DNA of 64,000 nucleotides from Mya arenaria (Eukaryota; Mollusca; Bivalvia; Myida; Myidae). Below, piece by piece: positions 1 through 64,000 of the stretch (its first letter is position 1; every line of letters begins with the position of its first letter). The DNA is taken from the NCBI RefSeq assembly GCF_026914265.1, contig NC_069129.1:74842049-74906048 (forward strand), in the 5' to 3' direction. The notes under the pieces were generated by a model, which was not told the origin of the DNA, searched no databases, and worked only from the letters and a program-made list of their open reading frames with translations. The position numbers and the translations under genes are program-made.

Positions 1-175
1 CTGTGTACAGGTTGGGGGCATGATAGTGAACAAGTGTGCAAAGTTTCAAAGTCATACATCAATGGACTTTGAAAATATGTGAGGTGGTACGCAAACTTTA
101 ACATAAGTGGTTACGCCAACGCCTATGCTCGGATGACTAGGATAGCTCTCATAATTCTTCGAACAGTCAAGCTAA
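1..175. repeat. Dispersed repeat fragment (ggtggtacgcaaactt family)
   Basis: This stretch matches 52975-53260 at several blocks: 'gggggcatgat', 'caatggactttgaaaatat' and 'gaggtggtacgcaaactt'. It ends in 'ggatagctct...attcttcgaa', which looks like the usual tail of this repeat. It is cut by the window edge. From memory I regard it as a common noncoding dispersed repeat of bivalves; its class is not clear from the sequence. Confidence 0.6.
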
Positions 176-245
176 AAACTAACATTAACAGAGTGTTTAG
201 AATAATATTACAATTGAAATAAAAAGAAAGTCATTTATGAGACAT

Positions 246-2797
246 TCACGAAAATTTCAGTGTCAGAACATCGGCCAGTGTGGACAGTTTCTGAAAGCAC
301 TCCTTCTGTGCCTTCTGATTTTCTGTTGCTTCCATGTAGTAAGCCATCTGCAACTCCTTCAGTGTCTTGGCCTTTTCATTCCTTAAACGAAATATGATGA
401 ACAGTCGTGCATTTCTTTATTTCTGCAATTACACTTTTAGTCATGGGACAATGAAAATTAAAAGTTGTGTTTATAAGCATATATCATATCAATATTCAGA
501 ATTAATCATAACATGAAACAATTTTTTATTGAGATTGTCATAATCATATGTGCATATATATCATTTATTTGGTGTAAGATTATGAAATTAATTAAAACAA
601 CAGCTTTCAATCATGTATTCATATCTTTCTTTGTATCTTTACAGTTCAACTGTCATAAAAACTTCCATATAGCAAACATGCCATTGCATTAAAATTAAGC
701 ACAATGAAGGAGGTTTAAGAAGATTTAATAATTTAATGCCTTACCATTACTTTATAACACCGTATATGTGCCGGTTAGGTATATTACTATTTGTATCTGT
801 TTGTGCTACTTACTGTGGTGTAACCCTTGTTGCAGACATGTTCTGACTCGCACTGGCACTGGCTCTGGCATAGGTTTCTGCTGCTATAATAACAAATATG
901 CAAACAAATAAGAAAAAAATATCATTATTCTAAATGAATAAGTTATGTTATTAACTTAAGCATTAGGTTGTCTATTTAGATTTTAAAAAAGGCTCCTAGA
1001 AGTGCCTCACCTTGTGGCTTTGATTTGCCCAGGTCTTTGCACTTAACAGCAGATTCAGTGTCTTTTGCTTCAGCTGGAGAAGAAAAACGGAATGACAAGT
1101 ATTGAAATGAATTATGTACACTGAAAAAACCTCAAGAATTCTATTTCAATTGTGACTTAAAAGTTTTCACTTCTGCAGCTGTAATAGGTTTGAAAATACT
1201 GATGCACTATAAAACGTTCACAAAAAGTAAAGTATTTGAAGATGCCACATATCATAAATATTTTAAATAAATTGTTCAACAAAACTCATGTACATTGTAG
1301 AAGTATTTAAAAGAACTTCCTACTTGATGTCTCTAGAATATTTTGAAACCACCAAAAGACAATTTACAAAAGATATTCACAACTGATAATGAATTCCTTA
1401 CTTGTAAAACTTTCCCACAGACAGTATTCTGGATGGCTGCCTTCTTCCACTGTATCATTGGCTAGTGCTAGAAATGGAAGGAAATGTCGTCACGATAAAG
1501 TTAACCTTACTAAACTATTAAACCAAATTGCAAAATTGATGTTTTAAGCTTGTTAATGAGCCCATTCAATCACTCACAAACGTACATGGTCATTATATTC
1601 GTGATTCGATGAATATCAAAATTAAACTAAAAATCATTTTATATTTAAAGAATTCATTAAATTAAAATAATTTTATAATCAATCTTAATAAATTAATATC
1701 ACATGTACCCGTCTCACAAAGATCTGCTCCAGTGATCCCAGAGAACGAAGCCGAGTCTTTAAGCAGGTCTATTATAGCATAAGACCCGGTTGACATTTCT
1801 GGCAGAGCAGGTCCTCCGTCTGTCTTTCCAAGACTAGCCTGCTCTGCAGTGTAGTCTGTCTTTGCCTTTTTAGTCTACAAAGTATTCAAAACATTTCTTT
1901 TAAGAATAATTTTAAAATTCATAACAATGCTTCTTGATTTTAACATGTAGTAGTTCGGCTACTAAACGTACTTTCTCTTTTCTGTAAACAAGGTAACTCG
2001 GAACGTCTAAATCAAATAACGATAAGTAGAAGCAATATGGTAAGGGGACATTACTGCCGCAGCGTATGGTAATAGTTGTTTGTAGCCTTATAGATAACGG
2101 TTTTATATGAATGCTACAATATGAATTTGAACAACTTTGTTCTTAAATTGTTGTATGGATTATTCGAGCATTTTCTTATATATAACCAGTCATTTTCAGT
2201 CTAAAAGTACAATTACTTTAATGTTGATAGATGTGAGATATATTCATCAGGATTTATAGTTAAACCATTACTGAGTTTAACAATGCATGGAACTTCGGAT
2301 ACAAAACTCCGGACAACAAACCATATCAGGGTTTCATGTTTTGTCTAATATACATAGCAAAAACAAATGCTATTGGACACGTCTGTTAGCGGTAAGAAAT
2401 TTAATCTTGTATATTTTTTTCTCATTCATCTACTCTGGGCATTATTACTGAAATTGTTATGAGTTTTCTTGAAATGATAGGAACCAATTTGTTTTACTTG
2501 ACACTGAAAACCCTTTTAAAAGGTATTCACAAAACTTCCAACCCCCAACCCCATAAAACCAAAAACAATATTTACCAAATTCCTCCACTTTTCCTTTACT
2601 TGGACAACAGTCCTTGGACCGTTGCCGACAGCATTCACGGCGTCAGCAACTTCGCCCCAGGTTTCGTCTACCTTTCTCTTCCCATTTGCCGAGCTGTTAT
2701 ATCTTCGTATCAAATCATACTTGATTTCCATTATGTCTTTTAAAACAGTCACTTCTCGGTCACTGAAGTGCTTGCTATAGCGTTTTTTTTCCGACAT
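246..2797 (-). CDS. Myb/SANT-like DNA-binding protein, six exons (Harbinger-associated type)
   Basis: Exon join: complement(246..381, 814..883, 1011..1073, 1402..1467, 1709..1874, 2576..2797). The total is 723 bp, or 240 aa plus stop, with every junction GT-AG and in phase. The first ATG in the exon is at 2797. Residues about 7-75 form a Myb/SANT trihelix-like domain with spaced tryptophans at 47 and 71 (TWGEV, KEKWRNL). The middle is acidic and low complexity. The last exon (KTLKELQMAYYMEATENQKA) looks like a coiled coil ending LKFS-stop. Proteins of this design bind DNA in the nucleus. In animals they are either the second protein of Harbinger transposons, which helps the nuclease reach DNA, or domesticated relatives such as NAIF1. 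No Harbinger nuclease is in the window, and one could lie left of base 1. The TTACC-rich block just upstream (2860-3015) could be the element end. The reading frame looks intact. Host versus transposon origin is undecided. Confidence 0.75.
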
Positions 2798-2859
2798 TGT
2801 TATTATTGTCGTATGACAGATGAGCGCGAGAATGACGTCACAACGATGCATTATGGGAG

Positions 2860-3015
2860 TTTGGTAAATTTTACTACGGTAAATTATCCGGAATAATTAC
2901 CATCATGGTAACTTGTTTTATACAAGGGAATTACCACCTTGGTAAATTTACCACGAAATTTACCTTTGGTAATATTTACTCAGGTAATTTTTTACCATTG
3001 TTTATACAATTGGGT
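2860..3015. repeat. GGTAA/TTACC-rich block, possible Harbinger-type terminal region
   Basis: GGTAA and TTACC recur about ten times on alternating strands within 150 bp, forming several short palindromes. The outer edge reads 'tttaccattgtttatacaat'. The block lies directly upstream of the Myb/SANT start codon, so it could be the transposon end, the promoter, or both. A similar block is at 23765-23930. Confidence 0.45.
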
Positions 3016-3131
3016 GCTGGAGTTTTTACTATATGATGAATAAATATCAGGTATAATAATTTTAATTATCTCAATGTGTGCACACAAAATTTTGTTTGCA
3101 ATCAAAAATGCAAACGAGTCAAGTTTTTTAC

Positions 3132-5404
3132 CTTTTACTGAACGAGCTGTTATGTTGGCAGGACTGTCTTCCTCAGCAATGTAAAGAACAGCAATGACTG
3201 GCTGGCACTCTGTAAAATGGCAATTAAAACATTATGTCAAATTAAAACTGTCCCATTCTAAACAATCCACCAACAAAATATATAAATGAGCTGCGCCATG
3301 TGGAAACATGTCTTGGGAAGTTGACATCATTCCATGTAATGATGTCATAAAGATGAGCAAAAGACATTACTTACTATGCAGTAAAAGTTCTTTAACAGTA
3401 AAGATATCTTTTTTTGAGAAAATTAATTAAAGTGAGCTCTTTTATTTCATGTTTATAAAGTAAGTCTTATACACATCTATGTTACATGTATATATAATAA
3501 ACAGGAATTTTCTGTTCATAAAGTCTGCAATTAACATATGAAAAAAATGAGGAGTTGTCACACTATTTCCTCCTTATGTACTGTGTAACTCAAGAAAAAC
3601 AATCCATCATTCTCGTAAATTTCTAGAATTCCCTTACTTTTCTCGCTGTACAAAATTGAATGAGGAGTTGCAAACAAGCAGGGCCATAAAACTTTTGCTA
3701 TTTAAAATGTACCGCAACAGCAATTTAAAGACAGTGATACAGTGATGGAATAGGCACTTAGACAGCTACATTTTCTGAGAAATGGAGACTAAATTCTCTA
3801 AAGACAATTTATAGATTTGTATGAAATAAAGAAAATGTTACAGTGTTTGTGTTAAACTTGTTACTTATAAATCCCTAATTTAACACAATCATTACCTTCA
3901 CTGTTTACTATCACATCTGTACCCCCCTCCCCCTTCTTACATACTTAAGCAGCTCTTACCAAAGTAAAGAATGAAAGGTCCACAAGGCCACTTATAAACC
4001 ATGAACCATGAGAATTATTTGATTTTAAATCACCCAAAAGGCTTTCTACACATAATGGTTCCTTAATTTAAATCAAGTCTCCAAAGGTGTCACAGTTGTG
4101 ATTTCGTTGAAAGACTTGATATAAGTATTTAAAAAATGACGAAAGGAAAGCTTGAACGCAGAAGTCTGGCCGGGTATACAAGCCTGGAAATAAATACGCA
4201 AAAGCTCACTATGCTGCTAAGGAGTCTTATATAATTCCCGGCCCCAGCTCAGCTTGAGATGTTGATTCCACACGGCCGGGAAACCGGCCCGGTGCACCCA
4301 AGCTTCACCATCGGCAGTATCTGCAAGAGGAGGGTGTAAATCTGGGAAACGCATTTATAATCAATTTGCGATAGTTCTTATCCGTCATAAGTAGTGAACA
4401 TGTATGTGGCTTATAGAACATCTGAAATTAAGTTTAATGAAGGAGACACAGTTCGGTCTGGAGTCTAATGCTGGATTTTGATGCTGAAATTGTAAGTTTT
4501 GTTCAAATGAAGTGTAAACTTAAAGTGAGTACAGAGATATCTTTAAGTCCAAATTTATCGCTTACCTGAAGTTCGTAGGGCTACAAATGAGAGCTTTGCT
4601 GTAAATTGCAGGAACTGTCCCCATGAGCCTTTTGTCTGTTAGGGAAATGGTGGCTTAGGTGATTGGTGATACCACTCTGCATTTCCTATCCACACACAAC
4701 ACAGTGTATCTGAAAATGACAGAGAATGGCCATGCACTTATGAAAGCTATGCTAGAAATACGCCGTTATGAGTGTATCAGATGACATTTCCACACAGAAA
4801 TTGTGAGGCCTCCAATACAGCAGTACTGACATCAATTAAGAAAACATATATATCTGTCATGGGGCTATGCTGGTTCTGTGGCGTCAAAACCACTGCAACT
4901 GGGCAATTCACTAGAAACATCTTTTCTGAAAAAAGAAACAACCAATACTGGGTAGCCTTTGTCACCCAGTGAACACCCAGAGCATCTAGTTACTTTGAGC
5001 ATCTATTTACTTAGAAGTAGCTTCATTATGATCTCAAATAAACAAAAAAGTGTATCCGAAAGCTTTCAAATACTGAACGAAGTGCAACTTTGAGGCGGGC
5101 TGCGAGCAAATATTTTCAAACATCAATCTAGTTACACAGGAAAATAAGAAATAGCTTTAAACTCTCTCACATTCATGGCAGAGTGTCTGATGACGGTCCA
5201 GTATGCCAACCATGCACATACTCACACATCTTTACAGCCCAACATTTGGTTTTGGTTTCACAGTTATTCATTTACACAAACTCACAATCAATCAATAAAT
5301 CGATCAATCAATGCACACCCACCTGGTACGGCATCCTTTGGAAGAGATGAATCTTGCAGTCTGGCAGACGGTTGCAGACTTAACTTTATTGTCCCAAGCA
5401 GCAA
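3132..5404 (-). other. Candidate exons of an unrecognised gene (left arm copy)
   Basis: Three stretches have good splice signals and open frames. The first is 5323-5404, with acceptor 'tttatttaattgcag' and donor CAG/GTGGGT. The second is 4566-4635, 70 bp, with acceptor 'ccctaacag' and donor CAG/GTAAGC. The third is 3132-3209, 78 bp, with acceptor 'cattttacag' and donor AAAG/GTAAAA, reading ECQPVIAVLYIAEEDSPANI. The 70- and 78-bp segments keep the same boundaries and length in the right arm (40009-40078 and 41464-41541). The first exon is missing from the right arm. I could not link all three into one frame or recognise the product. The arm ends just inside the intron after the 78-bp exon, so this copy is truncated. 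Confidence 0.4.
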
Positions 5405-5548
5405 CTGCAATTAAATAAACATGTTGATGTTCGCACTAAAACAAAGCTTAGTATTGAGTAAAATTAAACATTCAGCCTGTTGGCTGGGGTAACATATATA
5501 AATCCCCAAATGGATGATCAGCGAAACACGAATTCTATTGCGTGTCCA

Positions 5549-5571
5549 GGGGGGGGGGGGGGGGGGGGGGG
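5549..5571. repeat. Poly-G tract
   Basis: An uninterrupted run of about 22 G. Its counterpart in the right arm is a poly-C run near 39205-39225, so the tract predates the arm duplication. Confidence 0.8.
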
Positions 5572-6569
5572 TCCCAAGGATATTTTGACGCGACTTACCA
5601 TGCGACTTACCATAGCCGCCTAGCGTTTTTGTTCACAAAGCCGGCACACACAGTTCATTCTCAGTTTGCATGTTGTGTACTGAAAAGTTCCAGCTTTCCA
5701 TGACACTCGCAATAAACCTATCCATGAATTAAAACAAATTAACAAATAACTACCAGGTAATTATGGAAATATAAATGTCATTTTTTACTTAATTTATTGA
5801 TAAATACAACTTATATTGCAGTCAAACTGGATAAAATATCAGGAAAATGTGTCCTGTTCCAAAAAGTGTGTTTTGAAGTTGCAGACAATAGTCCAAAGAC
5901 CAAGAATTTAAGTGTTCAGACAGGGGCAGGCAAATCTTCAAAATGTCAAAAATTTAAAACTAAAATTATACAAACCTTGAAAATACAGACAAGAATACAA
6001 TGTACACATAATCAAATGCTACCTGAGAGAATCATTTTTTTTCAAGAACTACTTGAAGGGGTACTGCAACCCGCAAGCCTTTCTTTGTGGGCCAACACCT
6101 TTAAACCTCTTTCCCGCACATTAATTAAACACGTCTTATGTTTTGTCAGTGCCGGTTTTGATGAACAGTATATATCCAAAAGCAGTTTTTCTGCCAAAAT
6201 TTACCCAAATGATTTGGATGAATGCTTAACAAGAAAATGCAGTGTACACAATCAACTAAAGTATTTAGTGATCCAGAAATAATGAGCAATCTGAAATCTG
6301 ACCCCTTACATTCCTTAAATATTCACAAAGTGTTAAGTTATTGTGTTTGTTATCTTTTTATGATTCAAATGGTAAAAAAATTGTGCAAATGTGAGAAGCC
6401 ATGAAGAAGAAAACTGATATTTTAATAGAAATAGTGATGAAATCAATGACATTATGTTTACTTAGCAACAGACCAACCAGACCTACCAGTCTGCTAATCT
6501 ATATTTAACTGCTAAATTTTAAAAAACCCAAAACATACAGATAAGATCTGTGGCGCAGTTGTTTACATT

Positions 6570-9278
6570 CAATGTAAAATGGCACTGCGAAGTTTGTAGA
6601 GGTGCTAAGTTGGACAACGCCTACGCCCGTGGACATGACCAACCAGCAAAAACAACCAATCATCAGAGACATGGCTTGTGTAAGTATTTATTAAAACAAT
6701 AGAAGCATTGCTTAGTCCGCAGATAAATCAATTCAAAGTGGTATTCATTTTAAGGTGTCTGGTTTTATATATTTTAAAACTTGTTGTAATACATGCCCAA
6801 AATATTTTAAATGACAGCTGAAAATGATGAGATACTGGAAAATATTTTTGAAGAAATATTTTGTGTATTTTCAGCAAATCAGCACAAGGCCGCCTTGGAG
6901 AAGACAGTTCTGCGTTCCCAGGAACCCATGAAGAAAATCGGACTGGTCAAACTGTCCAAGGATGACGAGCTCCTTAAGACTGCCTACCACCTCGCCAAGC
7001 GGGAGCTCCCCAAGGAGGAATTTCAGTACCAACTCCAGCTTGCCGGGGCCATAGGTGCTGATCTTGGCCATCTCATGAATGGGCCCTCACCCTCTTACAC
7101 ATCAAACAAGAGTGTAACTGAGTTACAAGATGCCATCAGTGATATCATACTTGAGGACAAAATTAAGTGCATTAAGAACTCTGGAGTATTTTCATTGGTG
7201 CTTGATGAAAGTACTGACAATAGCAATCGAAAGAGACTGATTGTGTATGCACAGTCTATCAGTGATAACGGATTAGATTATACTTTCATTGCAAACAAGC
7301 AAATTTCTTCTGGCATTGCGAATGCAATTAACATTGTTAAATTGGTTGTTGAAGAACTCATTTTCAAAGGCATCGACATCAAGAACATGGTTGGAATTAG
7401 CACTGATGGTGCAAGTGTGATGACGGGGAAAAAGGGTGGTGTCGTTAAAATTCTGAGAGACTATTCACCAGTCCATGTAGGTGTCCACTGTGCTGCCAAT
7501 AGAGTTGCTCTCGCCACCAGTCAGGCTGCGAAACTCATCCCAGAGATGAATGACTTCTCAAGGACGGTCACCAATGTCTTCAGGTACTTTCACAACTCTG
7601 ACCTGCGCTCGAACCGTCTACGAGACATACAGACAGTACTGAACCTCCCCCAGTTGAAGTTTGCTGAAGTCCACTCGGTTCGCTGGCTGAGTCTTGAGGC
7701 AGCTGTGAGGGCAATCTACAGGACCTACCCTGCTCTAGCCATGTGCCTAGAGGCTGATGCCACTACAGAACCTGCAGCGAAAGGCCTTCTTCATGAGGTG
7801 TCTCAGTTCAGATTCATCGCACTTACTCATCTACTTATGGATGTCCTTCCATTCCTAACCCGACTGTCATTGAAATTTCAATCAAAGTCCCTAGACTTCG
7901 GCACTATGAACACTGAAGTGAGTTCCACATGTGAAAGCCTAGAGGACTTTATTGAATGTGATGGTGCTTTCACTGATAAACTTGCAGGCTTTGTGAAGGA
8001 AGTCGATGGCAAGACCTTTTACGACAGACCAGTGTGTGAGTCAGAGAGCGGGAATGTGCTGGACACTATACAGTGCAACGTCATCTTTGATGGATTTGAT
8101 CCTGTCGAGGAGCCTGAGGAGGAACCGGAGGAGATACTGGAGGGCCAGGATGAGGCAGGATTCAAGCCGAAGCTAAGATACTTCACACAACAGAAAGGAC
8201 TGTTAGGGAGACTGGGGCCACAGTATATATCCAGGGTTGTCGAGAATGTGCGGGACCGTTTCCAGGACATACCGATTGTGGATAGTATGAGTCTTTTGGT
8301 GCCAACCAATATTGCCAGTTCTGTGTCAATCGCCAAGTATGGATTGGTCCAGTTTAAGTGCCTTGCTGAACACTTTAAACCGTTCATAGGTAGTCCTGAG
8401 ATGTGCTTGTCTGAGTTCTCTGAGTACAAGAGACAAGTGGCCAAGGCCTACACTACACTTGGACTGCTGGATATTACGCAAGTGTGTATGTGTAAGTTTG
8501 CCAGCCAACTACCTAACATTGTAATCATCCTGAAGTGCTGTGCAGTTGTCCCCATGAGTAGTGTGCAGTGTAAGCGAGGGTTCTCCACGCAGAATCGCAT
8601 AATGACAAGACTTCGAACCTCGCTCAATAACAAGAACCTGGACACTCTGATGAGAATCAGGGAGGATGGACCACCCCTAAATCAGGTCGATTTCAATAGA
8701 GCCCTACTGAAGTGGAAGAGTGCTAAACAAAGAAAACTATATCATATGTAGACTGTTAGTATATCATATGGTGCTTCTCTGATGAATCTCACCTTGAGAC
8801 CTACATTGTGTAGACTGATCGCGTGTATAGTGCTTCTTGTTTTGAGAACTATGATTTTTTTCTTTTCTTCTTTACAATTGATGTCATGTTGTTTGATTTC
8901 AGCTAGTTTTGTTTATATTTATAAGCTTATTTTATTTATTTATCATGTATTTAAATTCTGATATATATGTATGTGTGCATGATAGGTTTGCATGTAATAA
9001 AATGTTTGAAACTTGACTTTTTTTAAAGGTATTTTTTATATATATACAACAAATTAAATCCAACTAAAAACAACCAGTATGACTATTTAAAAACATTTTA
9101 AACACCTATTTATTTTACACCTATTTAAATGCATAGAAAAGTTGCCCAGGACACACCAGAACCCACCATTTGACTTTTAAAATCTCAAAATTTTCCGACC
9201 TTCACGAGGGGGAACCCCCTTCCCGCACCCTCCACCGTTCTCACTTCTCCCTAAAATTTCTGTCTTGGATGAGCCCTG
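6570..9278 (+). mobile_element. hAT-superfamily DNA transposon, 5'-truncated, left arm only
   Basis: The right arm keeps the uninterrupted site (reverse complement 'gtttacattgtgtgattt'), which fixes the insert limits. The 3' end is a typical hAT terminus: its reverse complement starts CAGGGCTCATCCAAGACAG. Only 'catt' of the flanking target sequence is clearly repeated, and the 5' side runs straight into a coding exon with no matching terminus. The 5' end and part of the usual 8-bp target duplication therefore appear to be lost. A poly(A) signal, AATAAA, lies at about 8997, 250 bp after the transposase stop. Confidence 0.8.
6571..8751 (+). CDS. hAT transposase (zinc finger, RNase H-like core, hAT dimerisation), 5' partial
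   Basis: Exons: about 6571..6679 (partial) and 6875..8751; the 195-bp intron is GTAAGT...TTTCAG, phase 1. Exon 1 encodes KWHCEVCRGAK...TNHQRHGL. Splicing joins it to SNQHKAALEK, so the intron interrupts a C2H2-type finger (C-x2-C ... H ... H). The main body (630 aa) has the hAT core: LVLDESTD holds the first catalytic Asp, VGISTDGASVM the second, and HCAANR follows. The C-terminal dimerisation block is PNIVIILKCCAVVPMSSVQC through LDTLMRI. The protein resembles the ZNF862/KIAA1586-like group of hAT-derived proteins. No start codon is visible before the finger because the 5' end is gone. The rest of the frame has no stops, so the insertion is probably fairly young or the frame was kept. It would act in the nucleus by cutting and joining transposon ends. 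Confidence 0.8.
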
Positions 9279-10082
9279 CATTGTGTGATTTAAATGCATA
9301 TATTTTTGTTGGTGATTAGTTTAAATCCAACTGAAGCAATCTATTATCAATATAAAACTTAGTTCATCCAACAAATTAAATATTTGAATGTTAGAATATT
9401 TGTTTTCAGAAGATCAGCAAACATGTTTTTTCTTTAATTGTCTCAATGAAAAGTGTAATGTTTAAGTTTATAGGCGCTGTTTTATCTGAGAATTTCCCTG
9501 GGTGTGAACCGCTTACTGTGTTCAAGTTATCCAAGCTGGATCTAAGACATTACTACAATATGGGCAATTTGCTATGCCATTTGTATAGATAATTGTGTAT
9601 TCCAAAGGTATTCTTTTGGTACATTGAACTCACAACAATATTTGAACTCCTGACGTCCAGCACCGCTGTCAGATTATCTAATCCAACCACTATGCCATTG
9701 CATGCTCTTTACTGAACGAAAGATAAATGAATACTCACAATTTTGAACAGTATTTTTTGGTCACAGATACCAACCTTTTAACCCCACTTAAACCTATTTG
9801 GCAAACAGAGAATTTTTAGAAAATTTGTTATCTGATGATCCTGTAAATTTTGTGTGGATAGACTAAATACTGTTCGAATTTAGCAAATCAAAACTAACAT
9901 TTTGGGTTTATTCAGTGTAGACCCTAAAATATCAATTTTGATTTTATAAGTATGTAGGTTTGTTCAAAAGCTCAGTACAGTTTACATTACTTCTTAAGTC
10001 CAATTTCTGTAAATAAATATTACTAAACTTGACTATAAAATACTGTAGGGGGGCGTGTCGTAAAGTTAAAACAATTCAAATA
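9279..10082. other. Noncoding stretch of left arm with tRNA-like SINE fragment
   Basis: This is mirrored by 37388-38180. Around 9640-9720 the minus strand reads 'ggcatagtggttggatta' followed by 'ggagttcaaat'. These look like A and B boxes of a tRNA-derived SINE. No coding frame is supported. Confidence 0.35.
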
Positions 10083-10551
10083 ATGCAACAGTCAATTGCA
10101 GCATGGGCCCCCAAGGTCCTGCTAATAGCGGGGACTTTGACTTTCGGTCCAGCCAATCCCAGGTAAAATTCCCGCTCTGCACAGACAAACAGCTGGTAAA
10201 ACCCCTGTCAAATGAATTATGGTCATTTTGTAACCACTCATTGTTGGTCCTTTCGTAACCATTGTGTTAGTCAATTCGTAACCGTTAAGAAATAGAATGG
10301 TCATATCTTAACCGTTGACTCCTATCATTATGAGAAATTAATTTAATACCATTTGAATTTACAAAATAAGTTTACTCTAAGTATAAAACATAAAAATAAC
10401 AACATAAACAAAGTTAAATCTAGTAGTTGTATCCGTTCTTTATTCCTAATAGTGTAGTGCGATTTGCCAATAAACTCTGAAACTATGACAAATAGAAACA
10501 TTCACACTAGCTATTTTTTATGTTGCGAAGGAAGATTATAAGTAGGCTGAA

Positions 10552-12555
10552 TATGAGGTTCTTCAGAGTATTAAGGCTAGAGATAAGGCTTTTCAGAAAT
10601 ATAAGAGTAGTAAAACTGAGGAAGATTTATGTATGTTTAGAAAATTAAGAAACTATGCCCAAACATGTATTACAAATGCAAAAAAGAATTATTTTAAGAA
10701 CACACTTGAATGTAATAAAAATGATTCAAAGTCTATATGGAAGAGCCTTAAACAGCTTGGTTTGCCTTCCAAGAAGAGCCAGTCCTCTTCCAGCATTGGT
10801 TTGAATGTTAATGGTGAAATTTGTTTTGATAAATCCAAGGTAGCTGAAGCTTTTAATGTCTTTTTCACAACTGTTGCTGCAAACCTTGTTGATAAACTGC
10901 CAAAGTGTGTAAACAGATTTGGCAGAAATTTTGTTTTTCAATATTATTCGTCCAAAGGTGTTAAACCAAACAGTTTTGGTACTTCAATAGTTACAGAAAG
11001 TAAAGTATCGAAATTCTTGGACAGCCTTAGCTCCAACAAGGCAACTGGTCTTGATGGTATTCCCTCGAAGTTTGTTAAGGACTCATCAAACATTATAGCA
11101 AACCCGCTTGCACATATAATTAACCTATCCATCATTCAAGGAGTCGTACCAGATGACCTTAAGTCTGCACGTGTTGTTCCTTTGTTTAAGAAAAACGACA
11201 AAACTGAAGTAGGAAATTATCGTCCAGTCTCCATTTTAAACATCATATCTAAGGTCTTAGAAAAGGTTATCTATGACCAAGTTGAGGAATATTTGACAAA
11301 CAATGAACTTCTGTATAGTTTACAGTCCGGTTTTAGACGCAAGTATTCTACTGAGACATGCCTCATTCATTTGACCGATTACCTACGTTTTAATATGGAT
11401 AAAGGAAATCTTGTTGGCATGGTGCTCATAGACTTACAGAAAGCGTTTGATACGGTCAACCATGATATTCTTCTAATGAAACTTAAAGCCATTGGTCTGA
11501 ACGAGTCAACAACACGATGGTTTTCCTCATACCTGTCCGACCGTCACCAACTTGTTTCAGTCTCTGGTACTTTATCCTCTCAATCAAAGGTCACATGTGG
11601 TGTCCCACAAGGATCAATATTAGGTCCACTTTTATTTTTAATTTACGTGAATGATATGCCAGCTGTTGTCAGAAATAAGCTGCTCCTATACGCCGATGAT
11701 TCCGCAATTTTAGTGTCAGGCAAAAGTACAGAAGATTTAGAGTCTAGCCTTTCTGAAGAATTAGAACTTGTTAGTGAGTGGCTTATCTGTAATAAGCTAT
11801 CTCTGCATTTGGGTAAAAGAGAAACTATTTTATTCGGGTCAAAACAGAGGCTTAAATCTAAAGGCAATCTAAACGTGACTTGCAAAGGTTTGCCAATTGA
11901 ATGTAAAACTTCAGTAAAATATTTAGGCGCAACCATTGATAATTGCTTGTCTTTTGAGGACATGGCTAGGTCGGTCATGAAAAAGGCAAATACAAGGTTA
12001 AAATTCTTATTTAGGAAGCGTGAGTACCTTACCCAGCACACAAAAAGGTTACTGGTCATGTCCCTTATTCAGTGCCATCTAGACTTTGCCTCTACCATCT
12101 GGTTTTATTCTGTTAACCAAGACTTGCGTAACAAGCTTCAGGTCACACAAAACAAACTAATGAGATTTGTTTTAAATTTAGAATCTAGGTCCCACATTGG
12201 AAAATCTCAGTTTAATTGTCTTAACTGGTTACCTGTGGACAAAAGGGTTGATTTTACAACTCTTTGTCATGTTTTTAAGATTCATTCCAAATTGGCCCCT
12301 TCATATCTAAGTGAACATTTTAACCCCGTTAGTGTGGCACACAATTATAAAACTAGATTCAGAATGTCCGCTACATCTCAGGGCACTGATTTTATGGATA
12401 GTAGGCGTTTTTCATATCCAAAGGTCAATAGTTTTGGTAAGAAATCCTTTGCTTACCGAGGATGCTCACTATGGAATGATCTCCCTAAGGAAATAAGGTT
12501 CAGCAAGTCTTTGAAGTCTTTTAAATCTTCCCTTAAAACATATTTGTTGGACTAG
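10552..12555 (+). CDS. LINE reverse transcriptase (5' partial, otherwise open)
   Basis: The frame is already open at the truncation point (EVLQSIKARDKAFQKYKSSK), so the ATG at 10633 is internal and not a true start. Reverse transcriptase motifs run in order: TGLDGIPSKFVK, NYRPVSILNIISKVLEK, LIDLQKAFDTVNHDIL, GVPQGSILGPLLFLIYVND and the catalytic YADD. The thumb region and the usual C-terminal 'fNCLNWLPVDKRV...YLSEHF...SLWNDLPKEIR' block follow. The endonuclease domain is absent. There are no stops in about 668 codons, consistent with a recent insertion after the arms formed. An intact source copy elsewhere would have to have supplied it. Confidence 0.9.
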   Translation, partial: YEVLQSIKARDKAFQKYKSSKTEEDLCMFRKLRNYAQTCITNAKKNYFKNTLECNKNDSKSIWKSLKQLGLPSKKSQSSSSIGLNVNGEICFDKSKVAEAFNVFFTTVAANLVDKLPKCVNRFGRNFVFQYYSSKGVKPNSFGTSIVTESKVSKFLDSLSSNKATGLDGIPSKFVKDSSNIIANPLAHIINLSIIQGVVPDDLKSARVVPLFKKNDKTEVGNYRPVSILNIISKVLEKVIYDQVEEYLTNNELLYSLQSGFRRKYSTETCLIHLTDYLRFNMDKGNLVGMVLIDLQKAFDTVNHDILLMKLKAIGLNESTTRWFSSYLSDRHQLVSVSGTLSSQSKVTCGVPQGSILGPLLFLIYVNDMPAVVRNKLLLYADDSAILVSGKSTEDLESSLSEELELVSEWLICNKLSLHLGKRETILFGSKQRLKSKGNLNVTCKGLPIECKTSVKYLGATIDNCLSFEDMARSVMKKANTRLKFLFRKREYLTQHTKRLLVMSLIQCHLDFASTIWFYSVNQDLRNKLQVTQNKLMRFVLNLESRSHIGKSQFNCLNWLPVDKRVDFTTLCHVFKIHSKLAPSYLSEHFNPVSVAHNYKTRFRMSATSQGTDFMDSRRFSYPKVNSFGKKSFAYRGCSLWNDLPKEIRFSKSLKSFKSSLKTYLLD

Positions 12556-13056
12556 GGCTGTTCATACATCATGTATTTTATATTGTAATAGATAGGTTCA
12601 TGTCCAAGGTAATCTTACATTTTTAATTTAGCATACCTATTATTCATGGATATTTATGTCTTGTTTTATTGTCCATTGTTGAATACATTCTGTTAATCTA
12701 GTATTTGAACAGCACTTCAATTGTGATACACTGTGATATTTCTTATTTTACCTAACATATTATTATTTATATTTAAATATGCAATACAATTAATACATAA
12801 TCAGTCTTCTACTGTGATATTTTTTTTATTTTTTTTTTTTTATTATAATTTCTTAATAGCATGTCTTCCTATGTCAACTAGTTTGTTATATAAGGACCAC
12901 AATGGAAATAAGGGATTATCAATCCCTTTTTTGTTTTATCCTTAGATATATAATGTAGTTAACATGGATATATTTTATTCCTGATATTATTTATCATGTG
13001 TTTAATTCCATGCTATGTACATTTTATGCTGAAATAAATCAATCAATCAATCAATA
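10552..13056 (+). mobile_element. 5'-truncated non-LTR retrotransposon (CR1/L2/Jockey-like)
   Basis: The insert is present only in the left arm. The right arm shows the empty site (reverse complement 'aggctgaatattaccgg'). It starts inside the coding region between the endonuclease and reverse transcriptase domains. It ends in a short (AATC)n tail, 'aaatcaatcaatcaatcaat', the kind of 3' end used by CR1/L2-type LINEs. The 5' truncation is normal for incomplete reverse transcription. The flanks differ by a small deletion from the empty site. Confidence 0.85.
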
Positions 13057-13985
13057 TTAAATGTTATATTTTTTAATTCATAGATGTTCTACCATTGAGA
13101 GGAATTGTGACCTTAAGCCAATATTTTTAAATATATAGACCATATAATTTTAGAATTTCATTTTTTTTAAATTGCATAGAAGTATTGTAAAATGTAGTGA
13201 GTTTACCGAATGAGAGTATGCGCTTTTAATATGCTTATTGTATTACAAATGTGCCGATATGTTTAATTTTGCATCTTGTTATTGGAAATTAATACCATAA
13301 CTAATAATTTTAGGCTGTTTTCTGTCGGTTTCGGATATAAAGTATACAGAATATGGATCAATTGAGAAAAGAACAGAACAAAATTTTGTTCGTTTTAAAC
13401 AATTCAAACAAATATAGTCAATGAAATAGGTCAAGAATGATCATTTATGTAAACGTAATTTTACTCAAAAATACATCGCGATCAGTCTTAAATTATTGTT
13501 TATAAGTAAGCAAAATGTAAGAAAATAATTAACATATTTTGGTAGTATAACAAATCATTTCTAATTCAGTGAGAATTTGAGTAAGGTCTCCCAATTGGTG
13601 TCTTGGTTGCTGTGCCATATACATCCAGGTTCGAACAATACACTTAACGAGGTGCTAAGTGTACTATTTATCACCTTGTTAAATGGTGGTTACCATATGA
13701 GCAATTGATTTCTTGACGGTTACGAAATTGACTAACAGAATGGCTACGAAATAACCAAGATTCAGCAGTTACGAAATGGTAAGGTTACGAAATGACCAGA
13801 TCCCCGTCAAATGCCCCTGGGGACATCCTAGGTTAGGCCCATTCCCTGTTTTCAGCGCAAAAACAATAACACCGCATTCACTCAGCACTGCCGGTCCACC
13901 TGGAAGGTAAAAACATGGCCAATTTCTCCTGCTATCCCCGGTTTAAACAAGACCTGGGGGCCATGGTTACAATTGACTGGTGAAT

Positions 13986-14940
13986 AGTTTTCGTTCTGTT
14001 CTGCTATTCAAAGGTGATGAGAATGACTAATGACATGAGATTGACAAACAAAATGTAAGGCATTTGTATCCTTTCGTCTTTTATTTATTAAAATCTGAGA
14101 TGTTAAGGGAGCAAATCCCTTTTTAGATTGGAACATACCAAATAATAATAAGCGACGATGTAGTGGTAAACCAAGTTTGCTAGAAATCAATCGAGTTTCT
14201 CCAAAATACAAGCAAAAATTACACCAGATGTTGATACTAGTGATTAAGTTTCGGATGAACAAAATCTGGATAAATCATTTGCTTTTCATCCAAAGGGTGG
14301 ACGATTTATACTACTGTACAAAAGTCATAAAAATAAACAAAAGAAAACGTTGAATATGTATTTTAAACACTTACCAAGTTACCATTCTCTTTCCGTAAGA
14401 GATGAACGCCATATTGCATAATTGCACGGAGATGGTACCACAGAGATACCCGAAAATTTCCGTTATATTCCGGAAAGTTAAATTTCTGTATACTTGAAAA
14501 TTTGGATGCTGATGGTACACGAAATATCGAATTTCCTTATTTCTGTTTTTTTATGGAATGAAACTTCGGGATAATATACAATAGGCTTTAAATAAAGTAA
14601 AACAAATAAAAAATGCTTAGTATATAGCTATTTTTGATCAAAATTATGATTTTTTCCCTGGTCGCCTTAATAGCTATTTTTATGGATAAACAAATATACT
14701 CACACAAAAGTTTAAGAATATATTTTTTTAATATTAAAAGAGAATAAGATTTAAAACAATGAAATGATCTCGTAAATAAACACTCAAGCTTATCAACTTA
14801 CTGTCAATGGACATTTTTATTGACATTTGATACAACAAATCTGAACTGAAAATATTAGGGAGACCAATTTTTGTCGCCTTAATCCAGCGGTCCCCATAAT
14901 GCCTAGATTAATATATATATGGTCACCTTAATATCTGTAG
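13986..14940. other. Noncoding inner part of left arm
   Basis: This pairs with 33850-34050 plus 35060-35920 in reverse. It contains several 'ggtc(g/a)ccttaat' units (about 14653, 14872 and 14919) close to the (TA)n edge. Short open frames here are not conserved in the partner arm, and I see no gene. Confidence 0.6.
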
Positions 14941-14943
14941 TAG

Positions 14944-14977
<34 letters not shown>

Positions 14978-14981
14978 ATAC
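14941..14981. repeat. (TA)n microsatellite at inner edge of left arm
   Basis: An imperfect TA run, interrupted by 'ttta'. It is the last sequence shared with the right arm, whose matching run is at 33776-33855. Confidence 0.9.
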
Positions 14982-14989
14982 ATAATTGG

Positions 14990-17900
14990 TATGTTTATCA
15001 AGAATTGTTAGGTACCGCCTTGGAACGGTCAGTAAAACGTAAATTTACTGGGGGTTTAAATCAGTTTATGTGCACAAACCTCACTCTTATCCCAACAGTT
15101 CTTAATAAAGATAAAACGCAAAAGATAATCTTATCAAAGTATGCATTAACTTGAGGAAACTTATCAATAAAACAAATAATAATAAAAAACGAAAAGGTAC
15201 TTCAATGATTAGAGATCCCAACTCTATCTGCAGACGGAGGGAAACAATTCAGAGCACCTAATGCAAATACTTTTCAAAGATACGATGCAGTTATCGTTAG
15301 AAACCAAAAGCTTCACACACAGTCTGCCGTAAAAGGTTTAAACTGTGTGATCATAGAGTTTCATAATAAAAAGCATCATTGTACTAAAACTTGGAACAAA
15401 TAAAGAAAAACATTATTAAAAATAAAAGCGACTTGTATATGCTATTCTCTCCTTCCAAATGATTTGAAAACGTAAAATATTTGAAGAAATTTGAGTCACA
15501 GCCAAACACTCGGAGTCAGTCAACACGTGTCCGCCAAAAACGGTTTTAAAGATAACATGAATTAGCAAATTCTTCCTAAAAATCAGCACTGAAAGTTTAT
15601 TTATGAAAGGATGCTATATTCAACCCAATATTTTGTTTCATGTATTCATCTTCAAATACAAGAAGACAAGTGCTCTTCAAAATATTGCCTCTATATCCAC
15701 GGTTTAAATAAAAAAACAAGTAATTCATTAAGTCTATCTGCCCAACTACCTGCTGGAAACATTTTAATTTTACGAATTTTCGTTAAAACATCACCATAAA
15801 AATCGGGATGAGCAATACTATCAGCAATGATCTTAATTTAAAATATCGGAAACCCTGTTTTAGAAGTTTTTGCGTCATAAAGTCAAACCTTTCAGAAGAA
15901 ATGAGGCGTCTTTATTTCTTCGAGCTCGCAAAACGGTCAAATTAGATGAAAATATGACTGCAAAACTTTCAATTTGTGCAAAGACGTGTAGATCTGCACC
16001 ATTTGATATTTAAAATTATATTTAAGTCCAGGTTCAGTTGAAAAACCTTGAAGATTTGCGTTTTTGGCCAACTCGCCGTAAAATAACAAACGCACACGCC
16101 CCTGGGTGACAGACATTGAAACTGTTACACCTGTCACAGACTATTTGAGCTTTTTGGGGGTATATTTATGTATTTATGAAAGTGTATTTTATACAATATG
16201 CAGGCACTGGTTTTATTCGGAGGTTTTCTTATCATGTCAATATTAAAATTATCACTCGAGCCTGTTTCCACTGAGTATACTTCTTTTTCTGAGTTGTTTT
16301 GATGTTCAAGGCCAATTCTTTCGTATATTTCTTTGCAAAGTTGTCTTTACGAAAGTATTCACGGTACTTTCATATGCCGTTCAATTTATCAACTCGTGAT
16401 TTAGTTCCAATTGATGGTATTTCATTTTCGCTTTGCTTTCTCTCTGTTTGTTGACACACTTCTTTGACTTAACAAATTCAAAAGACATGTCCTACAAAGT
16501 TTCTTTCATTGTTTTCACATTACTGTCAGATGATTCCGATACTTTTTAAATACCAAGAGCTTTCTCTAATGTGATGTTTTTCTTAATAAGTGCATTGGCA
16601 CCTTTGACGCCGCAGTGCTAAATCTTTACCAAATCAACTTGAACTGGCTAAAATCCAGTTTGATTAAGAAATCAGAACGATCTAAAACATCACAAGCAGT
16701 ACAAACATGTAACATTATTTGATAGTTTTCGTATTTAAGTGAATATCAAAAGTTAATACAAGTTGAATAAGTTAACTGGGCAAATACAGCTTGTTAAACC
16801 ACAACAATCGGTAACAAAACAACCAGGGCTTTTAATGCAACACGAAAAATGTGAAAAAGCACAAACATAATAAAATTGTCAGCAGATTAAGAACCAACTC
16901 GAGAATATTAGAACATGAAGTAAAAAACAAATTTTGTTCGTATTATTTATTAGTTAAAGCCATTTTCAAGAACTAAACGAGGAGACATTTAATATATTCA
17001 GCCCTGACAACTGCTCTTACTCATCAAAATCACACTTGATATTGCTAAATTAAATCTGTTTCATCGTAGACCTTTATGTAACTTGAAATTATACTACATA
17101 TTTTCAATATCATAGTAAAAACCTAGGTTACATGTAATTTGATACTGTATGAAAAACGATTATAATGTGATCTGTGGATTTCTATTAGTTTTGTTATATA
17201 GAAATGCAACCAGCGAGACGAAGAATGCTTTGAATACTGAATCTGTTTTAGCATTACGCTACACAAATATATATGCTTATTAGAAATACTAATTTTGTGT
17301 TATTTTTAGGCTTATGATATAGAAAGTACTTGTTGGTTTTAGTGTAAGATCGTATTTTTGGGGCTTTATACATTGTTACTTTAATGCAACTGTTTGTTTT
17401 TATTCTTATTGTTTATTTAAACGTATCTTCAGGCATAAATTTGGCATATTCCATATATAAGTCAAATATTCTTAGATATGTCATTATGTGTTTTGAAATA
17501 TTAATGTTATTTTGGCCTTTGTGCAAAATGTACAAACATTGTTAATATAATTACTACTTTTTTACTTTTGATTCATGTCGGTTGTTTGACCGATAGATTT
17601 GGTAGTCTTTGTCCAATTCATGGTATAATCGAAATTTTAAGAGAATGGAATTAATTTTCAAGTGCATTATCTTATTTTGTAGTGAAATATATATTCCTAA
17701 TGAAATATTTTAGCTCAGTAAGAGTTAAACAAATTTTACATAAGAAGATTTTGTCAGATTTTGGATAAAAAAGCATTCGCATTATTTCGGAAAAGTCTAT
17801 TTTATTTTGTTTTTTATGTCAAAATGCCCCAGACTACCTATTCAACAATATCTTGAGAGTTCTTGATGATATATTGACAAAAAAGAAAGTTATTCAGAAA

Positions 17901-18720
17901 AATAATGAAAAATAGTGGATGAAATTTATATCCGGGTTAAAAAAATGCATTTTTTTTAAAACAGCTGCAATCAACACAAAGTCCCAAGACATTGTTTATT
18001 GGGCTGTTTCGATAAATTTTACTCATAAACATATTCCTTTTGTATTAAGACATTTCCGGGAAACGTAAATGTCTTTTGATTGGAAATGTGATAAAATATT
18101 ATTTCGTAAAATCCTAATTACAACTTTTTATGTTACAACTGATATATGAATCATGCTTGTTAAACCTTAAAGCTAAATTTAAATTGATTTTTTTGGAGAT
18201 TTTAAATTTTGGACCTTCAATCGACTTTTGCATCACTGCCGGCCCTTATTACAAGCTTATTGATAAATCCGGGTGACCGCGACTTTGCAAAGTTGCTTGT
18301 TGATAAGATACATATAAAAACAACAAGTTATGCCATGAACACTAGTTAAATGAAATAAAGGATGCAAAGTTTTATAACACTTATTACACATTTTATTACC
18401 AATCCAACAATAATGATAATATCATATTTAAAGAATGAAAGAAGATCACTAGCACAAAGCATCTACCTGAATAGTATTGAAATACACTAATATTATGTGA
18501 GAAGACAACTGATTAATAAACAACATAGTAGTATTATATATCTAGAAATATTCAAAACAGTTCGTACTAAAATATATAGTATTTTTTACTGATTCAAGGT
18601 AAAGTGCGTACGTATAAAAATAAATATAGATTATTACTGTTATGTTTAAAAAGGTTAAAGACTGCAGTCGTTATGAACACATACATAACACTGTTGATTT
18701 ACTTTTTTTCAGAGGCTAAA
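14990..18720. other. AT-rich loop sequence without recognisable gene
   Basis: About 3.7 kb of AT-rich sequence between the inner arm edge and a decayed LINE. Open frames are short (60-66 codons), have no recognisable domain and no flanking splice pattern. I see nothing else supportable. Confidence 0.5.
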
Positions 18721-18724
18721 TTAG

Positions 18725-20572
18725 ATGAATCATTTTATAGGCGCCCAGGTACAGGTTGATAATTATCATTTTGGAGGGCTTACAGAACATCAAGAGGCGG
18801 ATCTTAGGATTGACATTTTTGGTGACAGGACCACAGAATTAGAAATTAAAGATGATATAATTTTTTATGTGGAATTGCAAATTGACTGTTTAAGGCTTTT
18901 CATATGTGAATTGTATAGACCGCCATCGTTATCAAACCAAGAATCTTAAGAAGGTTTACGTAAGTTTATTGACCAATGGACTGTAAAGTATGATCACATT
19001 GTGTTACTTAGTGATATAAACTACAACTGTTTTGACAAAGAAAAATGTAAAACATGGATACAATTGTGTGATATAATTGATCTCAGGTATGGTGTAGAAA
19101 CAGCTACATGCTTTCCAAACATATCTGAACTTAGCCTTGTTGATGTTAATTTTAAGTTTTTTTTTTTGATATTTAACTTTTAAATTATTTAATGATATTT
19201 AACTCCTCTTGTGGCTAATATTGTAGGTTTTCAAATGAAAATGGATGTTCCAGTTAACAAAAATGAATGGGTAAAATACAGGAGTTTTACGAATTTTAAT
19301 CATGAACATTTTCTAAGTGATGTCCTTGAATCAGTTAGACTTACACTGATTAAGTGGTCATCGGAGAATCTTATGCAGGCAAACCCGGATAAATTTCAGG
19401 CAATATCACTCGGAAAGAAAAACAACAACATGATTTAGATTTGCACTTTAGTTTCAATGCTCTTTTTGTTAATTGTAATAATGAATATATATGCAAAAGG
19501 CTACAGAAACATGCTCAGTAGCAAAAAGTTTAAACATAAACCCGGTTTAGTGGCAATGGGCAAACGCCAAAGACATAGACTTGGGGTCACCTTCGACTTT
19601 CTTCTAAGTTTTAAAAGGTCATGTGGATAAAATCTGTAAGAAGGCCCCAAGACAGCTAAATGTTATGAAGAGAATTGGTGGCAACCTTACTATACTTGGC
19701 ACACTGACAATGTATCACTCTTTCATACTCTCGAATTTTAGTTGTTGTACCTTAACTTCGCACGAAACCCTACTTGAAAATTCTGGCTTACCATCACTTG
19801 AAGTTCGGAGAATGAGAACTGCTATTATTGCAGTTTTTAAGATTTTGAATACACAAGGACCTATATACCTACATGATATTGTAAATCTGAACATTTCCAC
19901 TATGAGTTTAGATATACAAAAGTGACTGAACTGCCAAAAGTCTATAGTATTAGGTATGGTTTGAACTCCTTTTGGTATTCAGCAGCCAGGCTATGGCACA
20001 CTTTTCCAAATTACATCAACACTCTCTCAATTCAAATCAATTATAAGTCTCTGTGACGGTTTAACATGTTCTTATCCATCTTGTAAAACATAGTCTGGAT
20101 GCTGAATCATATGTTGGCTAACTGCTTTTGCTGTGAATGTTGGTTATCATATGCATGCTTATACTTTCAATATGCACTAATATTATATTAACTTTTTACG
20201 CATTAAGTTTTCATTCATGATTTTTTAACAAAAATCCCTTTTATTAACAAATAACGTTTACTAAGACTGCTTTTATTGATTTATTTATTCTTGCCATGCG
20301 CTTCATTTTAAACGCCTTGTGTAATAATGTCTTCACGGATAGTGCGTTATGTACTGTTTTTTAAAATGAATTTGAGAAAACAAGGGATATCAAATATTCA
20401 TGTATTACTTGTCATTGTAATATATGTTTGTGGAGTTTTGTTCTGTTCTTCTATGTTTCTTGTTTCTGATTTTGTGTTCTATGTCTTTGTCGTTTGCCCA
20501 GTGCCACGAAACCGGGTTTATGTTTAAACTTTTTGCTACTGAGCTTGTGTCTGTAGCTTTTTGCATAAATAT
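18725..20572 (+). mobile_element. Decayed non-LTR retrotransposon (LINE), fragmented
   Basis: Fragments lie in LINE order on the plus strand. Around 18860-19100 is an endonuclease-like stretch (CELYRPPSLSNQES, then HIVLLSDINYNCFD). At 19330-19430 is part of the reverse transcriptase C-terminus (KWSSENLMQANPDKFQAISL). At 19623-19910 is the following region (KAPRQLNVMKRIGGNL, YHSFILSNFSCCTLTSHE). Most of the reverse transcriptase, including the catalytic motif, is missing, and the pieces sit in different frames with stops between. From about 20330 to 20567 comes a 3' untranslated-like tail, 'tttaaactttttgctactga'. It is an old, inactive copy, much more decayed than the LINE at 10552. Confidence 0.75.
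19490..19577 (-). repeat. Inverted copy of the LINE 3' tail
   Basis: This is the reverse complement of 20479-20567 with few differences, sharing 'gcaaaaagtttaaacataaa' and 'cccggttt'. It sits inside the decayed LINE in the opposite orientation, so it is either a nested 3' LINE fragment or a local rearrangement. Confidence 0.7.
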
Positions 20573-22537
20573 TATAAATACAATTTACTAGAAACGTCAC
20601 TCACCGACCAGTAGATGGAGCAAGACAAACAACGAGCGGTTATAATTTTACCATGATTGAAAGAAGCTTAAGGTTTAATAGATATAATCGCTACTCAAGT
20701 AATCTTTAAAGTAAAATAAATCAGCGGATGGTTCTGGATATAGTGCCGGTGATAATATTCGATTAACTTATGGCAAGGCTACTCTAATTCGTAGATAAAA
20801 GTTTAAAAAAAATGGAAAACATGATTAGGCAGCCAGCGAAGAGTCACAACAAAGGCTTTAAGTACCTAGAATGACCAGTCAAGACGACAGTGATGTTTTA
20901 TACAATTTAACCACCAAACAGATCATTCTTGAAGGACAGGAAACTAAAATGATACAACCAATTCAATCGCAATTAAGTTTACAGATTACACTGATGATAA
21001 TTATATTTTCAGAGATGATTGTGCTGATGCCAGTTGCATTGTTGTGAATAAGCTGGTACTGTGGATTCCCAGACTGTTAAATAATATTTCATATGTTATG
21101 ACAAATATGTTATGACTGTTACAGTGAACATAACTACTCGAAATGTTGCTAGAAGCACAAAGAAGCAGGCAAGTAGAATCATCATTCAGCATTACAGCAG
21201 ATATTGAAAGTTCTACACAAAGTTTTATTAATCTACAAAGAACAGATAAAAGCTACAACCAAAAGCCAATTATTCAACGATAAATACTAAAATGTCAACC
21301 TGGAGCAGACTACAAGGTATTTACACTTATAATATACGAAGAAAAGGTGAGCAATGATACAGTTTGAATTGAACTTGTCATTTGAAAAAAAAAAAAAAAA
21401 AAAAACAAACTAATACAACACCTTTAACGGATGACAAAAAGTAATTTTTGACAAAAGAATAAAACACAAAAAACAATAACTCTTAGATTAAACTTGACAG
21501 GAAACGTTTCACTTACATTAAAGTGACGCTCTTATTTAAAATCAATACATACACATGTGTAACAAACATCAATTTTGACTGATTAACCTATATAACCGTG
21601 TATTTAATTGCAGAAATCGCGATTTTTTTTTAAATGATTGGTGAATGGCCAAAGACTTACTGTGCTTTACTATAGTTTCATAAGGTAGAAATATTGTGTT
21701 TTATGCGCATTTCTTTCGAATTAAACTCGTTTTTCTTCATCAGAATCATTGTTTTTAACATCTATTCATCCTGTTTTTTATAATATTAGAACAATTACAT
21801 TAATTATAGTTCATCTGATTTGGGAGTAAGAGTACATCTTTAACGGATACCAAAATTAATAAACTAAACAAATTTAAGAGGAATCTAACTGTGGTAGGCT
21901 TGAAACCTATTTAAAGTCACATAGAAGTGTTTGTTTTGTTCGTAACATATCAACCACGTTACAAGTGCATGTTAATGATACCTTTTCTCAAAGATGCACT
22001 CTTACTCCCAAATTTACCACAGTTAATTTATTTGTTTAAATGTACTGAAAAGGATGAAGATATTGAAAACAGTGGTTCTAATGAAGGATTCTGTGCTAAA
22101 TTTGAAAAAAGGTGCGTAAGACACGATATGTCAACCTTATGAGACGATAGTTGAACACTATAAATCTTTTAGCACTAACCAGTTAATTAATATTTGTGAA
22201 TTTTCAGCTATTAAAGATGGTAACGATATTGTTATTAGTTAATAATATTTTCTATAAAAGCTTTATATTGTAAGTACATTAGTATGTTTTGATTTTGATA
22301 AGAGTGTAAGATTAATGCTTATCGCTAAAGCGCAATTTCTTGTCAATATGTCTAGTTTCTAAAATAGGCGTTCGAGAATGGATAAATGTAATGTAAACTA
22401 GTATGTATACTATACAACACTGCGTCATATTCGACTAAACAGGATCTTTATGGAAAGTCATACGATACTTTTCATCGTGTCATCAAATACCTTACTCATG
22501 TATGCACTAATTTGAATACATATATAATGCGTTTAAC
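20573..22537. other. Intergenic stretch upstream of the GT11 gene
   Basis: AT-rich sequence containing a 20-bp poly-A run near 21388 and two loosely related segments starting 'ctttaacgga' (about 21422 and 21838) that look like worn dispersed repeats. No coding frame with recognisable content. The promoter of the GT11 gene presumably lies near 22400-22530, but I cannot point to a specific element. Confidence 0.4.
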
Positions 22538-25500
22538 ATGAATAACCGAATTTTCTATATGTTTATGGTATTTTGTGCAGCATTTATTGTTACATACATC
22601 TGTTTGAAAGACAGCGCAATAGCGCAATGGGATGTGAGAGGTTTTATGAACACCCAAAGGGACTTGATATTTGGAAAAGTAAGGAATGATACGTCACAAG
22701 CTTGCAATCGCGAGTATCAGAACGGTGTCTGTAATATGACATGTTTTGAAATATTCTGGCTGAAGTACGAACAGCAGAGGGAACGGAAATTTAGTGAAAA
22801 ACCACATAAATCAGTCAATAACGAATCGGACAGTAACGTTGCGTTTCAAAACAGATCTTGCGACACAACCATTCCATTCACTAAACGGAAGAAAGAGAAC
22901 ATAAGTTGTGAATCGCATCCAGTGTGTAACGTTGCTTCTATAAACAGTGCTTGTAACACCTATATTTCCTCAAAAGGCCCTCAAGGTAGAGCTGGAAACA
23001 TCATGTTTGAAATAGCGGCCTTGATCGGAGTTGCCAAAAGACGAGGTTTCACGCCTCAGTCGCGATACAATCATTACATATTTAAATGGTTCGAAATGCC
23101 GCGGATTTACGTAAACGTGCCTGCAGTCAACGAAAAGAACGTCGGTGAAGTAAAGTATGGTACTTATCAGAAAGAAGTGGAGTCTTTAGATTGTGGTCAG
23201 AATTGGACGCTAGGTGGTTATCGTTGTAGCTGGAAATATTTCAACAATGCGAAGGATGAAGTGCGAAAAGTATTTACTTTGAAAGCGGAGTTCACCGACA
23301 AAGCAAACGCATTTCTGCAAAACCTATCATCAACAGGTACAAATTGTTGTATTAAATTAGATTTTTAAAGGGCTTAGACGCCAGATGATACCATTGTAAG
23401 AATAAAAATAGACAACGCATTTAATCGTGCTAACTGATGTATCACATTCATTGACACATGTATATTTTGCAGTTTTGCATATTATACAATGTGAAATTAA
23501 TTGCGTTAGTCCACAACGTATATCCCAGTAATTTAAAAAAAGCTTTGCTACATATATCTGCACTTATCTCGGGACCTTCACACGCGAAGTATACACATTA
23601 TAAACTGAGAAACTATTGTGCGCTTTTTGACTGGTAAACTCCGCTGAGCCCGCGATTATTAATTATTTGAATTATGTAAAATAACTTATTATCGGCGCCC
23701 TACTACTTCGTATTGATAATTCTAGTGTTGTTCTGAAAACAATTCTGAACATCTGCAGCCTGTTGTACAAACAGGTTTACCCAGGGTAATATTTTACCGG
23801 CGGTAATTTTTTTGGTAAATTGTATATAACAAAATTAAGGTTTTGCCAAGCTATTTACCGCGGTAATATTTACCCTTCTCCAAGAGGTGGGTAAATTGAT
23901 TAACCGTCTCAGTTACCAGAATCAAGATGGCCGACCAGACATAAACAAACGCTCGATTCACAACTCATTTTGTCGATTTTAACGACAAAATGAAACTTCG
24001 TGAATAGAAAACTGTTCCATTACATCCATATCAATAGAAGACAGGAATACTGAGGTAAGAAATCGCCAATATTCACTGTGTGAACAAATTAATGTATTAA
24101 AAATATTCCAACGAACAAATTTCATGAACAAAAACAGTGATAACTTTACAAGAAATATGAAGTTAAAGAATGAATTTACCTTGTTTCTCGTTTAAATAAT
24201 TCCAAAATCTTTCAAAAACCAATGCATTGATTTGAGACCAACACTTGATTGCAGGTCTCGACCTTACTTTGTTGAAATGTATCCCACTCTGCACATATTT
24301 TGAATATTTTGCACCTAAATAGTTACAATAAATGACAGCTATGACGTCATTTTCTACGAAAAATACCTCAGTCTATAGTCTATTTCTACAGTTTTCTTTT
24401 ATATAGAGGCACACAATGGGTTGATTGCTAATCAAATACTGTGCCTTGATAGTATAAAAGTTTATTTGATAGAAACAACAGCAGTGGTATGACAACATAC
24501 CCAAGTATGGTTTTTTGAGTTTGTTAAAATGTATATAAATTATACAGTTACATATACAGTTCTGTAATTAACACGTTTATGTTCAATTGTACACAACCAT
24601 TCCATAATTGTGATAATGAATAGTAATAATCATTTTAGGCTTTTCATCAGCGAAAGCTAGCAGATCCAGTGTGATGTTAGAACATATAACAGGCACATGA
24701 TTAAAGACACCAAGAGCAGGGAGGTAATAATAAGATGGTTTTTCTTTTTCTATAAATTATCAGTATACTGTCATTTGAGTGAAAGCAAAATATTAATTAC
24801 TGGTTTGTTTATTGTGAAAGCCATCATCTCTTACCAACGCTCCTATTAACTTAACATCCCCCCCCCCCCCACAAGGCATATTTCCATATCCGCGCCCAAT
24901 GTTCATTAATCAGCCATTTAAGATATGAAGCTGATTTTCACAGACAACATTATAATTTAAATGATTACAAAATAATTTGACTTTTCTTTAGATTGCTACT
25001 AGTGGAGGACCAAGGTTCTGAGGTTATATGACTAATGTGCCGTCAAGAAAACATCACAAAATGAACTTCATGGAGCCGCTAGTGTATTATATGGTGTTTA
25101 ACATTGCTGATTTTGGTTATTGGTATCTACATAAGAATTGATTTTGATTTTGAATTTAAGACCATTTATAGTTTAATGAAAATAGAAAATAAATGTTACA
25201 CTCCTTGTATATTGACTTTATGCTCATGTAAAATAGAAATATGGTGACTATATGTGAAAGTACTTCTAACACTTAAATTTGACATCCACAATGGGACAGC
25301 CTAGTTTTTTAATAGTTAAAAATATTATTAAATAGTGCTGACAATAACTGAAGAGATCATGTTACATTCTATTTTGAACAGAAATAATGATGACACAAAT
25401 AAGCAGACACTAAAAATAATTTCATTAAGTTAATTATAATACATGATTGCACTTTTAGTGCCAAGTTGAGGTTACTGCAAGCCTATGGGTAGGAACATAA

Positions 25501-27298
25501 TTATACAAACATATACATATATATTTGTTACAAACAAAATCAAAGAAAAAGATTCAAGATTGTTTGGTCATTAATATATTTTACAAATGTCGCATGAAGT
25601 TTAATAATCTTATGAATTTGCAAAGTGGTTGGATGCAGCATTAAATAAATGGAATTCTTCAAGAAATGACATTCCACATAGGAGATATAAAATCAAGTAC
25701 ACTTATAATATGTGTCTGTATTGAATCAGTGGCGTTTGCTTACATATATTCTAAATTTCAGCAATAATTCAGTTTAAAATATAACAATGGACCCCCAGCT
25801 TTAATCAACAAATACATGGAATACTGAAACAATGGTACATATTAGATTAAAGATATGAATTATTGATCACTTTAATGAAAATTAATTCTATGAAACTCAG
25901 TGCATCATTTCTATGATTCGGGATCATAATGCACCAGTCGATTGTAACCACTGCCCCTAACCCCTCGTCCCGTACCGGGGGTATACCAGGGACAGCGGGT
26001 GCAATGAGCCGTGTTTTAACTTCCAGGTTGGCCCCGAAGTGCCTGCAGTGGTTTTGTTATCACTCCGAAAATAGTGGGACATGGGCCTTACCTAGGTATC
26101 CCGGTGTGCGGGGGCATTTGGCATGGATTTTACCAGCAGTTTTTCCCTGAATGTCCTGTATTTTACACAGGAATGGATGGACCGTAAGTTAAAGTCCCCG
26201 CTATTCCGGACTAAGGGGGGAGAGGCATATACAATTGGCTGGTGCATTAAATCACTGACCATAAAAGTTCTCTGCACACACCCTTGTTCTTTTTGTTTTG
26301 ATAAGCACATGCCATTGCATTTCCTGTGATAAAACAAAACAAAACTTAGTCTAGAAATTCAAAATTAATGTATATGGAGTCTACTGTTTGATGATGCCTG
26401 TGTGAAACATATTTTTTTACACATCAAAAATCAATAAGTACGTCTACATACAGTTGCAAATGATATTAAAGTGATTCGGGTAGATTTATAGAAGTCGTTT
26501 CTAACTTTTTCCTGAAAAGAGGGTTATTTTTTATTATAAACGATCGTCATATTAAAAGTATTTTTCGCTCTTCGCTCGCTTCGGGTTTAATGAAAACTGG
26601 CAATTTTTTTTTCGGTGGCTCGCTCGCTCCAATTATTTTGGGCAAAGATCCGTGTAACGAAACATTAATTGGGTGTGGCCTTAAGGTCGACATTGACTAG
26701 AAAACAATAAGACCTCTTCGGCGAAACAAAATGACATTTCATCTTTATAACGATATTCGTTTTTCCCGATCTCACAAAAGGCATACCATTTCATTGATGC
26801 ATCCAAGTTTGTGTTAGCTTCCTAATCATAGCTAATACAACTGTCTAAACTATTTTGAAAACTATTTGCAATATTATAGGCGCAGTTAATGTGTGTGTGC
26901 ACGTTCGAAGAGGCGATATGGCAAAAGATGCTAACATCAAACTAGGTTATGTTCCGTCGGACGCAACTTACCTAAATAGATCTATGGAATACTTCAGAAA
27001 TATGTTCCGAAAGAAGACAGTCCACTTTGTTGTCATCAGCAATGGTATGGAATGGTGCCAGAATAATACGTCAGGGCCTGACGTCTTTTACTCTCCTTTT
27101 AAAGAAGCTGTCCTAGACTTTGCACTCATGGTTTGTTGTGATCACGTGATTATTACCATCGGGACATTTGGTTGGTGGGGGGCTTGGCTATCTGGTGGAA
27201 TAACCGTGTATGACTCCTCGTGGCCAACACAATATACATTTGTTGGTAAAGGCTTAAACAGAAGTGATTATTATCCAAAACACTGGATAGGTCTATAA
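22538..27298 (+). CDS. GT11-family fucosyltransferase (alpha-1,2-fucosyltransferase-like), two exons
   Basis: Exons: 22538..23336 and 26880..27298, with a 3543-bp phase-1 intron (ACAG/GTACAA ... ATTATAG/GC). They total 1218 bp, or 405 aa. Residues 5-23 are a hydrophobic signal anchor, so it is a type II Golgi-like membrane protein. A Cys- and Asn-rich stem spans about 30-140. The catalytic domain starts at GPQGRAGNIMFE (148-158), a variant of the GG-R-x-GNQMFQ motif of GT11 enzymes. The donor-binding motif HVRRGD is at 274-279, HFVVISN follows, and GTFGWWGAWLSGG (361-373) is the conserved C-terminal motif. The family transfers fucose from GDP-fucose to galactose in alpha-1,2 linkage. The acceptor here is unknown. 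The gene sits in the loop of the giant inverted repeat, its intron holds an ISL2EU-type MITE, and a possible AATAAA lies at about 27371. The frame looks intact. Confidence 0.85.
23765..23930. repeat. Second GGTAA/TTACC-rich block inside GT11 intron
   Basis: It resembles 2860-3015: outer 'ttgtacaaacaggtttaccc', then alternating GGTAA and TTACC units. It is followed by 'caagatggccgacc', which opens only five codons before a stop. Probably one end of a Harbinger-like element. I could not place the other end. Confidence 0.4.
25929..26247. mobile_element. ISL2EU-type MITE, uninterrupted copy
   Basis: It is 319 bp with inverted ends ATGCACCAGTCGATTGTAA and TACAATTGGCTGGTGCAT. The internal sequence matches the outer parts of the nested copies in both arms of the inverted repeat. 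It encodes nothing. It lies in the GT11 intron. The shared ends make the element at 53302-60088, or a relative, the likely source of transposase. Confidence 0.8.
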
Positions 27299-30200
27299 AT
27301 TTGTAAAAACATCTTTGAGTGCGTTGAATGTGAAGCATAGCAATATAAAGATAATATCTTATGATCGTAAATAAATTCCGATCGATTATTCTTTTTGGTA
27401 CTAATGGGGACTCAACAACTAGGAAGTGATATTGTTTCAATAGAAAATGTTTTTGAGTGCACTCAACGGGGCGGCCTTGAAATTTTATTCATAACACCGA
27501 CACTTGGCTTAAACAATGTGTTGACACGAGTACAGCAATTGCTATTGCATTCCATCGACCAATAGCGTTAATGCATTCACTACGATTTGATCACTTTGAT
27601 TAATAAGTAAAACCAATTTTACTTAGCGGATGTAAAACGTAGGGATAAGGAAATACTGATGTCCCAGAAAGGGACTAAATTAATTCATTGAAATAAATGT
27701 TCAACCTAAATAAAGATAACATCAAAATACATAGTCTACGGTGGGAAAAAAATCAATCAGTCGACATAAAACAATAATTTCATCTTAATGGGTGATCGAT
27801 AACAAGGTCAACAGTTAAGTACGGAAGCTGAACTTAAAATTACATTTTATCAAATTAAATTATTTCAGTAATGCGTGTTCTTTTCCTTGGTTCTAAACCG
27901 TTAACATGATTCTTCGCGCTAACGGTGATTTTTGTTCAGCCGTAGTTATGGCTTTTTAAATTAATTAACCAAAAGCTAATCGAATATTTCTTTCAACAAA
28001 GGCACTCTGACAATGACAGGAATTAAGCATCAAACCTCGACCTAAATGTAACAATAAAATGTTCACAAAGTTGTAATTTAAAATAGCTATAGGCACATTT
28101 ATCTATTTAAATCATGTTTGTCTTTAAATATTACCTGGAATAACAAAAATAATTATAAACAAAACGATTTTAAAAAACTCTGCAATTGAAGGAAATAACT
28201 TATAGCCAAAACAACTTTTTCCACTTACAACGTATTATTATATTTTAACATAAAATATTATTACCATATTTCACTGAACAATGGTAATTAGAAACAGTTT
28301 TCTTATTTACATTTAATTAAATTATCCCAATTTATTCTATATTCTTAGTTGCATCGCATAATGACCAGGATAAAATTATTTTAAAGCATCCTTAAATAAG
28401 TATGTTTCGTATTCAACATATTATTACGCCATTTAGTAATAAGTTGATCTTCCTATTTGAAATCATTTATTTCTGATTCGACTTATATAAATTTCTTCCT
28501 GCTGAATGATTTACTTTTCAAAATACCAATATACATGTAAACAGATAACTTGCGATGCGTGTATTCAAGGATTTAAGAATAGCATATATAGATAGACTCT
28601 CCGCACGCATGTCATGAATTTTATCATATTACTTACTCATTCTTGCTAAAATTTGCACTTACAAATATATACATATCTACTTGACTCAACAGTCAGACCG
28701 AAAATATATATAGATATGCATTAGGCAGGCACGAAACTTAGGCAGACAAAATCGGGTCTGCCTATGTTTTGGACTTATTTATTCTGAACACGCGGAAAAG
28801 ATTACTCATTTGTATATCTGATTCATTTCTTTGAATGAGTTGCTTTGTAAACATAGTCATTTTATTGACATTTTTGTATTTTTTTTTACACTTTTGAAAA
28901 CCAGGTAGTACATATCGCTGGAATAATGCAACACCCGCCATAGGCAGATCATTTTAAGGAGTGAATGAAACATACAGGAATGCAGCATGATTATGTTCGT
29001 AATGTGTTTTATTATCATATTATTTAATATCTTAAAAATTTCTGCTTTTATCGGTAAAAATGCAGTAAGTAAAAGTCGATATTTTCTTTCCATGTCGCGA
29101 TTTAAGTTGGATATATATTTTGTTTGTACCGGAAGTACATAGACGGGAAAAATCAAGATGACGACAGTTGCTTTTGGAAAACACTGTGTAAGTATAAAGA
29201 GAAACTCATTCAGTTTAATGGGGGGGGGGGTCCAAAAAATGTTCTTACGTTATCGTCGATGAGGGTCGACGATAAGATAAACATGATTGATTGGACATTG
29301 ATCAGTATAGCTTAGAACTAAATTATCATAACAAATGAAGACACGGTACACAATGTAAAAGAATATGCATTTGGAAATATTACACAGTATCTGTGTATAA
29401 TTTGTATAGCCGGGTCATAAATCAAACTTATTCAGATTTGAGTTTTGCATTATTGGACAATTTTTAATGTTAATTATATTCTACACATATTAAATTGAAA
29501 ATATTCATTAAGGTTCAAACGTTTTAAACGTCAACATAATTGCATACTGTTGGGTATAAAAAACTATTAAAAGGGCCGTATAAAAGACCGGTCGGATGGG
29601 ATCAATTTTGTACCAACGGAAATCTCCATACTGATCTGATAAAGAAGTGGAGCATAAAACACATGCGGATCTAGAAGGCGTATTTAAATATGAAAACACG
29701 TACTTTTTTGTGAAGTGCATTTAAAATTTACTGTTTGTTTAAACGTTGTGCAACAATTCAATGTCGTCTGTTTCATGTTCACTCATTTCAAATGATCAAA
29801 CATCGGTTTCAGATAATAATTACAAATATTTTATTATGTTTTTTTCTCTTTAATTCTCTTTATTTCCTCTGAAGGATGATTTCAACATATACAATATTTC
29901 AAACAATCACAATTTAACAATTTATCTTGGTATACATCAAAACAAATAAGTCATGAGAAGCTATGTTCAAAACTATATACATGCAATTCATTTATAATGA
30001 ATATATTCATATATGGTGGCGTAAGCAAGAACATAGTAAAATATGATAATAATGAATTTAAAGTACAATTTAACCAGGAAGAAGATATCATTAGCATAAC
30101 CTTATTTCTCGGACTATAAGGCGCTCTTATATGACGACCCCTAACTTTGCCCATGAAATATGGTGTTTTGTATACACTCGTTTATAACACGGGGTCGACC

Positions 30201-30380
30201 TTTAGAGCTTATCCAGCCCTTCAATTTCTCCAAGTCTGTGCTAAACAGTCACTTATCAACTAAATTTGGTCTTATGCTTGAAGAAAATCGCCGATGTCTT
30301 GACAACTGTGAACTCTCTAATGTGGAAGTAAGTTAATAAAGTAACAAAGTTAAGGATTATTCAACGTAGTTTTCGTATAG
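27299..30380. other. AT-rich intergenic loop sequence
   Basis: It contains short purine and AT runs, a G10 tract at about 29221, and short open frames (up to 99 codons) without recognisable content. No splice-linked coding pattern was found. Confidence 0.5.
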
Positions 30381-30669
30381 CCAAAGGTTCATTTATATTT
30401 TTAGTAAACTCAAATATATCTGCCATGAATTGAAAGTTTTTAGACGAGGATTACTGATTATTATTATGTTTCCGGCCGTATGGTTTGTTCTTACCAGCCT
30501 AGATGTAATCTCGGGAGTAAAATGGGATCGTATCATAAAGACTAACTGATTTAAATCAAAACCATTGCCACGGCCTTTGGTCACGCTCGTACTGTGACGG
30601 TACAAATTGTACCGTTTAATCTGCAGCCGACAAACATAACACATTTCAATACATGTGTAATAAGTGAAA
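30381..30669. repeat. Direct repeat copy A
   Basis: About 289 bp, starting 'ccaaaggttcatttatattt' and ending 'taagtgaaa'. Nearly identical to 31501-31787 in the same orientation, with about a dozen differences by eye including a 3-bp indel. It contains the palindromic 'ggtacaaattgtacc'. The flanking sequences do not match beyond the limits given. Confidence 0.85.
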
Positions 30670-31500
30670 TGTTTGTCTAAATAGTTTGTAGTGATTCGTT
30701 ACGGACAGTGGCGATATATGTCAATGTTATATGAGTTGTACCAGTAAGTGTTGAGTGAAACAGTAATCTGCATGTATTATTTGTTCTTAAATCCAACGCA
30801 TCCTTGTCAAAATCGAATATGAGACGACATTTGTTTGGTTTTACTATCAGATTCAATTTCACATTAGGGTTCTTCCAACTAATCCAATATATTCAAAGTT
30901 CTTATTGCCAATATCACTACATAGTTCCTTTATATAAAAAAGTAAAGCAAACAAAGTGTTATTTAAAAGAACTTAACTGTAGATTAACCATGATTTAAGT
31001 CAAATAGTTTTCCTTTCACTTTCATTAAAATTGACAAAAAGTAAACGTTTTCAACTGTTTACCCCGCTTTTTGGATAGTGTGCATGTTACAAAAAAATGT
31101 TTATTTTTCTGTCATGCATTTAAAAGTTCCAAGATTTACCATTTATGTTAAGCTTATACATAAAATAGAATCGAACTAAATATCATTTCAGTTTTTGGTA
31201 TTAAAGTGTTGTTGTTCGTACGTATAGGTTAGAGTTTATTAAGTAATTTCTTCGTGAATAAGTAACCTAAGGAAGCATAGGTTTTATTTTTTAACGAAGA
31301 AATTACTAAATCAATTCTAACTGACTTAGTGTTAGCCCCTCCCAAATTTCATCAGCTTTAAAATTAATCTGCGCTGCTGTCAAAAAGACCTGTCAAGTTC
31401 AGCTATGACACTGAAACTACTCGCGTTTGCATATGCAATTAGTAGGCGAAACTATAAGCGCATGCGCAATAAGAGCAATTTACTTAGTCATGAAGAGTCG

Positions 31501-31787
31501 CCAAAGGTTCATTTATATTTGTAGTAAACTCAAATATATCGACCATGAATTGGAAGTTCTTAGACGAGGATTATTGATTATAATGTTTCCGGCCGTATGG
31601 TTTGTTCTTACCAGCCTAGATGTAATCTCGGGAGTAAAATGGGATCGTATCATAAAGACTGACTGATTTAAATCAAAACCATTGCCATGCGCCTTTGATC
31701 ACGCTCGTACTGTGACGGTACAAATTGTACCGTTTAATCTGCAGCCGACAAACATAACACATTTTAATACATGTGTTATAAGTGAAA
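31501..31787. repeat. Direct repeat copy B
   Basis: Second copy of the 30381-30669 repeat, with 831 bp of unrelated sequence between. The spacer encodes nothing recognisable, so I do not call this pair the ends of a retroelement. A dispersed repeat landing twice or a local duplication fits equally well. Confidence 0.85.
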
Positions 31788-32619
31788 AAATTGTCTGGCA
31801 GGATGTTGCGCGAGAGTGTGTTGTGGGAAAAAACGGAATACCCGAAAAATAACACTTGTCCTGCTTGGTGACCACTAACCAAATGTTGAAAAATAATGAC
31901 TGATGGTTACGTTCAAAGTTGTCTGTGTGAGTTGATCTAAGTTAACAACATTCAATCCGAGATAACTGCAATGTAAACCGCACGCAGTGTGAGTAACCGT
32001 TAATTCCCTTTGCTATGTGGACTGTTACATGATCATTTTATCGCGGATGATGATTTTGGGATGGCTTATGCTCTCATATTTCAGCGTGAGAAGTGGAGCA
32101 TGGAACACAGAAGTAATGCTTGCGCAGGCGGTCCGCGTGGAGGGGGGCCAGGTATGAGGCGGCTCCTTCCACGTCCATTCGAGGTCTGTTTGAGACCACC
32201 AAGGCCGGTACGCTGGATTGATTGCGTTTCATTTATTTAGTTTAAAAATGTATTAGTTGTACCCATTTGCAAGTGGTAAATATACATGAACATATAATGT
32301 ATATTGGGCGTAGCTTATGCTCACACGTAAATGAATGTAATAAACTCTGAAAGAATCAGGACCCCCAGGTCATTAGAAAAACTGCCCCCGCGAATCATAA
32401 TATAGCAACACCCGGGTCAACTGCTACGACTTTATTCACGAAGTAAAGCGCACGAATTTCGTATGGTGGGGGACTTTTCAAGTCTAAAGAATAATGACCG
32501 GGGATTGTGATTCTATGGAACTAAATATGCTAAACTTGTGTTATTCATTGTTGCAATAGCTGTGCGCCTATTGTTGATGATTTCGGTTCAGCAGAATATA
32601 GGCACCTTTCTCAGTATTT

Positions 32620-33010
32620 CAACCAATTTCAGTAGTACCTCCGATACCAGGAACCTGTGGCAACCCCGAACATTTTGAGAGCATGGCCGTCAGACCAGCC
32701 CTCAACTCCTCAGCGGTATTTAAAAGGTGCCTTTGTTTGGGCCAACACAATGACCACGTACTTGTGTATGAGCATGTCAAACCAGTCGACGTTACCATTG
32801 CCTCAAGTACCAATGCCTAAGGTGACGCAGTCATATTCTTCTCCAAATCTGTGACTTCACCGTTTGCATCTGGGTTGTGGTTGACACACCCTCTATGGCA
32901 GCAGTGTCCAATATCAAAATACTTTCATTGTGAAGACTACGCAGTGTGCTGACCTGGACACAGAGTGTACCATGGACTGCGTCTGCGAATTGTTTCATAA
33001 CTTTATGGCT
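32620..33010 (+). pseudogene. Possible worn coding stretch, unrecognised
   Basis: One plus-strand frame reads NPEHFESMAVRPALNSSAVF, then KRCLCLGQHNDHVLVYEHV, VIFFSKSVTSPFASG and CPISKYFHCEDYAVC. Its composition looks protein-like, but in-frame stops interrupt it and no start or splice structure is evident. I do not recognise the family. It directly precedes the minisatellite. It may be a decayed exon or chance. Confidence 0.3.
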
Positions 33011-33034
33011 TGTACACCGTTGTGTTCTTGTATT

Positions 33035-33595
33035 ATTGGATGCATGTCATAACAGGGGACCCATGAGGGCAATTGTAGAAGGGGATGTATGTCATTACAG
33101 GGTAATCAAAGGGGGTTGTACTGTGACAGGGGATGTATGTCATAACAGGGGACTCAAGAGGGAGTTTCTTGTGAGAGTGGATGCATCTCATAACAGGGGA
33201 CTCAAGAGGGAGTTTGTTGTGAGAGTGGATGCATGTCATAGCAGTAGACGCAATCGGGAGTTTGCTGTGAGAGGGGGTGTATGTCATAACAGGGGACTCA
33301 AGATGGCAATTGTAGAAGGGGGTGTATGTCATTTTAGTAGACTCGAGTAGGGTTATACTGTAAGAGGGAATGTATGTCATAACAGGGTACTCAAGAGGAA
33401 AATTGTAGAGATGTATGTCATAGCAGTAGACTCGATGGAGATTATGCTGAGAGGTGATGTATGTCATAACAGGGGACGCAAGGGGATTATGCTGAGAGGT
33501 GATGTATGTCATAACAGGGAAAGCAAGGGGATTATGCTGGGAGATGATGTATGTCACAACAGGGGACGCAAGGGGATTGTGCTGTGAGAGGGGAT
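33035..33595. repeat. Minisatellite, 45/48-bp unit, about 12 copies
   Basis: The core 'gatgtatgtcataacagggg' recurs about every 45 or 48 bp, with intermediate 'actcaagagggagttt...gtgagag' segments. Copies near the right edge are shorter. Because units are multiples of three, long open frames appear on both strands (134 codons plus, 202 codons minus). Neither has another sign of being a gene. Confidence 0.9.
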
Positions 33596-33774
33596 CATAT
33601 TCCCGATACCCAAACCCTAAGTATTTCAGATGCAATAACACGAAATAAAATCATTACATTAAGTGTGTTTGTACTTTGTATAAATAATAGTTATTATCCA
33701 AGTTATTTTCTATAACATTTTGTTGAAAAAATGTTCTTTTGACCAAAGATTTTCATTTTATTTCTATTAGGTAT

Positions 33775-33775
<1 letters not shown>

Positions 33776-33853
<78 letters not shown>

Positions 33854-33855
33854 AC
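33776..33855. repeat. (TA)n microsatellite at inner edge of right arm
   Basis: About 80 bp of TA with one 'ttta' interruption. It marks the inner junction of the inverted repeat and is about twice as long as its left-arm partner. Confidence 0.95.
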
Positions 33856-34051
33856 TACAGATATTAAGGTGACCATATATATATTAATTTAGGCATTATG
33901 GGGACCGCTGGATTAAGGCGACAAAAATTGGTCTCCTTAATATTTTCAGTCCAGATTTGATGTATCAAATGTCAATTAAAATGTCCATTGACAGTAAGTT
34001 GATAAGCTTGAATGTTTATTTACGAGATCATTTCATTGTTTTAAATCTTAA

Positions 34052-35060
34052 AGTTGTAAAGTGCCTTTTTATGGGTTTTTTACTTATTAAAAAACACCGC
34101 ACTTTGTGAGTTCGTTTATTTTCAAATCATTCACATTCTATATTAAAAGTTAATATTTATAGGACAAATATAATGTCTTTCAACGAGTAACTCAGTTTGT
34201 ATTTTATATATAAACTGCAATGTAAAGCTCGTCCTGAAATTAACAATAAACAATTGTAAGAACATTTTCCATGCATATCAACTGTTATTTTAGCAAATAA
34301 ACAATATGCATACACTCCAAAATCCTTGTTAAAAATACACATTACTTTTAACACCGGATGTACGCATGACACATGATGTACACATGACACCTTAAATATT
34401 TACAAATAACACATTATATAATCACAGTACAAATGTCTGTTCATTCACATTTCATTGACTGTCCATTCACATTTTCTTGAACTTACAAACAAAGCCTTGT
34501 TTGTCAGTCTTTGCACAATAATATTAAATGCCAAACAGTGTGGTTTCAACACTTTAAATATGATAAACAAAAATACAAACACTTACAGAATATGTGGTAT
34601 TCTAGACAAACAGTTCTGCCATATATGATATATCACACGACCCGCTCACTGCAACGGTAGCCTGTTAAAAACGACCATGCAAATAACAGTACCTGTCAAA
34701 AGTGACAAACAATGAATCTAGGAAAGATTCATTAAATATTCTAGCAGCCCTTGTAAATTTTGAGTGAAACGAATTTCCAAATATAGTGTCGAAAGAAATA
34801 TAAAAATACAAGAAATAAGAAAGTGTCCCGACAAACTAATATTACGTACACGTAGAATAAAGTCTAAAGTATCCACCTACCTAATATCTATCAGTAACTT
34901 CAATCTAACATCTCGATTACTCCAGATTTTCAAACCAACTAAAATATCTTCCTAGCGGCTTCCTTATAAACTACAAATACTCTCCAAGGGAGATCATTAC
35001 TATTTAAGTCTATCTAAATAATTTACCGACAAGTATAGGTTACCTTACACTATTACTTGT
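34052..35060. mobile_element. About 1-kb insertion unique to right arm, class unknown
   Basis: The left arm reads continuously 'aaatcttattctctt' (reverse complement), whereas here about 1.0 kb separates 'aaatctta' from 'attctcttt'. The insert has no recognisable coding, no clear inverted ends and only a doubtful short TTA repeat at its edges. It may be a nonautonomous element, or it may have been lost by deletion in the left arm. Confidence 0.5.
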
Positions 35061-35922
35061 CACCTAGTTACATTCTCTTTAAATATTAAAAAAAAATTAT
35101 TAAACTTTTGTGTGAGTATATTTGTGTATCCATAAAAATAGCTATTAAGGCGACCAGGGAAAATCATAATTTTGGTCAAAAATAGCTATATACTAAGCAT
35201 TTTTTATTTGTTTTACTTTATTTAAAGCCTATTGTATATTATCCCGAAGTTTCATTCCATAAAAAACAGAAATGAGGAAATTCGATATTTCGTGTACCAT
35301 CAGCATCCAAATTTTCAAGTATACAGAAATTTAACTTTCCGGAATATAACGGAAATTTTCGGGTATCTCCGTGGTATCATCTCCGTGCAATTATGCAGTA
35401 TGGCGTTCATCTCTTACGGAAAGAGAATGGTAACTTGGTAAGTGTTTAAAATACATATTCAACGTTTTTTTCGTTTATTTTTATGACTTTTGTACAGTAG
35501 TATAAATCGTCCACCCTTTGGATGAAAAGCAAATGATTTATCCGGATTTTGTTCATCCGAAACTAAATCACTACTATCAACATCCGGTGTAATTTTTGCT
35601 TGTATTTTGGAGAAACTCGATTGATTTCTAGCAAACTTGGTTTACCACTACATCGTCGCTTATTATTATTTGGTATGTTCCAATCTAAAAAGTGATTTGC
35701 TCCCTTAACATCTCAGATTTTAATCAATAAAAGACGAAAGGATACAAATGCCTTACATTTTGTTTGTCAATGTCATGTCATTAGTCATTCTCATCACCTT
35801 TGAATAGCAGAAGAGAACGAACACTATCACCAATTCGTATTGGGGCTTTTTGCATGTGTCTTAAATTCTCATATTTGATAATAAATGCAACAATAAAATA
35901 TTTCCCTTATTCTGCCACAGTT

Positions 35923-37387
35923 ATGCACCAGTCAATTGTAACCATGGCCCCCAGGTCTTGTTTATACCGGGGATAGCAGGGGAAATGGGCCATGTTTTTA
36001 CCTTCCAGGTGGACCGGCAGTGCTGAGTGAATGCGGTGTTATTGTTTTTGCGCTGAAAACAGGGAATGGGCCTAACCTAGGATGTCCCCAGGGGCATTTG
36101 ACGGGGATCTGGTCATTTCGTAACCTTACCATTTCGTAACTGCTAAATCTTGGTTATTTTGTAACCATTTTGTAAGTCAATTCGTAACCGTCAAGTAATC
36201 AATTGCTCATATGGTAACCACCATTTAACAAGGTGATAAATAGTACACTTAGCACCTCGTTAAGTGTATTGTTCGAACCTGGATGTATATGGCACAGCAA
36301 CCAAGACACCAATTGGGAGACATTACTCAAATTCTCACTAGTAACAAGCCAATAATTTATGTTACTCAATAGTAATTAGGTATATATATATCATGCTAAA
36401 TTAGAAATGATTTGTTATATTACCAAAATATGTTAATTATTTTCTTCATTTTGCTTACTTATAAACAATAATTAAAGACTGATCGCGATGTATTTTTGAG
36501 TAATATTACGTTTACATAAATGATCGTTCTTGACCTATTTCATTGACTATATTTGTTTGAATTGTTTAAAACGAACAAAATTTTGTTCTGTTCTTTTCTC
36601 AGTTGATCCATATTCTGCATACTCAATATCCGAAACCGACAAAAAACAGCCTTAAATTATTAGTTATGGTATTAATTTCCAATGACAAGATACAAAATTA
36701 AACATATCAGCACATTTTTAATACAATAAGCATATAAAAAGCGCATACTCTCATTCGGCAAACTCACTTCATTTTACAATACTTCATTGCAATTTAAAAA
36801 AAAATGAAATTCTAAAGTTATATGGTCTATATATTTAAAAAATATTGGCTTAGGGTCACAATTCCTCTCAATGGTAGAACATCTATGAATTAAAAAATTA
36901 TTACATTTACCGGTAATATTCAGCCTGCTTATAATATTTCCTTCGCAACATAAAAAATAGCTAGTGTGAATGTTTCTATTTGTCATAGTTTCAGAGTTTA
37001 TTGGCAAATCGCACTACACTATTAGGAATAAAGAAGGAATACAACTACTAGATTTAACTTTGTTTATGTTGTTATTTTTATGTTTTATACTTACAGTAAA
37101 CTTATTTTGTAAATTCAAATGGTATTAAATTAATTCCTCATAATTATAGGAGTCAACGGTTAAGATATGACCATTCGATTTCTTAACGGTTACGAATTGA
37201 CTAACACAATGGTTACGAAATGACCAACAATGAGCGATTACGAAATGATCATAATTCATTTGACAGGGCTTTTACCAGCTGTTTGTCTGTGCAGAGCGGG
37301 ATTTTACCTGGGATTGGCTGGACCGAAAGTCAAAGTCCCCGCTATTAGCAGGACCTTGGGGGCCCATGCTGCAATTGACTGTTGCAT
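35923..37387. mobile_element. ISL2EU-type MITE (right arm copy) with nested MULE-like element
   Basis: The ends are ATGCACCAGTCAATTGTA and CAATTGACTGTTGCAT. Outer segments match 25929-26247. The interior 36107-37256 is a separate element. Same structure as 10083-13985 without the LINE. Confidence 0.85.
36107..37256. mobile_element. MULE-like nonautonomous element (right arm)
   Basis: 1150 bp flanked by CATTTGACGGGG and CATTTGACAGGG, an 11-12 bp target duplication within the MITE. The uninterrupted MITE has 'catttggcatgg' at that point. The terminal inverted repeats of about 100 bp are made of repeated 'tcatttcgtaacc' and 'tcaattcgtaaccgt' units. A B-box-like 'ggttcgaac' lies in the interior (minus strand, near 36270). 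No transposase is encoded. Mutator-like affinity rests on duplication length and long ends only. Confidence 0.65.
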
Positions 37388-39680
37388 TATTTGGATTTTT
37401 TCTTAACTTTACGACACGCCCCCCTACAGTATTTTATAGTCAAGTTTAGTAATATTTATTTACAGAAATTGGATAACTTAACAAGTAAAGTAAACTGTAC
37501 TGAGTTTTTGAACAAACCTACATACTTATAAATCAAAATTGATATTTTAGGGTCTACACTGAATAAACCCAAAATGTTAGTTTTGATTTGCTAAATTCGA
37601 ACAGTATTTAGTCTATCCACACAAAATTTATAGGATCATCAGATAACAAATTTTCTAAAAATTCTCTGTTTGCCAAATAGGGTTTAAGTGGGGTTAAAAG
37701 GTTGCTATCTGTGACCAAAAAATACTGTTCAAAATTGTGAGTATTCATTTATCTTTCGTTCAGTAAAGAGCATGCAATGGCATAGTGGTTGGATTAGATA
37801 ATCTGACAGCGGTGCTGGACATCAGGAGTTCAAATATTGTTGTGAGTTCAATGTACCAAAAGAATTCCTTTGGAATACACAATTATCTTTAAAAATGGCA
37901 GAGCAAATTGCCCATATTGTAGTAATGTCTTAGATCCAGCTTGGATAACTTGGACACAGTAAGCGGTTCACACCCAGGGAAATTCTCAGATAAAACAGCG
38001 CCTATAAACTTGATCATTACATTTTTCATTGAGACAATTAAAGAAAAAAACATTATTGCTGATCTTCTGAAAACAAATCTTCTAACATTCAAATATTTAA
38101 TTTGTTAGATGAACTAAGGTTTATATTGATAAGATATTGCTTCAGTTGGTTTTAAACTTATCACCAACAAAAATATATGCATTTAAATCACACAATGTAA
38201 ACAACTGCGCCACAGATCTTATCTGCAGATTTGGGTTTTTAAAATTTAGCAGTTAAATATAGATTAGCATACTGTTGCTTTAGTTGCTAAGTAAACATAA
38301 TGTCAGTGATTTCATCACTATTTCTATTAAAATATCAGTTTTCTTCTTCAGGGCTTCTCACATTTGCACCATTTTTTACCATTTGAATCATAAAAAGATA
38401 ACAAACACAAGAACTTAACACTTTGTGAATATTTAAGGAATGTAAGGGGTCAGATTTCAGATTGCTCATTATTTCTGGAACACTAAATACTTTATTTGAT
38501 TGTGTACACTGCACTTTCTTGTTAAGCATTCATCCAAATAATTTGGGTAAATTTTGGCAGAAAAACTGCTTTTGGATTTATACTGGTCATCAAAACCGGC
38601 ACTGACAAAACATAAGACGTGTTTAATTAATGTGCGGGAAAGAAGTTTAAAGGTGTCGGCCCACAACGAAAGGCTTGCGGGTTGCAGTACCCCTTCAAGT
38701 AGTTCTTGAAAAAAATGATTCTCTCAGGTAGCATTTGAGTATGTGTACATTGAATTATTGTATGTATTTTCAAGTTTACACATGATTTATATAAGGTTTG
38801 TATAATTTTAGTTTTATTTAAGTTTTAAAATTTTGATTTTTTTTTAAGATTTGCCTGCCCCTGTCTGAACACTTAAATTCTTGGTCTTTGGACTATTGTC
38901 TGCAACTTCAAAACACACTTTGGAACAGGACACATTTTCCTGATATTTTATCCAGTTTGACTGCAATATAAGTTGTATTTATCAATAATTTAAGTAAAAA
39001 ATGACATTTATATTTCCATAATTACCTGGTAGTTATTTGTTAATTTGTTTGAATTCATGGATAGGTTTATTGCGAGTGTCATGGAAAGCTGGAACTTTTC
39101 AGTATACAACATGCAAACTGAGAATGAACTGTGTGTGCCGGCTTTGTGAACAAAAACGCAAGGTGGCTTTGGTAAGTTGCGTCAAGATATCCTTGGGACC
39201 CCAGCCCCCCCCCCCCCCCCCCCCCTGGACACGCAATACAATTCGTGTTTCGCTGATCTGTTGGCTGGGATAATATCATCCATTTAGGGATTAAGAAATG
39301 TTACCCCAGCCACCAGGCTGAATGTTTAACCGTCATCAAACACTCTGCCATGAATGTGAGAGAGTTTAAAGTTATTTCTTATTTTCCTGTGTAACTATAT
39401 TGATGTTTGATTAAATTTACGCCGTCGTGTTACTAAGTAACAAATTGAAATTGGGCCAAAATCATCAAGCTAGAACTTTGCATAATCTTTTTCAAACTTC
39501 TGGGAGATATCTGCCCTTGAAAGTATTCGCTCGCAGCCCGCATCAAAGTTCACTTCGTTTAGTATTTAAAGCTTTCGGATACACTTTTTTGTTAATTTGA
39601 GATCTTAATGACGCTACATTGTACTTCTAAGTAAATAGATGCTCAAAGTAACAAGATGCTCTGGGTGTTCACTGGGTGAC
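37388..39680. other. Noncoding portion of right arm
   Basis: Mirror of 4965-6570 and 9279-10082. It holds the poly-C run at about 39205-39225 and the empty site of the hAT insert near 38195. Short open frames are disrupted in the partner arm, and I see no gene. Confidence 0.6.
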
Positions 39681-40008
39681 ATTTAAGGCTACCCAGTATT
39701 GGTTGTTTCTTTTTTCTGAAAAGATGTTTCTAGTGAATTGTCAAGTTGCAGTGGTTTTGACGCCACAGAACCAGCACAGCTCCATGACAGATATATATGT
39801 TTTCGTCATTGATGTCAGTACTGCTGTATTGGTGGCCTCACAATTTCTGTGTGGAAATGTCATCTGATACACTCATAACGGAGTATTTCTAGCATAGCTT
39901 TCATAAGTGCATGGCCATTCTCTGTCATTTTCAGATACACTGTGTTGTGTGTGGATAAGAAATGCAGAGTGGTACCACCAATCACCTAAGCCACCATTCC
40001 CCTAACAG

Positions 40009-42533
40009 ACACAAGGCTCATGGGGACAGTTCCTGCAGTTTACAGCAAAGCTCTCAATTGTAGCCCTACAAACTTCAGGTAAGTGATAAATCTGGGCTTC
40101 AAGATATCTCTGTACTCACTTTAAGTTTATACTTCATTTGAACAAAACGTATAATTTCAGCATCAAAATCCAGGTTTAGATCCCAGACCGAACCTTGTCT
40201 CCTTTATTAAACTTCATTTCAGATGATCTTTAAGCCACATACATGTTCACTACATATGGCGGATAAGAACTTTCGCAAATTGATTATAAATGCGTTTTCC
40301 CAGATATACACCCTCCTCTTGCAGATACTGCCCATGGTGAAGCATGGGTGCACTAGGCCGGTTATCCAGCCGTGTGGAATCAATATCTCCAGCTGAACTT
40401 GGGCCGGGAATTATATAAGAATCCTTAGCAGCATGGTGAGCTTTTGTGTATTTATTTTCAGGCTCGTATACCCGTCCAGACTTCTGCGTTTAAGCTTTCC
40501 TTTCGTCATTTTTTTAAATAAGTTATCTCGAGTCTTTCAATGATATCACAACTTTGGAGGCTAGATTTAAATTAAGGAACCATTATGTGTAGAAAGCCTT
40601 TTGGGTGATTTAAAATCAAATTAGTAAACAGGATTCTCATGGTTCATGGTTTATAATTGGCCTTGTGGACCTTTCATTCTTTACTTTGGTAAGAGCCGCT
40701 TAAGTATGTAAGAAGGGGGAAGGGGGTGGGGTACAGATGTGATAGTAAACAGTGTTTAATAAGGTATATTTGTTTTTATTTTATCACCATTTTGAAGGTA
40801 ATGATTGTGTTAAATCAGGGATAAATAAAAAGTTTAACACAAACACTGTAACATGTTCTTTATTTCAAATAAAGCTATAAATTATCTCTGGAGAATTTAG
40901 TCTGATCTCCATTTCTCAGAAAATGTAGCTGTCTAAGTGCCTATTCCATCAATGAGTATCACTGTCTTTAAATTGCTGTTGTGGTACAGTTTAAATAGCA
41001 AAAGTTTTATGGCCCTGCTTGTTTGCAACTCCTCATTCATTTTTGTACAGCGAGAAAAGTAAGGGAATTCTAGCGATTTACTAGAATTATGGATTGTTTT
41101 TCTTGAGTTACACAGTACATAAGGAGGAATTAGTGTGTACACAACTCCTCATTTTATTCCTGTTTATTATTTATATATGTAACATAGATGTGTACAAGAC
41201 TTATGGTACTGTAGAAACATGACATAAAAGAGCTCACTTTGATTAATTTTCTCAAAATAAGATATCTTTACTGTTAAAGTAAGAACTTTTACTGCATAGT
41301 AAGTAATGTCTTCTGCTCATCTTTATGACATCATTACATGGAATGATGTCAACGTCCCAAGACACATTTTCACATGGCGCAGCTCATTTATATATATTGC
41401 TGATGGATTGTTTAGAATGGGACAGTTTTAATTGGACATAATGTTTTAATTGCCATTTTACAGAGTGCCAGCCAGTCATTGATGTTCTTTGCATTGCTGA
41501 GGAGGACAGTCCTGCCAACATAACAGTTTGTTCAATAACAGGTAAAAAACTGGGCTCACTTTACATTTTCAACCACTGTTCGATCGTAACAATTATCAAA
41601 GAACCGGCTAGTCTCAATCATGCAGCCGCTCTAATTAGAGTCAATGAACGATATAGATCCGGATACAAGCGTCTAGATGATCGAGACTAAATTGGCAACA
41701 TGAGAACATTTATTTCATTTCTTGATTCTTGAAAATTACGTGAACAAATGACAATTCTACTACCATTTAAAATTTGATTAATTTTCGGACAAATGTGTTT
41801 GTTTTAATTTGCCTTCCGCTTAAAGTAAACGTATATATACTGGGCAAGAAGTGCTGAATTTCATCGTGAATGACAGTGATTATCCAAAGTTTGAATTTGG
41901 TCCGGACATGTTTGACGGGAATTCAAAGACATTTTTTGTCAGCCGTCTTATATCACAGGTTTCCATGCATTTTCGCATACATTGGTTCATTCCAAGATTA
42001 TTATAACCTTTTTCAAAACGTTCAATCTGTGAGAGTGCAGCTTTAATAGACCTGTAAAGACTTGTCGATGTGAAACTTAACTCTCAATCAAACTATGGTG
42101 AAAGATCAAATGCGGGGCTCCGTGTGCGGCATAGACTGCTAATTTTTATTTAATATTATGAAGTGCTAGTTAAGTTATCTTTTTTAAAAGTCTTCATTTG
42201 AAGCAAAAAAATGTTTCAATACCCTGTATGAATTTTCTTCACCGGATATTGATTCATAAAAAACATTGCTCCAGGGTGCGGAGCTGTATGTCTATATGGA
42301 AAAATCTTCTCCTCAGAAGTCAACTTTGTTCCCCAATGTGCAAGGCACAATCGGTGAAAATAATTTCAGTAAAAGTCACTGATTATTATTATTGTGATTA
42401 TTATTAATACACTTTTACTATTTCAGGAGACAAACAGAAACACAGAGGTGCTATGCATTCCGATGGAAAAGACAACAAAAGCATCTCCCATCATTTCGGC
42501 GTGGCTCAGATCAAGAGGAGAATTTTAAGAAAG
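40009..42533 (+). other. Candidate exons of an unrecognised gene (right arm copy and beyond)
   Basis: Exons with good splice signals are 40009-40078, 41464-41541 (acceptor 'cattttacag', donor AACAG/GTAAAA) and 42427-42533 (acceptor 'actatttcag', donor GAAAG/GTAATA). The last two join in phase 1 and stay open: ECQPVIDVLCIAEEDSPANI, then GDKQKHRGAMHSDGKDNKSI and FGVAQIKRRILRK. The first two are conserved in length and boundaries in the left arm. The product is not recognised. The exons may lead into the DUF7869-like stretch at 43417. Confidence 0.45.
41960..42045. repeat. MITE end (TTAAAGCTGCACTC family)
   Basis: It ends 'aatctgtgagagtgcagctttaa', the reverse complement of the start of the copies at 44265 and 45028. 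The opposite end was not found, so the copy is partial. Confidence 0.5.
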
Positions 42534-43416
42534 GTAATAACTGAGAAACTAAGAACATGCAAGTTGCACTGGATAGAGTGTAAGACCATCTCGCTTCATA
42601 AGAATTGATAATCATCAATGTATTAAATCAAGAAATTGAAACGTAAGTGTCTTGTCTTTTGCAGTGTTTTTGAAATAGAATATAATTTAAAAAAAAAACT
42701 AAATTATTTTTTAATATGATTGTGAATGTGTGATGTTTTCTTCTGATCATTCTCTCTCAAAATCAGATACAAAAAACATATTTGTAGATTTTTTTGTTTT
42801 ACTTGTAAATATAGTTTGTATTTTAGGCAAACCTTTTATTCTGCTCATTACAAACTTAAATATTGTAAGAGTTATGGCCCTTTGTAATTTTTAAACAAAT
42901 ACATTTTTTTCATGTTTTTGTAAGCCCATTATTTAGGGACTTTTAATATTTTCACCAGCTGCATTATAAAGTCAGACCAAAAGTGTCCAGTTAGTGTCCA
43001 AACAATAACTAAGTTAGAATCCTTTCTCAAATCAGGTGAGCAATATAGGGCCATCTCTGTGTTTGTCTGACAAAAAAACAATAATCAATCTTTGAGTTAA
43101 ATTGACAAATATTGTTGTAGAATGTTTTGTGAAGACATACAATTGGATTACTTTTGTGTCAATAGGATTAAGGTTTCTGCACATAAAAATTATTTAGAAC
43201 AGCATTTGGGTCAGTCGGTTCACATGCAATATTACTGATAGTATAAGTGGAAGCAGTGACTTAAAATTAATTACCAAACAGTTTCTGCTCAATTGCTTTG
43301 AGTTAACATACGAGTTATGCAACTTGAAATACTAGTTCTTGGTGGCATAAATGAAAGACCTTGTTTTGTCACATTGACTTGTAATCAAGCACTAACTTCC
43401 TCTAAAAAAATTTTAG

Positions 43417-43740
43417 GTGATGGCTGGGCACACACAAGAAGACATAGATCACAGGTATCCAGGCATATGAGTAGACAGGAGTTTCACACTCTGCCAAACT
43501 TACTTCATCAGAGGAGCAGAAAGCTTCTCAAGATCCCGCACTGCACACTTAGATATAGTCTTTGACTACAACAAGGGGATGAAAGTACAGAGAGGTCCAA
43601 TTGAAATCAATTCTGTGCTGCGTCATTTCTTCATTCTGGAAGTCGATGGACATGATTTATCATGGCATCAAGTGTGCAGTTTGTCGACTATCAGTAGTCT
43701 TGTTCACCAGTTGTGCAACTTGAGCTGGTAGCTTTATTGC
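43417..43740 (+). pseudogene. Degraded DUF7869-like domain fragment
   Basis: An acceptor-like 'aaaaaaattttag' is followed by VMAGHTQEDID. Then, in another frame, comes SQVSRHMSRQEFHTLPNLL, and further on LDIVFDYNKGM and LRHFFILEVDGHDLSWHQ. The order resembles the C-terminal part of DUF7869 proteins (GHTHEDIDQ...SRHL...LP-L...FD-K), a family found in many copies in invertebrate genomes and probably transposon-linked. The reading frame is broken, so this copy is not functional. The match is from memory and moderate. Confidence 0.4.
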
Positions 43741-44264
43741 TTGAAGCCACAGCATAAGAGGGGGAAGGTGCAGGCTCATCAAAAAGTCTCAAAAGTTGAA
43801 ACTAGGAAAAGAAGTTTGTCAAGAGTGTGAATCTATTTGCTTTGAAAACAATCGGTACAATGATTTGGTTTCCTTTGGAACTTGATACATACTATGTGTG
43901 TGTTGAATAAATTGAGATGCTTAAATAAAGAACCGCTATTCAAATATCAGGAAACTGCATTTTTCATACTAAAGGGTAAATGATGTCGCCATTTCCTGTA
44001 TGTATTTAAATAAGATATGTTTCCACAATTAATATTTTTAGGGAATTTTTCTCAACCTAATGAATGAGATTAAATTGTACAGCGTTATATGAGCTTAATA
44101 TGTGTTTTCTGTTTCTTTAAAATTGGTGAAAAATTGTCAGAAGATAATTAGACCAGTATCCATTACTGCAATCATACAATCAAAAATACAGGGACAAACC
44201 CACTGGGCATATAATATAATTAAACCTTGTTTAGGGGCACGAGGCAAACAGTTACTTTCAAACG

Positions 44265-44572
44265 TTAAAGCTGCACTCTCACATTTTTGACGTTTTGACA
44301 ACTTTTCTCATTTTATGTCTTGGATTGGAACCATCCAATTTTTGCGAAAAATTAAATGGCAGATTTTTCTATTTAAGTTAAAACATTGATGTTTTATGCA
44401 CTTTTCTTAAACTGTTAGTAACATTAATTTTCGAACGGAAATATGAAATCTGTGATGTGATCTTTTGTCAGCAATCTTTTATCATTGGTTTGCAGATAAT
44501 TACGCAAAAAATTGCTCATTCCAAAACAAAAAAAGTTGTGAAAACGGTATATCTGTGGGAGTGCAGCTCTAA
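44265..44572. mobile_element. MITE, TTAAAGCTGCACTC family, copy 1
   Basis: About 308 bp between 'ttaaagctgcactctcac' and 'gtgggagtgcagctctaa'. Noncoding. Class uncertain. Confidence 0.65.
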
Positions 44573-45027
44573 ATGTTTAATTTCTTGATTTTACTACTGT
44601 ATTAGAAATTACAGGGGTTGGGGCATATTTTAAGTGATTTTAGTGCTTTTTTATGATTCATACAGTCATACTTTATTCCTCAGGGCACAACTTACAAATA
44701 GACAAAACTGGAAAATGGTCATTTCAAAAGGTCAAAGATAATGCAAGTTGAACAATCATATTGTTCATGGCTTGTATTTTTGGTATATTTTGTTGCATAT
44801 GCTATAGAAAAGTTGAAAGTTAAAAATAAATTCATAGTTGAAATGGTGGCTTTGAATGGTATTGTCAGATGTGAAACGGCACTATTAAGAAATAGGTATA
44901 ATGGTACTTTATTCATTTTGATCAATTTTAGATATTGTATGAAAATTATTATCTTATTTACTACATGAGACCTTTTAAATAGTTATTGACAATATAACAA
45001 TGTGTAAATGAAGCTTTAGATCAACAC

Positions 45028-45384
45028 TTAAAGCTGCACTCTTACAGATTGTCAGTTAAGACACAAAATTGTCTCAAAATCTGCTGATTTGGTTATCATT
45101 CCTTTAATTCAGTCATATCAGATAATTCACAATAGAACCAATCAGAAATGTTTGGTAAAACTGCCGAAAATTTGATTTACATTAAATTGTTCGTAATACT
45201 TTTAGCCATAAAACATCATTGTTTTAACATAAATATGATAAACTGCAATCTGATCTTTTTTCAGCAGTTTTTTATCACTTAAAATTGGGTCTAGACATTT
45301 ATGCAAAAAAATTGTCCATTTATAGACAAACAATAAAAGAGTACCGATAGTCAAAACGATCAATCGGTGAGATTGCAGTTTTAA
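45028..45384. mobile_element. MITE, TTAAAGCTGCACTC family, copy 2
   Basis: About 357 bp between 'ttaaagctgcactcttacag' and 'gtgagattgcagttttaa'. The same ends as copy 1, with a diverged middle. Noncoding. Confidence 0.65.
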
Positions 45385-45716
45385 ATACACCTTTTAAGAC
45401 CGCTGTAAAATTCCAATGGTTTGCCTAAATCTTTAAAGCTAGCATACTGTTTAATTGACAACCATACTTATTGTTTAAAAGTGTCATGATATCTTTGTAC
45501 AATGTTTTTATATAATTCATTAAAGAAGTCAAAACAAATTTGTTTATCTTGTAAATTGTTTTCTATTATTTAAATGACCCAGACAAAAATGGGAACGTCA
45601 GTGCTAGTTCTTTTACTATTAACATCCCATGAAGTTTCTATTGGTGTAGCAGCAAGGAGGTGTTATATTAAGGATGCATCATTTAAACCAAATTATACAT
45701 TCATATGCACATTATA

Positions 45717-45970
45717 CAGGCGTGTAGCCGCCTATACGTGAATATGCGGCTGAATCCACATGATTCTGACAAAAAAAAATTAACCAAAGTTGCAGTATGC
45801 GAACTTGACTACATGAATCTAAAACTGGTTATTTTCCAGTACTAAATAATGCACATCGGAACGCCCAGAATGCACTAGATTGCACCATGGTTTTCAAAAT
45901 TTTCAAGTTTGCCCCGAACCCCCCAGCACATATATGAATCCACATGAATAGAGGGGTAGCTACGCCCCTG
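45717..45970. mobile_element. hAT-type MITE
   Basis: 254 bp with ends CAGGCGTGTAGCCGCCTAT and AGGGGTAGCTACGCCCCTG, which are inverted relative to each other. The flanks 'acattata' and 'acatattg' may be a worn 8-bp target duplication. CAGG ends and an 8-bp duplication fit hAT. Noncoding. Confidence 0.6.
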
Positions 45971-46328
45971 ACATATTGAAACCACAGTGTGGCTAAACAA
46001 CACTTGTATGTTTATCCTACGCAGTGATCTCCCATGGAAATGCAATCGTCAAAGAATCTGAAGGGGATGTTTATATGGACTACATTTGAAATGCACCAAG
46101 TGTTTAAAAAAGTTGATTTCAGTCACGAAGAGAATCAACCATACCCCACACTTGTTGGAGTAAGATGAAATGTCCACTTTCCGCGAGAAAGAAAGTACAT
46201 TAAAAATGTTCATTTGATTCAAGTGACTATTTTTTATAAATATGTTGCAATACATAAAATACGTTATTTTTTTATAATTGTTTACCCATGTTGAATTTTA
46301 TTTGGCAAATTTATAAGAGATTTATATA

Positions 46329-48168
46329 CGAGGGCATAGCCAGAAGTTCGTAGAAAAGCTTGATAAAATGAAAACAATATGCAGCATATCTTTTAAATTT
46401 TCATACAATAATAATCAGGTAATTTGAAATTAAGAATGCGAGTTTCATCGTAAAGCATGTTATAACGACAACGTAGTGATCACTATGGAAACAGGTGGTC
46501 GCGCATTCCTCCGCAGTTGCTAAAATAACCCATGACAATATCTTGTTTTGTTGACCACTCACATTGAAACCAATAAAACGGCGCGAAGGTTTGCACATTT
46601 GACGTGACGTTAATAACGTGTGATGAAGTGAAGTTTTAAGTCAGTGCGTTTGTTTGTTTATTTCAAAGGAAACATTTTAGCTTGAACGATATAGTTAAAT
46701 TTTGTTTAAAATGACGCCAGAAGACAGATTGATAAAACGGGCAGTGATACAGTTCTGTGTGAACCTAGCGAAAACTACATCGCAAACACTTAAACTGATG
46801 AATGAAGCATCGAGTGAAACTCAAGTGAAGCGAATGCTCGTTTACAAGTGGCACACGCGGTTCAGTGAGGGGCGGGAAAGCATTTGTGACGACGTGAGGA
46901 CTGGGCGACCGATTTCACAAACTACGGAGTGTGACGTCGAGGCCGTGAAAAACATCGTTGACGCTGATCGTCGAGTATATGCAAGATGTTGGACATGAGT
47001 TATGGGTCGGTACGGAGGATAATGAAAGACAGTTTGAAAATGAGTCGAGTGAGTGCGCGTTGGGTTCCACGGCTGCTGACAGAAGATGAGATGAGCAAAA
47101 GAGTACGGGAATCACGCCGATTCTTAGCTCGGTACTTAAAGGAAGGAAACCGTTTTCTTGAGAAGATAGTCACTTGCGATGAAACCTGACTGTTTTATTA
47201 CGACCCTGAGACAAAACAGCAAAGCAGTCAATGAAAGACTACCGGTTCCCCGCCTCCGAAGAAGGCACGACCATCCTGCTCGATAGAAAAGTATATGTTC
47301 ATTGTCTTCTTTAATGTGCACGGTGTTATCCTACTCCATGCAGTTCCGCAGAGCCAATCTGTGACGGGTGCTTCCTACTCGAAGGTAAAGTGATATATAA
47401 CAAAATTCATTTTTATCAATATTTAGGACTTGATAAAATCTGCATAAAACAATGTTTTAAAAAGTTTATGATTACAAATATGGGATTGAATAAGTGTTAG
47501 TTTTAATTATAATATTTGATGAAGTACGCAATACGCGACAAATGTTATAAGCCTCAGTTATGTTATCCATTTAAGGTTTTGAGGCGTGACTTGTAGAGGG
47601 CGATGGCATTTAAGAGACCACAGGCGTTGCATGATGGTAGGATTCTTCACCAGGAAAATGCATCAGCGCATAGATCGGAGGAGGCACAGACTACCGCGAC
47701 AATCCAGCTTGAAGCGGAGATCCTTCCCCACCCCCCTTATTCGCCAGACCTACCATGCAATTTTGCCCTATTTCCGAAACTTAAATGTGAACTAAAAGTA
47801 AACGCTTCAATGACTTTCAGGCACTACAGAGTGAAGCTCAGACACGCCTGTATTCTTACAAGTCAGAGTGGTTCAGTGACATTTACCGGCATTGGGTAGC
47901 GAGACATCGACGTTGTATTGCGGCGAACGGCTCTTACTTTGATAAGTTATGACGTTGACGTCAGATTCTGACGTTTGAACTGCGCGGGCTATACTGATCT
48001 CATGTTAATGAAAAAGCTGTAGTTTCCTTTATATTTTATGTATCAGTTTGAAGTTTTATATGTCATTTACAGCTGAAATAGATTTTATAGCGAGCTGACG
48101 TTCGTTGAAAAATATTAAAATGTGTTGATTGTATTAAGCAATTCCACGAACTTCTGGCTATACCCTCG
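46329..48168 (+). mobile_element. Mariner-family DNA transposon, both ends present, transposase broken
   Basis: The ends are inverted repeats, CGAGGGCATAGCCAGAAGTT and AACTTCTGGCTATACCCTCG, flanked by TA on both sides, the mariner target duplication. The element is 1840 bp, longer than the usual 1.3 kb. It has an extra noncoding stretch at about 47385-47575 and a long 5' leader. Confidence 0.9.
46711..47899 (+). pseudogene. Mariner transposase pseudogene
   Basis: The N-terminal HTH part reads MTPEDRLIKRAVIQFC ... DDVRTGRPISQT (46711-46998). The middle continues in another frame: SYGSVRRIMKDSLKMSRVSA and VPRLLTEDE, then VTCDET (first catalytic Asp) near 47175. Next come DPETKQQ, GSPPPKKARPS and FIVFFNVHGVILL. 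After a break with noncoding sequence comes ILHQENASAHRS, where the usual D of HDNA is E, then LPHPPYSPDLP and FPKLKCELK. At least two frame changes, an in-frame stop after CDET and the intervening stretch make it inactive. It resembles the SETMAR/Hsmar-like mariners by its DPETKQQSKQ and PPPKKAR blocks. Confidence 0.85.
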
Positions 48169-48579
48169 TATTAAGAAACTCGGAAAGTATGTGAATGGTT
48201 TGGACCGGCTTCCTCAGCCGCTAAAGAGGATATGATTATGACATACTTTTTTTAAATCTTTCGAACATGAGTTTTTGAGTGAATATAAGCGAAGCGTTAA
48301 GGGTTTTAAAAATGCATCTTTTGCTTGGATTTTAAAGATTGTTATTACAAAATAAAGTATGGCGTATCAAACGAAGTGTTAAAGCTAAGCTATTGATGGC
48401 TGAAACCCTTCAATAAATGTTAATATGTGCTAACATATAGTCTTTGAAGTCCAATATTTGGAAATGCGTTACTAACCCGATTCAACAAAAGGCTGTTGCA
48501 CAATTAGTTGATCGACATAATCACGTGATTAACCAATAACTTCCATTAAGGTTAAAATATTCAACACCTTAGTATGAGT

Positions 48580-48860
48580 CCCTGTGGGCGAGTGGATAAG
48601 CGATCCGTTTTTTATTCTATGTGTTATCTGCACCCCTATGTGCTTGCTCCCAACTTGAACAAGATTAATTTTTAATACTTCAATCGTTTTTTTTCAAAAA
48701 TGCAATTGAAGTATAAAAGAAAATCAACCTGGTTACTATTATTTCTGCAATTTCAGTACCAAGGAGTAAAATAAATATACATGTAAGTGTTTTCAGATGC
48801 ATTACGAGAAAAAATATGTTTGGTGCCAAAACATGAGAGAGTCTCTTTAAACGGAAAAGT
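48580..48860. repeat. Probable tRNA-derived SINE remnant
   Basis: It starts with an A-box-like 'gggcgagtggataagcgatc' and ends 'tttggtgcc...gtctctttaa', loosely like the 3' end of the repeat at 56803-57306. No good B box was seen. Confidence 0.35.
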
Positions 48861-49045
48861 TTTGGCTGTTAGTCAGTCAGATGGTGATAAATATAATGCA
48901 TAGCATCATCGCTCTGGAGTACGAGAACGTTGTATACAGAGTATTTTTTTACTGAACATGCGTCTGTTTATGTTGATGTCATAAAAGGTTTAAACTGTTT
49001 AAAGGAACTATAACATTATGAAACAACAAATCTGATTACAGATAT

Positions 49046-49319
49046 CAGTGGCAGATCCAGGAATTGACTTAAGAAGGGGTACGTGAAACTCAAGGGCTTA
49101 ATCTTTCCACATCCCTCCCTCAGAACAGAAATTGAATGGCTTAAAATGTTGGACCGGGGTGGGGGTTAGACTCCCCTAATTTATAGTCCGAAATAGTGCA
49201 TTTTTATCTTAATATTGTATTTTTCCCGATATTGACTGAGAACATATTATAAACGGACGATTCAAAGGGGTGGGGGACGGCGCGCGCGCTGGGACCGATC
49301 CCCCCCCCCTGAATCTGCA
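49046..49319. mobile_element. hAT-type MITE (CAGTGGCAGATCCAGG ends)
   Basis: It starts CAGTGGCAGATCCAGGAATT and ends with a C-run followed by 'tgaatctgca', the diverged inverse. The middle is G/C rich with a 'cgcgcgcgct' tract. Noncoding. Confidence 0.45.
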
Positions 49320-49741
49320 ATTGAGTACATGCATTAAAACCGTCTCCGTAGCCTATTGGTTAAGGCGTTCTATACCCTTCATTCAATTGACTTAATACTT
49401 CACACAACTGTTCAGGACCATCAGCCAATGAGGTTACATAACTCCATATCCTTAATACAAGTTATGGCCCCTGATTGACTTAGGTTAAAGTTTTAGGCAA
49501 GTAAAATTTAAGGGGAAGTTGGAATTTAATAAAAAAAAACTTTCATGGGTCACAATGAACCCAATGAACAATGTTCTTTAATCATGAGCTAACTGTTCAA
49601 GCGTTAACAGACACATTCGTATGCAGACGAAACTTGTAATGTTTTTACAAGCACAGAAATTGTATTTAGCATTTACAGTTTCTATATAATTCAACTGAAA
49701 GTTCTATTTAACCATAATTTATCAAATATTAAGTCACCATT

Positions 49742-49966
49742 CACTAGCGGATTTTGAAGGGGGTGCAGTTGGCGTGCGCTCCCTCTAAAATCGTCCAAGT
49801 TTACTTTTTGTGTCAATATATGAGAAGAAAATAATAAAATATACACATAATAGATCATTTCCGATTACAAATTGTTAAAAATTTCTTGATTGAGTAACCC
49901 TCAATCCTCATGCAAACGCCCCTAAGTAACGCCCCCTTCTAACGAGAATTCCTGGATCCGCCCCTG
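49742..49966. mobile_element. hAT-type MITE (GCGGATCCAGG ends)
   Basis: 225 bp. The right end in reverse complement is CAGGGGCGGATCCAGGAATT, and the left end CACTAGCGGATTTTGAAGGG is a diverged version. Related to 49046-49319 but not identical. Noncoding. Confidence 0.5.
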
Positions 49967-50139
49967 GTCATTATATATTTTGTTTATCAAACGGTACAGA
50001 GACCAAGTGACTGAAACTGACTTGCATTTAATGAATGAGATGGTCTGTAAAATATTTCCGATGAATATCCTAAGAATTTGCAGTCCTCCCGTTTGGACTG
50101 GTCATTGTTTGTGGATTTATTATACACAATTATAAAAAA

Positions 50140-50470
50140 TACTATTAATTTGTCCCCCTAATGCCATAAAATATGGATGGTCCCCTTAATGCCTCAAAAA
50201 TAATATTATATGTACACTGGTCGCCATAAACCCTTCTACATATATACCTGTCCCCTTAAAACCTGCAACATACTTACAAATTATTAAGGAGACCGCAAAT
50301 TACGTATATTTTTTGTTATTAAATTTAAGAAGCCTAAATTTTGTACTCATAATAAATGATCATTTCAATACTAAATTATTAACAAGAAAGCAAAATAAAG
50401 TATAAAACAAAAAAATATACAAATTGTCTCCTTAATGCCGTAAAAAATATACGGTCTCCTTAATGCCCTA
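50140..50470. repeat. Cluster of GGTCNCCTTAATGCC units beside (TA)n
   Basis: The units 'ggtccccttaatgcc', 'ggtcgccataaa', 'tgtccccttaaaacc', 'ttaaggagacc' (minus), 'tgtctccttaatgcc' and 'ggtctccttaatgcc' occur within 330 bp, directly before a TA microsatellite. The same unit occurs at both inner edges of the giant inverted repeat. Confidence 0.7.
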
Positions 50471-50473
50471 AGT

Positions 50474-50555
<82 letters not shown>
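50470..50555. repeat. (TA)n microsatellite
   Basis: About 85 bp of nearly pure TA. Confidence 0.95.
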
Positions 50556-50557
<2 letters not shown>

Positions 50558-50910
50558 GTACAAACATATTATTTTTTTCACAATAATTCTTCACTCTTCA
50601 ACATTTGAAGTTTGGTCTGTTCCCATGCTTTGTACTTGTAGTGTGTGCACAGATGATAACTACTCAATGCTGATTTGGTTTTCATGCATGTTCAGGTTCT
50701 TTACCCATCAAGAATGTTTAGTGCTGTAAAGGAAAAAAGTTGTACTTTAAAGCCTTTTTAACTAATTAGTATAGATAATTATACTGCCATACATATACAA
50801 AATAAAATATAAACAGTTTCATATTTCTCGACATTATTTTGAAAAAAACAACAACAAGCTGATACATACATGTATATATATAAAGAAAATTATTAAATTT
50901 ATCAATAAAA

Positions 50911-50911
<1 letters not shown>

Positions 50912-50962
<51 letters not shown>

Positions 50963-50991
50963 CCACCACCACCACCACCACCACCACCACC
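50912..50991. repeat. (ATC)n(ACC)n microsatellite
   Basis: About 16 ATC units pass into about 10 ACC units. The apparent minus-strand Met/Val-repeat frame across it is a by-product of the repeat. Confidence 0.95.
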
Positions 50992-52970
50992 TCTTGATTA
51001 TTGAATACAGTAGGTTTAAAAAAACAAAAACCAAGTCAAATATGTTTTATATGAAATACTCACATCATTTCGATCAGATGCGACTGCCTTGTGGATGGAC
51101 ATGGCTGTCAAATCCGCTCTCAAGGATCCAACATAGTATTTAATGCAGGCTGGAATTCTTCATAACCCAGTGTTGTTGACTAAGTAATATTCAGTCATTT
51201 TCCTGCCTGGAAGAAATTAGACTTCTGATTATCAAACAGCAGAAACTACCACCGTAAAATACAAATGCACAAGTATTATACATTCTGCACTAATATCTGT
51301 TTTAGCCAAGAGTAAGGGTTGGTAGGCACAAATGTGTAGTTGTTGTGCATATGGTTGATTATGATTCACAGCAGTATGGGGTTTTAACGAGACCTACACC
51401 AAGCCAATGAATGTCAATAGTGTCCTAGCAGATGCGGCTTCAAGCCCCAAACCATATACAACTTTTTTTCACAGGTTAATTTTGAAAATATGCATATTGT
51501 AAACAAATAACGGGTATGTACATGTATTGTGGTATGTTAGAAATAAGTCACGTATCAAAACACATCATTTTTAAACAAAATTTTAAGTCTAATATTTTTC
51601 TAAGATAAAACAATCAATTTAAAGATTACATACTCATATCATATCTTAAACATAAGTTATGTACATAAGTACATATAAAAATATGTAACATGTACATAAG
51701 TACATGTAAAATATGAACATGCTGTCTAAACATTAGCTAATAAAAATGATTTAAGAATTCCAAAGATAAATTAAAAAAACAAACGTTTTTGAACACATCA
51801 ACGTACAAAACTGCTCAAGGATACTGACATTCTGAGCCCTTTGATACGAATATCCCAGTTCCATGCCGATTGTTGACAGTTCGATTTTTCGAGAGAAAAT
51901 CTTCTCTTACGCGTATATTTCACTTAGAATCCATGTTTTAATGTAATGACTCAAATTGTTAGATGTATCGTAATCAACTGTCAGCGTGTACTTTTAGTGT
52001 TTATTTATTTTAAACGTATATTCATGAGAAAAACATCAAAATGTTTCCAAATCCTACGATGTAGAAATTCCATTATTGACCTATGAATAGCCGGGAAATC
52101 CTTCTGTTTCTAAAAATAGCAACATCCGGTACAGGCCGAATACGCCCGATTTTCGTCGCGATCTGTTACGGCGAGTGGCGATATATGTCGATGTTACCCG
52201 ATGTTTCCCGAGTTGAATTACATGGCTAATACCTTAATATTGCGAAGCAAATATATTTATTTTTAGTTTACTTCTCTTCTATTTGTATATGTAAGCTATT
52301 CTATTTTGATCACGTGACATGTTGACCTTTTTTAGTATGTTTTGTGTATTATATGTTCTTGAATAAACTTTCTTCTTCCTTTTCTTCATGTTCAGTATTA
52401 AAATAGCATATGTTTATAGGGGTTTGATTGCTCAAAATGTTCCAAAAATAATTGCTATGTTTAAACTGTTTATGTTTGGTTATTAATATGAATTAAGGCG
52501 CTGCCTCTATGGGCTTGAAGTGTAATTGCCGGACAGTTTAAGTTTACTTAATGACTAAGTGCTACATAATAGGAGTAAATGGGGAACGTTTTTCGTATAT
52601 GTTAATAAAACATTTAAATAACAAGCAGTTCTGTTGCTGTTAGCAATTTATTTAGTTATACACAACAATCTTCAATAATAGTGTATACATTATATATAAT
52701 GCATAACTATATATTTTATATTAAGTTTAGAGTTATTCTTCTTAATTAACTTTAATAAAGCTACTATGCGTTTGAGATCAAGTACACAAACGCATTTGAG
52801 GAATATGTTACAAACAGAAAATAAATTTAAAAAAGAGCTGTCACAGAGACAGCGCGCTCGACTATTCCGCCGCTTTTCGGTGTATGGACTGAAAAGTTTT
52901 AACGAAACATGCATTGATCATTGTTATATTAGGTTTCAATGCAATACATGATGTGCTGAGATATTTACAT
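50992..52970. other. Intergenic stretch with one weak exon candidate
   Basis: Mostly AT-rich and unremarkable. On the minus strand, 51074-51165 is open (IPACIKYYVGSLRADLTAM and onward) and is followed by a donor-like GAT/GTGAGT, but no partner exon was found. At 52166-52190 is 'gtggcgatatatgtc', also present at 30707-30721. Confidence 0.3.
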
Positions 52971-52974
52971 AAAT

Positions 52975-53260
52975 TGAATTGGAAAATATTTGAGGTGGTA
53001 CACAAACTTTAATGTAAATTCTAAGCCGAAAAAGGGGCACTGTTCTGTCCAAATGCTCGATACAGTGACCTCCTCCTGTAAACAGGTAGGGGGCATGATG
53101 GTGAACAAGCATGCGAAGTATCAAAGCCAGATGTCAATGGACTTTGAAAATATTTGAGGTGGTACGCAAACTTCATAATTTTGACAAAATGCTTGATAGA
53201 GATACCTCCTCCTGTGTACCTAGTTGATGTAATTACTAAAAATCTTATTTTCATAAGGAC
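52975..53260. repeat. Dispersed repeat (ggtggtacgcaaactt family), two partial tandem copies
   Basis: 'gaaaatatttgaggtggtac' occurs at about 52982 and 53145, and 'cctcctcctgt' occurs twice. The family is the same as at 1-175. It abuts the left end of the ISL2EU element, which inserted beside it or into it. Confidence 0.7.
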
Positions 53261-53644
53261 ATTCACTAAAGGCTTCGAGTTGGGTTGGTGAAGCTGGCAT
53301 TTATGCACCAGTCAATTGTAACCACGGCCCCCAGGTCCGGGGACTAGCGGGGACTTTGACTTTCTGACAAGCCAACCCCGGCTAAAATCCGAATAAATGG
53401 TAAAATCCCTGCCAAATGCCCCCGCAACCCAGGGACTCTTTGTAAGGCCCATTCCCCACTATATTTTGCGCGAAGACATAACCACCGCATTCATCCGGCA
53501 CTGCGGGGCCACCTGAAAGGTAAAAAAACACGGCCCTTTTCTCCGGCTATCCCCGGTATTGTCCTTTCCGATAACTTGGTTACTTCCCCTGATTTCTAAG
53601 GGAGGCTACTCCATTTCCTACTTCCGGGGAATACATTTTGCAAG

Positions 53645-56202
53645 ATGGCCGACGTAGACAATGAGATCACTGGGGCGTGTATGAATAACAATGAGTTGAC
53701 ACCATTTAAGGTCGTCGATTTGAAAAGATACCTTGCGAACCGGAAATTGAATGTATCAGGTCTTAAATGCGAATTGATTGAGAGGATAAAAGGCGCATAT
53801 AGACTTTCTATAACTGACAAACGCGTGCTGGAGGAGAGAGATCGGGAAGAAAGAGAGAGAAGAGCAACCGAACGCTTTATCCTCCCATGTGGCGAGGGTC
53901 TTCCACCGCCATCAACACTGAAGGCATGGAAGTCCACTATTGATCTGTTTCCTGCTGTAGAGGAAAAGGATATATACAACTACATTGTACTGAAAAGAGA
54001 CTCGAAACGTCAATTGAAGGCGAGGACTTATTATGTGGACGGACATGTACAGAAAGTTGAGGTATGTCAAATAGTGAGTTTATAATAAGTCTGAGGCTGT
54101 TTTTTCTGCCATGTTTACTTCATCTAGTTATATAATTAGCTCAAGGGGACTATTTTGACTTGGACATAAAAATAATTTGGTGTGAAAAATGTACTCAACA
54201 TTTTTATGTAGGCGGGGCTAGCCACAATTAAGGGGGGTGTGGTGGATGCAAGCACATGTATGTGTCGAACCACACTGACTATATACTTATCTTAATTTTA
54301 AAAAAAATAATGTATTTTGTACAATTTTCATATGTTCTATGATGTATGTTGTTTATTTATTGTCATTTAAATTAAAATATTATTTATAATTTATTCTTCA
54401 GGTCCATCTCATAAGCGAAGAGTGCAGCCACTGTTATGTTCAAGCTTCCGTGCTGCCATCATTTCCAACTGCAGACAAAAGAAAGTCACCAGAGTACCAA
54501 CCCTGGATCCTTCTGTCGAAAGTGACTGGCTGCATACACTCCGCGTTCTGCAATTGTCCAGCTGGGTAAGTTGAATTAATTTGTGATAAATCAAAGTCTC
54601 TGATCTGCATTGATGAAAGGTGTCAAACCCACACACGCTAGGCTATTTTGTCAGTATTATCAAATACTTAAACTTGGGGCATTCTTCAAACTATTTCATA
54701 TCTTCTTATCAAACTTGGTACACTTGTTACAAGAGACAAAAAAGCACATGTTATAACTGTCATAATTTTGGCTTTCATGGTTAGCTGAGTTTTGCTATTT
54801 TTTTCTGAATGAAAGAACAGGCGAGCTTATGTATTGATTCAATGAACTCCCTTCACCGTGTTGGTGTTTACTTATGGCACTGTTTGTGTTTTGTATGTTC
54901 ATGGCCTACCAGGAAATACTAAGTGTAAAATACTGTGTATTCACCTCCATTTTCAAACTTTAATGTTTTGGAATATACATGTAAGTATAACAAGTAAAAA
55001 GGCACACATGTAAATGAATTTTTTTATTTTCATCTAGTGAAGGTGAATGCTGCAACCATATTGGTGCCCTGCTGTATGGACTTGAAGACCTGACGCGTAA
55101 AAAAACCCTTGCTCCAACATCCAAACCCTGTGCCTGGAACAACTTCAGCATGCTGTCTGCACCACGGAAACGTAAGCTGTCGCCTAGGAAATCTGAAGAT
55201 CTTATGTTCTCAAAGAAGAAACTGTACAACGTGTCAGTACGTAAAGTTTCTGTAAACAAAAACCATGAACTGAACTCTATCAATGGATGCACTGTTAACA
55301 TTGACAGATTTAGGCAGAAACTGGTTGGTTCGAAGTTGAATGTAGGCTGGTTAAAAAACTTTGAAATTGAAACAACTGAAAATGAACCAGATCTCCCTGT
55401 GTTACATTCTGTGCCATTCAACTACCATGATAGTGTAAACTTGAGGGACAGTTCTAGTAAGACAGTGTTTTTGGATCATTTTGACTCTTTGAAGCAAAGC
55501 GCTGAAGAAATTCAATTAACTGAAATCTTAACAAGGGGCCAAAAAAGTGGGAAATGGCAAGAGGCCAGAAAAGAACGCCTAACAGCTTCAAACTTTGGCA
55601 GCATCTGTCGTAGGAAAGAATCAACTGAACCTGACGGACTCCTGCGGCAGATGTTGTATTCCAATTTCACAAGCAAGTACACAGAATATGGAATTAAACA
55701 TGAGAAGGCTGCAAAGAGAATGTATGCGAAAGCAATGCAAACTGACCACAAAGGACTAGCAGTTAAAGACAGTGGTCTAGTTGTATGTGCCGACAGACCC
55801 TACCTTGGTGCCAGTCCAGATGGGCTTGTGTTCTGTTCACATTGTACAGAAAGTGTTGGTCTGGTTGAGATTAAGTGTCCTGCCTCTAAGAAATGGAGGA
55901 TGCAAACGCCTGAGGAATGCTGTGAAGACAATGATTTTTTTTGTCAGTTAGAGAATGGCAAGGTGTTACTCAAGGAAACACACAAATATTACTACCAGGT
56001 CCAAGGGCAGATGGGAATCACCGGGAGGAAATGGTGTGATTTTGTAGTTTGGACATGTGTAGGTCTTTCTATACAGAGAATTGCATTTTGTGAATCATTT
56101 TGGCTGAAAATGTTGTGTCAACTTGACAGATTTTGCCTTGAATCATACATTCCTGAACTGTACGCACAACGTGTTAAAAGGGGAATGAGTCTGTTCAATT
56201 GA
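53645..56202 (+). CDS. SAP-SWIM-YqaJ exonuclease-like protein of ISL2EU transposon, three exons
   Basis: Exons: 53645..54061, 54402..54565 and 55038..56202, total 1746 bp, 581 aa. Junctions are GAG/GTATGT...CTTCAG and CTGG/GTAAGT...CATCTAG, in phase. The start ATG follows 'caag' and opens MADVDNE. Residues about 19-50 form a SAP helix pair (TPFKVVDLKRYLANRKLNV) that would bind DNA. A charged coiled stretch covers about 58-75 (EERDREERERR). A SWIM zinc finger is C189-x-C191 ... C199-x-H201. A YqaJ/lambda-exonuclease fold spans about 365-550, with E416 (GIKHEKAA), D455 (GASPDG) and E471-x-K473 (VEIKCP) as the PD-(D/E)xK metal site. The family degrades or recombines DNA ends, and its role in transposition is unknown. 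AATAAA is at about 56363. Intact frame. Confidence 0.85.
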
Positions 56203-56802
56203 TTTGTACTTCGTCTAGTTATGTGTTGTTTATACATGTACATTTGAATGATCAATAATGGCAATTTATGTGAATATCTTGTTTGCTTTCAGTTATTTTC
56301 ATAACTATATTCAAAATGAAACTCCAAAATGACTGTATTGTTACTATAATTTGAAACCATGAATAAAAAAGTTGTAAATCTAAATTTTGGGCAGTATTTT
56401 GAAAGTATGTGTACTTTTGTCAACATATTGTGATTATGCGATGCTGTAAATCTACTTTAATTATTTCCTTGTTTTATGTTTGACCTTTTCTACTTTTCCT
56501 TTCCATTTATCTAGTTTTCAGGGATGTATTTCTGAGCTTAATAAATGGACATATGTTTAACCTTTCAAGTGTGTTATTATTGCATTTTGTGTGCAGGATA
56601 GTGATAGCGTTTATATTGCCATTGTTTAAAGAAGTAGCTGAGTTTTACTCTAAAACAATTGAAGATGTTCAATTGAATATTGGTTTGCATGTAGCTACTG
56701 CACGGCCCATAACTCAAGACTGTCGAGTTGTTCTCCTTTTCTGACTTGCTAATTAAAAACAACAAATGAGTGTTACTTTCTTATGTTTGCAGGGTGCAAA
56801 AC

Positions 56803-57306
56803 TTAAAGGGGCTATACACCGTGTGATGAAATATCGAAAAAAAAAAGAAACTTGTCAAAAACTGACATAAACTTGGTATCAATGTGTACAATGCATTGAA
56901 ACTAACTAACTGAAGTACCACATACCGTAGTATACAATTAATTTATTTTCGCATTATTTTTTCCATATTTCTCCATTAATTTTTTTTTACTGGGTATGTA
57001 TACCTAGTAGAATTCATTCTTATGCGTGATTTGCTAGTTGATGATATCATGGGATATAACCAAGTAAGGTATATTAGCTTAAGCATTCATATGGTTTCGG
57101 ATAAGCCTTCGTAGCAAAGTGGATACAACACTGGACAGCTATTTTGGTGACACTAGTTCAATCCATAGCTCAATTTTCTTTTACATTTTGGTATTTCTTT
57201 ACCATTATCATATCAGAAGAGTAAAACATTTTATTAAATAATTTGTCCTGAGATTTGTTACAGAAAAAAACTTTATTGGTGCCAATCTGGTGTACAGTCC
57301 CTTTAA
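56803..57306. mobile_element. MITE with TTAAAGGG ends and SINE-like core, inside ISL2EU element
   Basis: 504 bp with inverted ends TTAAAGGGGCTATACACC and GGTGTACAGTCCCTTTAA. The middle has an A-box-like 'tagcaaagtggatacaac' and a B-box-like 'agttcaatcc' about 45 bp later, as in a tRNA-derived SINE. It lies between the 3' ends of the two transposon genes, harming neither. Whether it is a MITE holding a SINE or one chimeric repeat is unclear. Confidence 0.6.
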
Positions 57307-57903
57307 ACATTGGGACATATTTAGCATGGGGCTAGTTTTTTTAATCTAATGTATCTTAAAGTTAACATTTGTCGGGCATTTCAGTTTGATCTATGGCACT
57401 CTTGCCTATTCTTATTTCCACTTAGTTCAATTATGAAACTGATATGAAAATGGTTCATACTGAAAAATCCTTTAAGCAATTCAATACTAATGATTTGAAG
57501 TACGTGGTAGATCAATTACACATGGCAAATAAAAAAAAACTCATTTCAGAGCCAAACTTAATAAGTGATCTTTGACTTTTATTCTTAGAAATGTTACAAA
57601 TAATAAAACCACAAAATACAAAGCAGATGTTTCACAAACAAAAAATTATATCAATAAATTGATCAGTTAATGCATACATGTTTCAAATCAAATCTTGAAA
57701 TCCATTCACATGAGCATATTTCCTTATCCATTTTTGTCAAACCTGAATCAAATGTGTAATCTCATATGTTATCATATAACTTGCTCGAAAAAATGATTTT
57801 AAAACAAAATTGTAATTTCATTGTTCTAGTTAGAAGTATACAAGTTTTTATCCCTAAATCTAATGCTTGATATATACAAACGCTTTCATTGACACATGAG
57901 TTA

Positions 57904-59920
57904 TTATTGAACAAGTGGTGGCCATAGATTTGTCAAATATGTGCATATTTTGAACACTTTAGAAATTCTCCTTGACTGTGTTATAGGAATATTGCCATGC
58001 AATATTCGAAAGTTCTTGATTCTCTCCATTTGCCTTTCAACATGTATTCGTAAACTTGCAATATCTTTTGTAAGGAGAACCTCACGTTTAGAGAATTGTT
58101 TTCCTTTCTGTTTAAATGGTGGAATAATGAGATGAATGCCTCTTGGAGTAGTAAGGTCTGTAATAGTGAAACCCTTATCAACCATTATGGCGTCTCCTTC
58201 TTCAAGCAAGTCCAAGAGTCCACATTTTTCTGTGAGTTTCTTGTCACTGGTACAGCCCACCCAACAGTCAGAAACAAAAGTTACAACACCATTTGGGCTT
58301 ATACCCACCAAAATCTTATGAGTCATGTGAGACTTGTAATCACTGTACATTAAACTTTTCAAAGAAAGAGAACTGGATGTTTCACTGTAAATTTCAGTGC
58401 AGTCGATAATAATTCTAGTGTTAGAATATTTCTCTTTAAATTGTTCAGGCATGTTATTTTTCACTACCTCACGAGATGGCCATTGAACAAGAAAGGATAA
58501 TTGTACATGTAAATAGTTGATCCATCTTTCAACAATGTCATTACATTGTGAAGTGGATATGCAAAACCTAGTACCTAGATCTTCAAATAACAGACCTAGA
58601 CGTAGGCGCATCAGCACCATGAAAAATTCATCCAGAACACTTAGAGTTCTTGGCCGTCCTCCATCTGAATCTTTATAGTTAAGTTTCCGCCTTGATGTCC
58701 GCACTTCAGCTTCATCCTTGATTTCATCAAACAAAGCTTCAAACACAACTCGATTAGGGATTCCGGTGTAAAAACTGACCAAATCGTCATTGTATTTTAC
58801 GTCATCATATGTGAGCATAGGTAGCTGACATTGTACACCAAAGTCTCTAGTAGAATGTTCTGTTTGTGAACTGAAGTCTGCTGTTTTTCCCAGGAAACTT
58901 TCTTCAGTTTGTACTTCCATCACTGCACAGTTGTTCTCAGTCTGTGTGTCACAACATCTGAAACATATACAAATTGATCATGTACCCATTTACCACATCT
59001 TACATGTACAGTCTGGTAACCCTAACCAAATGTTTGTTTTTTTGGCCTTAAACATTTACAAACACTTAAATTTTCCTATTTTTGTTAAAGAATGAAGAAA
59101 AATGATCAGAAGTAATTAACTTATCAGATCGATTTCATAGCACAAGAAGCAATATATATATATATTGAACAATACCTAAAGGACTGATTCTGTGGCTGTA
59201 GTACTGGTCCCATGCAGTAATCATGCAGGTGGACAGAGGTATCAATGGCATGCCCGGAAGGGGATACAAATGACAGTTGTGGCTGTATACTATCATCATT
59301 TGACAGTTCTAGGTCTAAATCGTCATTGACCGTATCACCATCATCATCATCACCTACGTCTTCATCAAGGAGCTGAAATTGCAAATGAAACTGTATAAGA
59401 TAAATGTTTTAGTACAAAATCTGCCAGGCTATATGGTACACATTTTTCCAGGCTGTATTTGAAAACAATTCTTTAATCATTTCTTAAATTACAAAATTTA
59501 CAAATAAGTGCTGTGACATTGTTTTTAAGCACCGTTGATATAACATAATTCATTTTGAGGTGCATGTAAGGAAGAACTTAAACTAATATAAGAAATAAAA
59601 AATACCGTTGGCTGGAAGGTTTTGGTAGCACCAGTCTCAGTTGGAAACATAGATGGAAGTGTATGCTGGAATGAAGGTCCTCTGAAGCCAACAAAATGCT
59701 CACTACACAATCGTCTGTGTTCATTCCACTGGAACGATCTCATGACCGTTTTACATCGCTGCACCCACACACGTTTTAAACGTTTGTTCTGAGGAAAACG
59801 GTGCAATGACACTTTTCTCCCATCAATAACCTTTCCTCTGTAAATTCCTTTACAAATACAACAGTACTTAGGGGTTTTCCTGCCCGTTTTCTTTATTAGT
59901 TTTGAATCTTTACTTTCCAT
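57904..59920 (-). CDS. THAP-DDE transposase of ISL2EU transposon, three exons
   Basis: Exons: complement(57904..58957, 59176..59372, 59606..59920), total 1566 bp, 521 aa. Introns GTATTT...TTTCAG and GTATTG...TTTCAG are in phase. The ATG at 59920 (MESKDSKLIKK) is chosen because upstream codons have no other ATG before the transposon end. Residues about 19-98 are a THAP zinc finger: C20-x2-C23, then C-x2-H in RLCSEHF, closing LPSMFP. It would bind the transposon ends. Residues 106-170 are acidic. A helix-turn-helix (Tnp_4 type) lies near 272-320 (GGRPRTLSVLDEFFMVLMRL). A DDE_Tnp_4 nuclease carries D356 (IIIDCTE), D431 (IMVDKGF) and E478 (HVERQMERIK). It is nuclear and performs cut-and-paste. 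AATAAA (minus) lies at about 57579. All catalytic residues are present and the frame is intact. Confidence 0.9.
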
Positions 59921-60138
59921 TTTCACTTGTTGCTGTTTACTTCCTGGTTTGTGTAGTCCCCGGAAGTAAATTTCCGCTTTTTGCGCATGCCCACTTGAAG
60001 AGTATTCAGGGAAAGATAATCGAGTTATCGGAAAGGACAATACCCCTGGACCGGGGGGTGGTGTGGGGGTACAATTGACTGGTGCATTACACTAAATTAT
60101 GTTGGGGGGGGGTACAATTGACTAGTGCATAATTTGTT

Positions 60139-60144
<6 letters not shown>

Positions 60145-60222
<78 letters not shown>
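60145..60222. repeat. (TA)n microsatellite
   Basis: About 75 bp of pure TA, 60 bp outside the right end of the ISL2EU element. Confidence 0.95.
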
Positions 60223-60224
<2 letters not shown>

Positions 60225-61325
60225 AACAAATAGACACATGAGTATTTAATAAATACGACATAGATTTATAAAATTACGTCTAAACGACTAAATGAACGCT
60301 GACTTTTCTTTTTCTCTTATTTTGTCTGATGTAATAACTGCTTTAATGACATTTTTTTTGCTTCATTCTGCATTGCGTATAAGTAAAACACGCTTTCCTA
60401 TTAAATGAAGTACTTTTTTTAACTCATATCCATATATGGAAGTTCCGATCTAAAAAGTACATGTACCTCGGGTGTTTCCATAATGAATTTTCATTGGTTT
60501 ACGGTCGTCAAACCCCGCCCAAAACATGTACAATTTGCTTGCCGGCGTGCACACGCTTCATATGAACAATGTATGACAAGCTTTTCTGGTTCTCATTTTC
60601 ATGGTTCAGTGGTGCCCAAATTTTTTCATACCTTTCACTCCGGCAAAAAGAAGTTGTCCCTTGCATATACGTACAAACCGTAAGAGGGCTTGTACAGACA
60701 AACGCTTTGCGTTTGTCTTCAAGCCCGTATAAGTATAAGAATATATCATATTTATAAAATGTTTTACGAACAAAGCAATTTTTGAAGAGCAAAAGTAATT
60801 TTTCAGCATTAGCTTTACGATAATAATAATACTATAATAATAGTAATAACAGATTATTATGATCTTCATCGCCGATATTCCATTTTCTGGTATTAATGGT
60901 ATTATATTTATGTATCTTCCTGTTTAAGCTTGATGATTCCTTGATGGTACCTTATAGAATTATTGAGTTTCATATGGTTAGGTTCTCAGAAAATTGAGTT
61001 TTTTGGCATTAATCCAAACAATGGTGATTCATTGTTTATTGAATTATTTTTAATGACCGAATTGAATGCATTGTTGCAAAAATCAGCTGATCCTGAGAGA
61101 AAATAAATAAGAAGTCAATACTGTCAATATGTAAGGGTGCAGCTTTAAGAAGTATAATAATTTGCCCTTCTAAGATATCGTATGATTTGCAATGGTTCAT
61201 AAGTATTTCAGTTCGCACTTAATCTGTTAGTTAAACAATTGCATGAAGATCTTTCACTTTATTGTATACTTGAAATGTTCGTATTTGTATTAAATATGTA
61301 TATGTTACATAGACAACTGTCAAAA
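60223..61325. other. Intergenic stretch between ISL2EU element and HtrL-like gene
   Basis: AT-rich, no coding support. A fragment ending 'aagggtgcagctttaa' (61133-61147) is an end of the TTAAAGCTGCACTC MITE family. An AATAAA on the minus strand at about 61263 could serve the HtrL-like gene. Confidence 0.45.
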
Positions 61326-63203
61326 TTATGTATAATCAAATCTGTTCTGTTTTGTTCTATTGTTGTCGGAATTTGAAATAAATAGAAGGTCTTCTTTAAG
61401 CATAATATTTCCCAGGTAGAACCAGCTGTTTTCCGCAGGGGGGTTGTACAACTGGAGCTCAATTTGAGGGCGGATCTCGCGGCGCCCCTCATCACTAAAC
61501 AACGCGTACACAACCTGCTGATCGGTATTCATCAGACGCCTGCTTAGGAAATAATCCACGGCTTTTTTCAGCTGGGTTTCGTATCGAAGAATGATATCCC
61601 TATTAGCAAACACTAGACCACCGCCGACCCAAACTAGATTATTTCGGAATATATTTGTCACTGACATAGCCATGTGTGTATTCGCGTGGATTACATTCAT
61701 AGCTACACGACTTTCATTGAAGCCGTTCGGCCTACTTAGTGAAAATTTGTTGATTGACTTTCTATCTCTGAAGTATCCAACGTCTAACCACATAACATAA
61801 TTCGTCTTGAACACGTGGTCGCGTGAAGCACGGGATATGACATCATATTTTGCGAGCTGTGCGCATGCGTATTCGGGTAAAACTGTATTAGGATAGTGGG
61901 TAGGGTATCCTTTTTGAGAAAATACTTTTGATATATTACTTTGCAGCTGAAATGCCCAAGATGAGTTTCTTTTAATCAGATGAATTCGTGTTGTGTTGAC
62001 AGTTTCATTTCTTATGTTCTTCATTAAATAATAGAACTTCTGTGAATCGGTGTATACTGTTAATGGGTTCAGCAAATATCTGAATATTTTGCACCAATTG
62101 AAGTAGTTCTCGGTAGAGAAATTGCCAGCAAAGCCTTTTCTAAATGTTCCAAGATCAAAATAGGCCGTGACAACGGTGACATCGTACTTACGGCTAGAAG
62201 TACCGTTCCCTATCAAAATCTGCGTATGAATAAATTTCCTGTCATAATGTGGTGGTATATCTTTGGACGCCCTTAATTCTGTTGCTTTGCTGATGGTTTT
62301 GTCTGTGTAATGAAGAACCCGTCCAAACTGAAGACATACAGCAAAATAAAAGAACAACTACACAATGAAGTGCGTACACAATGTGCATGAAACATTCAAT
62401 TTATTACAGTAATGAAACGCTAACTCCTATAAACATTTCTGAGAAAACTCAGTGGCTATCTCTTATCCTTATTAATTACGAGTTTTGTAAATTGGTTGCA
62501 ACCTTTTGGAGCCTTCATTATATTCTGTTTAAACAAATGATTCTGTCTTTCTTAGGAATACATCACTCCAATGACAACTGTAGAAACATACTGAACGTGT
62601 CTGGTAAGTAATGAAGCATCAGTCGCCCGAATAAGGCAATGCTTTGCAAATTCCATTGAAAAATATATAAATGCCCAATCTACACGAGATGCATTTTCAG
62701 ATGTATATTTATACGATAGCTCGTGTACAATTAACATACAATGGTTTGATAAAAAGAGCTCATAAAAGAAATATTTAAATCAGTTTAACTAGCCAAAATT
62801 TATTTGACATATACTTTAACATGTATATCATCAATTTAAAACATTGCCTTAGACATTTAAGGAAATATGACAGATTAAAAGTTACTCTATACTTAAGGAT
62901 TGATCGCATTTTTGTCTTGCATTCATGGCTGTATGAACAAATACAATATGAACGTCAAGTGTTATCTATACAAAGGGCTAGGCGAGTGCAAATATGTCAA
63001 TATGAACCAAAATGAATGATTTATATAAACGTATAGGGTAAAAATGAGCTTAAGTCACCAAGCAACTGTAAACATACCTTGAAAATACTTACTCCTAAGT
63101 CCATGTTATTCCTGAGAACCAGCATACAACAACAACTCACAACAACTAAAACAAATCGAGATAAGGACATCCGACCAAGTCTCCGTATCACTACCCGTAC
63201 CAT
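61326..63203 (-). CDS. HtrL/YibB-family protein, membrane-anchored, two exons
   Basis: Exons: complement(61326..62327, 63078..63203), total 1128 bp, 375 aa. The intron GTATGT...GTCTTCAG is phase 0. Exon 1 encodes a short basic start and a hydrophobic anchor at about residues 14-30 (FVLVVVSCCCMLVL), so it is likely a type II membrane protein of the Golgi or ER. Exon 2 begins FGRVLHYTDKT. The HtrL_YibB domain covers about residues 90-345: VTVVTAYFDLG, NYFNWCKIFRYL, LTVYTDSQKF, then NYVMWLDVGYFRD with a metal-site-like acidic motif, and NTDQQVVYALF near the end. The family was first named from a bacterial protein in an LPS gene region and resembles glycosyltransferases. The reaction is unknown. 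The frame is intact, with no transposon features inside. Next to it are only the ISL2EU element (downstream) and the window end. Function beyond membership in the family is inference. Confidence 0.8.
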
Positions 63204-64000
63204 TGTTAGTCTGGTAAAAAGAGAATATGCGTAATCCCCAAATAAAATTATAACTCGTCACCTGACCACGCAACCGGACGCAACTGGACGAGTTCCGTCA
63301 CGATAAAACTAGAATTGCGGCCTCGTGAAGTTTACATTGTTAAGCCATATTTCGGACGGGCTTGACCAAGTCACTAATGCACATTGTTATTGTAAAGCGT
63401 TGTAATTTGACTCTTTAATCCTATTAAAATAACCAAGTGTAGGTTAAATTACCGAAATACGCAGATCATAACCAAACTTCGCAAGAATGTAACCGAAATA
63501 CGCTTTCTTATTAAACAGGTTTTTAATTATCCTATTCTTATAAATATAACAAAAACATATTAAGAAATAATGAATTTAGTTACAAAATAATTTCGCTAAT
63601 TTAGCTAGTAAAAGTTATCTCCCGTCGCCAACCGAAATACGATTGAACGGATATGGTTAAAAGTAAAAGTAAAAACAAAACAAATACAAACAGTTATCTA
63701 TAACTGAATATACTAACGCACAATAAAGTATTTCTTTCGCTGATGTTGTATTACTTTGTTGATGACAGATTGTGATACACAACTGCTGTGTAGAAGACAG
63801 TAGTACACACTACAGCTTTCTTTTTCTGTATCACACGCTAGACCAGGACTACATTTTTCGATCGCACAGGTTCGGTAATACTCGTCATTCCCATTCTATT
63901 TTTAGATTGATCTTTCGATTTTTAGAGTTTAAATTGTAAATGCAGGAAGAAATGTCAGTCAATCTATTATACAATCCAAACAAACAAAATACAAACATTA
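63204..64000. other. Upstream region of HtrL-like gene
   Basis: This presumably contains the promoter. The word 'ccgaaatacg' or a close form occurs three times (about 63452, 63493 and 63631). No gene seen up to the window end. Confidence 0.35.

Follow-up and report, generated by a model that had tools for sequence, protein, structure and literature searches.

A full-length, apparently young ISL2EU transposon nested inside an unrelated MITE in Mya arenaria

Within the window, the whole stretch of 64,000 nucleotides of Mya arenaria DNA analysed here (contig NC_069129.1, positions 74,842,049 to 74,906,048), one segment has matching outer ends and encloses two convergent genes, raising the question of whether the ends and the genes belong to the same mobile element and how recently that element moved. 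The original prediction read the segment as one ISL2EU-type transposon running from 53302 to 60088. The outer ends are instead those of an older, unrelated MITE, and the real transposon is nested inside it (Table 1). The interval 53560-60039 is, with high confidence, a full-length, young and autonomous ISL2EU (PHIS) copy whose insertion, at a T|AT|A site within a PIF/Harbinger-type MITE already present there, duplicated the AT.

Table 1. Coordinates of the nested elements and their genes (window positions)
Feature	Position	Strand	Basis
Left TSD (TTA) of outer PIF/Harbinger-type MITE	53301..53303	.	Sequence; matching TWA duplication in 22/24 paired MITE copies
Outer MITE, left part (TIR TGCACCAGTCAATTG...)	53304..53557	+	39/40 scored genome places match only here, ~85% identity; empty sites
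Left AT TSD of ISL2EU element; target T|AT|A	53558..53559	.	Copies' flanks, empty sites
ISL2EU transposon, 6480 bp	53560..60039	+	21 full-length genome matches including the window; ends and flanks of 20
Left TIR of ISL2EU element, TGTCCTTTCCGATAACT, exact 17 bp; inward similarity diverged	53560..53576	+	
Gene A exon 1: start codon, SAP domain (residues 21-53)	53645..54061	+	Gene model, Pfam
Gene A exon 2	54402..54565	+	GT-AG introns on both sides
Gene A exon 3: YqaJ exonuclease domain (residues 366-524), stop	55038..56202	+	Pfam; acceptor position in relative L133
Gene B exon 3: HTH_Tnp_4 (275-325), DDE_Tnp_4 (355-514), stop at 57904	57904..58957	-	Motifs, Pfam
Gene B exon 2	59176..59372	-	Gene model
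Gene B exon 1: THAP domain (residues 20-76)	59606..59920	-	Gene model, Pfam
Right TIR of ISL2EU element	60023..60039	-	
Right AT TSD of ISL2EU element	60040..60041	.	Copies' flanks, empty sites
Outer MITE, right part	60042..60086	+	Junction without insert aligned in 29/29 fetched MITE loci
Right TSD (TTA) of outer MITE	60087..60089	.	Sequence; TWA duplications in paired MITE copies

The boundaries of the inner element are given by its other copies. A search of the same genome with the interval 53562-60040 scored 21 of 4054 candidates, and these 21 places, the window among them, match over the full length or one base short of it at about 100% identity. Twenty fetched copies are each 6480 bp long, begin with TGTCCTTTCC (53560 in the window), finish with GGAAAGGACA (60039) and differ from the majority sequence by 0-3 bases, three being identical. 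Because these full-length copies stop at the inner TIR in flanks that are all different, the outer ends are not the transposon's, and the extent first assigned to it gives way to 53560-60039. The exact left end occurs at 65 places and the exact right end at 71, with none for the backward controls; they form 60 pairs, of which 53 span 6425-6484 bp. Adding L041 and L045, in which the flanking T is lost, brings the near-full-length copies whose ends are exact to at least 55, and 27 of these depart from 6480 bp through small indels. The copies are spread over contigs C1 to C17, and the 60 left flanks read are 60 different sequences. The TIR plus flanking T, an 18-mer, is found at 165 places (backward control 0), compared with 136 longer exact ends, and inspection by eye of the first 100 of the 165 listed places, exact matches only, revealed no inward-facing pair of MITE size that would belong to the inner family.

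The recent activity that the original prediction thought possible is thereby strongly supported, and its statement that few such copies stay intact is contradicted here by the open state of both frames in 19 of the 20 copies read. These are the best matches and not a random sample, and the intact fraction is biased upward because only best-matching copies were read and 27 of the 55 near-full-length copies carry indels. Very recent mobility of the family is strongly supported at the sequence level, since the copies number dozens, differ by 0-3 bases per 6480 bp and lie in different flanks; the family is perhaps still mobile now. Decayed copies with stops are also present (73-97% identity for gene A), and together with relatives at 52-61% identity they show, as judged from sequence, that the lineage is a long-standing resident. 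The decayed copies would also suit a family that went extinct after a short burst long past, the identity of its copies being due to gene conversion or assembly polishing; a published assembly resembling this genome was polished with linked short reads, and polishing might inflate the likeness among repeats. Private substitutions and small indels nevertheless persist from copy to copy and are not erased, and the dispersal over C1 to C17 with no left flank shared among 60 also counts against extinction, which is unlikely.

The outer ends have a separate origin. The outer 18-mer inverted repeat is exact at both sides, so that the matching ends of the original prediction are real, but they are the ends of the MITE and not of the transposon. 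With up to 3 mismatches allowed, this 18-mer has nine sites in the window, where 0.18 would be expected. In a genome search with a piece starting at 53303, for which 40 scored places were considered, 39 are MITE matches to the first 257 bp and the remaining place is the window itself. When the flanks of the window insertion are joined, they align across the insertion point in all 29 fetched MITE loci (L007 and L026 being the same copy) with about 82-87% identity over the junction of the rejoined halves, and they align through it in two window MITEs as well; the exact sequence GGTATACC stands at the insertion point in 22 of the 29. Five of these loci were not paired, and the other 24 copies carry target site duplications of TAA/TAA in 15 cases, TTA/TTA in seven and differing triplets in two (AAA/TAA, TTA/TAA); a TWA duplication is found in 18 of 20 once copies with the same flank are counted once. 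Judged by this TWA duplication, the outer MITE belongs to PIF/Harbinger. The AT proposed as the duplication at the outer ends is accordingly replaced by TWA, and the window MITEs, which have other TIRs, are not explained by the element; the empty-site alignments instead identify one of them as the target into which it landed.

Taken without the other copies, the left end of the transposon looks chimeric, as if the left part of the MITE had been captured through recombination and the window copy now moved with it. The full-length copies and the empty sites point to nested insertion instead, and capture is very improbable: both MITE halves flank the element in order with one AT duplicated, the rejoined halves align in every fetched locus, and no chimeric end occurs elsewhere among the 40 scored places. 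The alternative that the whole of 53302 to 60088 is a single ISL2EU element, which duplicated AT, has long ends that are asymmetric and is parent to the same-ended MITEs, would account for the exact 18-bp outer repeats and the AT at both outer ends. It is scarcely credible when the 20 fetched copies all stop at the inner TIR with different flanks, 39 of 40 scored places match the first 257 bp only, and the MITEs contain the empty site and, in 22 of 24 paired cases, have the same triplet (TAA or TTA) duplicated at their two ends.

The gene content of the nested transposon agrees with the original prediction in every part. Both genes are open with the predicted junctions (54061/54402, 54565/55038, 59606/59372, 59176/58957), they are convergent, and all four introns are of the GT...AG type. 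Gene A encodes 581 amino acids with SAP and YqaJ domains (YqaJ, PF09588, E 3.1e-17); its third exon, whose acceptor position is the same in the 53% relative L133, completes a SWIM-like CxC-x7-CxH motif recognized by reading and without a Pfam hit. Residues E416, D455, E471 and K473 sit in the expected motifs, the YqaJ motif aligns at E 8.2e-6 with 3syy, the chain of an exonuclease, and two of two relatives (52-61% identity), nearly identical to each other, keep the catalytic residues. Gene B encodes 521 amino acids and matches PF05485, PF13613 and PF13359 (THAP, HTH_Tnp_4 and DDE_Tnp_4), each above the curated cut-off, with D356, D431 and E478 in the expected motifs and kept in three of three relatives (52-61% identity, two of the three alike). 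One relative on C13 carries both genes, likewise convergent. The substitution S310N in the helix-turn-helix is private to the window copy, the other 19 copies and all three distant relatives having S, and it may affect the capacity of the window copy itself to move. A search of viral contigs for relatives of protein B found none, and a structure model of the transposase alone was unusable (pLDDT 32.9).

The likely mechanism is cut-and-paste chemistry, in which the gene B protein, with its DNA-binding THAP and HTH domains, would bind the TIR TGTCCTTTCCGATAACT and then excise the element. Its RNase-H-like DDE domain would carry out strand transfer, joining the element to a target cut in staggered fashion at W|AT|W, and the 2-bp AT duplication would result from gap fill. 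A SAP DNA-binding domain, a SWIM-like zinc motif and a YqaJ exonuclease are combined in the gene A protein, which probably processes the ends of DNA, either at the target or at the gap left in the donor; to our knowledge, nobody has shown a role for the ISL2EU exonuclease in transposition.

Of 60 insertion sites, 58 are flanked by AT to the left and to the right, although for 40 of the 60 the inner T was part of the search pattern. Copies found without a flank requirement have AT/AT in 18 of 20, L041 and L045 lacking AT on one side. The 58 sites comprise 27 T|AT|A, 15 A|AT|A, eight T|AT|T, six A|AT|T and two others, such that 56 are W|AT|W, and about six per target class are expected from the window background; A|AT|T is not enriched. 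Among the 18 AT/AT copies found without a flank requirement, the respective numbers are nine, two, six and one. Furthermore, two head-to-tail tandem pairs with spacers of 2 and 3 bases occur, against an expectation of about 0.00006 under a simple random model. Duplication of one 13-kb unit is unsupported as their source, the lengths differing and the upstream copies falling into different score classes; the pairs hint either that the element passes through a circular intermediate with joined ends or that it targets the palindrome which its own TIR and TSD make up. It is a tentative and rather doubtful proposal that the family is mobile in the host population today, prefers T|AT|A over A|AT|T and is capable of inserting next to, or within, its own copies. 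DNA transposons are reportedly amplified in the transmissible cancer of Mya arenaria, and this family may be among them.

A nested insertion can be mistaken for one element with the wrong ends, of which this locus is an example. Because its near-identical copies number dozens, many with open frames, and its insertion sites are clean, this family allows direct tests of whether the exonuclease is needed, of the target rule and of mobility at the present day. A 2022 paper describes ISL2EU transcripts in fish, and its authors knew of no reported proof of activity (PMC9179366). ISL2EU activity as such is not new: a 2021 study of mutation-accumulation lines in Daphnia records a single gain and a single loss of ISL2EU (PMC8594854).

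Judged by anatomy, that is, gene content and AT duplication, the inner element is ISL2EU and represents a new, unusually young member of this known group, an assignment that takes TSD and gene content as defining and the target as a variant trait, so that a stricter reader may disagree. It shares with the ISL2EU group of the PHIS superfamily the AT duplication, a THAP, HTH and DDE transposase, a second ORF with a YqaJ exonuclease domain, a short TIR and an animal host. Published ISL2EU elements have TIRs of 6-259 bp that usually start with GG, an average length of about 4840 bp, and a target given as A|AT|T, first inferred from flanks and later supported by empty sites (Han et al. 2015, PMC4482050), whereas the present TIR (17 bp exact) starts with TG, the element is 6480 bp long and the family's preferred target is T|AT|A. 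PIF/Harbinger transposases fall within the same published superfamily (PHIS), but the inner element differs from that group in its 2-bp AT duplication and in carrying a YqaJ gene and not Myb/SANT. Spy, also of this superfamily and placed as the sister of ISL2EU in the published tree, inserts in AAATTT without a TSD, whereas the element described here duplicates AT (PMC11304231, PMC4482050).

The 6480-bp ISL2EU transposon at 53560-60039 was wrongly delimited in the original prediction, which described a single element at 53302-60088 with a possible AT duplication at its outer ends. When 53303-53680 was compared with the animal's own genome (1,216,080,610 bases in 18 contigs), the sole full match was the window itself, and in the 39 others of the 40 places scored the match covered approximately bases 1-257 only, at 84-87% identity; 53562-60040 matched 21 places at about 100% identity, at full length or one base short. 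All 20 fetched full-length copies start with TGTCCTTTCCGATAACTTGG and finish with ...AGTTATCGGAAAGGACA in differing flanks, and the transposon limits are therefore set at these inner ends, where copies elsewhere stop. The terminal inverted repeat is exact for 17 bp and continues inward as diverged similarity, with an alignment score of 29 versus at most 14 across 200 shuffles. The outer 18-mer ATGCACCAGTCAATTGTA is a genuine repeat, with nine window sites at up to three mismatches against 0.18 expected, but does not form the transposon's ends as had been proposed.

Taking out the element together with one AT leaves two flanks that make up a MITE, in which the transposon is nested. The rejoined flanks align across the unfilled insertion point in all 29 fetched MITE loci and in two window MITEs, and the insertion-point sequence is exactly GGTATACC in 22 of the 29, which are not all independent (L007 and L026 are one copy, and some loci have common flanks). 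The family duplication is 3 bp, being TAA/TAA in 15, TTA/TTA in seven and differing in two of 24 copies paired by script (five of the 29 were unpaired), and it matches in 18 of 20 when each flank is counted once. The AT formerly read as a duplication overlaps the 3-bp TTA of this MITE. PMC4482050 gives the TWA duplication as the signature of PIF/Harbinger, a feature that the outer MITE family shares. A second window MITE with matching ends lacks an insert and is approximately 73% like the transposon-hosting MITE over the aligned part. A further Harbinger-MITE-type right end, which terminates 43 bp past the end of the outer MITE and precedes a long TA repeat, is probably a remnant. On contig C4 (~42.098-42.101 Mb), three Harbinger-type MITEs (L026, L007, L028) with the same flanks and a spacing of about 970 bp probably arose by tandem duplication.

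Features of the window
Feature	Position	Strand	Detail
Gene A exons	53645-54061, 54402-54565, 55038-56202	+	581 aa
Gene B exons	59920-59606, 59372-59176, 58957-57904	-	521 aa
Outer MITE duplication	53301-53303 and 60087-60089		TTA
Second MITE	25929-26247		flanked by TAA and TTA
Further right end	60101-60130		
Inverted segmental duplication	3105-14984 and 33811-41569		pieces 87-97% identical
MITE-like elements	10083-13986 and 35922-37389		
One-arm insertion	6570-9278		ORF 6811-8748
One-arm insertion	10555-13057		669-aa ORF, 10546-12552
Glycosyltransferase family 11 gene pieces	22511-27295		match for 26849-27295
Tandem repeat array	33025-33595		minus strand open for 205 aa
HtrL_YibB frame	61329-62357	-	E 8.5e-14

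The two genes stand as originally described, with GT...AG borders in all four introns and the named catalytic residues in place. Gene A carries the Pfam domains SAP and YqaJ, and gene B carries THAP, HTH_Tnp_4 and DDE_Tnp_4. The YqaJ block of gene A (GASPDG...EIKCP...YxxQxQ) aligns with exonuclease chain 3syy (E 8.2e-6), and its intron 2 splits a CxC-x7-CxH motif, without a Pfam match, that is completed on splicing and that we take to be SWIM-like. A 53% YqaJ relative (L133) has its splice acceptor at the same codon as gene A and retains E416, D455, E471 and K473, as does the nearly identical L134. L133 adjoins the transposase relative L135 on contig C13 in the convergent arrangement of the window element's genes, and a TTTCAG acceptor of L135 falls where gene B has its own. 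D356, D431 and E478 are retained in all three transposase relatives compared, two of which resemble each other.

The genome search for near-identical copies suggested in the original prediction yielded at least 55 near-full-length copies. Exact matches number 65 for the 34-base left end and 71 for the 36-base right end, with none for backward controls; these ends pair 60 times within 14 kb, and 53 pairs span 6425-6484 bp, 26 of them precisely 6480. The other two copies, L041 and L045, escaped one end pattern through loss of a flanking T, and one near-full-length copy (C13:9135735) lies within a nested, rearranged locus. The 20 copies read base by base show 0-3 differences each from their majority (24 per 129,600 bases): none in three mutually identical copies, one in eleven, two in five and three, the highest, in the window copy. 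At animal substitution rates, which range from 1e-9 to 1e-8 per site per year, the 20 copies would be some tens of thousands to less than two hundred thousand years old, a lower bound for the family because they are the best matches. The 23 variable sites comprise 12 non-coding, four silent and seven protein-changing, one to a stop. Neither frame is interrupted in 19 of the 20; L045 has a stop in gene B. By hand count, the exon-3 part is uninterrupted in 50 places for gene A (98-99% identity; 75 scored of 757 candidates) and in 62 for gene B (99-100%; 83 of 804). More diverged copies of the family, many with stops (73-97% for A, 89-98% for B), and other lineages at 52-61% identity are also present, and the lineage is therefore resident rather than a first arrival. 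Three changes are private to the window copy relative to the other 19, including S310N in the helix-turn-helix, where those 19 and all three relatives have S; this copy has open frames but uncertain activity. Taken together, the inner element is a known kind of transposon that is strikingly young, and a good candidate for testing ISL2EU movement and the role of the ISL2EU exonuclease.

Elsewhere in the window, the MITE-like elements within the two arms of a large inverted segmental duplication look like one insertion copied with it, and are therefore not independent events. Two insertions are confined to one arm, with empty sites in the other; the ORF in the one at 6570-9278 has a hAT dimerisation match, and that in the one at 10555-13057 is a reverse-transcriptase ORF. 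The long open HtrL_YibB frame matches a family that is bacterial in the Pfam description, here in an animal-like genome. The upstream glycosyltransferase piece was recognized by reading only, and the repeat array has degenerate units.

Two head-to-tail copy pairs, with spacers AT (C2) and AAT (C7), were found, against 0.00006 adjacent pairs expected under a simple model with site density as in the window. At one locus a copy starts 669 bp inside another, at ACA|AT|TGTCC. The element may have targeted itself or re-inserted locally, or these arrangements may reflect a joined-end intermediate or a fault in the assembly.

No description of the 6480-bp family was found in the consulted portions of PMC4482050, PMC9179366, PMC8594854, PMC11304231, PMC10294476 and PMC10663159. 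As PMC10294476 reports 58 PIF-Harbinger consensus elements for bivalves and does not mention ISL2EU, the family may be listed there as PIF-Harbinger. According to PMC10663159, DNA transposons account for 8 of 45 repeats amplified in Mya arenaria transmissible cancer. AT lies on both sides in 58 of 60 insertion sites. T|AT|A is the most frequent context, with 27 sites, followed by A|AT|A with 15, T|AT|T with 8 and A|AT|T with 6, and two sites have other contexts; about six are expected per W|AT|W type from AT contexts of this window only. In 40 of the 60 rows the search patterns for the ends required the inner T on both sides and placed no constraint on the outer bases. Two A|AT|T rows (C13:9135066 and C13:9135735) have one common right flank, and removing one gives 5 of 57. 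Among the 18 AT/AT copies found without a flank requirement, T|AT|A accounts for nine, T|AT|T for six, A|AT|A for two and A|AT|T for one. Whereas the ISL2EU target given by Han et al. (PMC4482050) is A|AT|T, that context is not enriched here and the inner element favours T|AT|A.
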